Shown here: positions 1 through 43,460 of the stretch, one piece after another
Position numbering within the stretch: position 1 is the stretch's first letter
Layout of the letters: each line of letters starts with the position of its first letter
Assembly: GCA_018268465.1 (NCBI GenBank)
Contig: JAFDWN010000042.1
Location: 1-43,460, forward strand
Direction: 5' to 3'
Length of the DNA stretch: 43,460 bases
Source: Actinomycetota bacterium
GTDB lineage: Bacteria; Actinomycetota; Actinomycetes; Mycobacteriales; Mycobacteriaceae
Position numbers and translations under genes: made by a program
The notes under the pieces: model-generated
Database searches by the model: none
The model's input: the letters and a program-made list of their open reading frames with translations, nothing else
What the model was told of the DNA's origin: nothing

Positions 1-18
1 TTGAGTTCTCAAACAACA
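1..18 (-). promoter_or_regulatory. rrn leader segment (antitermination/processing region)
   Basis: Read on the minus strand this is TGTTGTTTGAGAACTCAA, a sequence I recognise from the leader just upstream of mycobacterial 16S rRNA, where boxA-type antitermination and pre-rRNA processing signals lie. It is downstream of the promoter at 37-72 and in the same orientation, which supports the reading. The rRNA itself is outside the window. Confidence 0.65.
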
Positions 19-36
19 CACCCGGTAAACAGGCAA

Positions 37-72
37 CCCTGCCAGTTTACTTCATCTGAGCAGAGAGGTCAA
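37..72 (-). promoter_or_regulatory. Ribosomal RNA operon promoter reading leftward out of the window
   Basis: On the minus strand a TTGACC -35 (67-72) and a TAAACT -10 (44-49) are separated by exactly 17 nt. The bases after the -10 (GGCAGGGTTGCC) resemble those after the -10 of mycobacterial rrn promoters. Transcription would start near 37 and leave the window on the left. In M. tuberculosis murA sits directly upstream of the single rrn operon, so the 16S gene is expected just past base 1. Confidence 0.8.
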
Positions 73-145
73 GCCGCGTCCTCCGGTCCGAGGGGCCGGG
101 GCCGCTTGGCTTCTTCCGATACCCTACTCCGTCACTGGCCAAAAT

Positions 146-177
146 CCCAAAACGCCTGCGCGAGCGGGGTTTTTGGG
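146..177. terminator. Inverted repeat after murA
   Basis: CCCAAAA (146-152) can pair with TTTTGGG (171-177) around a GC-rich loop. It lies between the murA stop and the rrn promoter on the same strand, so it may end murA transcription before the rrn promoter. It has no long U-tract, so termination strength is uncertain. Confidence 0.4.
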
Positions 178-219
178 CTATTCAGACCCGCGAAGCGCCC
201 CATGGAGCCGGCAGGCACG

Positions 220-1473
220 CTAGGCCACCCGCTCGATCTCTGCGCCCAGACTCACCAGGTTCTCCACGAACAGCGGGTATCCACGGTCGATGTGAAACAC
301 GTCATGCACCTCGGTGTCGCCATCAGCCACCAGCCCCGCCAGCACGAGGCCGGCACCGGCTCGGATGTCCGACGACCACACGGGTGCACTCGACAGCTGC
401 GGGATACCCCGAACGACGGCATGGTGACCGTCGGTACGCGCGTCGGCGCCGAGCCGGATCATCTCCTCGACGAAACGGAACCTCGCCTCGAAGACGTTCT
501 CGGTGATCATCGACGTCCCGTCCGCAACAGCCGCCAGGCCGATGGCCATCGGCTGCAGATCCGTCGGGAAACCGGGAAACGGCAACGTCGCGACGTTGAC
601 CGCCTTGGGCCGCTCGTATTGGACGACCCGGAACCCGTCATCGCTCTGCGTGACGGTTGCGCCCGCATCGTGCAGTTTGTGCAGGACCAGTTGCAGATGT
701 TGCGGGTCGACACCGGTCACCGAGATGTCGCCGCGTGTCATCGCCGCGGCGATCCCCCACGTCGCGGCGACGATGCGATCCCCGATGACCCGGTGTTCGG
801 TCGGATACAGCCGGTCGACACCGGTGATCGTCAGCGTCGACGATCCCGCCCCGGTGATCTGTGCACCCATCTGGTTGAGCATCGTGCAGAGATCGACGAC
901 GTCGGGTTCGCGGGCGGCGTTGTGGATGGTCGTCACCCCGGAGGCGAGGACCGCCGCCATCAAGATGTTCTCGGTGGCCCCCACCGAGGGGAACTCAAGC
1001 TGGATCTCTGCCCCGTGCAGCTGATCGGCTTCGGCCACGACGCAGCCGTGCTCGATGTTGCAGGTCGCGCCGAGTTGCCTCAGCCCTGCCTGGTGCATAT
1101 CCAAGGGACGCGATCCGATCGCGTCGCCGCCGGGCAGCGCGACCTTGGCTCGTTTACAGCGGCCCACCAGCGGGCCAAGCACGCACACCGACGCGCGGAA
1201 CTGGCGCACCGCCGCGAAATCCGCGTCGTATTTGGGCTCATCTGGCGACGTCACCCGCACCGTACCGCCGTTGAGCTCGACGTTTGCCCCGAGACCGCGC
1301 AGCACTTCGGCCATGAGCGGGACGTCCAGGATGTCAGGGCAGTTGGTGATCGTGCTGGTGCCCTCGGCCAGAAGCGCCGCAGCCATCAGCTTCAACACGC
1401 TGTTCTTGGCCCCCCCGACGGCAACTTCGCCAGATAACCGGTTACCACCGGTCACTACGAATCGCTCGCTCAC
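220..1473 (-). CDS. murA: UDP-N-acetylglucosamine 1-carboxyvinyltransferase MurA
   Basis: MurA transfers enolpyruvate from PEP to UDP-GlcNAc, the first committed cytoplasmic step of peptidoglycan synthesis. The 417 residues are normal length and the family pattern is intact: GAKNSVLK near residues 21-28 with the catalytic lysine, and the active-site loop [11 protein letters not shown] near 114-123. The loop residue that is Cys in E. coli is Asp117 here, the mycobacterial variant known to give intrinsic fosfomycin resistance. The gene is divergent from the adenosyltransferase gene with 59 nt between starts, and the rrn promoter follows it on the same strand, as in M. tuberculosis. The start at 1473 places the conserved N-terminus at the usual position. 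Confidence 0.97.
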
Positions 1474-1532
1474 GCGGGCCAGTGTAAACAGCGGCGTGGG
1501 TCAGTGTCAGTTAGCCAGGTACCGTTTTTCCC

Positions 1533-2099
1533 ATGGCCGTACACCTCACCCGTATCTATACGCGCACCGGTGACGACGGAACGACCGGGTTGAGCGACTT
1601 CAGCAGGGTCCCGAAGAACGACGCGCGGTTGGCGGCCTACGCGGACTGTGACGAAGCCAACGCCGCGATCGGCGTCGCCCTCGCCATGGGCGAGCCGGAT
1701 GAACGCCTGCAGGAGGTGTTGCGGCAGATCCAAAACGACCTTTTCGACGCCGGCGCGGACCTGTCCACGCCCGTCGTCGAGAACCCGAAGTATCCACCGC
1801 TGCGCATCACGCAGTCCTACATCGATCGGCTGGAATCGTGGTGCGACGAGTTCAACGAACCGCTGCCCGCGCTCAGTTCGTTCATCCTGCCGGGCGGTAC
1901 GGCGCTGTCGGCACTTCTGCATGTCGCGCGGACCGTGGCGCGCCGAGCGGAGCGATCCGCATGGCATGCCGTCGAATCGCATCCCGAATCGGTCAGTGTG
2001 TTGCCGGCGAAATACCTCAACAGGCTTTCTGACCTGCTGTTCATCCTGTCGCGAGTGGCGAACCCGGACGGCGACGTCCTCTGGCGGCCCGGCGGATGA
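1533..2099 (+). CDS. PduO-type ATP:cob(I)alamin adenosyltransferase
   Basis: This 188-residue protein matches the PduO/MMAB family, which moves the adenosyl group of ATP onto cob(I)alamin to make coenzyme B12, the cofactor of methylmalonyl-CoA mutase and similar enzymes. Visible signatures are the N-terminal ATP-binding TRTGDDGTTGL (residues 10-20), the CDEAN segment, FILPGG in the middle, and the helix with RTVARRAER followed by YLNRLSDLLF. It corresponds in position to Rv1314c of M. tuberculosis. No clear Shine-Dalgarno sequence precedes the ATG, so the mRNA may be leaderless. The stop codon lies inside the first unit of a tandem repeat that follows. Confidence 0.93.
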   Translation: MAVHLTRIYTRTGDDGTTGLSDFSRVPKNDARLAAYADCDEANAAIGVALAMGEPDERLQEVLRQIQNDLFDAGADLSTPVVENPKYPPLRITQSYIDRLESWCDEFNEPLPALSSFILPGGTALSALLHVARTVARRAERSAWHAVESHPESVSVLPAKYLNRLSDLLFILSRVANPDGDVLWRPGG

Positions 2100-2195
2100 G
2101 CGCTTGCGCGAAGACCAAAACACCCGATAAGCGCTTGCGCGAAGACCAAAACACCCGATGAGCGCTTGCGCGAAGACCAAAAACACCCGATGAGC
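2096..2195. repeat. Three tandem copies of a 31-32 bp repeat
   Basis: The unit GAGCGCTTGCGCGAAGACC plus AAAACACCCGAT occurs three times with a period of 31 bp (third copy 32 bp, one extra A), ending in a partial fourth copy (GAGCGC). The core GCGCTTGCGC is nearly self-complementary. The first unit supplies the TGA stop of the adenosyltransferase gene. A single inverted copy of the core lies at 3053-3072, so this is probably a dispersed REP-like sequence of this genome. It sits between two convergent genes. Confidence 0.85.
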
Positions 2196-2201
2196 GCCGG
2201 G

Positions 2202-2648
2202 TCAGTAGCTTCGGCGTCGCGCCCGTGGTGACGGGCGCGACTCCAGCCATGACGTGAACGCGGTCAGTGCCCCCCGGTCCAGCGCGACCTCATAGCCCCG
2301 CCGGCGTTCCGGACTCGAATCACGCACTTCCAGCACGATGATCTCATCGGACATGATGTCGAATTCGTCCCCGCGAGGCGCCCGCCGCGACACGATTTCC
2401 AAGCCGCGACGGCTCAGCCGGCGATCCGGCCACCACCGGATGCTGGACAGGCGGTAGAACCCCGCCTCACCGCCGCGGTAGCGCATCACCCCGTGCCGCC
2501 AGCCATGGCCGCCGACCGCCGGGACATCGCGCATGATCGCGGCAGTTCCCCCCACCTGCCGCAGCTTCCACAGCCGGTAGCTCATCGCCACCGCGAACAA
2601 CAAGAGCACACCGATCAGCGCGACCATCACGACCATGGACGCGCTCAC
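2202..2648 (-). CDS. DUF2550 family membrane-anchored protein (Rv1312-like)
   Basis: A 148-residue protein with one N-terminal membrane segment (about residues 5-24) and a short basic stretch behind it, then a soluble domain rich in Arg and Trp. It follows atpC by 11 nt on the same strand, exactly where actinobacteria carry a DUF2550 gene (Rv1312 in M. tuberculosis). The constant pairing with the ATP synthase operon suggests co-transcription, but no enzymatic role is known and none can be read from the sequence. The C-terminus is strongly basic (RARRRSY). Confidence 0.85.
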   Translation of the reverse strand: MSASMVVMVALIGVLLLFAVAMSYRLWKLRQVGGTAAIMRDVPAVGGHGWRHGVMRYRGGEAGFYRLSSIRWWPDRRLSRRGLEIVSRRAPRGDEFDIMSDEIIVLEVRDSSPERRRGYEVALDRGALTAFTSWLESRPSPRARRRSY

Positions 2649-2659
2649 CGCCCGCCGTC

Positions 2660-3025
2660 CTAGTCGATCTGCCCTAGAGCGCGCAGCCGGGCACGCCCCC
2701 TGGCCGCCGTCTCCGGATCGTCCGACGCCGCGTCCTCCTGGGCGGCGTCGGCGTCGATCTCCGAAGCGAACTCTGCGGACTCGGCGAGGATGATGACACC
2801 CTCGTCGGTCACCGACATGAAGCCACCGTCGACCGCGATGCGCAGATCGTCCTCGCCCTCGCGCTCCACACGCACCATCGCATCATCGACGAGCTGGGCA
2901 ACCAGCGGGATATGCCGGGGCAGGATGCCGATCTCGCCGGCGGTGGTCCGGGTGAACACGAACGTGGCCTTACCCGACCAGATCTTGCGCTCGACGGCGA
3001 CGATGTCGACGTCCAGTTCAGCCAC
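2660..3025 (-). CDS. atpC: ATP synthase epsilon subunit AtpC
   Basis: Epsilon is the small subunit of the F1 central stalk that couples the c-ring to gamma and can inhibit ATP hydrolysis. The 121 residues include the N-terminal beta-sandwich with the typical [16 protein letters not shown] segment (about residues 31-46) and a short, acidic C-terminal helix region that is much reduced compared with E. coli, as is usual in mycobacteria. It is the last F1 gene of the operon. The 69-nt gap to atpD contains a copy of the dispersed repeat. Confidence 0.96.
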
Positions 3026-3052
3026 CAGACACCACCTTCCGGTACTGAATTC

Positions 3053-3072
3053 TCTTCGCGCAAGCGCTCATC
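3053..3072 (-). repeat. Single inverted copy of the dispersed repeat core
   Basis: TCTTCGCGCAAGCGCTCATC is the exact reverse complement of the first 20 bases of the tandem unit found at 2096-2195. It lies in the atpD-atpC spacer. Its self-pairing core (GCGCAAGCGC) could form a small hairpin in the mRNA between the two cistrons. Confidence 0.75.
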
Positions 3073-3094
3073 GCGAGCCCGAATCCGCCCGCGA

Positions 3095-4567
<1,473 letters not shown>

Positions 4568-5494
4568 CTATTTGGTCGCGTCGGCCAGCGCGTTCGCGCC
4601 ACCGACGATCTCGCTGATTTCCTGGGTGATCTGCGCCTGGCGCTCGCGGTTGGCCGCCAGCGTCAGCGCCTTGATCAAGTCGTCGGCGTTGTCGGTGGCC
4701 GACTTCATCGCGCGGCGGCGCGATGCCGACTCCGATGCCGCGGCCTCCAGCAGTGCCGCGTAGACGCGGGTCGCGACATAGCGCGGGAGCAGCGCCCCGA
4801 ACAGCGTCTCGGGGTCGGGTTCGAAGGAGAACAGGGTGTGTGGGCCCGTGTCCTCTTCGCCGACGTACTCGACGACCATCGGTGCGATGCGGCGTGCCTC
4901 AGCCGTCTGTGACAGCATCGACTTGAACTCGGTGAACACGATGTGCAGTTCGTCGACGCCGAGGATGCCGTCGTCGCCGGGATCGTCACCGTCGTCGTCG
5001 GCGCCGGACATGAACGCCGTCACCAGCGTGTCGGCGATCTCCTTGGCGTTGTCGTAGGTGGGCCGTTCGGAGAACCCGGTCCACGAATCGACCACCTTGC
5101 GGTTGCGGAAGCTGTAGTAGCCCAGCGCTTTCCGGCCGACGACGTAGACAACCGGGTTCTTGCCCTCCTCGCGGAGGAGCGAGAACAACTCCTCGGCGCG
5201 CCGGAGCACATTGGCGTTGTAGCCGCCACACAGACCGCGGTCGGAAGACACCACCAGAATGCCTGCCCGCTTCGGATTCTCCCGCTCGACCAGCAGCGGG
5301 TGATCCAGTGCGCTGGCCCCCGCGAGGTTGGTCAGCATGTGCGTGATCTCGGTGGCGTAGGGCCGGGCCGCCTCGACCCGGGCCTGCGCCTTGGCGATCC
5401 GCGATGTCGCGATCAGCTCCTGGGCCTTGGTGATCTTCTTGATCGAGCCCGCGGAGCGGATACGACCGCGTAGTTCGCGCAGTGTGGCTGCCAT
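4568..5494 (-). CDS. atpG: ATP synthase gamma subunit AtpG
   Basis: Gamma is the rotating shaft of F1. The 308-residue protein has the N-terminal coiled-coil helix ([22 protein letters not shown], about 11-32), the conserved [11 protein letters not shown] segment (about 83-93) and the C-terminal helix. Residues about 164-178 form an Asp/Gly-rich insertion ([13 protein letters not shown]), the extra gamma loop described in mycobacterial ATP synthases and linked to suppressed hydrolysis. It starts 13 nt after the atpA stop. Confidence 0.98.
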
Positions 5495-5507
5495 CGGTGT
5501 CTACTAC

Positions 5508-7154
5508 CTACTTCTTCTTCGGCGCGGGCTTGCGGACCTTGACCGACTCCTTCTCGACGTCGTCCTCGGACATCGCGTCGACACGCTCGTCGGGGATGAC
5601 CGAGCTGCCGTCCGTGGTGGAGAAGCCCTTCTTGAACTCGTTGATCACCGACGCGAGCTTGTCGGCGGTCTCCTCCGAGAGCTTCTTCGACTCGCGGATA
5701 TCGGCGAGGAGATCGGCGTGCGACGCCTTCACGTGCTCGAGCAGTTCACGCTCGAACCGTGAAACGTCTTCCACCGGAACCGAGTCCAGGTGCCCGCCGG
5801 TGCCCAGGTAGATCGACACCACCTGGTCCTCGACCGGGTAGGGCGTGTACTGGGGCTGCTTGAGCAGCTCGACGAGCCGGGCTCCACGGTCCAGCTGGGC
5901 CTTGGAGGCGGCATCCAGGTCGGAGGCGAAGGCGGCGAACGCCTCCAGTTCGCGGTACTGCGAGAGTTCCAGACGCAGCGAACCGGCCACCTCCTTCATG
6001 GCCTTGATCTGCGCGGCACCACCTACGCGGGAGACCGACACACCGACGTTGATGGCCGGGCGCACACCCTGGTTGAACAGGTCGGACTCCAGGAAGCACT
6101 GGCCGTCGGTGATCGAGATGACGTTGGTGGGGATGAACGCCGAGATGTCGTTGGCCTTGGTCTCGATGATCGGCAGACCGGTCAGCGAACCACCGCCGAG
6201 CTCGTCGGACAGCTTCGCGCAGCGCTCCAGCAGCCGCGAGTGCAGGTAGAAGACGTCGCCGGGGAACGCCTCGCGACCCGGCGGACGGCGCAGCAGCAGC
6301 GAGATCGCCCGGTAGGCGTCGGCCTGCTTGGACAGGTCGTCGAACACGATGAGGACGTGCTTGCCGTCGTACATCCAATGCTGCGCAATGGCCGAACCGG
6401 TGTAGGGCGCAAGCCATTTGAAGCCGGCGGCGTCGGAGGCCGGGGCTGCGACGATGGTGGTGTAATCCATCGCGCCGCCCTCTTCGAGCGCACGCTTCAC
6501 CGACGCGATGGTGGTGCCCTTCTGGCCGATCGCGACGTACACGCAGCGGACCTGCTGCTTGGGGTCGCCGGTCTCCCAGGCCTCACGCTGGTTCAGGATG
6601 GTGTCGACGCAGACCGCGGTCTTGCCCGTCTTGCGGTCGCCGATGATGAGCTGACGCTGGCCGCGGCCGATCGGGGTCATCGCGTCGATGGCCTTGATAC
6701 CGGTCTGCAGCGGCTCGCCCACACTCTGGCGCTGAACCACCGAGGGTGCCTGCAGCTCGAGTGCGCGGCGGGTGTCAGAGGCGATATCGCCCTGACCGTC
6801 GATCGGCTGGCCGAGCGGATTGACGACACGCCCGAGGAAGGCATCGCCAACCGGCACCGAGAGCACCTCGCCGGTGCGCTTCACCTGCTGGCCCTCTTCG
6901 ATGTTCTCGAAGTCGCCGAGGATCACCGCGCCGACGCTGTGCTCGTCGAGGTTGAGCGCGACGCCGAGCACTCCACCCTCGAACTCCAGGAGTTCCTGGG
7001 TCATGACCGAGGGCAAGCCCTCGACGTGGGCGATACCGTCGCCGGCGTCGATGACGGTGCCGATCTCCTCGCGCTCAGACGCCGCGGTGAAGGAGGATAC
7101 GTAATCCTCGATGGCTCCTTCGATATCAGCAGCCGAGATTGTCAACTCTGCCAT
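5508..7154 (-). CDS. atpA: ATP synthase alpha subunit AtpA
   Basis: The non-catalytic nucleotide-binding F1 subunit. The 548 residues carry the P-loop GDRKTGKT (172-179), the [14 protein letters not shown] segment (about 102-115) and the family C-terminal helical domain. About 35 residues beyond the end of typical bacterial alpha subunits form a charged, Lys/Pro-rich tail ending in [10 protein letters not shown]. This is the mycobacterial C-terminal extension reported to suppress ATP hydrolysis. It lies between atpH and atpG. Confidence 0.99.
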
Positions 7155-7215
7155 GGCTTTTCGTCTTCCTGCCTGTGTTTTTCTGAGTTCTGTAGGGGTG
7201 CTCGTGCCGAGGTGG

Positions 7216-8556
7216 TCAGTCCGGAAGGCCCGTCTTGGCCGCGCTCAACCGGGACGAGATGGACCCATCGATGACCTCGTCACCGACGGTGATCAGCAGC
7301 CCGCCCAGCAGCGCAGGGTCGACGCTCAGCTGAATCGACACAGGGGTGCCGTAGATGCGGGTCAGCACGTCGGCCAAACGACCGCGTTGCTGACCGGTCA
7401 GCTCGGCTGCCGCCGTCACGTGCGCGACGACTTCACCGCCGCGCGCCACGGCGAGTTCGGCCAGATCGACGACGGCCTCGTCGGCCCGCTCACCGCGCAG
7501 CAACTCCACCGTCTGCACCAGCAACGATTCGGCCGTGGCGTTGACAGTGCCACTGCGCTCGAGCACGTTGCGCAACAACGCGACGCGCCCGTCGGCCGGG
7601 GCATTGTCATCGCTCAGCAACGCGGTCAGGCGCGGTTCGGCGTCAAGGATACGCCCGAACCGGAACAGTTGCTCTTCGACTTCTTCGCTCTGCCCGGTGC
7701 GTTCGGCGCGCACCAACAGGGCCAGCCGTGCCACGTGCTCGACCGCGTCGACCACGTTGGCGTCGGTCGACCAGCGCTGTCCGGCAACGGTCGTCAGCAC
7801 CTCCAGAGCGGGGTCGCCGATCTTGCCTCCGAACAACCGCTGCACCAGACGCTGCTTGGGCGCCGCGTCGTCGGTCGGTTCGGCCAGGTGCCTGGTGAGG
7901 ACCGGCTCGCCGAGCAGTACCTTGGCGACCGCGGTCAGATCCCCGGCGAGCCCGGTGAGCCCGTCGGCGTCGAGGCCCGATGCGGTCCGATCGAACGTCC
8001 GCACCGTTTCGGCCAATGCTTCGCGGCTGGCCGCACGCAGATTCAGGGTGGCGCCGGCCTCCAGGACGGCAGGGGACGGCGACATGGCCTCGAGCTGGTC
8101 GAGGAACCGGTCGACGGTGCCCGCCTGCGCAGCCGGGTCGGAGACATACCGGCGCACCAACTGCTCGGCACCCTCCAGCGCCTCGGAGCCCAGGTTCGTG
8201 CGCAGCTCGCGGATGGTCTGCTGACGCAGCATCTGCACCTGCTGATCGCCCTGCGCCTTGATGCGCTCGGCGTCGACCACCGCCTGCTCGCGCAGCTGTT
8301 CGGCGATCCGCGCGGAGTCGGCACGGGCCTCGTCGGTGACCTTCGCGGCCTCGGCCTTGGCTTCCTGCAGCGCCTTGGCGTGCATTTCGTCGGCACTCGC
8401 GAGCTTCTGCTGAGCCGTCGCGCTGTCCTCAAGTGCCAGGCGGATGGCTTCCTGCTGCTTCTTCATGAGCCGCCGCACCGGTGGTACGACGAACTTGACC
8501 AGCAGCCACACGATGGCGACAAAGCCGATCAACTGTCCAATGAATGTCGACATCAA
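7216..8556 (-). CDS. atpH: Fused ATP synthase b-delta subunit AtpH
   Basis: In mycobacteria the delta subunit is fused behind a second b-type subunit, and this 446-residue protein shows it. A membrane segment (about residues 4-24, [20 protein letters not shown]) is followed by a long charged coiled-coil to about 165, then a delta domain to the C-terminus with the conserved [16 protein letters not shown] near the end. It forms the peripheral stalk with AtpF. Its start overlaps the atpF stop by 4 nt, which implies translational coupling and equal dosage of the stalk halves. Confidence 0.97.
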
Positions 8557-9065
8557 CGACTCCCGCTCGAGGTGCCCGACCCTGAAACGTCAACGCCGAG
8601 AATCCGGCTGGCCAGGGTGGCCGCCAGGCCGTCCACCGACGACTGCAGCTGGGCGGTGGTGGTCTGTGCGTTCTGCGCGAGTTCGTCGCCGGCGCTGCGG
8701 ACCTGTTCCGCCACTTCACCGGACGCCTCGGCCCGGGACGTGTCGACGACCTTGCGTCCCTCGGTCCGGGCATCGTCGCGCAGCGCGGATGCTTCACCGC
8801 GCGCCCCCGCCATCGCCTCGTCGTAGTCGGCCTGCGCGGCCGCCACCTGCTCGGCCGCCTTGCGGTTGTCGGCTGTCGTCTTGGCCAGCATCGCCTCACG
8901 CTCGGCGAGCACCTTGCTGATCGGCGGCACGACCCATTTCGAGATCACGCCGAGCACGATCAGGAAGATGAGCAGCACGGCGAAGAAGGTGCCATTCGGG
9001 ATCAGGAAGTTGCTGGTCCCCCCGCCTCCCTCGGCGGCCAGTACCGATCCGGTCAGTTCACGCAT
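8553..9065 (-). CDS. atpF: ATP synthase b subunit AtpF
   Basis: The peripheral-stalk b subunit, 170 residues: a membrane helix (about 25-45, [21 protein letters not shown]) followed by a long Ala/Glu/Arg-rich helix typical of the stalk dimer. It lies 9 nt after atpE and overlaps atpH by 4 nt. In this operon it pairs with the b-like half of the AtpH fusion instead of forming a b homodimer. Confidence 0.97.
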
Positions 9066-9074
9066 GCCGATGGA

Positions 9075-9338
<264 letters not shown>

Positions 9339-9435
9339 TTATCCTCCTTGATAACTGGTGGCCATGCCGCCAGAGCTCGTGTCTTTGCTCGTAGGGATGT
9401 GATGGTCGTTCGCTGCAGCGAGCCGCGCAGCGGGG

Positions 9436-10215
9436 TCAGTGCTCCTCGTGGTCCAACTCCATTGACTGGCTGAAGTACAGGATCGTCAGGAGCGAGAAGA
9501 TGAACGCCTGGATCAGGCCGACGAACAAGTCGAACGTCTTCCAGACCGCGTTCGGGAACCACTGGATGTACCACGGGAACATCGCGATCAAGGCGACCAG
9601 GATCCCGCCGGCGAAGATGTTGCCGAAAAGTCGGAGGGCCAGTGAGATCGGCTTCGCGAGCTCTTCGACGATGTTGATCGGCGCGAGGAAGGCGACGTGG
9701 CCCTTGACCACCTTGATCGGGTGGCCGATGAGGCCGCGGCGCCAGACCCCGGCGGCGTGGTAGTAGACGAACACGAAGAGCGCGAGCGCCAGCACGAAGT
9801 TGATGTCGGAGGCCGGCGGCTTGTACAGCTCGGCGGCGGCGCCGTCCGACCCGCCGTACTGCAGCGGCAGCACGGCCAGCCAGTTCGAGATCAGGATGAA
9901 GACGAAGATCGTGACCGACAACGGCAGGACGAACGGCGCGACCTTCATGCCGATTGCGCCCTCGATCTGCTGGCGCATCTGGATGGTCAGAGCCTCCCAG
10001 AACAGCTGGACTCCGCCGGGCACACCCGTCGAGGTGACTTTGGACCTCAGGTAGAAGGCGAGGCCGATCACGATCACCGCGGTGATGGCGGTGGCGAGGA
10101 TCGTGTCCCCGTTGAACGTCAGGCCGAAGAGTTCGAACACCATCGTGTGGTGTCCGACGTGGATCGCGGCTCCACCTTCCTCAGCGGCGAGGACAGTCTC
10201 AGTCATCTGCGTCAT
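9436..10215 (-). CDS. atpB: ATP synthase a subunit AtpB
   Basis: The Fo stator channel protein, 259 residues with five to six membrane helices. The essential Arg is in [13 protein letters not shown] on the fourth helix, and the C-terminal helix carries [17 protein letters not shown]. It is the first classic atp gene of the operon and follows the AtpI-like gene by 10 nt. The gap to atpE is about 100 nt, the largest in the Fo part, which fits the usual need for high atpE translation from its own strong ribosome site. Confidence 0.97.
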
Positions 10216-10225
10216 TGCGGTTTGG

Positions 10226-10672
10226 CTAATCCTTCGATTCCGTGTCGAGCACGTTGAGGCCCTCGCGGCGGACCTTCTTCAGCACCGGAATGCTGGTGCT
10301 CATCACCAGCAGCGCCTGGAAGATCGCGAGCCCGAAGAGCACGGCAATACCCCCGTTCGTCCGGAAGACGAACGCGATGGTCAGCGCGATGGCGGTGATG
10401 ACGAGCAGGCGCGTCGCCGAGTTCAGTGCCATCTTCTTCTTCAGCGGGTGGTCCTCGGCGGTGATACTCTCGACCGCTCGGCGCACGAGCATCGCATTGA
10501 TCAGGCCGAGCCCGAGGCCAACGCCGAAGAAGACACCGAACAGGATGTTGCCGGTGAAACCGGACGCCAGCAGCGCCACGGCGGTCAGGGCAACACAGAC
10601 GATCAGCAGGCGCACAGGCCGGAATGCAACGGAGGGGAACACCAACGGCGCATCTTGCGCTGGTGTCGTCAC
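10226..10672 (-). CDS. AtpI-like membrane protein (Rv1303-like)
   Basis: A small protein with four predicted membrane segments ([71 protein letters not shown]) immediately upstream of atpB, where bacteria carry atpI, a proposed assembly helper of the c-ring. Sequence similarity to classical AtpI is weak, as for Rv1303. I chose the GTG at 10672 because a GAGGTGA ribosome site lies 5 nt before it. An ATG seven codons upstream (10693) is possible but has no such site. The product is 148 residues. Confidence 0.85.
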
Positions 10673-10916
10673 TGATTCACCTCGATCCCGCAATCACGAG
10701 CAAACCCGCTAGCTGAAATGATCCTGCGCGTGGCGTGCCGAGCGTATCGGACGGCGACAGGCTCGCTGGAATTACCCAAGGGGCAGCTCCCTTTGTCGGT
10801 CTAAATCGGCTCGAATCGGAGTCGAATCCGAGGGCCGGTGGCCGGCAACCCGCGAGGTTTCTTCGGGTTCTGGCGAGAACCGTACCACATGGTTAGAGGC
10901 CTAAAACGGGGGCCTA

Positions 10917-12146
10917 CTACTTTTTGTCGTACACCTCGTCGTAACCATCGTCGCCACGCCTGAGCAGCGGTATCAGCGTCACCACGACGGCAACCACAAT
11001 CGCTCCGAGCATCACCGCACCGGTGTGGCGCGGGTCGAAGAAAATGGTGCTGGCGGCGCCCAGCGCGACGATGCCGACCCATAGATAGATGAGCAGAACC
11101 ACTCGGCGATGTGAATGGCCGATCTGGAGCAGACGGTGGTGCAGGTGCATCTTGTCCGGGCTGAACGGACTGCGCCCCGCGCGGGTGCGCCGCACAATCG
11201 CCAGCAGCATGTCCAGCGCGGGCACGAAGAGCACCGCAACTACCAACAAGAACGGGGACATCAAGGCGAATACGTCGCGCGCCCCGTACGCGCTCTGGGA
11301 GATCGGCCCCGCGGCAGTGGTCGACGCCGCGGCAAGCATCAACCCGATCAGCATCGAACCGGAATCGCCCATGAAGATCTTGGCGCGGTGGAAATTGTGC
11401 GGCAGAAAACCCAGACATGCACCCGCCAGGACGACCGAGATCACCGCCGGCGGATAGAACAGCACGTCGCCGCCGTGGTCGCGCAACAAACCGACCGAGA
11501 AAATACAGATCGCCGTCGCGGTGATGAGGCCGAGCCCGGCCGCCAGCCCGTCGAGGCCGTCGACGAAGTTCATCGCGTTGACGATCGACACCGTCAGGGC
11601 CAGCGTCAGCAGGATCGACGAGACCTGATCGAGCACGATGGTGCCCACACCACCGATCGGGATGTAGAGCACGCTCCACGCCACGCCCATCGTGACCAGC
11701 ACGCTCGCCGCGGTGATCTGACCGGCGAATTTGGTCAGCGCATCGAGCCCCCAGCGGTCGTCGATCAGACCGATCGCCATGATCAGCCCGCCGGCGACCA
11801 CCACCGCGGGCATACCGGTGGAGTAGACGAATCCACGGGTGAGCGCAGGCAGCTGGGAGGCCAGCAGGACCGCGGCAGCCACGCCGACGTACATCGCCAG
11901 CCCGCCCATCCGCGGGGTCGGCGCCACATGCACGTCGCGTTCGCGTGGGTAAGCGACCGCGCCGAGCCGGGTGGCCAGAACCCGGACCCATCCGGTGGCG
12001 AAGTAGGTGATGATCGCCGCCGTCAAACCGACGAGTGCGAGCTCCCGGAGCGGGACACCGGCACCGCGGTCGGACAACGCCAGCACATCGCCTGCCGGGA
12101 ACAGCGACGTCACAGTAGCCGTCATTACCGGTGAACCGTACTGCAC
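10917..12146 (-). CDS. wecA: Undecaprenyl-phosphate GlcNAc-1-phosphate transferase WecA (Rfe)
   Basis: This polyprenyl-phosphate transferase puts GlcNAc-1-phosphate on decaprenyl phosphate, the first step of the linker that joins mycobacterial arabinogalactan to peptidoglycan. The protein has 409 residues and about eleven membrane segments. Catalytic motifs are visible: IGLIDDRWGLDA with paired Asp, NAMNFVDGLDGLAAG, and the late HLHHRLLQIGHSHRR. The GTG start at 12146 gives an N-terminus (MQYG) I recognise from mycobacterial homologues. An ATG seven codons in is less likely. It sits upstream of the atp operon as in M. tuberculosis, with a gap of about 240 nt that may hold an atp promoter. Confidence 0.95.
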   Translation of the reverse strand: MQYGSPVMTATVTSLFPAGDVLALSDRGAGVPLRELALVGLTAAIITYFATGWVRVLATRLGAVAYPRERDVHVAPTPRMGGLAMYVGVAAAVLLASQLPALTRGFVYSTGMPAVVVAGGLIMAIGLIDDRWGLDALTKFAGQITAASVLVTMGVAWSVLYIPIGGVGTIVLDQVSSILLTLALTVSIVNAMNFVDGLDGLAAGLGLITATAICIFSVGLLRDHGGDVLFYPPAVISVVLAGACLGFLPHNFHRAKIFMGDSGSMLIGLMLAAASTTAAGPISQSAYGARDVFALMSPFLLVVAVLFVPALDMLLAIVRRTRAGRSPFSPDKMHLHHRLLQIGHSHRRVVLLIYLWVGIVALGAASTIFFDPRHTGAVMLGAIVVAVVVTLIPLLRRGDDGYDEVYDKK

Positions 12147-12156
12147 CAGACTGTGA

Positions 12157-12807
12157 TCAAGCGGTGAGCGCCGCCGCGTCGACGCCGAGGACCTCGGCGA
12201 TCGACTCGGCGGCGACCGGGCCGACGCGCAGGATCCGCGGGTGGGCGCCGGTCAGGTCGACGATCGTCGACGCCGCCTGCTTGGCCGAGGGCCCGCCGTC
12301 GAGGTAGACCTCGACGCGGTCGGCGAGCTGATCGCGTGCCTCGGTGATGGTCACCGCGGGCGGGCTGCCCGAGATGTTGGCGCTGGACACCGCCATCGGG
12401 CCGACCTCACGCAGCAGTTCGATCGCGACCGGGTGCAGCGGCATGCGCAGCATCACCGTGCCCTGGGCGTCGCCGAGGTCCCACTGCAATGACGGCGCTT
12501 GGCGCACCACGAGGCTCAGAGCCCCGGGCCAGAAGGCCCTGATGAGTTCGCGTGCGGCGTTGGGCACGGTATAGACCAGGCCCTCGATGGTGTGCCAGGA
12601 CCCCACAAGCACGGGGACGGGCATATCGCGGCCGCGGCCTTTCGCGGCGAGCAGCGCGGCCACCGCCGAGTTGTTGAAGGCATCGGCACCGAGGCCGTAC
12701 ACGGTGTCGGTGGGCAGCACGACCAGCTGTCCGTCCTTGAGCGCGCTGATCGCCGAGGCGATTCCGGTGGCGCGCTGGTCGGGCTGGCCGCAGTCGAAAA
12801 CGGTCAT
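12157..12807 (-). CDS. Sua5/YwlC/YrdC-type threonylcarbamoyl-AMP synthase
   Basis: Makes threonylcarbamoyl-AMP from threonine, bicarbonate and ATP, the first step of the t6A37 tRNA modification. The YrdC signature LVVLPTDTVYGLGADAF is near the N-terminus, and VSSANISGSP, the conserved binding segment, lies later. The 216-residue length fits the single-domain actinobacterial form. The ATG at 12807 is chosen because it shares its A with the prmC TGA (TGATG). A longer upstream frame would run through prmC. The C-terminus is 11 nt before wecA. Confidence 0.93.
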   Translation of the reverse strand: MTVFDCGQPDQRATGIASAISALKDGQLVVLPTDTVYGLGADAFNNSAVAALLAAKGRGRDMPVPVLVGSWHTIEGLVYTVPNAARELIRAFWPGALSLVVRQAPSLQWDLGDAQGTVMLRMPLHPVAIELLREVGPMAVSSANISGSPPAVTITEARDQLADRVEVYLDGGPSAKQAASTIVDLTGAHPRILRVGPVAAESIAEVLGVDAAALTA

Positions 12808-13682
12808 CACGCCTCCGTGCCCGGACGTGTGGCGGTGACGAAGCGGGGCCGGCCGGTGAGATCCGTGCGTGCGGTGACATCGGCGAATCGACCGGTGCGG
12901 GTGAACGCGGCGACGGTCAGCGCCGACGCGGTGTCGTCGTGCTCGATTCCGCACCGGCCACCGGGCCGCAGCCAGCGAACAGCCAGATCGACGATCGCGG
13001 CGATGACCTCCATACCGTCCGGTCCGCCGAACAGCGCATGCGGCGGATCGTGTTCGGCCACCTCGGGTTCCAGCACCGCGCCGTCAGGAATGTAGGGCGG
13101 GTTGGCGACGAGCAGGTCGACAGCGCCGCCCAGGTCGGGCAGCTGCGACCCGTCGGTGACGTCGGCGCGGACCAGTTCGACCGCCGTACCGGCCACGTTG
13201 CGGCGGGCATAGCTCAGCGCACTGTCGGAGTCGTCGACGGCGATGACGCGGGCGTCGGGCCTGGAGCGGGCCAGCGCGAGGGCCAGCGCCGCGGAGCCGG
13301 TACACAGATCGACGATCACCGCGTGCCGGGGTAACGGCTGCCGCAGTGCCCATTCGAGGAGCGCCTCGGTCTCGGGCCGCGGGACGAAGACACCCGGTCC
13401 CACCCGCACCGACACCGGCCCGAAGGCGGCGAAGCCGGTGAGGTGTTGCAGCGGCACCCGCCGCGAACGCGCGGTGATCAGGTCGTCGTAGCGGTCGAAG
13501 AAGTCGTCGCCCGGCGCGTCGAGCAACGCCAGCCGGCCGCGGTCGGTGCCCGCGGCGTGCGCGGCCAGCTCCATCGCGTCGACCCGCGGCGAATTGACAC
13601 CCGCCTCGGCCAGGGTCGCGGTGGCGGCGTCGATCACGTGGCGCAGCCGCAGCGGTGCTTCGGCGTGGCGGGACCGGGTCAT
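12807..13682 (-). CDS. prmC: Release factor glutamine methyltransferase PrmC (HemK)
   Basis: PrmC methylates the Gln of the GGQ motif in peptide release factors. The 291-residue protein has an N-terminal helical domain, the SAM-binding segment ([17 protein letters not shown]) and the catalytic NPPY motif ([13 protein letters not shown]). The ATG at 13682 overlaps the prfA stop as ATGA, so enzyme and substrate are translationally coupled. Confidence 0.95.
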
Positions 13683-14752
13683 GTGTTCTGCAACCTGGCT
13701 TGTTTGTCCGCCGAGGCCAGCGCCTCGAACAGCGGGTCGAGGTCTCCGTCGAGGACCTGATCGAGGTTGTGCGCCTTGAAGCCGATCCGGTGGTCGGTGA
13801 TGCGGTTCTCCGGGAAGTTGTAGGTGCGGATGCGTTCGCTGCGGTCGACGGTACGGATCTGGCTCGCCCGGTCGGCGGACGCGTCGGCTTGCGCCTGCTC
13901 CTCGGCCAGGGCCTGCAGCCGGGCCGCCAGGACCTGCAGGGCGCGGGCCTTGTTCTGCAGCTGGGAGCGCTCGTTCTGGCAGGTGACGACGATGCCGGTG
14001 GGCAGGTGGGTGATACGCACGGCCGAGTCGGTGGTGTTCACACCCTGGCCACCCTTGCCCGACGACCGATATACGTCGATCCTCAGGTCGGACTCGTCGA
14101 TCTGGACTTGCTCGACTTCCTCGGGTTCGGGGTAGACCAGCACACCGGCGGCCGACGTGTGAACGCGGCCTTGCGATTCGGTCACCGGCACGCGCTGCAC
14201 CCGGTGGACCCCGCCCTCGAACTTCAGTCGCGACCACACGCCGTCGGCGGAGTCGCCCTTGCTGGTGATGGACAGGGTGGCGTCCTTGTATCCGCCCAGG
14301 TCCGAGGTGGTCTCGTCGAGCACGGTCACGTTCCAGCCGTGCCGTTCGGCGTAACGGATGTACATGCGGGCCAGATCGGCCGCGAAGAGCGCCGATTCCT
14401 CGCCACCCTCCCCTGACTTGACCTCGAGCACGATGTCGTCCGGGTCGTGGGGGTCGCGGGGTGCGAGCAGATCGGTCAGGTGGGTGTCGAGTTCGTCGAC
14501 CGTGGCGGTGAGTTCGTCGACTTCTGCGGCGAAGGATTCGTCGTCGGCGGCCAGTTCGCGCGCCGCCTCCAGGTCACCGCGGGCCGATTCCAGCTTGCGA
14601 TACGCGGCCACGATGGGCGCCAGCTGGGCGAACCTGCGGCCGACCTTGCGGGCCCTGCCGGCGTCGGCGTGCAGCTGCGGGTCGGAGAGCTGGTGTTCCA
14701 GGTCGGCGTGCTCGGCGAGCAGTGCTTCGATGGCCGGTGCCGGTGCCGTCAT
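13679..14752 (-). CDS. prfA: Peptide chain release factor 1 PrfA
   Basis: RF1 reads UAA and UAG and triggers release of the finished protein. The 357 residues contain the codon-recognition tripeptide PVT (189-191) and the catalytic GGQ (234-236) in [17 protein letters not shown]. Length and domains are standard. The neighbours prmC (its methylase) and rpmE (ribosomal protein L31) make this a translation operon. Confidence 0.98.
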
Positions 14753-14884
14753 GGCCGCCTCCTTCCCCAGAACGCGCGCTGCCCGTGATTCTCGATGAGT
14801 TCCACGCTGTTTTCGATGTGCCGCTGAACGCCAAGCGGCGCCCGGCCTGGCACTGTCGCGTCAGATCGGGCGCCGATCGGGTGG

Positions 14885-15118
14885 CTATTTGTCGGTCGTG
14901 GCCTTCGAGCCGGCGCGCTTGCCGTAGCGCTTCTCGAAGCGGGCCACGCGGCCTCCGCTGTCGAGGATCTTCTGCTTGCCGGTGTAGAAGGGATGGCATT
15001 GGGAGCAGACCTCGACGACGATCTGTCCGCTCTTCTTGGTGCTGCGGGTGGTGAAGGTGTTGCCGCAGCCGCAGTGCACCGTGGTCTCGACGTAGTCGGG
15101 GTGAACGCCCGTTTTCAT
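14885..15118 (-). CDS. rpmE: 50S ribosomal protein L31, zinc-binding form
   Basis: A 77-residue L31. Four cysteines are present at positions 16, 18, 38 and 41 (CGC and CSQC), so this is the zinc-containing C+ form; mycobacteria replace this form by a C- paralogue under zinc starvation. I place the start at the ATG giving [10 protein letters not shown], preceded by an AGAGGAA ribosome site. A longer frame upstream has no family similarity. It follows rho at a distance because four accessory genes separate them here. Confidence 0.96.
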
Positions 15119-15310
15119 TGGATTCCTCTGTAGTCGTTGGCCGCCGGGTCGCCCACACCTGACCTGTCTGGAGTCGTGGACGTGAACCGGAACCGAGGGT
15201 CGACGGTCCATTATGCCAGGTCAACCGCCAGCAGCCTAAACGCGCGGACAGCGGCCGGTATTCCTGCCGCCGGGTGCCCGGGCGCGCCAAGGCGCCGGCG
15301 CGCGGGCCCC

Positions 15311-15928
15311 TCAGCCGAAGGCGTCCGCGGCGGCCTGTCCGGACAGGCCGGCCAATCCGGCCTCGCGCCCGGAAAGCACCAGCACGACATCGCGGATGGG
15401 TCCGCTGACGGGCCGACCGGTGCCGACGGCGAACGGCGCGTCGGTCGCGGTGAAAGCCACGTCGGCGAACCGCTTCCGCGGGTTGAGCGGGAAACTCATC
15501 CCCCACAACCGTTCGGCCGCGACGACGGCGCCCGGAATGGGCATCGGCCGGGTAATCCCCAGCGGGATCGCGATGTCCTGGCCGTGCACGAGTAGGTCCA
15601 TGAGCGGATCGGCGACCACCGTGCCCGGGGGTCTGCGCCGCACCCCCACGGCGGCGCGCAGTGCCGCCGCGATCTCGTCTGGCGTCCGCCTGTCCGACAT
15701 CACCATTCGCGACATCATCGCGTCGAAGCGGAAGCCCGAACGCACCGCCTCGATCCCGAACCGCGCCCAACCGGAGGTGGCGTGCGTGAGGTGCGCTGCG
15801 ACGTGGCGCACGGTCCAGCCCTCACACAGCGACGGTGTCTCCCACTGTGCCGGCGTCAGGCCGGCGAGCACCTCGGCGAGGTCGGCCCGTTGTTCGTCAA
15901 TGGTGCGCCAGATCTCTTCGGTGTCCAC
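15311..15928 (-). CDS. Maleylpyruvate isomerase-like (TIGR03083/DinB-fold) protein
   Basis: A 205-residue protein of the actinobacterial family related to mycothiol-dependent maleylpyruvate isomerase. The N-terminal four-helix region has the characteristic LCEGWTVRHVAAHLTH (about 34-49), in which the His residues would bind a metal, and DLLVHGQDI near 111-119 supplies another. The C-terminal half is variable. The family includes enzymes that use mycothiol as a co-substrate, but the substrate here cannot be told. It is divergent from a marR gene across a perfect palindrome, so it is probably repressed by that regulator. Confidence 0.8.
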   Translation of the reverse strand: MDTEEIWRTIDEQRADLAEVLAGLTPAQWETPSLCEGWTVRHVAAHLTHATSGWARFGIEAVRSGFRFDAMMSRMVMSDRRTPDEIAAALRAAVGVRRRPPGTVVADPLMDLLVHGQDIAIPLGITRPMPIPGAVVAAERLWGMSFPLNPRKRFADVAFTATDAPFAVGTGRPVSGPIRDVVLVLSGREAGLAGLSGQAAADAFG

Positions 15929-15939
15929 ACCCGCCGCCT

Positions 15940-15960
15940 TTAGTCAGGATTCCTGACTAA
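15940..15960. promoter_or_regulatory. Perfect 21-bp palindrome, candidate MarR operator
   Basis: TTAGTCAGGA, a central T, then TCCTGACTAA form a perfect 10-1-10 inverted repeat in the 64-nt gap between the divergent isomerase-like gene and marR. Its right end overlaps TAATATAG, a plausible -10 region for marR. Size and position fit a MarR-family dimer site controlling both directions. Confidence 0.8.
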
Positions 15961-15992
15961 TATAGACAGGGACACGTACTAATGTCAACGCG

Positions 15993-16427
15993 GTGAGCGA
16001 CACCCCCAACGCCGCGACGCTGATGTTCATCGCCCACCGCGCGGCCGAGACCCAAGTCCACGAGGCGCTGCGCGAGTCGGGGTTCGACGATCTCACCCTT
16101 GCCCAGGTTCGCATCAGTCAGCGCTTGAGCCGCAACGGAATTCGCGTCACCGAACTCGCCGAACAGGCACGTGTCACCAAGCAGACGGCCGGGGCGCTGG
16201 TCGACGAGCTCGAACAGAACGGTTACGTGGCCCGGACCCCCGATCCCCGCGACGCGCGGGCACGGCTGGTGGTGCTGAGTCCACGGGGCCGCGAGTTGTG
16301 CGCGGCCGCGGCGGCAGAGGTGGCGAAGGTCGAGGCGCAGTGGCGCGCTCACCTGGGCGCGCAGACCTACGACCGGCTGGTCGCGGCGCTGCTCTCGCTG
16401 CGGGAGATCACCGACCCGACCGGCTGA
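15993..16427 (+). CDS. MarR family transcriptional regulator
   Basis: A 144-residue winged-helix regulator. The recognition region is RNGIRVTELAEQARVTKQTAGALVDELEQNGYVART, followed by the wing DPRDARARLVVLSPRG, typical of MarR. The GTG at 15993 leaves a compact N-terminal dimerisation helix and only 32 nt to the palindrome. The regulator probably autoregulates and represses the divergent isomerase-like gene. Its 3' end overlaps the acyl-CoA synthetase gene tail-to-tail by 61 nt. Confidence 0.92.
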   Translation: MSDTPNAATLMFIAHRAAETQVHEALRESGFDDLTLAQVRISQRLSRNGIRVTELAEQARVTKQTAGALVDELEQNGYVARTPDPRDARARLVVLSPRGRELCAAAAAEVAKVEAQWRAHLGAQTYDRLVAALLSLREITDPTG

Positions 16428-18055
16428 CCGAGCGACTCCCCGGCGCACAGCCGAAACTGCGAACCGCTGCGTATCCACAGCACCCGCCCATCGGGCTCGA
16501 TGCCCCGATCGACGAGGTCGCGTTTGAGGATCTTGTTCGTCGCGGTAGTCGGCAGGTCGTCGGCCACCCAGACGTAGCGCGGCCATGCCTTCGGCGACAG
16601 ATCACGCTGCGCGGCCAAGAACTCGGCGAAGCCGTGCGGACTCAGGTCGGCACCGCCCTGCAGCACGATCGCCGCCATCACCTGGTCACCGACGTGCCCG
16701 TCGGGCACCGGGTAGACCGCGGCCCTGTTGATCGCGGGCGAACGCAGCAGGATCCGCTCGATCGGAGCAGCGGTCAGGTTCTCCCCGTCGACGCGCATCC
16801 AGTCGGTGGTGCGTCCAGCGAGATAGATCCACCCGTCGGCGTCACGGTAGGCCAGGTCCCCCGACCAGTACATGCCGTGCCGCAGCCGCTCGGCGGTGGC
16901 CCGCGGATCGTTGTAGTAGCCACGGAACAGCCCGCTGCCGGTGGTGTTGACCAACTCCCCGACCGCGGTGTCGGCGTTGACCAGCACACCGTCGTCGTCG
17001 AACCGGGCGACGTCGCATTCGCGCAGCGCGTCGGGATCGTAGACAGCCACACCGGGGAAACCGCGGCCCACCGACCCGGGCGGGCAGTCGTCGGGCCGGG
17101 TGATGATCACGGCGATCTCGGTGGAACCGAAACCGTCCCACACCCGGCAGCCGAAGCGCCGGCCGAATGCCTCGATGTCCCGGTCGGCGGCCTCGTTGCC
17201 GAAGGCGACGCGCAGTGGATTGTCGTGATCGTCCGGCCGTTCGGGTGTCGCCAGGATGTAAGCCAGCGGTTTGCCGACATAGTTCATATACGTCGCGCGA
17301 TAGCGCCGGATGTCGGCCAGGAACTCCGACGCGGAGAACGCCGCGGGTGCCATCGCCGCGCCCGCACCGAGCGCCACACTCCAGCCGACGTACACCGCGT
17401 TCGAATGGAACAGCGGCATCGCGAGATAGCACGTGTCGGCCGGTCCGAGCCCGAAACGTGTGACGAGTGCCGACCCGGCGAACAGCACCGTCGCGTGCGG
17501 CACCTGGACAGCCTTGGGTTCCCCGCTGGTCCCCGACGTGAAGATCATCATGAACAGGTCGTCGGGACCGACGTGGCGGTGCGGAGTCAGCGGCGGGGCC
17601 GCCGCCAGCATCGCCGACCACTGCGGGTCCGATGTGTCGACCACAGTGACCCCGGGCAGCTCGACGCCGTCGAGCAAGCGACGATGGTCGGCGTCGGTGA
17701 GCAAGATCTGGCAGTCGGCGGTGCCGATGTCGCGGGCCAGGGCGCCACCGCGACGGGTGGTGTTGATACCGCACAGCACATAGCCGGCCAGGGCGGCCGA
17801 CGCCAGCGCGGTCAGCATCTGTGGTGTGTTGCCGAGCAGCGTGCCGACATGCAGTGGGCGGGCCGGGTCGGCGATCTGCATGAGCGCGGCAGCGGTCGCG
17901 CGGGACTGCGCGATGTGTTCGCGCCACGTCCAGGTGCGCGCGCCGAACTTCACCGCGACCGTGTCCTGTTCGGCGCGTTCGCCGAGCAGCTGCTGCAGTG
18001 TGTCGGCCACGACTCCCCGTTCGACGGCGAACAGAACTTGGGATGTGTTTATCAC
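16367..18055 (-). CDS. Acyl-CoA synthetase (AMP-forming), FadD17-like
   Basis: Activates a fatty or steroid-side-chain-like acid to its acyl-CoA through an acyl-AMP. ANL-superfamily motifs are intact: the P-loop MIFTSGTSGEPKAV, the DGFGSTE A5 motif, the YWSGDLAYRD hinge region, GRTTDWMRVDGEN, and the C-terminal lysine in ATNKILKRDL. The phrase ATYMNYVGKPLAYILATPERPDD is very close to what I recall of M. tuberculosis FadD17, which is tied to cholesterol catabolism; the substrate here is not certain. I use the GTG at 18055 (562 residues); a later start is possible. The C-terminus runs about 20 residues past the usual end into the marR 3' end. Divergent from a tetR gene. Confidence 0.88.
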   Translation of the reverse strand: MINTSQVLFAVERGVVADTLQQLLGERAEQDTVAVKFGARTWTWREHIAQSRATAAALMQIADPARPLHVGTLLGNTPQMLTALASAALAGYVLCGINTTRRGGALARDIGTADCQILLTDADHRRLLDGVELPGVTVVDTSDPQWSAMLAAAPPLTPHRHVGPDDLFMMIFTSGTSGEPKAVQVPHATVLFAGSALVTRFGLGPADTCYLAMPLFHSNAVYVGWSVALGAGAAMAPAAFSASEFLADIRRYRATYMNYVGKPLAYILATPERPDDHDNPLRVAFGNEAADRDIEAFGRRFGCRVWDGFGSTEIAVIITRPDDCPPGSVGRGFPGVAVYDPDALRECDVARFDDDGVLVNADTAVGELVNTTGSGLFRGYYNDPRATAERLRHGMYWSGDLAYRDADGWIYLAGRTTDWMRVDGENLTAAPIERILLRSPAINRAAVYPVPDGHVGDQVMAAIVLQGGADLSPHGFAEFLAAQRDLSPKAWPRYVWVADDLPTTATNKILKRDLVDRGIEPDGRVLWIRSGSQFRLCAGESLGQPVGSVISRSESSAATSRS

Positions 18056-18141
18056 TTCGGCTTCCGCCGCCGAACGCGGCCACCGCTTGGCAGAATGCAC
18101 ACGTCGCGTCCGAGCCCGCGACGATACGGAGGATATCTCCC

Positions 18142-18747
18142 GTGGTGACCAGCACGGCTGCCCCGACCGTTCGCGAGCGACTGATCGACGCGGCCGAAGC
18201 GTGCCTGCGCGCGAAAGGGATTCGGGCGACCACGGTGTCGGAGGTCGCGGAGGCCGCAAACGTCTCCCGCGGCTGGCTCTATCGCCATTTCCCGGACAAG
18301 GCCTCGCTGCTCGGCGCCGCACTCGTGCGCCTCAACGATGCGTTCTGGTCGGACTCCCATGCCGTCCTGGCCGGCGTCGAGGGTCTTGATCAGCAGATCG
18401 CGACGGCGGTGCGATACGGGCGCACCGCCTACGACGATCCCGGCGCGTTGTTGATGAAGCTGCGGGTGGAGGAGCCGGAGGAGTTCGCCGCGTGCGTGGG
18501 TGCGGGTGTGCAGGGTCTGGTTCCCGACCTGGCCGACTTCTGGAAGCGCTATCTGTGCGCGGCGATCGAGCGCGGCGAGATCCGCCCCGACACCGACGTC
18601 GCCGAGGCGGCCGAATGGGTGGCACGGGTACTGATCTCACTGGTCACGGTTCCCGGGAACACCCTCGACCCCGACGACGCGACGCAGGTGCTGGCCCATG
18701 TGCGCCGCTATGTCATGCCGGGTCTGCGCCTAGACCCGCACGTGTAG
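18142..18747 (+). CDS. TetR family transcriptional regulator
   Basis: A 201-residue TetR-type repressor: the N-terminal helix-turn-helix IRATTVSEVAEAANVSRGWLYRHFPDK is canonical, followed by an all-helical ligand domain. The GTG at 18142 is preceded by GGAGGA with 8 nt spacing, which decides the start over longer frames. It is divergent from the FadD17-like gene across 86 nt, so it probably controls that gene and itself, with an acyl-CoA as a plausible ligand. The ligand is inference from context. Confidence 0.92.
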   Translation: MVTSTAAPTVRERLIDAAEACLRAKGIRATTVSEVAEAANVSRGWLYRHFPDKASLLGAALVRLNDAFWSDSHAVLAGVEGLDQQIATAVRYGRTAYDDPGALLMKLRVEEPEEFAACVGAGVQGLVPDLADFWKRYLCAAIERGEIRPDTDVAEAAEWVARVLISLVTVPGNTLDPDDATQVLAHVRRYVMPGLRLDPHV

Positions 18748-18756
18748 CCGACGAAT

Positions 18757-18798
18757 ACACGAACCCCGACCATGCCGCGGCATGGTCGGGGTTCGTGT
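18757..18798. terminator. 42-bp perfect palindrome, bidirectional terminator
   Basis: ACACGAACCCCGACCATGCC (18757-18776) and its exact reverse complement (18779-18798) form a perfect 21-bp stem around GC, between the convergent tetR and rho genes. It is the strongest hairpin in the left half of the window and well placed to stop transcription from both sides. It lacks a U-tract, as is common in mycobacteria. Confidence 0.8.
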
Positions 18799-18814
18799 TG
18801 TCGGTGTGCGGGGT

Positions 18815-20725
18815 CTAGTCGGAATCCGCCCCACCGGGGGCGGTCTTGGAGACCTGGACGAGGAACTCGTAATTGGTCTTGGTCTTGCGCAGCTGGCTCA
18901 TCAGCAGGTCGATCGCCTGATGCGGGTCCAGACCCGACAGCACCCGACGCAGCTTGTGCACGATGGCGAACTCGTCCGGGGAGAGCAGCAGCTCGTCCTT
19001 GCGGGTACCGGACGGGTTGACGTCGACCGCCGGGAACACGCGACGCTCGGAGATCTTACGGTCGAGTTTGAGCTCGGCGTTGCCGGTGCCCTTGAACTCC
19101 TCGAAGATGACGGTGTCGCCGGTGGAACCGGTCTCGACCATGGCGGTCGCGATGATGGTGAGCGAGCCGCCGTCCTCGATGTTGCGGGCCGCGCCGAGGA
19201 ACCGCTTGGGCGGGTAGAGCGCAGTGGAGTCGACGCCACCGGACAGGATGCGGCCCGATGCCGGCGACGCGTTGTTGTACGCGCGGCCGAGCCGGGTGAT
19301 CGAGTCCAGCAGAACGACGACGTCCTTACCCTGCTCGACCAGTCGTTTGGCCCGCTCGATCGCCAGTTCCGCGGCCTGGGTGTGGTCTGACGGCGGCCGG
19401 TCGAATGTCGACGCGATGACCTCGCCCTTGACCGAGCGCTGCATGTCGGTGACTTCTTCAGGACGCTCGTCCACGAGCACCACCATCAGGTGACATTCGG
19501 GGTTGTTGCGGGTGATCGCGTTGGCGATGTCCTGCAGGATCGTGGTCTTGCCCGCCTTCGGCGGCGACACGATCAGGGCGCGCTGTCCCTTGCCGATCGG
19601 CATGATCAGGTCGATCACCCGGGTGGTGAGCTTGTCGCCGCTGGTCTCCAACCGCAACCGCTGGTTCGGGTACAGCGGCGTCAGCTTGCCGAATTCGGGA
19701 CGCTTCCTGGCGTCCTCGACCGGACCGCCGTTGACGCTGTCGAGGCGCACCAGCGGGTTGAACTTCTGCCGCGGGTTCTGGTTGCCGGTGTCGCCCTCCC
19801 TGGGCACGCGGACCGCGCCGGTGATGGCGTCTCCGCGGCGCAGGCCGTTCTTGCGCACCATGTTCATCGACACGTACACGTCGTTGGGGCCGGCCAGATA
19901 GCCCGAGGTGCGCACGAAGGCGTAGTTGTCGAGCACATCGAGAATGCCTGCCACAGGTTGAACGACGTCGTCCTCGCGCAGTTCGGCTTCACCGCCACCA
20001 CCGCCGGGCGCATCCGTGCCGCGCTCGCCGCGGCGCCTGCGGTCACGGAACCGCCTGCCGCGCCGACCCTGGCGTCCCTCGCCGTCGTCGTCGCTGTTGC
20101 TTCCGCGGTTTTGCTGGTCGCCCTGCTGCTGGTCACCTCCGGACCTGGCGTCCGGTTTGGTGTCGGGTGCGGCGGTGGCGCCCTGGGCGGGTTCGGCATC
20201 CGCTTTGGCGGCAGGCTTCGCTTCGGCCTTGGCTTCTGCCCTGGTCTCGGGCTTGGCGTCGGGCCCAGTGTCGGACTTCGCCTCGGCCTTGACGTCCTCG
20301 CTGAGCGCGGCGTCCCCGCCGCCCGGCGCTCCGGCATTGCGGGAGGCGCCGCGGCGTTCCCGCCGAGCGGGCCGCTCGGACTTCTCGGCGGTCTTCGCCG
20401 GCGTGTCGGCGGGTGCGGCGGCGGCCGAGGGTTCGGCTGCGGCCTGGTCTTTGGCATTGCCATTGGCCTGGTTACGGCGCTCACGGATGGCGGCGATGAG
20501 TTCGCTCTTACGCATCCCGGAGGCGCCCTCGACACCGATCTGCCGGGCCAGCGCGCGCAGCTCGGGCAGCACCAGACTCGTCAGTGCGGGGGTCCGACCC
20601 CCGGCAGCCGCGTCGGCGCTCGGCGCGTCCGCGGCGGCGGGCGACGAGGTGTCGTTGGTCACGACTGGTGGGAGATCGGCGCTTGCGGTGGCGCTTTCAG
20701 CCGTGAAGAGGTCCGTATCAGTCAC
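18815..20725 (-). CDS. rho: Transcription termination factor Rho
   Basis: The hexameric RNA-dependent ATPase that ends transcription. The C-terminal two thirds carry all motifs: the RNA-binding cold-shock-like domain after [27 protein letters not shown], the P-loop [23 protein letters not shown] and [13 protein letters not shown]. Between the N-terminal helix bundle and the RNA-binding domain lies a long low-complexity insertion with A/E/K/P repeats and an Arg-rich end ([19 protein letters not shown]), as in other mycobacterial Rho proteins. I choose the GTG at 20725 (636 residues) because AAAGGA precedes it and the resulting MTDTDL start is familiar. Confidence 0.97.
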
Positions 20726-21026
20726 GGATTTCCTTTCTTTCCCCCGGTGACTGGGTTGCGCGGGGGTTTCGGTGCACTCAGTCGGAACACTGAATGCGGA
20801 AGTCACACCGTCGCCACTGCAACGGTGGTCTCCAGGATTCGCCGGGATACGACGAACCGTCAGTCCACGAGTTGAACACGTAAAAGAAGAGTGATCGCCC
20901 TAGTGTGTCGTCGCAGGCAGAGACGCTGCAGTGGCCGGACGAGAGCGAGGATAGCCCGCTTCCGTGCCGGAAGCAAGAAGCACATGGTTCGCCTGTGACT
21001 TCTGTGACATGCCTCGCAGCCCGATG
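20726..21026 (-). other. Gene-free leader between thrB and rho
   Basis: About 300 nt without a gene. It must hold the rho promoter and leader, since rho needs expression independent of the thr operon. The only clear element is the purine-rich ribosome site (GGGGGAAAGAAAGGA) just before rho. An open frame continues upstream of the chosen rho start for 27 codons but shows no family similarity. I see no convincing riboswitch or terminator. Confidence 0.5.
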
Positions 21027-21983
<957 letters not shown>

Positions 21984-22028
21984 CTACCCGTTGCGCACGT
22001 GCACCGTCCCATACCCGGACCGTTTCTC

Positions 22029-23123
22029 CTAGACCAGTCCGAGCTTGGCCACGACCGCGACTGGGTCGACAGGCACCGGGGTCACAGCCGGCATCCCCTT
22101 CAGCGCGGTGTCGGGGTCCTTGAGGCCGTTGCCCGTCACGGTGCACACGACCGTCGATCCCGCCGGCACCCAGCCGTCCTCCACCGACTTGAGCAGGCCG
22201 GCGATGCTGGCTGCCGACGCCGGTTCGACGAATACCCCCTCGGTCCGGGCAACCAGGTGGTAAGCGGCCAGGATCTCTTCGTCGGTGGCGGCCAGGAACC
22301 GCCCCTTCGACTGTTGCTGGGCCTCCACCGCCGAGGACCAGGACGCGGGCGACCCGATGCGGATCGCGGTCGCGATCGTCTCCGGTTCGGACACCGGCTC
22401 GCCGAGCACCAGGGGTGCGGCGCCGGCAGCCTGAGTGCCCAGCATCCGCGGGAGCCGGTCGGAGAGCCCGTCGCGGTGGTATTCGACGTAGCCCTTCCAG
22501 TAGGCGGTGATGTTGCCCGCATTGCCGACGGGCAGGGCGTGCACATCAGGAGCGGTGCCGAGCGCGTCGACGATCTCGAACGCGGCGGTCTTCTGCCCCT
22601 CGATACGCACCGGATTGACCGAGTTGACCAGCGCGATGGTCGGGAAGTCCGCGGTCATCTTGCGCGCCAGTTCCAGGCAGTCGTCGAAATTGCCGTCGAC
22701 CTGGATGATCTTGGCGCCGTGCATCACCGCCTGGGCCAGCTTGCCCATGGCGATCTTGCCCTGCGGCACCAGCACCGCGCAGGTGATGCCCGCGCGGGCG
22801 GCGTACGCGGCCGCCGAGGCCGACGTGTTGCCCGTCGAGGCGCACAGCACCGCCTGCTGACCGCGCGCCAACGCGTCGGTCACGGCCATCGTCATGCCCC
22901 GGTCCTTGAACGACCCAGTCGGGTTGAGCCCCTCGACCTTCAAATGCACTGTGCAGCCGGTGAATTCGCTCAGCCGCTTGGCATGGATCAGCGGGGTGCC
23001 GCCTTCGAGGAGGGTGATCGGCGTCCAGTCGTCCTCCACCGGCAACCGATCCCGATACGCCGCGATCAAGCCGGGCCACGGCTTGTGCACGGGCGCATGG
23101 ACTCCGGTCGTCGCTCCGCTCAT
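22029..23123 (-). CDS. thrC: Threonine synthase ThrC
   Basis: Converts O-phosphohomoserine to threonine with PLP. The 364-residue short form has the PLP lysine in [12 protein letters not shown] and the glycine-rich phosphate loop PVGNAGN. Its start overlaps the hom stop by 4 nt (ATGA), a sign of coupled translation within the pathway. Confidence 0.97.
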
Positions 23124-24445
23124 TCGCTGGTTCCTTCCATGCGCAGCACGCTGTTGATGCTCTGCACCACGTCGAGATCGGCCAATGCGGCGACCGTGTC
23201 CGACAGTGCGGCGTCGGTGGCCTGGTGGGTGACCACGACGATGCGCGCCCCGCAGGGCTGACCGTCCACCCCGACCATGCCTTCCTGGCGCACCTCGGCG
23301 ATGCTTACCTCCCGCTTGCCGAATTCCGCTGCCACCGAGGCAAGCACGCCGGGCCGGTCGGTCACGCTCATGCTGACGTAGTAGCGCGTCGGGATGAACC
23401 CGATCGGCGAGATGGGCAGTTTGGCGTACTTGGATTCGCGCGGCCCCCGGCCGCCCTGCACGCGGTTACGTGCGGCCATCACCAGATCTCCCATCACCGC
23501 CGACGCGGTCGGCGCGCCGCCGGCGCCCTGGCCGTAGAACATCAGCCGGCCCGCCGCGTCGGCCTCCACCACGACGGCGTTGAATGCGCCGTTGACGGCG
23601 GCCAGCGGGTGACTCAGCGGCACCAGCGCCGGGTAGACTCGCGCCGAAATACGTTGCTGTCCCTCGTCGTTGGTGAGTCGTTCACAGATCGCCAGCAGCT
23701 TGATGGTGCAGCCCAGCGCCCGGGCGGATTCGAAATCGGCCGAGGTGACCTTGGTGATGCCTTCACGGTAGACGTCGTCGGCGGTGACCCGGGTGTGGAA
23801 TGCGATGGAGGCGAGGATCGCGGCCTTGGCCGCCGCATCGTAACCTTCGACGTCGGCGGTGGGGTCGGCCTCGGCGTAACCGAGCGCACTGGCGTCGGCC
23901 AGGGCGTCGGCGTAGTCGGCTCCGGTCGAATCCATCGCCGAGAGTATGTAGTTCGTGGTGCCGTTGACGATGCCCGCCACCCGCACCACCGAGTCGCCGG
24001 CCAGCGACTGGGTGAGCGGCCGGATGACGGGGATGGCGCCGGCAACCGCGGCCTCGAAGTACAGGTCCACGTGGGCGGCCTCGGCCGCCTGGGCCAGTTC
24101 ACCGGTGGACTGCGCCATCAGCGCCTTGTTCGCGGTGATGACCGACTTGCCCTGTTCGAGCGCGGCGAGAATGGCCTTGCGCGCCGGATCGACCGGGCCC
24201 ATGACCTCCACCACGATGTCGACGTCGTCGCGTGACACCAGCGCCTCGACATTGTCGGTCAGCAGTTCCACGGGTACACCGCGATCGTCGGCGACCCGGC
24301 GGACACCGACGCCGCGCAGCACCAGCGGGGCGCCGATGCGCGCGGCCAGGTCGCTGGCGCTCTCCTCGATGATGCGGACCACTTCGCTGCCGACGTTGCC
24401 CAATCCCAGGACCGCAACGCCGATCGGCTTCTCGTTACCGGACAC
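23120..24445 (-). CDS. hom: Homoserine dehydrogenase
   Basis: Reduces aspartate semialdehyde to homoserine, the branch point toward threonine and methionine. The 441 residues begin with the Rossmann segment [15 protein letters not shown], continue with the catalytic domain ([20 protein letters not shown]) and end in an ACT domain (about 355-430, [18 protein letters not shown]), the usual site for threonine feedback. The gene is called thrA in M. tuberculosis. It follows lysA by 3 nt. Confidence 0.97.
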
Positions 24446-24448
24446 GGC

Positions 24449-25867
24449 TTACCTCACTTCCAAACTCAGCAGGTCGTCGACCGTTTCGCGGCGCAGGATC
24501 AACCGCACCTGCCCGTCCCGCACGGCCACCACGGCGGGGCGCCCGAGCAGGTTGTAACGGCTCGACATGGAATAGCAATAGGCACCGGTGGCGGCGACCC
24601 CCAGCAGATCACCCGGCGCCACATCCTCGGATACCCATGCGTCGCGGACGACGATATCGCCGCTCTCACAGTGCTTTCCGACGATCCGCGCCAGCGTCGG
24701 CGCGGCCTGGCTGGACCGTGACAGCAACCGGATGTCGTACTCGGCGCCGTATAGCGAGGTGCGGATGTTGTCGCTCATGCCGCCGTCGACGCTGATGTAG
24801 CGCCGGTGTGCGGACTGGCTGATGGCCACATCCTTGACCGTGCCCACCTGGTAGAGCGTGATGGTGCCCGGTCCGGCGATGGCGCGGCCCGGTTCGACGA
24901 CGAGCTTGGGTGCGGGCAGACCGACGGCCGCGGATTCGTTGCGCACGATCGCGCCGAGCTTGGCGGCCAGGTCGGCGACGGGCGGCGGATCGTCGTGCGG
25001 CAGATACGAGATGCCCAGGCCACCACCGAGGTCGACGGTCGAGATCTGCGCGGTCTTGTCGACACCGAACTCGGCGACGACGTCGCGCAGCAGCCCGATG
25101 ACGCGGTGAGCGGCCAATTCGAACCCGGCGACGTCGAAGATCTGCGAGCCGATGTGGCTGTGCAGACCGACCAGACGCAGGTGGTCGGTCTCGAACACCC
25201 GGCGCACCGCGGCCATCGCCGCGCCGCTGGCCAGCGACAGGCCGAACTTCTGGTCCTCGTGCGCGGTGGAGATGAACTCGTGGGTGTGCGCCTCGACGCC
25301 GACGGTGACCCGCACGAGCACGTCCTGCACGACGCCGGCGCGTCCGGCGATCTCGTCGAGGCGTTCGATTTCGGTCATCGAGTCGAGCACGACGTGGCCG
25401 ACACCCGACTTCACCGCCGCGGACAGCTCGTCGATCGACTTGTTGTTGCCGTGCAGCGCGATCCGCTCGGGCGGGAAGTCGGCGTTCAGCGCGACGGCGA
25501 GCTCGCCGCCGCTGCAGACGTCCAGCGACAGACCCTCTTCGTCGATCCAGCGGGCGATCTCGGTGCACAGGAACGCCTTGGCGGCGTAGCGGACGTACTC
25601 CCCGCCGCCGAACGCCGCGGCGATCTCTCGGCAGCGCGAGCGGAAGTCGTCCTCGTCGATGACGAACACCGGTGTGCCGAATTCGGCGGCGATGTCGGTC
25701 ACCGGGACACCGGCGATCGACACCACCCCATTGTCACTGCGAACGACGTTGTGCGGCCAGACATTCGGCGCCAGTTCCAGGAGCTCGCCGGGGCTCTGGG
25801 GTTTCGGCGGGGCGCCGGCATGGTGGATCTCCTCGGCGTGCCGGGGCCCGGCGGGATGCGCGTTCAC
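24449..25867 (-). CDS. lysA: Diaminopimelate decarboxylase LysA
   Basis: Last step of lysine synthesis: decarboxylation of meso-diaminopimelate, using PLP. The PLP lysine is Lys97 in RYAAKAFLC, the [10 protein letters not shown] and GGGLGISY segments bind cofactor phosphate, and the second active-site Cys is in HCESGDIVV. At 472 residues it has the about 25-residue N-terminal extension known from mycobacteria. It overlaps the argS stop by 4 nt. Confidence 0.97.
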
Positions 25868-27516
25868 ATCCGCTCCGGCGCACTGACGCCCAGGATGCCC
25901 AGACCGTTGGCGACGACTCGGCGGGTGGCGTCGCAGAGGGCCAGCCGGGCGCCGTGCAGGTCGTTGGGTTCCTCGTCACCCTGCGGAAGCACCCGGCAGG
26001 AGTCGTAGAAGCGGTGGTAGTCGCCGGCGAGGTCCTCGAGGTAACGGCACACCCGATGCGGTTCACGCAGCGCCGCAGCGGCTTTGAGCACCCGCGGGAA
26101 CTCGCCGAGGTTGCGGATGAGCGCGCCCTCTTTGTCGTGGGTGAGCAGGTCAAGCCGCGAGGCGTCGGCGACGACACCCAGTTCGGCGGCATTGCGGGCC
26201 AGCGCGGAGAGCCGCGCGTGCGCGTACTGCACGTAATACACCGGGTTCTCGTTGGACGCCGATGACCACAGGGCCAGATCGATGTCGATCGGGGTGTCCA
26301 CCGACGAGCGGGTCAAGGCATACCGGGCCGCGTCGACGCCGATGGCCTCGACGAGGTCGTCGAGGGTGATGACGGTGCCCGCCCGCTTACTCATCCGCAT
26401 CGGCTGCCCGTCGCGAACCAGGTTGACCATCTGGCCGATGAGCACCTCGACGGTGTCCGGATCGTCGCCGAGTGCGGCGGCGGCGGCCTTGAGCCGGGCG
26501 ATGTAGCCGTGGTGATCGGCGCCGAGCATGTAGATACACAGGTCGAACCCGCGCTGGCGTTTGTCGAGGAAGTAGGCGAGGTCACCGGCGATATAGGCGG
26601 GCGCACCGTCGCTCTTGATCACGACGCGGTCCTTGTCGTCACCGAATTCGGTGGTGCGCAGCCAGGTCGCGCCGTCCTTCTCGTAGATGTTGCCGGTCTG
26701 GCGGAGCCGGGCGATGGCCTGGTCGACGCGGCCCGACGTGTGCATCGAGTCTTCGTGGGTGTAGACGTCGAAGTCGGTGCCGAATTCGTGCAGGGACTCC
26801 TTGATGTGGGTGAACATCAGGTCCACGCCGATCGCGCGGAACGTCTCCTGCTGCTGGTCGGCGGGCAGGCTCAGCACATCGGGCGCCAGCTCGAGGACCT
26901 TGGCGGCGATGTCGGCGATGTAGTCGCCCGCGTAGCCGTCCTCGGGGGTGGGCTGGCCGTTGGCGGCGGCCACCAGCGATCGGGCGAACCGGTCGATCTG
27001 CGCGCCGTGGTCGTTGAAGTAGTACTCGCGGACCACCTCGGCACCCTGGGTGGACAGCAGCCGGCCCAGCGCGTCGCCGACGGCGGCCCAGCGCGTGCCG
27101 CCGATGTGAATGGGCCCAGTGGGGTTCGCCGAGACGAACTCCAGGTTGATCTTGCGGCCCACCAGCGCGTCGGAACCGCCGTAGGCCGCTCCAGCGGCGA
27201 GGACGTTGTTGACGATCACGCCCTGCGCGGAGGCTTCGATCCGCAGGTTGACGAAACCCGGCCCCGCGATGTCGGCCGAGGCGATGCCGTCGGCCTGCGC
27301 CAGCGCCCCGGCCAGCCAGCCGGCCAGCTCACGCGGGTTGACGCCGGCCTTCTTGCCCAGCTGCAAGGCCAGGTTGGTGGCGTAATCACCGTGGTCGGGA
27401 TTACGGGGACGTTCGACGGTGACGGTCGCAGGCAGGACGGACGGGTCGAGTCCGTGCTCGGTCAGCACCGCCGCGGCAGTGGCCTTGAGCAGCTCGGCGA
27501 GGTCTGCAGGTGTCAC
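25864..27516 (-). CDS. argS: Arginyl-tRNA synthetase ArgS
   Basis: Class I synthetase that charges tRNA-Arg. The 550 residues show the HIGH motif as HIGG ([13 protein letters not shown]), the KMSKS-equivalent MRMSKRAG, the N-terminal Add-1 domain that reads the tRNA D-loop, and the C-terminal DALR anticodon domain. The GTG at 27516 lies about 8 nt after a TAGGAT -10-like box, so the mRNA may be leaderless; this is inference. A tRNA-Arg gene is divergent 103 nt away. Confidence 0.98.
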
Positions 27517-27619
27517 GAGGGTCCATCCTATGGTCTGGGGTGGTCAGGCCCCGAATCCATAACCACTCGCGGGGATGCGCTAGTCTGTGTTCGCCCAACG
27601 GCGCAGTTCCACATCATGC

Positions 27620-27692
27620 GCCCCCGTAGCTCAGGGGATAGAGCGTCTGCCTCCGGAGCAGAAGGCCGCAGGTTCGAATCCTGCCGGGGGCA
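27620..27692 (+). tRNA. tRNA-Arg (anticodon CCG), attB host gene
   Basis: A complete cloverleaf: acceptor GCCCCCG/CGGGGGC with discriminator A, D-arm GCTCAGGGGATAGAGC, anticodon loop CTCCGGA giving CCG, and T-arm GCAGG TTCGAAT CCTGC. CC follows the discriminator base. A TAGTCT -10-like box lies at 27581-27586. The 3' 24 bases of the gene are repeated at 39599, marking it as the target of the integrated element. The left copy keeps the tRNA intact. Confidence 0.97.
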
Positions 27693-27694
27693 CC
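27669..27694 (+). other. attL core: 26-bp repeat in the tRNA-Arg 3' end
   Basis: Starts CAGGTTCGAATCCTG and ends GGGGGCACC. It spans the T-arm and the 3' acceptor strand of tRNA-Arg and is repeated exactly at 39599-39624. The flanking bases differ on both sides, which sets the core length. Tyrosine integrases commonly use this part of tRNA genes. Confidence 0.9.
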
Positions 27695-27730
27695 CTCTCT
27701 ACCAGGCAAAACACCCGAATGAGGGCGAGC

Positions 27731-27752
27731 CTACCCCCGATCTACCCTTTCG
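27731..27752 (+). repeat. CTACCC-N5-CTACCC motif, copy 1 (attL side)
   Basis: CTACCCCCGATCTACCCTTT contains two direct CTACCC half-sites 11 bp apart, one helical turn. Near-identical copies lie at 36630-36648 (inverted) and 39462-39480. This copy is 36 bp inside attL, where an integrase arm site or excisionase site would be expected. Confidence 0.7.
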
Positions 27753-27856
27753 CTGCCCGTTCGGGCTGGCCGATTCCGTTAGCTGACACCGGCCGAGCGG
27801 CGCGGCCACCGACCGCCCAGACGATCACCCGGCGCGCGGCGCTCTGGCTCCGAGAA

Positions 27857-28822
27857 TCAGGCCCGTCGAGCCAGTCGCTCAAGTGCTAGGACAGCTCGCT
27901 TCTCGCGATGAGCGTTATCGGAGAACGCAGACATGAAGTCGCGATGGTAACGCTCGTTGTCATAGCTGATTTGTCGTAAATGAGTGTTCAGCGTGCTAGA
28001 CGCATCGGTGATTGACCGATCAAGCTGTGCAATACCAGCTGAAATGCGACTCGCCATGTTGTAAATGGCATCGCCAAGATTCTTAAAGCCCGCGACGAGG
28101 ATATGGTTAGTCTTTCGCTGCTCGAATATCGAAGCGAATTGATAGTTTCGCTGAGCTTCCCGAACTAGAACGGACAGCCTTTGCGTAGCGTTGTCGGATG
28201 CTCGTGCGGCCATGACTGACGCCCTCGATACTGAGAACGGTGGCGGCGCACCGGCATAAACTTGCACTGCGGCCGAATAGGTTCTCTGACTCTGCTCGAT
28301 CGTTTCAAGCGCCTCGCTGAATCGCCCCAACGACACTGCGGCCTGCTCGATCTCCTCCCAAAACGGACTGAATGCGCCGTCGCGGAATTCGAACTCAGCC
28401 CTGGATATATGTGCGTCCGCGTTGGATAGCAGATCGGGCAGCGACTCAAGTGCTGTGAGCGCTGTGATTCCTGAATTGTGTATCTGACTGAGACTTGACT
28501 GCTGTGCGGCGTCGTACTGGCGACGCAGTCGTTCTGCCTCTAGCTGTTGCGCTGCGTATGCAGCCATACTTTCCCGTTGACGATCTTTCGCGTTATCCAT
28601 CGCACTTAAGACGAGAAATCCAATCGCGCCGAATAGTAGGCCTCCGACGATTGTATGAATGAACCCAATTCCAGCCTTGTTGCCCAACACGATAACACTA
28701 AAGAGTGCCGATACGATCCCGCCCGCAATGGCAACGTGGCCCGCGTAGTCTTTGTACCGATGAGTCCTTTTAGCCACTTCGCCCCCGAATCGCGTATGTC
28801 GATCTTCGAATCGCACCCGCAC
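27857..28822 (-). CDS. Membrane-anchored coiled-coil protein of unknown function (cargo)
   Basis: I do not recognise a family. From the GTG at 28822, preceded by GGGGAG 5 nt upstream, the product is 321 residues. A basic N-terminus is followed by two membrane helices (HVAIAGGIVSALFSVIVLG and FIHTIVGGLLFGAIGFLVLSAM) and then a long charged, mostly helical region with coiled-coil character (DNAKDRQRESMAAYAAQQLEAERLRRQYD). A longer frame starts at 28888. The DNA is visibly AT-richer than the neighbouring chromosome and codon use is unlike that of the housekeeping genes, which suggests recent acquisition. Its place just inside attL, apart from the replication and capsid operons, is typical of satellite cargo such as defence or exclusion genes. 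That role is inference. Confidence 0.7.
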   Translation of the reverse strand: MRVRFEDRHTRFGGEVAKRTHRYKDYAGHVAIAGGIVSALFSVIVLGNKAGIGFIHTIVGGLLFGAIGFLVLSAMDNAKDRQRESMAAYAAQQLEAERLRRQYDAAQQSSLSQIHNSGITALTALESLPDLLSNADAHISRAEFEFRDGAFSPFWEEIEQAAVSLGRFSEALETIEQSQRTYSAAVQVYAGAPPPFSVSRASVMAARASDNATQRLSVLVREAQRNYQFASIFEQRKTNHILVAGFKNLGDAIYNMASRISAGIAQLDRSITDASSTLNTHLRQISYDNERYHRDFMSAFSDNAHREKRAVLALERLARRA

Positions 28823-29067
28823 GTTTTCTCCCCGTGCCGTGCCGCTCAGCATGTTGTTTAGCACATGCGCTGTCACGAGGAGGACCAAGCGGCACTGGCG
28901 CTCGCAAACCGACGAAAGCTAGCCGGGTCGGCTGTAGTTCGGCGGTCGGTTTCCGGCTGGCGTGCGACCGTTGCGGCGCGGTCGGCGCGGTGCCTGCCAC
29001 GGATCGCACTGCGCGCCGTAGGGCACTTCGGACTGTCGGTAGCACGACGTGAAACCCGCCAGACCGG

Positions 29068-29307
29068 TCAATACGCCACCCGTCGACCGGCGCTCACGCC
29101 GACGTAGTAACGGCTTCGCCCGCGTTTGGGCTTGAGTTCGATTCCGGCGCGCACGCCGACATACTCGCCGCCAGGGCCGACGCGACCGGCGCTGACTTTG
29201 CGCGACACGATCTTGCTCGGAACCGCGCTTCTAGCGCGCGCCGTGCGCGTTCCCGCCTTGGCGAACCGACCTCGTTTGTCGCGCTTGATGTTTCGACGCT
29301 TCGCCAT
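29068..29307 (-). CDS. 79-residue basic protein, shared by both tandem elements
   Basis: Strongly basic N-terminus (MAKRRNIKRDKRGRFAKAG) with a compact Gly/Arg/Tyr-rich C-terminal half (GRVGPGGEYVGVRAG ... YYVGVSAGRR). No family recognised. It is the last gene of the leftward capsid operon. A copy at 43006-43245 in the second element is almost identical over the C-terminal 47 residues while the N-terminal half has diverged more. Basic proteins beside capsid genes can be DNA-binding, scaffold-like or capsid-internal, but nothing decides between these. It begins 2 nt after the stop of the 39-residue gene. Confidence 0.75.
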   Translation of the reverse strand: MAKRRNIKRDKRGRFAKAGTRTARARSAVPSKIVSRKVSAGRVGPGGEYVGVRAGIELKPKRGRSRYYVGVSAGRRVAY

Positions 29308-29309
29308 CG

Positions 29310-29429
29310 TCAGCGCTTACGCCGCTGGCGGCCTGTCGACTTGGCGCGTCGGCCAACCTTGGTATTGCCCTTGGATCGGGCTTGCTTGGCGAACTTGGCT
29401 CGCGCCGCCTTCTGACGTTTCGTCGCCAT
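29310..29429 (-). CDS. 39-residue Lys/Arg-rich peptide in the capsid operon
   Basis: A short frame from ATG 29429 to TGA 29310, giving a peptide that starts MATKRQKAARAKFAKQ and ends RQRRKR. About 16 of 39 residues are Lys or Arg, and there are no acidic residues. It is packed between the 69-residue gene and the 79-residue basic gene on the same strand, with a GGAATCC spacer and a weak ribosome site. A nucleic-acid-binding role is plausible; otherwise unknown. Confidence 0.55.
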   Translation of the reverse strand: MATKRQKAARAKFAKQARSKGNTKVGRRAKSTGRQRRKR

Positions 29430-29492
29430 CGTGGGATTCCTTGTTTCGTCGGTTGAGCGCGGCCATGTCAACGACCGCCCCGCCTTGGCGGG

Positions 29493-29702
29493 TTACTCGG
29501 GTTCGAAGACGTGCGGCCCGAAAATCGCCGGATCGCGCACGATGCCGTCACGGTGGCGACGGTCGACCAGCGGCGCGACATCGGCGCGGCTACGGGACGG
29601 TCCCGGCCCGAACTCGGATGCCCCCGCCCGGTCGGGTGAGCGCTTGGCGTCGGCCATCGCGTCGAGAACGTGTTGCGGCACGTTGGCCGATCCGGCGACC
29701 AT
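29493..29702 (-). CDS. 69-residue protein directly downstream of the capsid gene
   Basis: From the ATG at 29702, 4 nt past the capsid stop, the frame gives a 69-residue hydrophilic protein (MVAGSANVPQHVLDAMADAK ... GPHVFEPE). A longer upstream frame would run into the capsid gene and has no support. Close spacing suggests translational coupling with the capsid gene. No family is recognised. Small genes after a capsid gene often encode connector or decoration proteins, which is only a guess here. Confidence 0.55.
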   Translation of the reverse strand: MVAGSANVPQHVLDAMADAKRSPDRAGASEFGPGPSRSRADVAPLVDRRHRDGIVRDPAIFGPHVFEPE

Positions 29703-29706
29703 CGGC

Positions 29707-30906
29707 CTAGGTCGCAATCGTCGGCGCGGCGTAAACCGAGCCGGTGCCGATCTGGATCGCGACCGCTGCGCCGCGCTGGCGCACGCCGACACCGAACGAC
29801 CGGATGTAGGTCGAATCGGTGATCGGGTAGGCGGTCACGCCGGGAACGGCCAATAGACCCCGGTAGGACTCAATCGGATGTTCGCGCACACCGACGACGT
29901 TGGCGAGGGAGTTCGGCCCGCCGGAGGCGACGACGGCGATCCAGCCGAGCGGAATGAACGGCGTTTCGACCAACCACGCGGGACCGTAGGAACCGAGGCA
30001 TTCGACGCCGTTATACACGCCGTCGATGGCTTCGCCGATGATGTTTTCGGCTTGCAGGTACGCGGGGGCGCGCTTGGACGGGATGAACGAAAGCTTCGCA
30101 ATCGGCCCACCCGAACGCGACTCTTCGCCTTGACGGAACGTCTGGATGTACTCGGATTCGTTCGGGTTGGCGAGAATGAGCAACTGGCTCGACGCGTCGA
30201 GACCGTAACCTTTGGCGCGAATCGTCTTGATCGCGTCTTCCAGATCGCCGGAATCTACTTGGATCGCACCAGATTTCCAATAGTGCGTTGTCGTGGCGGG
30301 ATCGAACGAATTGCCCAAGTAGTCGGGCACTCCCATGCCGTCCGCGTTCCACAAGCCACGGCAGACGATGCCCTCATCGTTGGTGCGCTGCGTCGGGTCG
30401 AACAGCCGATTCAGAATCGTGCCGGTCACCAGACGATTGTCCGAATGCATGATCGTGTTGACGTGCGCGTACACCTGTTCGGCGGTCATCTTGCGAAGCG
30501 CCTGCCAGGTGAACGCCGACCGTAGGCCGAAATCGCCGAAATCGTAGCCGAGCATCAGAACGTTGGACGGCACGTTCGCGGCGTTGGGGATACCCCATTC
30601 AGTGAGGCGCTCCATCGGCGGCGACGAAACACCCTGCGGGACAGCTTCGCCGGGAAGCGTCGTTCGGAACGCCAGTAGGTCTGCGATGGATGAGCGGTGT
30701 TCGTTGTATGCGTTGAATCCCTCAACGACCGATTCCCAGATCTCGTTGAGATCCACACCGTCGATCGTGTGGGTCACCAGCGACGAGCCGAGCGCATCAC
30801 CGGTCGACGCGATGCCCATCTGTGACGGTGCCGTTCCGCCGAACAGCGGGTTGGCGAGCAGCGTCGCAAGCGTCGCTTCGGTGTCGCGTGTCAGGGTCGC
30901 GGTCAT
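29707..30906 (-). CDS. Major capsid protein-like (HK97-fold type)
   Basis: A 399-residue protein that I read as a phage major capsid protein. Features fitting the fold are an N-terminal arm, a helix-rich P-domain-like segment (DDAIKTIRAKGYGLDASSQLLILANPNE), an SYGPAWLVETPFIPLGWIAVVASGG stretch and the C-terminal SYIRSFGVGVRQRGAAVAIQIG, as seen at the end of many actinophage capsids. There is no linked prohead protease and no obvious N-terminal delta domain, so maturation may not need cleavage or may use a helper enzyme. GAGGAT precedes the ATG. It heads the leftward operon from the 30907-31143 region. I cannot exclude another virus-derived shell protein. Confidence 0.7.
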   Translation of the reverse strand: MTATLTRDTEATLATLLANPLFGGTAPSQMGIASTGDALGSSLVTHTIDGVDLNEIWESVVEGFNAYNEHRSSIADLLAFRTTLPGEAVPQGVSSPPMERLTEWGIPNAANVPSNVLMLGYDFGDFGLRSAFTWQALRKMTAEQVYAHVNTIMHSDNRLVTGTILNRLFDPTQRTNDEGIVCRGLWNADGMGVPDYLGNSFDPATTTHYWKSGAIQVDSGDLEDAIKTIRAKGYGLDASSQLLILANPNESEYIQTFRQGEESRSGGPIAKLSFIPSKRAPAYLQAENIIGEAIDGVYNGVECLGSYGPAWLVETPFIPLGWIAVVASGGPNSLANVVGVREHPIESYRGLLAVPGVTAYPITDSTYIRSFGVGVRQRGAAVAIQIGTGSVYAAPTIAT

Positions 30907-31143
30907 CGGAAATCCTCGGGTTCGTCGGGCGTGGCGGGTTGCGCCGTGCCAGCGATCCTACGCCGCATGTACTTGAAAGCGACTGTGCCGCAGCCGAACA
31001 CATGACACGTTGATGCCAATACGCGCACTTGGGCTAGGTGGTCCTGACGGTGCCTTGCGATATGATTCGTAGCGAAACGGACCCTTCCCCCGTGAGGCCA
31101 GCGGGGCCGCCCTAACCGGGCGGGCTTGATGAAAGGTGTTCCG
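30907..31143. promoter_or_regulatory. Divergent control region between capsid and replication operons
   Basis: A 237-nt gap between the leftward capsid gene and the rightward excisionase-like gene. A TATGAT box (31061-31066) is a plausible rightward -10. A hairpin CCGCCC/GGGCGG (31107-31123) lies in the predicted 5' leader, followed by GAAAGGTG (31131-31138). This is the natural switch point of the element. No repressor gene is obvious next to it. Confidence 0.5.
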
Positions 31144-31377
31144 TTGACCCCCGATCCCATGCCGCGCCCCGCGCGGTCCCGCACCGCTGGCGCACGCCCA
31201 GCCGCCCCGGCGCTGATCTCCACCGCCCAAGCCGCCGAACGTCTCGGCGTCTCGCCCAACACGCTGCGAAGCTATGTCGCAAGCGGCCTGATCTCCTGCC
31301 GTCGCGTTGGGCCGAAGCTACTCAAGTTCGACGCTGACGAAGTGGATCTGTTCGCACACCGGGTGAGCAACGCATGA
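31144..31377 (+). CDS. Excisionase-like helix-turn-helix protein
   Basis: A 77-residue protein with a MerR/excisionase-type winged helix: LISTAQAAERLGVSPNTLRSYVASGLISCRRVGPKLLKFDADEVDLF. Such proteins help integrases excise satellites and prophages and can act as regulators. The TTG at 31144 is preferred because GAAAGGTG ends 5 nt before it; an ATG at 31126 lies inside that ribosome site region. It is the first gene of the rightward operon and overlaps the next by 4 nt. It could equally be the element's transcription activator. Confidence 0.8.
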   Translation: MTPDPMPRPARSRTAGARPAAPALISTAQAAERLGVSPNTLRSYVASGLISCRRVGPKLLKFDADEVDLFAHRVSNA

Positions 31378-31595
31378 CGCCGCGTCAACGGCTCGCGGCG
31401 CTTCAGCGGGCACGCGTACAGCACAACATCGCCGCAATGCAGGTCGCTCACGCCCAACGTCGCGCCAACGAACTGTCCCGACTCGTATTCATCCACGGTG
31501 CCAAACGCGTCGCGAAAGCCCTTGCGGCGTATCCGGTTCTACTCGACCCCGACAATCTCACCGATCTCGACGGCCCGAAAGAAACTCACTCATGA
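31374..31595 (+). CDS. 73-residue hypothetical protein in the replication operon
   Basis: Starts with ATGA overlap on the excisionase-like stop and overlaps the next gene by 4 nt, so it is clearly part of the operon. The protein is rich in Arg, Ala and Gln and mostly helical (MTPRQRLAALQRARVQHNIAAMQ...). No family recognised. Confidence 0.7.
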   Translation: MTPRQRLAALQRARVQHNIAAMQVAHAQRRANELSRLVFIHGAKRVAKALAAYPVLLDPDNLTDLDGPKETHS

Positions 31596-32368
31596 CCGAC
31601 CACCAGCCCGACGACCACCAGCCCGACGACGTTGAGCGCGCGCAACAGCGGATCACCGAAGCAACGGCGCGGATCAACGGGCCGGGTGAGCGGTCTTGGA
31701 AGCGCGGCGATCAACGTCTAGTCGAACGATTCGGCCACGACTCACAATTGCTCACGTTGGCGCGGCGGATGTCCAGCGGTCAATCGTCACCCGGCGCTGA
31801 AGCTGACGCCGACCAGATCATCGCCGCCTACGATCACGCGCGCGCACTGGTCGAACCGATCTATCAGCGTTGGCCGCAGATACGCCAGATGGCCGAGATC
31901 TTCGCGTTCGAGTACGGCGGCCAAGACGGTCGCGACGACGGCGCGCTGTACCGCTTGGTTGACGCTGCGATCAACGCTTACCAGTCCGAGCCGTTCACCG
32001 ATCTACGAATCGACGGTCGCGAAGGGATCACATGGAACGCTCAACCCGGCGGCGTCGATCCCGATTCGGGTGTCGTCGTTCTGATCACATCGTCGCCGAA
32101 TCAGCGTTGGCCGATCCACGAGAATCAAACTCTTGAGCAGGTTCTAGAAAATGCGCGAAACCAACAATGGTGCGAATTGCATCTATGCGGCGCAGCGTGC
32201 ATTAACAAAATGTCGGAGAACAAGCGATCAGCTGAAATCTGCGGAATGCCGGAATTGCAGAAGAAACCGATTCCGGTTCCGCTGCCTTTCGGCAATCTGA
32301 TTATCGTGGTCGTGGTCTGCGCGGCGTGCATGGCCGAGTTCATCGGCGGCGATCCACAGCGGTCCTGA
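31592..32368 (+). CDS. Hypothetical 258-residue protein with a Cys-rich C-terminus
   Basis: No family recognised. The N-terminus has a repeated HQPDD HQPDD. The middle is helical and soluble. The C-terminal about 70 residues hold several cysteines (CELHLC, AACINK, EICG, CAAC), which could bind zinc, followed by a hydrophobic stretch (NLIIVVVVCAACMAEF) that might be a core strand or a membrane segment. The DNA of this C-terminal part is more AT-rich than the first part, hinting at a recombined module. The gene ends before a strong hairpin. Confidence 0.65.
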   Translation: MTDHQPDDHQPDDVERAQQRITEATARINGPGERSWKRGDQRLVERFGHDSQLLTLARRMSSGQSSPGAEADADQIIAAYDHARALVEPIYQRWPQIRQMAEIFAFEYGGQDGRDDGALYRLVDAAINAYQSEPFTDLRIDGREGITWNAQPGGVDPDSGVVVLITSSPNQRWPIHENQTLEQVLENARNQQWCELHLCGAACINKMSENKRSAEICGMPELQKKPIPVPLPFGNLIIVVVVCAACMAEFIGGDPQRS

Positions 32369-32403
32369 ATACCAATATTCGCTGTGCTGCAATGCTTTTG
32401 GTT

Positions 32404-32450
32404 AGCGAGCCCCCGAGCTCGACGGCGCGGAAGCGACTCGGGGGCTCGCT
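32404..32450 (+). terminator. 14-bp perfect stem hairpin
   Basis: AGCGAGCCCCCGAG (32404-32417) pairs perfectly with CTCGGGGGCTCGCT (32437-32450) across a 19-nt loop, in the 249-nt gap before the primase gene. No U-tract follows. It may terminate or attenuate the upstream transcript so that primase expression is set separately. Confidence 0.65.
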
Positions 32451-32617
32451 GGTCGGGCCATACTGCCGACCGCCTGACGAAGGCACCCCAACAATACCGC
32501 GCGCCGTGCCCCGATAAGTGCCGACACCCGGCGTAAATTCGTACCCAACTAAATGGCGGGCCGACCTCCACCAGGTCGACCCGCCGACAGTTCCCAAGCT
32601 CTTAGAAACTAGGCCAC

Positions 32618-35008
32618 ATGTTATCAGCGTTTACCGACGAATTCGACGGCCCAACGTCGGTGTCGGAATTCGAATCATTCGACGTTGCGCGCGTGCTGCA
32701 ACTGTTCGCCGACCGACCCATCTTCGGCGGCACCGCGCACGCCGACGACGACCCGCCACCGTGGGCCGACGCCACATGGGCGATCCCCGACGTGGCGGGA
32801 CTGTCCGCACACGATGCCGCGTTGGCCTACGCCAAGGCGGGCGTGTTCATCGTGCCCACCGACCCTACCGACGTGAAGAACCCCGGTTCGCTGCTCGGCA
32901 ACCGATGGCAAGACCGCTCAAGCATCGATGCCGACCGGATCGCCGGGTGGTGGACCGATCATCCGAACGCGGGCATCGCCGCCGACGTTGGTCGATCCGG
33001 TCTGATCGCTTTTGATCTCGACTGCGACGAACGGCCCGCCGAGATGACCGACGACGTTTGGTCAGCACTACAGACCGGCGCGATTCACGCCACACGCGCA
33101 ACCGGCGCGCGCGCTCATTACGTGTTCTCCTGCCAGCCAGACGAATTCGGCAACGGCGCTGGTGTATTCGGGCGTTGGGGCGAAGTGCGGTGCAGTAACG
33201 GCGTGATCATTCTCGCGCCCACGCAGCACCCCGACGCGAAGACCAAGCGCGGTCGCTACGGCTGGCGCAGAACCGGCGACGTGCCGCCACTCCCCGATGT
33301 GCTGCGCGCACTGTTGAGTGCGGCCGGCAATAACGACGATCCCAAAACGCCGGCCGAACTGCTCACGTTTCTTGCCGCACACACCGGTAACGACGCGCCG
33401 AGCGGCCTGCAAGGCCATCTGACCGCCTTCGCCAAAGCCATCGAACGCGGGCAGTCCCGCCATGACGAGATGACCAAGGTCATGGCGTGGGCGTTCCGCG
33501 AAGCGATCATCGGGCGGTTTCCGGCGCAATCGGCCTATGACGCACTCAAACTCGCGTTCTACCGCGCCAAGCCGGAAACCAAGGGAACCGGCGAATTCGA
33601 CCGGATCGCGCGTTGGGCCGCAGCCCAAGCCGAGACCGCCGATCCCGAAACGACTCGGCGACGGGTCAACCGCGCGAGCGACGACGAAACGTTCTGGTCG
33701 GCGCGCCCAGCCTTGGCCGATATGCGCCAGTTCGCCCGCGCTCGCCGTGTCGGTCCTTGGGCGATGCTCGGTCACGTCCTGGCGCGCACCGTTTCGGCGA
33801 TCCCGCCGCATGTGGTGTTGCCGCCGTTGGTCGGTTCGCACGCGAGCCTGAATTTGTTTGTCGCCCTGGTCGGTCGAAGCGGCGCCGGGAAGGGCGGTGC
33901 GGCAGGTGCGGCGGCGGATTGGCTGGGCACCGATCCCGAAGCGTTTCTGGCGACATTGGGTAGCGGCGAGGGCATGGCGAAGGTGTTCGCCTACAAACAC
34001 CGCGCGAACGGCAACAGCGGTCCCTGGACGCAAACCGGTTTGCGCGTTTCGGTGCTCTTCGACGCTCCCGAAGTCGACAATCTGGCCGCGTTGACGAGCC
34101 GCAACGCTTCGACGCTTTTGCCCCAATTGCGCAGCGCCTACAGCGGCGAAGAGCTCGGATTCTCGTATGCCGATCCGGCCAAGGCGGTCAAACTGTGCGC
34201 GCACCGCTACCGGCTGTGTCTGACGATTGGTGTGCAACCCGGTCGCGGGCGTGCGCTGCTCGATGACGCGGACGGCGGCACGCCGCAGCGATTCGTCTGG
34301 CTTCCCACCGACGACGCCAACGCGCCCGAACGCGCACCGTCTATGCCGCCGGGTTTCGACCTTCCGCGCTGGCCCGATCCACCGGCGAACGGGCGAATCG
34401 TCAGCGGCGCGGAACCGGTCGCGATGTTGGCGACGCCGGTGGAGCTGGGCGCGCTGCATCTGCTCGACGTGCCGGATGCGGCGCGAACCACAATCGACGC
34501 TCACCGGCTGGCGATGCTGCGCGGCGGGGTGGTCGATCCGCTCGACGGTCACCGGTTGTTGTGCCGACTGAAGATCGCCGCCGCGTTGATGGCGCTCGAC
34601 GGACGAACCGACGCGGTAACCGAAGACGATTGGGCCCTTTCGGAAACCGTTATGGCCGTTGCCGATTCGACGCGGAGAAGCGTGGTCGACGTTCTGGTGA
34701 CCAACGCCGAAGCCGAGAATCTGCGGCGCGGGCGAAGTGAAGGTGTGCGCGCCGATGCCGCCGAACAGATCAAGACGGATCGCGCAGTGTCGCGCGTAGC
34801 CGAGAACCTGTTGCGCAAGCTCAAGGCAAGCGGCGGCGAAATGGCGCGCGCTGATCTGCGCAAGATGTTCGCAAGTCGTGATCGCCCGTTCTTCGATGAC
34901 GCCGAAGCAGCGTTGTTCGATTCGGGTCGGATCGACAAGGCACCATCGGACAACACCGGGCCGGAAGGCTTCGTGCTGCGCTTGGCCGATCAGGACGCCA
35001 GCAAATGA
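32618..35008 (+). CDS. Bifunctional primase-polymerase / helicase replication protein
   Basis: A 796-residue replication initiator. The N-terminal half is a prim-pol (AEP) domain: AALAYAKAGVFIVP (about 67-80), the catalytic pair in FDLD (132-135), HYVF (167-170) and GEVRCSNGVIILAPTQHP (188-205). The C-terminal half is a P-loop ATPase with VALVGRSGAGKG (415-426), resembling DUF3987/D5-type helicases. Such fused enzymes drive autonomous replication of phages, plasmids and satellites after excision. The iteron-like array at 35032-35180 starts 24 nt after the stop and may be its origin. Confidence 0.85.
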   Translation: MLSAFTDEFDGPTSVSEFESFDVARVLQLFADRPIFGGTAHADDDPPPWADATWAIPDVAGLSAHDAALAYAKAGVFIVPTDPTDVKNPGSLLGNRWQDRSSIDADRIAGWWTDHPNAGIAADVGRSGLIAFDLDCDERPAEMTDDVWSALQTGAIHATRATGARAHYVFSCQPDEFGNGAGVFGRWGEVRCSNGVIILAPTQHPDAKTKRGRYGWRRTGDVPPLPDVLRALLSAAGNNDDPKTPAELLTFLAAHTGNDAPSGLQGHLTAFAKAIERGQSRHDEMTKVMAWAFREAIIGRFPAQSAYDALKLAFYRAKPETKGTGEFDRIARWAAAQAETADPETTRRRVNRASDDETFWSARPALADMRQFARARRVGPWAMLGHVLARTVSAIPPHVVLPPLVGSHASLNLFVALVGRSGAGKGGAAGAAADWLGTDPEAFLATLGSGEGMAKVFAYKHRANGNSGPWTQTGLRVSVLFDAPEVDNLAALTSRNASTLLPQLRSAYSGEELGFSYADPAKAVKLCAHRYRLCLTIGVQPGRGRALLDDADGGTPQRFVWLPTDDANAPERAPSMPPGFDLPRWPDPPANGRIVSGAEPVAMLATPVELGALHLLDVPDAARTTIDAHRLAMLRGGVVDPLDGHRLLCRLKIAAALMALDGRTDAVTEDDWALSETVMAVADSTRRSVVDVLVTNAEAENLRRGRSEGVRADAAEQIKTDRAVSRVAENLLRKLKASGGEMARADLRKMFASRDRPFFDDAEAALFDSGRIDKAPSDNTGPEGFVLRLADQDASK

Positions 35009-35247
35009 TTTCGAGCGCGCAGTCGACTGCCGTGGACAGGGTGGACACGGTGGACGTGGCCGCGCGAACCCGTGTGCGAGCCGAAACCGTTCTACCAGGA
35101 AAGATAGAAAATGATCAGTTTAGAAGGGGCCGAGAACGCGAGGGACCGCGCGCGGTGTCCACCCTGTCCACGGTGTCCACCCTGTTAGCGACGACGGGTC
35201 ATCCGGTCGGCAAATCGCAAACGGCGCTGCAAGGGGGTCGGTTCTGA
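35005..35247 (+). CDS. Doubtful 80-residue frame across the origin-like repeats
   Basis: An ATG overlaps the primase stop (ATGA) and the frame runs to a TGA that overlaps the next start (TGATG), which looks like a normal operon gene. However, the frame is built on the 9-bp repeats, which translate as VDRVDTVDV and VSTLSTVSTL, and there is no recognisable domain. It may be a coupling frame that carries ribosomes to the next gene, or simply an open frame through an origin. I lean to a non-functional product. Confidence 0.35.
   Translation: MISSAQSTAVDRVDTVDVAARTRVRAETVLPGKIENDQFRRGREREGPRAVSTLSTVSTLLATTGHPVGKSQTALQGGRF
35032..35180. other. Inverted iteron-like array, candidate replication origin
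   Basis: Three contiguous 9-bp repeats GTGGACANN lie at 35032-35058, and three more in the opposite orientation at 35154-35180 (GTGTCCACC type). The roughly 95 bp between them include an AT-rich patch (about 35090-35127, TTCTACCAGGAAAGATAGAA and on). Iterons around an AT-rich unwinding region right behind a primase-helicase gene is a classic origin layout. The two arms can also pair as a long stem. Confidence 0.65.
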
Positions 35248-35717
35248 TGACGGTCGAACCGACGACGGTCGAACCGGGAACGGTCGGAACGTCGAAACCG
35301 GTTAGGGCGGTTCCGCTTTCGCTGCAATGCGGTGCGCTGCGATGCACACGGGCCAAAGAGCCGGGTGGATTCTGTTGGGCGCATCGGCGCGGACTGCAAT
35401 TGACCGCTTCACTGAACGACGCGGTGTTTCGATTTCTGCGCGAAACCGAAATGACGACAGACGGCGCGAACGTCGAACGCGTGGATCGTGCGGGCGAGCT
35501 CTTCGGCGAAGCGCTGGCGCTGTTGGTGTCGACGCAATTCGGCGGGGAGATGACGTGGACGGCAGCGCCGTTGCAACTCGCGTCGGGACGATGGCGCGTT
35601 CGGTTCGGTTGGGCGGTCTTCGACGACGGCGAAATCGACCGAACCGACGACACCGATTCTGACGAGATCGAAGACGACGACGAAACCGAGATCGACGAAA
35701 GGCACGACGATGACTGA
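35247..35717 (+). CDS. Zinc-knuckle hypothetical protein (156 residues)
   Basis: A Cys/His cluster near the N-terminus (C28, C33, C43, H46: CGALRC ... FCWAH) suggests a small zinc site. The middle is a soluble domain with LNDAVFRFLRETEM and the C-terminus is very acidic (DDGEIDRTDDTDSDEIEDDDETEIDE). Its start overlaps the preceding frame by 1 nt and its end overlaps the next gene by 8 nt. The cluster is similar in spacing to that of the next protein. No family name is recognised. A DNA-binding or packaging-linked role is possible. Confidence 0.65.
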   Translation: MTVEPTTVEPGTVGTSKPVRAVPLSLQCGALRCTRAKEPGGFCWAHRRGLQLTASLNDAVFRFLRETEMTTDGANVERVDRAGELFGEALALLVSTQFGGEMTWTAAPLQLASGRWRVRFGWAVFDDGEIDRTDDTDSDEIEDDDETEIDERHDDD

Positions 35718-36624
35718 CACGGTGAACGGCGACCAGGCGGCACCGGACGGGATCGACCGCGACGACGAGCAGATCGACCCGTCGAAAGGCGAACGCATGG
35801 AAAGGCTGAGTGAGGCGTGGTGGGCGTCGCGTGCGCCGGAAGTGGCCGCACGACGCTGTAAGGCGCGGCGCTCCGATGGGTCGGGCGACCGTTGCAGCAA
35901 GGCCGCGATGAAAGGCCAACGCGTCTGCGGCACCCACGGCGGCAAGGCGCGCCGGTCGATGGAAGCGGCGAAACGCCGGATCGCCGAAAGCGCCGACCCG
36001 GCCGCAGCGCAGTTGGTCAAACTCGCGTTCGACAAGAAAGAATCAGCCGAAATCCGTTTGCGTGCAACGCTGCAACTGTTGGACCGCGCCGGATTGAACG
36101 CCAAGACCGCCGTCGAGATCACCCACGACGTGAAGCCTTTCGAGCAGATCATCGAAGGGATTTCGGATCAGTTGGAGATCACGTCGCGCGCCGACTACCG
36201 GCGTTCGGTTGGTGACGACGTGCCCGACGATGACGGCGAAACCGACCCGCTGGCGGGTCTTATCGCCGACGATGTGCGCCAATCTGAGGCGCACGCTCAA
36301 CGCGTCGACTTGATCGGGGAACGCATTCGGGCGAATCGCTTTGTCCACAACGACGACGTGATCGACGTTTCCGTGGTCGATGTCAGCGACGACGGCTATC
36401 CGGTGACACCCGGCGATCACGACCGTCAGCGAGACGACGACACAGACGGTCTGGTGCCGCTTCATCCCACCCGCCCTGGCGGGCCGATGGATCAGCCGAT
36501 GACCGTCGAGCAGGGCAACGAGCTGATGGCCGAGATACGCGAACGTGAAGCGCAACGCCGCCGCGAGCAGGGCCACGCGGTGATCCGGTCTGCCCAGCGG
36601 GCACTACCGCGTGGCCGGTCGTAG
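35710..36624 (+). CDS. HGG zinc-knuckle protein, possible small terminase-like factor
   Basis: A 304-residue protein with a Cys3His cluster (C50, C62, C73, H76) in RRCKARRSDGSGDRCSKAAM ... VCGTHGGKA, followed by a helical segment (EAAKRRIAESADPAAAQLVKLAFDKKESAEIRLRATLQLLDRAGL). Proteins with this HGG knuckle plus helices are common in actinophages and in some cases sit where a small terminase would be. Satellites that carry their own capsid often carry their own small terminase to redirect packaging, so this is my best candidate, but it is inference. The C-terminal part is acidic and less ordered. It is the last gene of the rightward operon. Confidence 0.6.
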   Translation: MTDTVNGDQAAPDGIDRDDEQIDPSKGERMERLSEAWWASRAPEVAARRCKARRSDGSGDRCSKAAMKGQRVCGTHGGKARRSMEAAKRRIAESADPAAAQLVKLAFDKKESAEIRLRATLQLLDRAGLNAKTAVEITHDVKPFEQIIEGISDQLEITSRADYRRSVGDDVPDDDGETDPLAGLIADDVRQSEAHAQRVDLIGERIRANRFVHNDDVIDVSVVDVSDDGYPVTPGDHDRQRDDDTDGLVPLHPTRPGGPMDQPMTVEQGNELMAEIREREAQRRREQGHAVIRSAQRALPRGRS

Positions 36625-36629
36625 GCGGC

Positions 36630-36648
36630 AAGGGTAGCTCGGGGGTAG
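36630..36648 (-). repeat. CTACCC-N5-CTACCC motif, copy 2 (inverted)
   Basis: On the minus strand CTACCCCCGAGCTACCCTT, differing from copy 1 in one base over 19. It lies 5 nt after the operon stop, upstream of the PLD-like gene, in a 158-nt gap that also contains the gene's promoter region. Confidence 0.7.
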
Positions 36649-36782
36649 ATTCCGCGCGGTTTCGTGTTGTCGCAGTTCAGCGCGCCGTACCCGCAGGTTG
36701 TATACCTGCGGGGCACTTCGCGACGACCGAGTTCGGCGAAATCGTTGGCGCTTGCAGAAGTCAAAGTGACACGATTGTCATT

Positions 36783-37886
36783 ATGAACATCCTCTCGGAT
36801 GAGCAATACCGGCTGCTCGCGTTCGTTTCGGCTTGCAACGGAAGCTCCTACAACCCGACTTCGGCGGAAGTGATGCTCTGGCGCAATAACCCAGAGCCGA
36901 AAAAAGCCGAGTACCGCACGGTCAAGGTCGATCCGCCGTTGGCTGGAATCGGTGGTATCGGTTTGAATACAGGGGCGTTCGCCGCCATCGCCGCCCTGAA
37001 CGAGCCCGGTTCAGCCTTCCAGCGGATGTTGGACACAACGCTCAGCAGCCAATTGCGCAGCCTCCAAGACAGTATCGCCGGGATGGCGGGCCGCTATCTG
37101 ACCGAACCGACTACGCGCCAAGAACTGGTGAAAGCGGCGGAAACCGTCATTGCCCACCTGACACGTCTGACGTGGCTTGAGGAGGTCACCGTTTCGGGCA
37201 AAACGGGCCTGCGGCTCACTCAGCTTGGTCGCGCGTTGCTTCGCAACCATGAAATGGACGATGTGACTCATCCCGATGTCAGCGTCGTGATTCTCGAAAG
37301 TAACGATCCGCTCGCGTATCCGCTGCTGGTAAGTCAGCTCGCCGAAGCTGGCGAAGGTCTACTGGTCGATCCGTACTTGAAAGTTGATGGTCTGCACCGG
37401 ATCGTCCAAAGTACGCGTCTCACAAGACTTCTGGTTACCGGCAAGCACAACGCCACCGAAATCGCAGCCATGCAAACGTATCTCGACAGCCTCAGTCTCC
37501 CCCGTCACGTTGAAATGCGCTCATCGACTGAACTTCACGATCGGATACTTCTGACCGACGACGAAACCGTTCTGACTCTCGGTACATCACTAAACAGCAT
37601 CGGACGCACGACCACGGTTCTGACACCGATGCCCCCGACTGCCGGTGACGTCTTGCGCGCGAAGTACGAGGAAATCTGGGACAACGCATCACTTGTCGGC
37701 CCCCAGCCCGACGAAGACGACGAAGATGACCAGGACGAAGACGACGAAACCGACGACGGCGACATTTCCGACGACGACGATGAGAACGACGTGACAGAAC
37801 CCGAAACCGACGACGCCGATGAACCCGCAGACACCGACGACGAGACAGACGAAGACGACACAGACGACGACGGCGGCCCGGAATAG
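36783..37886 (+). CDS. PLD-like protein with extreme acidic tail (cargo)
   Basis: A 367-residue protein. Residues about 108-155 look like a winged helix (ELVKAAETVIAHLTRLTWLEEVTVSGKTGLRLTQLGRALL). Residues about 168-300 resemble a phospholipase D-superfamily domain: LLVDPYL, a Rossmann-like strand, and a single HxR(x4)D motif (H252, R254, D259 in LHDRILLTD) followed by GTSLN. The usual Lys is Arg, which may weaken catalysis. Residues 310-367 are 39 of 58 Asp or Glu, a very acidic tail that could mimic DNA or block a partner. Single-HKD proteins include nucleases used in anti-phage defence. It stands alone between the replication operon and the integrase, a cargo position. Function is inference. 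Confidence 0.7.
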   Translation: MNILSDEQYRLLAFVSACNGSSYNPTSAEVMLWRNNPEPKKAEYRTVKVDPPLAGIGGIGLNTGAFAAIAALNEPGSAFQRMLDTTLSSQLRSLQDSIAGMAGRYLTEPTTRQELVKAAETVIAHLTRLTWLEEVTVSGKTGLRLTQLGRALLRNHEMDDVTHPDVSVVILESNDPLAYPLLVSQLAEAGEGLLVDPYLKVDGLHRIVQSTRLTRLLVTGKHNATEIAAMQTYLDSLSLPRHVEMRSSTELHDRILLTDDETVLTLGTSLNSIGRTTTVLTPMPPTAGDVLRAKYEEIWDNASLVGPQPDEDDEDDQDEDDETDDGDISDDDDENDVTEPETDDADEPADTDDETDEDDTDDDGGPE

Positions 37887-37896
37887 GCTTGCGGCT

Positions 37897-38115
37897 ATGA
37901 GCTACGAACTGCGACCCGTTGTCGGGATGAAGAACTTAAAGGGTGACGGTTATCCGACGTTCGACGAAATCGGGAATGTCACGCTTCCTGACACCGGCAA
38001 GACGATTCCGCCCACCGAATACCACTGGGTCAAGGTCACGTCCGAGGCCAGCCCCGACATGTCTAAAGCGGCGGCGAGTTCTCTGTTGATCTCGCCGCCC
38101 AGCGGACAGCAGTAG
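37897..38115 (+). CDS. 72-residue hypothetical protein
   Basis: Starts 10 nt after the PLD-like stop and ends 2 nt before the end of the convergent integrase gene. The sequence (MSYELRPVVGMKNLKGDGYPT ... HWVKVTSEASPDMSK) is compact, mixed beta-type and without recognised domain. Tight spacing suggests co-expression with the PLD-like gene, so it could be a partner or antidote. That is inference. Confidence 0.6.
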   Translation: MSYELRPVVGMKNLKGDGYPTFDEIGNVTLPDTGKTIPPTEYHWVKVTSEASPDMSKAAASSLLISPPSGQQ

Positions 38116-38117
38116 GT

Positions 38118-39332
38118 CTACGCCGTTTCGGTGTCGGCCGATTCCGCTGACGCCAACTCTGCGAGCGCATTGGCCGACAGCGACGCGGCCACCACGGCAT
38201 CGCGGCCGTCTTGGGCGTGCTGGTAGCGCAACGCCGCGCCGACCGTCTTGTGACCAAGGCGGGCCATGTTCTCGGCCAACGACGACACGGCGGCGTTCTT
38301 GGTTCCGGCGAAGTGCCGCAGATCGTGCGCCGAGAGATCTTCGCGGCCCACCGATTCGGCCGCTTTCTTGAACACGTCTTTGTTGAACACCCGGTCGTTG
38401 AGATGGCATCCGCCCATTGCGGGCGTGAACAACAGCGCCTCAGCGCTGCCACCGACGAACTGCGCCAGGTGCGCTTTCACGTCGTCGCGAATGTGCGGCG
38501 GAATCGTCACGGCGCGTTGTTCACTGTTCTTGGTTCCGACCTTCACGCGGCAGCGGTCGGCATCGGGGTTATCGGGGTCGTTGCGATGGGTCACGCTGCG
38601 CCGGATCGCCACCGATGAGCATTCGGCGTTGATGTCTTTGCGCCGCAGTTCCGACACTTCGCCGAAACGCATTCCGCACCAACCGGCGATCAGCACCATT
38701 GCTTTGAAACGGGCGGTTCGTTCCTCGGTGCCGAGCTTGTCGGCAATGGCGTGCAGCTCGACCGTCGTCGGTGCCTTCTGTTCTTTCTTGGTCGGCGGAT
38801 TCATCGCGCCGACGATCTGACACGGGTTGCGCTCCAACAGCCCATCGCGCACTGCGGTATTGCAGATCATGGAGAGAATGCCGTAGGCGTGGCTGTTGCG
38901 ACGTGGCTTGTCGGCATCCAAAGCCGAGAACCACGCGCGCACCGCTGCGGGCGTGAGATCGCGAACGGCCAAGGTGCCCAGCTTCGGCTCGATCAGATTC
39001 GACCATTTCGCGTTGTACTCGATGCGGGTGCTATCGGCGAGCTTGCGTTGATCAATGACCGTCTTGCCGTACACCGACAAGCGCAGCACTTCGGCTTTCT
39101 TCTCGGTCGCGCGATCCTTGGGCGGTTTCCACGTTTCGCCGCTGACCGCGCAGCGCTCTTTGTAATCGCGTTCGCGCGCCAACCACGCTTCGGCGTTCAT
39201 CTTGGTTCCGAAGACCACCGGCGCGTAGTGACGGCACAAGTCGGGACCGATGAACGACGCCTGATAGCTCGGTTGTTTAGTCGGCTGTTTCTTGATCTTC
39301 CCCCACGACCGGTGACCGGCTTTCCCGCTCAT
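38118..39332 (-). CDS. Tyrosine integrase
   Basis: A phage-type tyrosine recombinase that would insert and excise the element at tRNA-Arg. It has an N-terminal arm-binding segment (SWGKIKKQPTKQPSYQASFIGPDL), a core-binding helical domain (TRIEYNAKWSNLIEPKLG...) and the catalytic domain. With numbering from an upstream ATG at 39368, the catalytic residues are Arg234 (CGMRFGE), His348 and Arg351 (HDLRH), His373 (GHKTV) and Tyr382 (LRYQHA). I prefer the ATG at 39332 (404 residues), which begins directly before the arm domain as in related integrases. The gene lies 267 nt inside attR with its 5' end facing it. Confidence 0.93.
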   Translation of the reverse strand: MSGKAGHRSWGKIKKQPTKQPSYQASFIGPDLCRHYAPVVFGTKMNAEAWLARERDYKERCAVSGETWKPPKDRATEKKAEVLRLSVYGKTVIDQRKLADSTRIEYNAKWSNLIEPKLGTLAVRDLTPAAVRAWFSALDADKPRRNSHAYGILSMICNTAVRDGLLERNPCQIVGAMNPPTKKEQKAPTTVELHAIADKLGTEERTARFKAMVLIAGWCGMRFGEVSELRRKDINAECSSVAIRRSVTHRNDPDNPDADRCRVKVGTKNSEQRAVTIPPHIRDDVKAHLAQFVGGSAEALLFTPAMGGCHLNDRVFNKDVFKKAAESVGREDLSAHDLRHFAGTKNAAVSSLAENMARLGHKTVGAALRYQHAQDGRDAVVAASLSANALAELASAESADTETA

Positions 39333-39461
39333 CGTGCGAATTCCAGAATCGCCGAAACCGCTATGCAAGCGCGGTTTTCGTTTCGAGCAAAGTCTATATC
39401 TGACATGTTCGGCGCTGCTTTCCTGCGGGTGTCACCTCTTGAACAGCGGTTTTGCTGATCG

Positions 39462-39480
39462 CTACCCCCAGCTTACCCTT
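39462..39480 (+). repeat. CTACCC-type motif, copy 3 (attR side)
   Basis: CTACCCCCAGCTTACCCTT has the same two half-sites as copies 1 and 2, the second degenerate by one base. It lies between the integrase start and attR. Two TTGAACAG repeats (39438-39445 and 39491-39498) flank it, which may be further binding sites. Confidence 0.65.
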
Positions 39481-39598
39481 TCGAACCCATTTGAACAGTG
39501 TTGACATGTGCGTAGTGTGCGACCCGTTGCGGGGTTTAATCAGCAGCTAGACAACGGTTTTCGCTGGTCGCGCTATATGTTTGCTGAAGCCCTACCGT

Positions 39599-39624
39599 CA
39601 GGTTCGAATCCTGCCGGGGGCACC
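39599..39624 (+). other. attR core: second copy of the 26-bp tRNA-Arg repeat
   Basis: Identical to 27669-27694. Only the 3' part of the tRNA is present, with no acceptor 5' strand or anticodon arm upstream, as expected for the distal att site. The bases after it resemble those after attL in places (a CGTTAGCTGAC match near 27777 and 39733), which suggests it is also the left end of a second element. Confidence 0.88.
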
Positions 39625-39754
39625 AGCTCAAAAACCGCCTCTCAACAGGCATTACAGCCCGATCTGGCCGACCTTCCCGGCAGGGCTCAACGATGATCCA
39701 ACCGTCGGCCTCTTTGCTGGTAGCTCGATTTCGTTAGCTGACGGGTTGCGCTGG

Positions 39755-40570
39755 TTAGGCCGCGGTTTCCCTGATCTGGCGCGGTTGGGTGCTGTCCGAC
39801 CGTTCCCATCGATAGCACGCTTCGTCTTCGAACTCGACCACGATTTGCAACCGGTAGTCCGCGCTGGACGCTTTGAACGCCATTACTGATTGCTGATTTG
39901 GCGTGAGTGTCTTCGTCCACTCCGTCGCCAGTTCTCCGACCATCGCTTCGCTGAGACGTTCACTGAAGTCAGCGCCGAGCTTTTGAGTGACGTAACGGTC
40001 CATCTGCTGCGAGGTCATGTTTCCGAGGTTCGGTCCGACCCGCTGCACACCGGGCATACCGCCGCCGCCCATCATTCCGATCATTTGGTTGAGCGCTTGC
40101 ATGGGATCGCTTTGCATCGCACCCGACACCGCGCCGCGCAGCCCCTCGGTGATGATGCGTTCGATACCCTGGCCGATCTCCACTTCGTTGTTGGCCTGAC
40201 GGCAACCATCTGGCACTTCGTTGCCCTCAGCGTCGAGCGCAACGACGCGAACGCCGAGCAGGTTGACCGCGCCATTGCTCAAGTTGTTGATCCGCGCCAT
40301 CCATAGGTTCTCGCCGAACATGTCGGCGCGGTTGATCGACGGAACGATCTTGCGCGCTTGGGCGGCAATGCGGTCATCTTCGGCGCGCTGCATCACGGCC
40401 ATCTGGTCGTTGTAGCGCTTGCGGTCTTCGGTCGCTTGCGTCTCGCGGTCGTCACGTTCCCGTCGAGCTTTGCGCGGTTCGCACCACACCGCGACGTAGA
40501 GCGCGATGAGTACGCCGACCGTTGTCGAAACCGACGTAGTGATCTGTAGCCAAGCCGGAATCAGATTCAC
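39755..40570 (-). CDS. Single-pass membrane protein of unknown function (cargo)
   Basis: A 271-residue protein with one N-terminal membrane helix (about 9-29, ITTSVSTTVGVLIALYVAVW), a charged helical stretch (EPRKARRERDDRETQATEDRKRYNDQ), a beta-type domain (LWMARINNLSNGAVNLLGVRVVAL), a Met/Gly-rich linker (MIGMMGGGGMPG) and a C-terminal YRLQIVVEFEDEACYRWERSD. Proteins with one membrane helix and this C-terminal VEFxD...W pattern occur in actinobacteria, but I know no function. GGGAG precedes the GTG start. Its slot just inside the att site equals that of the membrane gene in the first element. Confidence 0.65.
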   Translation of the reverse strand: MNLIPAWLQITTSVSTTVGVLIALYVAVWCEPRKARRERDDRETQATEDRKRYNDQMAVMQRAEDDRIAAQARKIVPSINRADMFGENLWMARINNLSNGAVNLLGVRVVALDAEGNEVPDGCRQANNEVEIGQGIERIITEGLRGAVSGAMQSDPMQALNQMIGMMGGGGMPGVQRVGPNLGNMTSQQMDRYVTQKLGADFSERLSEAMVGELATEWTKTLTPNQQSVMAFKASSADYRLQIVVEFEDEACYRWERSDSTQPRQIRETAA

Positions 40571-40717
40571 GGTTCACTCCCTAGATTCGGTCGAACCTTC
40601 CGGCTCAAACGGTAGGGACGCAGTACGACACTTTCGGCCATCCGTGAACGCCTTGGCGGGGTGGGGGTGCTAACGGAGCTCGCGTCAGCCTGGCGATGCG
40701 GTCAGTCGGAGTTGTCG

Positions 40718-42205
40718 TCAGCCGGAGTTGTCGTCAGCAGTTGGCGAGTCAGCCACGTCAGACTCAGTTGCGGAATTTGCACCGTCTACGTCCGCCTCAG
40801 CGTCGTCGTTCTCGTCGCCCGCACTTAATGCGTTGGCAAGAGATTCACGCACATCTTCGTCGGTCTCAGCGAGCAGATTCCAACCGTTCCAGATGAGTCC
40901 TGAAACCGACACCTTCGAGTTGGTTCGCGAACTAGCCACGCCCTTTATGTAATCGACAGACACGCGTTTCCCATTAACTAGCGCCACGACTTCATTCACC
41001 CGCACCAGATTTCCGACGGTCTCGGTCACCCTCTCAACAAGATCGCTAGTCGCCACGTCACCAAGTCCCGGTGACGCGAAACGAACCGTTATACCGTCCG
41101 CGTCGCTCACACCGATGTCAGAGATGGTCAACCGTGCCTCTTCCGCCACCGTTGAGATTCTGGACAGTGACGGCGCAGGATCGACCGTGAACTCTTGGTC
41201 GCTTGACGAGGCGGACGACGGGGCGGATGCACCAACCCACGCTTGGTAACCACCACCCCTCAACGAAAGGATTCCATTCTCGATTTGCCACATAAACGGA
41301 TCGACCTCTTGGTCGGACCGTTGCGTTCTCAACACGGCGCAGCGATTCGATACGAGCCGCCCTATGGCGTTCTTCATGATGCTTTGAATCCGAGGCTGTT
41401 GGCCTACCAGGTTTAGTTGGGCGAACGACTCTAGAGTGACCGCATTGCCGATCTGCTCCCAGAAGTCAGACAGCGACTCAGGCACAATGTCCAACATTTG
41501 GTGGAGCAATTCCGCGGTCAGATTGTCGCCGATTGAAGTCAGGCCACCTGGGAATTCGATCGCAGAGGCGCCCCCACTGACCCAAGCCGCTTCGAACAAA
41601 TGCGTGAATTCTGCGGAAGACGCGGGATCGAGCACTGTTTGGACAGCCTCGATTCCGTCTGCGGTTGCTTCGTGGTCAGAATTCATCGCGCCATCGAAAC
41701 CAGACTCAACCCTCAGCGCTAGGCTTTGAGCTTCGGAGTCGGTAATGACTCCCTTGCCGCCTCGCATAACAAACGATGAAAGCATTTTTCCGGTACGGGG
41801 CGAATCGTCCAAAAGTCCAATCGTAGGCATGCTCGTGACGAGACTTCTTCGCTCGCCGGCCGACTGAGAAAGATTGTCGATAGATTGCTGCAGCGGCTCG
41901 TTATTGTTTGGCAGAAATTCGCTTAGTTGCACAAAAATTGGTCGGCGATCAGCTAATCGGACGACATCATCCCTTATTTCGTCGGCATACGCCGAGGCGC
42001 GAAGAAATACGAAGCGCTGAGGTCGATTCGGCCATCGCATTACGAAGTCAGGCAAGTACGAATGGTTGAAATGCTCCGTTGAGAGCAGTTTCATGTCACC
42101 ATCGGCCTCATAAAGTGTCTGAGCAGCGAGCTTCTTGATGCGGCTTACCGCTTCTCCAGATTCGCTACCGTCTGCGGCTTCTAAGATTTCATTGTACGAA
42201 GTCAC
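40718..42205 (-). CDS. Partner protein of a putative nuclease, unknown 495-residue family
   Basis: No family recognised. The N-terminal about 110 residues contain HFNHSYLPDFVMRWP...RFVFLR, which recalls a degenerate restriction-endonuclease-like fold (PD followed by a strand) without a clear E/D-x-K. The middle is helical, and around residues 345-435 is a beta-rich domain (RLTISDIGVSDADGITVRFA ... VVALVNGKRVSVDYIKG). The last 40 residues are acidic and unordered. The GTG start overlaps the nuclease stop (GTGA), so the two are made together. The DNA is AT-richer than the chromosome. Coupled two-gene units of this type in satellites are often anti-phage systems. That is inference. Confidence 0.7.
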   Translation of the reverse strand: MTSYNEILEAADGSESGEAVSRIKKLAAQTLYEADGDMKLLSTEHFNHSYLPDFVMRWPNRPQRFVFLRASAYADEIRDDVVRLADRRPIFVQLSEFLPNNNEPLQQSIDNLSQSAGERRSLVTSMPTIGLLDDSPRTGKMLSSFVMRGGKGVITDSEAQSLALRVESGFDGAMNSDHEATADGIEAVQTVLDPASSAEFTHLFEAAWVSGGASAIEFPGGLTSIGDNLTAELLHQMLDIVPESLSDFWEQIGNAVTLESFAQLNLVGQQPRIQSIMKNAIGRLVSNRCAVLRTQRSDQEVDPFMWQIENGILSLRGGGYQAWVGASAPSSASSSDQEFTVDPAPSLSRISTVAEEARLTISDIGVSDADGITVRFASPGLGDVATSDLVERVTETVGNLVRVNEVVALVNGKRVSVDYIKGVASSRTNSKVSVSGLIWNGWNLLAETDEDVRESLANALSAGDENDDAEADVDGANSATESDVADSPTADDNSG

Positions 42206-42822
42206 CGCTCAATCTCCTTCGCATTATTGATGATGTGTTCTTCGATTACTCCGTGGTGCTTCTGCGATAGAGTCAGATGATCGACCTGCTTTTCCGAAAG
42301 AATCAGCATCCAAATCCGTTCCGAAACTAACGCAGCAGTATCCGGATCATATGCATCGGCCGGAGTCTGGTCTGACGTGAAGTTGACGTCTATTAGATCC
42401 TTGTGCAGAACGGCTGTCTTAACTTTGTCGACGGTCGCGATTTCCTCCCACAAAGTGCCGCCGTGCGGAGCAAACGCTATCCAGAAGAAATGGTCAGCCA
42501 TGAAGTGTTTCGTGGCGACGGCTCTATAACAATGCGCGAGGAAAGCTCGGAAATGTTTTGGCAGATCTGATGACTTGTCATAATTCTTGCACTCAGCGAG
42601 GAAGTTCTCACCCTCGTAGTCGCCTTCGCGGAACTGCCCGCCAAGGTCAAACGAGAAGACGTCTTGCACGTCGTTGTAAACGGCCTTCTCAAGAGTGAGT
42701 TTAGTTTTTGCGACCCGATCGGGGTTCACCCAATCGGCGCGAACCCTAGTAGTGCGGTCCAGCCACCTCTTCGCGAGAAGCGCCCCTACACGACCCTTCT
42801 TCTGCTCCGTCTCACCCGCCAC
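42202..42822 (-). CDS. Putative PD-(D/E)XK-type nuclease of a two-gene cargo unit
   Basis: The GTG at 42822 is preferred because GGGGGAG lies 5 nt before it (206 residues); a longer frame begins at 42846. A candidate active site is FSFDLGG followed 14-16 residues later by FLAECKNYD: the Asp of FDLGG and the E-C-K triad fit the PD-(D/E)XK nuclease pattern with usual spacing. The rest has FFWIAFAPHG and IWMLILSEKQVDHL, plausible core strands. No close family is recognised and a restriction enzyme of unusual type is possible. It is the first gene of the pair with the 495-residue protein. Confidence 0.68.
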   Translation of the reverse strand: MAGETEQKKGRVGALLAKRWLDRTTRVRADWVNPDRVAKTKLTLEKAVYNDVQDVFSFDLGGQFREGDYEGENFLAECKNYDKSSDLPKHFRAFLAHCYRAVATKHFMADHFFWIAFAPHGGTLWEEIATVDKVKTAVLHKDLIDVNFTSDQTPADAYDPDTAALVSERIWMLILSEKQVDHLTLSQKHHGVIEEHIINNAKEIER

Positions 42823-43005
42823 ACAAGCTCCCCCACGTCTGCGCACTCATCCGCCGTAGGCTACGTCACCCCCAATCTCCACATGCGACGTTCCCGTCCG
42901 TGTCGCACCGGCACAAAACCGTCAAAACGATCCCGCACTGACAAACTATCGCTGGGCGACGACAAGTTCAGCCCGTGGCCGTGAACCGTCGATCTCACCG
43001 GTCAA

Positions 43006-43245
43006 TCAGTAGGACACGCGACGGCCAGCGCTCACGCCGACGTAGTAGCGCGATCGGCCGCGCTTGGGCTTGAGTTCGATCCCGGCGCGCACGCCGACAT
43101 ACTCCCCGCCAGGGCCGACCCGACCGGCGCTGACCTTGCGCGATACGACTTTGGTGGGCACGGCGCGTTTAACCCGCGAAGACCGCGAGCCGGTCGGCGC
43201 GAACCTCCCACGGCGGTCGCGCTTGTAGTTTCGTCGCTTCGCCAT
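43006..43245 (-). CDS. 79-residue basic protein, second copy
   Basis: Same length and plan as the gene at 29068-29307. From VSRKVSAGRVGPGGEYVGVR to the end the two proteins differ only at one or two residues, while the N-terminal basic part differs more (MAKRRNYKRDRRGRFAPTG). A longer open frame upstream is the integrase remnant, not part of this protein. Its survival next to a large deletion suggests either recent loss or an independent use. Confidence 0.75.
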   Translation of the reverse strand: MAKRRNYKRDRRGRFAPTGSRSSRVKRAVPTKVVSRKVSAGRVGPGGEYVGVRAGIELKPKRGRSRYYVGVSAGRRVSY

Positions 43246-43265
43246 CGGGTCACTTTTTCTTGAAG

Positions 43266-43460
43266 CGGCCAGGCGTGGCTGTTGCGCCGCTTGTTGGCCG
43301 AGCCCCAGTCCCGCATACCACGCGCGGATCGTCTCGCTGGTCAAGGAGCGCAGGGCAATCGGCCCTAGATCCGGTTCGATCAACTGCGTCCACTTGGCGT
43401 TGCATTCGCTTCGGGTGCTGTTTTCGACGTTGCGGTGTGTCAATGGTCAAGTGGAAGTAT
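43266..43460 (-). pseudogene. Integrase remnant, N-terminal core-binding part, frameshifted
   Basis: Translations in different frames match residues about 103-162 of the intact integrase (numbered from the ATG at 39368): TIDTPQ (like TVIDQR), then ENSTRSECNAKWTQLIEPDLG (like DSTRIEYNAKWSNLIEPKLG) through RAWYAGL, then NKRRNSHAW (like KPRRNSHAY). At least two frameshifts separate these pieces. The catalytic domain is missing: the sequence runs directly into the basic gene at 43245. The remnant continues past the right edge. Confidence 0.8.

Follow-up and report, generated by a model that had tools for sequence, protein, structure and literature searches.

What is a phage capsid gene doing in a small integrated element that has no tail genes of its own? 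The window that we analyzed for this question is a stretch of 43,460 nucleotides from an actinobacterial chromosome (Mycobacteriaceae), in which an 11.9-kb element is bounded by a 26-bp repeat of the 3′ end of tRNA-Arg(CCG). The features of its boundaries, integration and excision, and of its right flank, are:

27620..27694, + strand: tRNA-Arg(CCG), the integration target (ARAGORN)
27669..27694, no strand: left copy of the att repeat, the 3′ end of the tRNA (26-bp perfect repeat)
31126..31377, + strand: excisionase-type HTH protein (TIGR01764 and HTH_17 above cut-off)
38118..39368, − strand: tyrosine integrase (Pfam Phage_integrase 6.7e-12; phrog_1 3.6e-44)
39599..39624, no strand: right copy of the att repeat (26-bp perfect repeat)
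39755..43443, − strand: second-satellite remains (271-aa, 495-aa and 214-aa proteins, a second copy of the 79-aa protein listed below, integrase fragment at 43273-43443)

The tRNA and the perfect repeat match the bounds 27669..39624 in tRNA-Arg(CCG) that a sequence-only reading had proposed, and the integrase and excisionase-like gene of that reading both have the family matches given above. Judged from these features, the element is inserted in tRNA-Arg(CCG) via its own tyrosine integrase. It has the general marks of a phage satellite, as it is small and encodes its own integrase and att sites without a complete set of virion genes. To the right of 39624, remains of a second related element run as far as the end of the contig (43460), and the 271-aa protein among them has relatives inside other satellites.

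Three genes link the element to phage heads:

29493..29702, − strand: 69-aa protein with an SEF-GPG motif common to gp1 of Patience-like phages, directly after the MCP gene
29707..30906, − strand: major capsid protein (MCP), 399 aa, Patience-like HK97 type (phrog_3990, solved structures, purifying selection)
35710..36624, + strand: small terminase-like protein with a C..C..C..HGG motif (phrog_10899, profile comparison)

The 399-aa protein, proposed earlier as a capsid, bears this out in its matches to phrog_3990 (3.8e-87) and to the solved phage capsids 8giu (4.7e-69, residues 18-397) and 8saj (7.1e-61), and is left without a match by a Pfam scan. It is homologous over its length to the solved Patience/Adjutor MCP and 38.5% identical to the Predator MCP. 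Capsid identity rests on sequence, because structure prediction of the MCP reached a pLDDT of only 32.8 (few aligned sequences). The gene is under purifying selection (pN/pS 0.29-0.37 in 6 pairs), and on these comparisons the window capsid gene is intact and of Patience-like HK97 type.

The small-terminase-like factor of the sequence-only reading likewise stood, with a match to phrog_10899 (4.7e-5) and a profile comparison to the small terminase of Patience-like phages at 98.1% probability (8.9e-14, 121 columns); its predicted structure reached a pLDDT of 55.1 (few aligned sequences). Its profile matches 23 of the 35 stretches of a later set of relatives, some of which may be cut. The 69-aa protein matches phage gp1 in profile comparison (90%, 1.7e-6) through a 20-column motif, and the remaining 38 of 40 profile pairs gave at most 0.72%. 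Both proteins point to Patience-like phages, and the most likely role of the gp1-like protein is to assist the MCP in head assembly. It is also a candidate for a putative capsid size-redirection role on the helper MCP. The idea that this protein is found in satellites only, which came from a view of phage MCP surroundings limited to 2.7 kb on the upstream side and 0.9 kb on the downstream side, was dropped when its motif was found in phage gp1.

The other structural genes of a phage are missing. Pfam, PHROGs and NCBIfam scans of ten element proteins gave no match to a family of portal, large terminase, protease, scaffold, tail or capsid size-redirection proteins; for lysis, the sole match was a chance-level one to the holin phrog_1299 (E 0.041) in the protein at 27857-28888. 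Neither of the two findings that would have refuted the earlier reading arose: by sequence the 399-aa protein is a capsid, and genes for a portal, a large terminase or a tail turned up neither in these scans nor with the structural queries. None of 42 phage structural queries matched any of the 71 chromosomal stretches (69 places) in which this MCP occurs; these comprise 36 stretches (34 places, two fetched twice; 4 with MCP fragments only) and 35 more. The queries were drawn from Patience-like phages, such that a very distant type could be missed, and the profile libraries likewise gave none. The control consisted of 80 viral contigs that carry a related MCP: 77 of them match 3-32 of the 42 queries; the other three match none and group with the satellites. 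A profile of gp4, a shell-bridging protein that only some phage clusters have, was built from 5 rows and recovered in 4 phage loci only; it had no match in the 36 satellite stretches. PHROG scans of other elements took in 88 of 207 listed proteins, each 100 aa or longer, outside the core families, the small-terminase and small proteins and one whole locus (L002) whose bounds in that list were wrong; families were read from the matches listed (the best 25 of 26 and the best 25 of 40), and for 35 of the 43 proteins of the second set a third listing gave 17 of 17 families. The gene set, the family scans and the structural queries thus uphold the earlier picture of a satellite-type element in tRNA-Arg(CCG) that encodes a capsid but no tail, and that has no portal, large terminase, protease or lysis genes.

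We consider it likely that this is an integrated satellite with genes for part of a phage head, which would build its own small shell and would use the portal, the motor and the tail of a lytic Patience-like phage; it probably spreads by hijacking such a phage. The borrowing of tails proposed earlier is too little. Infection by a phage of Patience-like head type, probably lytic, would lead to excision and to replication by the primase of the element; the element MCP would form a shell smaller than that of the helper, and the element small terminase would carry element DNA to the large terminase of the helper. Portal, connector, tail and lysis functions would come from the helper, plus scaffold and protease if needed, and the particle would inject DNA that re-integrates at a tRNA. 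Patience is lytic (PMC7150772). That a phage of this kind is the probable helper rests on homology at 38% MCP identity, which counts as a weakness of this reading. Neither the Predator-type large terminase nor the Predator-type portal was found in any of 26 host genomes (control, 6 of 6 phage records), and therefore a helper of that type is not resident.

The remaining features of the element are:

27857..28888, − strand: 343-aa protein with a hydrophobic N-terminal part (ORF; no family above chance)
29068..29307, − strand: 79-aa basic protein (second copy at 43006-43247, 80% identical DNA)
29310..29429, − strand: 39-aa basic protein (start by gene caller; relatives adjoin other satellite MCPs)
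31374..31595, + strand: 73-aa protein (ORF)
31592..32368, + strand: 258-aa protein (ORF; relatives in 9 loci)
32618..35008, + strand: primase-polymerase/helicase-type replication protein (PF09250 3.1e-19; phrog_28894 1.6e-75)
35032..35180, no strand: weak iteron-like cluster, candidate origin (GTGGACA twice, its complement three times)
35247..35717, + strand: 156-aa protein (relatives in two close elements; gene caller starts at 35400)
36783..37886, + strand: 367-aa cargo protein (weak match to PADLOC PDC-S05, 3.9e-6)
37897..38115, + strand: small protein (ORF; start by gene caller)

The primase-polymerase/helicase of the sequence-only reading is confirmed by its PF09250 match, and a DUF3987 match lies just below the Pfam cut-off. 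For the candidate origin of the same reading, an iteron-like cluster is present, but it is weak in the window and did not win the repeat test, in which a conserved position in relatives was positive in 7 of 15, the window not among the seven. The 343-aa protein is probably cargo, the 367-aa protein is a possible defence gene, and the rest of what the element carries resembles cargo, some of it defence-like. A likeness by eye of the 39-aa and 79-aa basic proteins to phage gp9-gp13 gave nothing in profile comparison.

Defence-like cargo would fit an alternative in which the MCP is mainly a decoy that co-assembles with phage MCP and blocks or shrinks heads, the element being moved in helper shells or immobile. 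The element also has none of the scaffold and minor capsid genes found just upstream of the MCP in annotated phages. We regard this alternative as unlikely, as the MCP is full-length and strongly conserved, the element's own small terminase and primase favour packaging of its own DNA, and spans in the genus are mostly near constant. In the genus, 19 of 23 att-to-att spans found are 11.8-14.0 kb with varied cargo (outlying spans 5.3, 6.0, 9.7 and 15.6 kb); an initial statement of one fixed size was softened by the 5.98-kb span and by spans of 8.5-13.7 kb outside the genus. It is similarly improbable that several copies of the element fill a full-size T=7 head. At 12.8 kb each, five would come to about 64 kb, in agreement with the 64.5-70.5 kb given for Adjutor and Patience (PMC10635136), and some satellites do package multiple copies without capsid resizing (PMC11389934), but packaging of this kind leaves both the element's own MCP and the near-constant monomer length without a reason.

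The element is one of a widespread satellite group and not a lone relic. The MCP profile matches 49 of 401 genomes and 12 of the 31 genera of the family, at least 8 tRNA types serve as integration sites across the group, and the partial gene set recurs in conserved order at many tRNA sites. Single-sequence and PHROG genome searches undercount the group, recovering it in 33 of 198 relatives and one genus of 40, and in 4 of 396 phylum genomes. Viral contigs gave no match in a single-sequence scan but did so in an alignment scan. One branch separates 65 chromosomal from 91 phage MCP rows (SH-aLRT 99), and a more careful tree gives the same split between 27 chromosomal and 14 phage MCPs (support 100/99). 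The group is imperfectly stable, with MCP fragments in 4 stretches and stop codons in others. Such broken copies, and the fragments in the right flank of the window, are what a decayed prophage would offer, yet it is very unlikely that the element is an inert remnant of a Patience-like phage with most genes deleted, as no prophage with this MCP occurs among the 71 stretches, random decay would leave differing leftovers rather than the same ordered set at many tRNA sites, and the satellite MCPs form one lineage apart from phages and are under purifying selection.

The satellite reading places the element beside several known systems. phiRv1 and phiRv2 carry a prohead protease and a different capsid type. 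They have been classed as PICI-like (PMC10654092), in a paper that already describes integrase-plus-capsid "candidate PICIs" in Mycobacterium with capsids called highly diverse; the present element has the integrase and capsid of that definition, and the passages cited do not single out a Patience-like lineage, small-terminase or gp1-like links, a missing motor and portal or a span of ~12-14 kb. In the passages cited, cfPICIs likewise have their own capsid, small terminase and integrase, with capsid clades apart from phages and a tail from the helper (PMC10690885, PMC11389934), but besides the MCP they encode a protease, a portal, connectors and the two terminase subunits, whereas in the element only the MCP and a small-terminase-like protein were found, and no portal, head protease, connectors or large terminase of its own was found. 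MulchRoom and MiniFlayer of Streptomyces are actinomycete satellites of lytic phages, as the element probably is, and have their own capsid gene; unlike the element they lack a primase, and they encode a portal, a scaffold, an adapter and the two terminase subunits (PMC10690885, passages cited). Patience, Adjutor, Predator and Troll4 share with the element the MCP family, a related small terminase and the gp1 motif, but Patience-like phages have a full structural gene set, are lytic (Patience) and span 64.5-70.5 kb (Adjutor, Patience). SaPI, P4 and PLE are integrated, primase-bearing, small and helper dependent (PMC10690885, passages cited). The element is likewise integrated, primase-bearing and small, and would probably depend on a helper, but they remodel the shell of the helper and it has its own full MCP.

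How large the shell would be bears on the origin of the group. We tentatively suggest, as a possibility that we consider less likely than not, that the satellite lineage goes back to one old capture of a head gene from a lytic phage of the Patience-like kind and has since spread into at least 12 genera, keeping only the MCP, the small terminase and the gp1-like partner, and that the MCP was reshaped to a ~T=3 shell (an estimate from genome length) without gp4-bridged split hexamers. The metal site (His198, His200, Glu223 or His, His224) is kept in 14 of 14 phage MCPs vs 15 of 27 satellite MCPs; the window MCP has T, H, A and K at these positions and does not keep it. In the phage shell this site props the split hexamers. 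By theorem, a shell made entirely of split hexamers is impossible at T=3 (PMC10635136, passage cited), and because of this the absence of gp4 and the loss of the metal site in 12 of 27 satellite MCPs would be explained. If this reading is true, the helper must attach the portal, motor and tail that it encodes to a shell that is not its own.

A probable helper group, the lytic Patience-like phages, is named here for a large set of actinobacterial satellites, and therefore helper tests become direct. A head role is also suggested for phage gp1, a left-end gene without an assigned function. The phage version of this HK97-type shell is solved at T=7, and its satellite counterpart should be smaller if it assembles, which would give a natural size series relevant to the control of capsid size. 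A shell that accepts the portal and motor of another genome would provide a test of how exchangeable head parts are.

The window is the entire contig C36 of a 6.88-Mb genome, and in it the element lies between a tRNA gene and a repeat of that gene's 3′ end:

27620-27694: tRNA-Arg(CCG)
between the repeats, leftward: genes for a 343-aa protein, small basic proteins, a 69-aa protein and the capsid protein
rightward, first part: an excisionase-type HTH protein, two unknown proteins and a primase-polymerase
rightward, after the primase-polymerase: one unknown protein, a small-terminase-like gene and a possible defence gene
leftward, after the possible defence gene: integrase
39599-39624: second copy of the last 26 bases of tRNA-Arg(CCG)

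Cargo varies among the elements and is partly defence-like (window 36783-37886; L042:2340-3917; L051:17354-18556), with matches to PDC-S05 (weak), AAA_21 (AbiEii-type) and a DNA cytosine methylase. Of 15 elements, seven have their strongest repeat cluster in the interval that separates the primase gene from the small terminase gene (1.05 expected; three further elements were impossible to score, and the window is outside the seven). These seven loci (L036, L037, L039, L042, L046, L047, L055) carry iteron-like arrays of differing sequence there that are probably origins; the window has only a weak repeat cluster (35032-35180). Remnants of a second satellite-type element occupy 39625-43460, with a 271-aa protein whose relatives lie inside the satellites L039 and L049, another copy of the 79-aa protein and, where the contig stops, a piece of an integrase gene, which suggests tandem insertions at tRNA-Arg(CCG). 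L082 and L058, consecutive att intervals of 8,988 and 12,958 bp in genome G068, likewise lie in tandem at tRNA-Arg(CCG).

The 399-aa product, major-capsid-like in the sequence-only reading, matches phrog_3990 'major head protein' (residues 20-397, 3.8e-87) and two phage capsids of known structure, 8giu (4.7e-69; the match is to the capsid protein chain 8giu_E, and 8giu_Z carries the name gp_4) and 8saj (7.1e-61; 1.9e-160 with an MCP profile that includes phage rows). By tblastn it matched 153 phage records, every one below 60% identity. Patience and Adjutor build HK97-fold T=7 shells that hold 70.5 and 64.5 kb of DNA, respectively, and in which the small protein gp4 bridges split hexamers (PMC10635136).

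Scans of ten proteins of the element against Pfam, PHROGs and NCBIfam gave no match to families of portal, protease, large terminase or tail proteins. Using 42 non-MCP proteins of Patience-like phages as tblastn queries (24 from Predator, 18 from others), we found zero matches in 36 chromosomal stretches (34 places, as L003 and L004 repeat L035 and L036; L063-L066 are MCP fragments only) and zero in another 35 stretches, which represent 12 genera, including the window's own. As a control, the same queries were run on 80 viral contigs that encode a related MCP, some being the query phages themselves: 77 matched 3-32 queries, and the three without matches were placed among the satellites. Phage profiles of the large terminase, the minor capsid protein and the gene that follows the MCP detected nothing in the 36 stretches, and the scaffold profile gave a single match (0.098); in phages, these profiles recovered 43, 90, 64 and 86 loci. 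Neither a large terminase nor a portal of the Predator type was found in the 26 host genomes searched (control, 6/6 phage records positive).

Two further proteins link the elements to Patience-like phages. The small-terminase-like protein matches phrog_10899, the family to which Predator gp3, an annotated small terminase, belongs (2.6e-204 for gp3). Comparison of satellite and phage profiles gave 98.1% probability (8.9e-14) over 121 columns spanning the C..C..C..HGG motif, helices and the KP.E-to-SR.E.RR stretch, and with hits accepted to E 0.1 the phage profile recovered the gene from 22 separate satellite places (window, 2.3e-4). The short protein beside the MCP, 69 aa in the window, could be aligned across 22 loci, of which 21 belong to the 27 that have a full-length MCP (L037 and L057-L059 are diverged, L043 and L053 ambiguous). 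Among the 35 stretches added later, 25 have it next to the MCP. Its profile matched one of 11,528 phage ORFs, Troll4 gp1 (2.5e-4), in a search where few phage stretches extend to the phage left end; the gp1 profile matched just four distinct satellite places, all the short gene (0.006-0.04). The similarity extends over some 20 residues, which makes common descent of the two likely but not certain. The phage gp1 (phrog_5460), encoded at the left genome end in Patience-like phages (L173:1-309, L034:1-348, L172:1-351), has an SEF-GPG motif in common with the short protein and is possibly a head-assembly factor. The Patience virion protein list omits gp1 (PMC7150772), which argues against an abundant shell protein and better matches an assembly role.

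A single-sequence MCP search was positive in 33 of 198 relatives, fragments counted; of 401 genomes sampled from the family, 49 were positive in the profile search, spanning 12 of 31 genera. Because every satellite was found through the resemblance of its MCP to those of satellites or phages, lineages of other types would have escaped. Clustering of genes called by a custom script in 34 loci yielded families for MCP (33), integrase (26), small terminase (25) and primase (20), and a 219-aa family, presumably a serine resolvase from its motif, in 17 loci and absent from the window. The recurrent order has short protein and MCP in one direction and regulators, primase, small terminase and integrase in the other, except in L002, where all genes share one direction. 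Loci L174-L208, which come from the window's genus and 11 more genera in its family, carry the same MCP with phage structural genes absent; in L190-L193, on a long branch, the small terminase adjoins the MCP.

One branch separates 27 satellite from 14 phage MCPs in the careful tree (100/99), as in quick trees of 30 versus 91 (SH-aLRT 100) and 65 versus 91 MCPs (SH-aLRT 99, several long branches flagged). Given this single-branch split, in trees read without a root, the satellite MCPs may derive from one capture. Among four close elements, with silent sites near saturation, pN/pS was 0.29-0.37 for MCP (6 pairs), 0.40-0.62 for the short protein, 0.52-0.71 for the small terminase, 0.31-0.77 for primase and 0.36-0.82 for integrase. 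Integrase identity falls to 26-28% where MCP identity is 66-76%, and thus modules are exchanged around a conserved capsid.

In the genus, where at least eight tRNA types are used as integration sites, we found 23 att spans, and 19 of these lie within 11.8-14.0 kb. The main set of 18 averages 12.79 kb (s.d. 0.63), including L049, whose MCP has a stop, and L047, whose 96-bp repeat is outside any tRNA; the nineteenth is L194 (12.87 kb). The outliers are L041 (15.64 kb, repeat only 84% identical), L061 (9.69 kb, MCP with stops), L195 (5.98 kb) and L054 (5.32 kb). Beyond the genus, a search restricted to tRNA sites found four spans (8.5, 10.2, 10.2 and 13.7 kb). Volume scaling on genome length alone, against 64.5, 70.5 or 48.5 kb (the lambda genome) in T=7, predicts T = 2.1-3.1, for which the closest permitted value is T=3. 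An underfilled T=4 shell, as in P4, may be an alternative. A theorem requires a T=3 shell to be without split hexamers, and a putative metal site in the Patience MCP has been suggested to help the chains lining the split (PMC10635136). This site is kept in 14/14 phages and 15/27 satellites (T, H, A and K at these positions in the window), and gp4 was not found in the satellites in a weak test; the loss of the site in some satellites and the lack of a gp4 match would both fit a shell without split hexamers.

Candidate PICIs of Mycobacterium comprising integrase and capsid regions are already published, 62% of them found by SatelliteFinder (PMC10654092), as are cfPICIs, which carry a complete set of head genes, and Streptomyces satellites (PMC11389934, PMC10690885). 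In the literature searched, mostly outside subscription journals, no account of the present lineage or of a Patience-like link was found. We therefore count the lineage as a variant within a known kind; the lineage and its link to Patience-like phages are apparently new within that literature.
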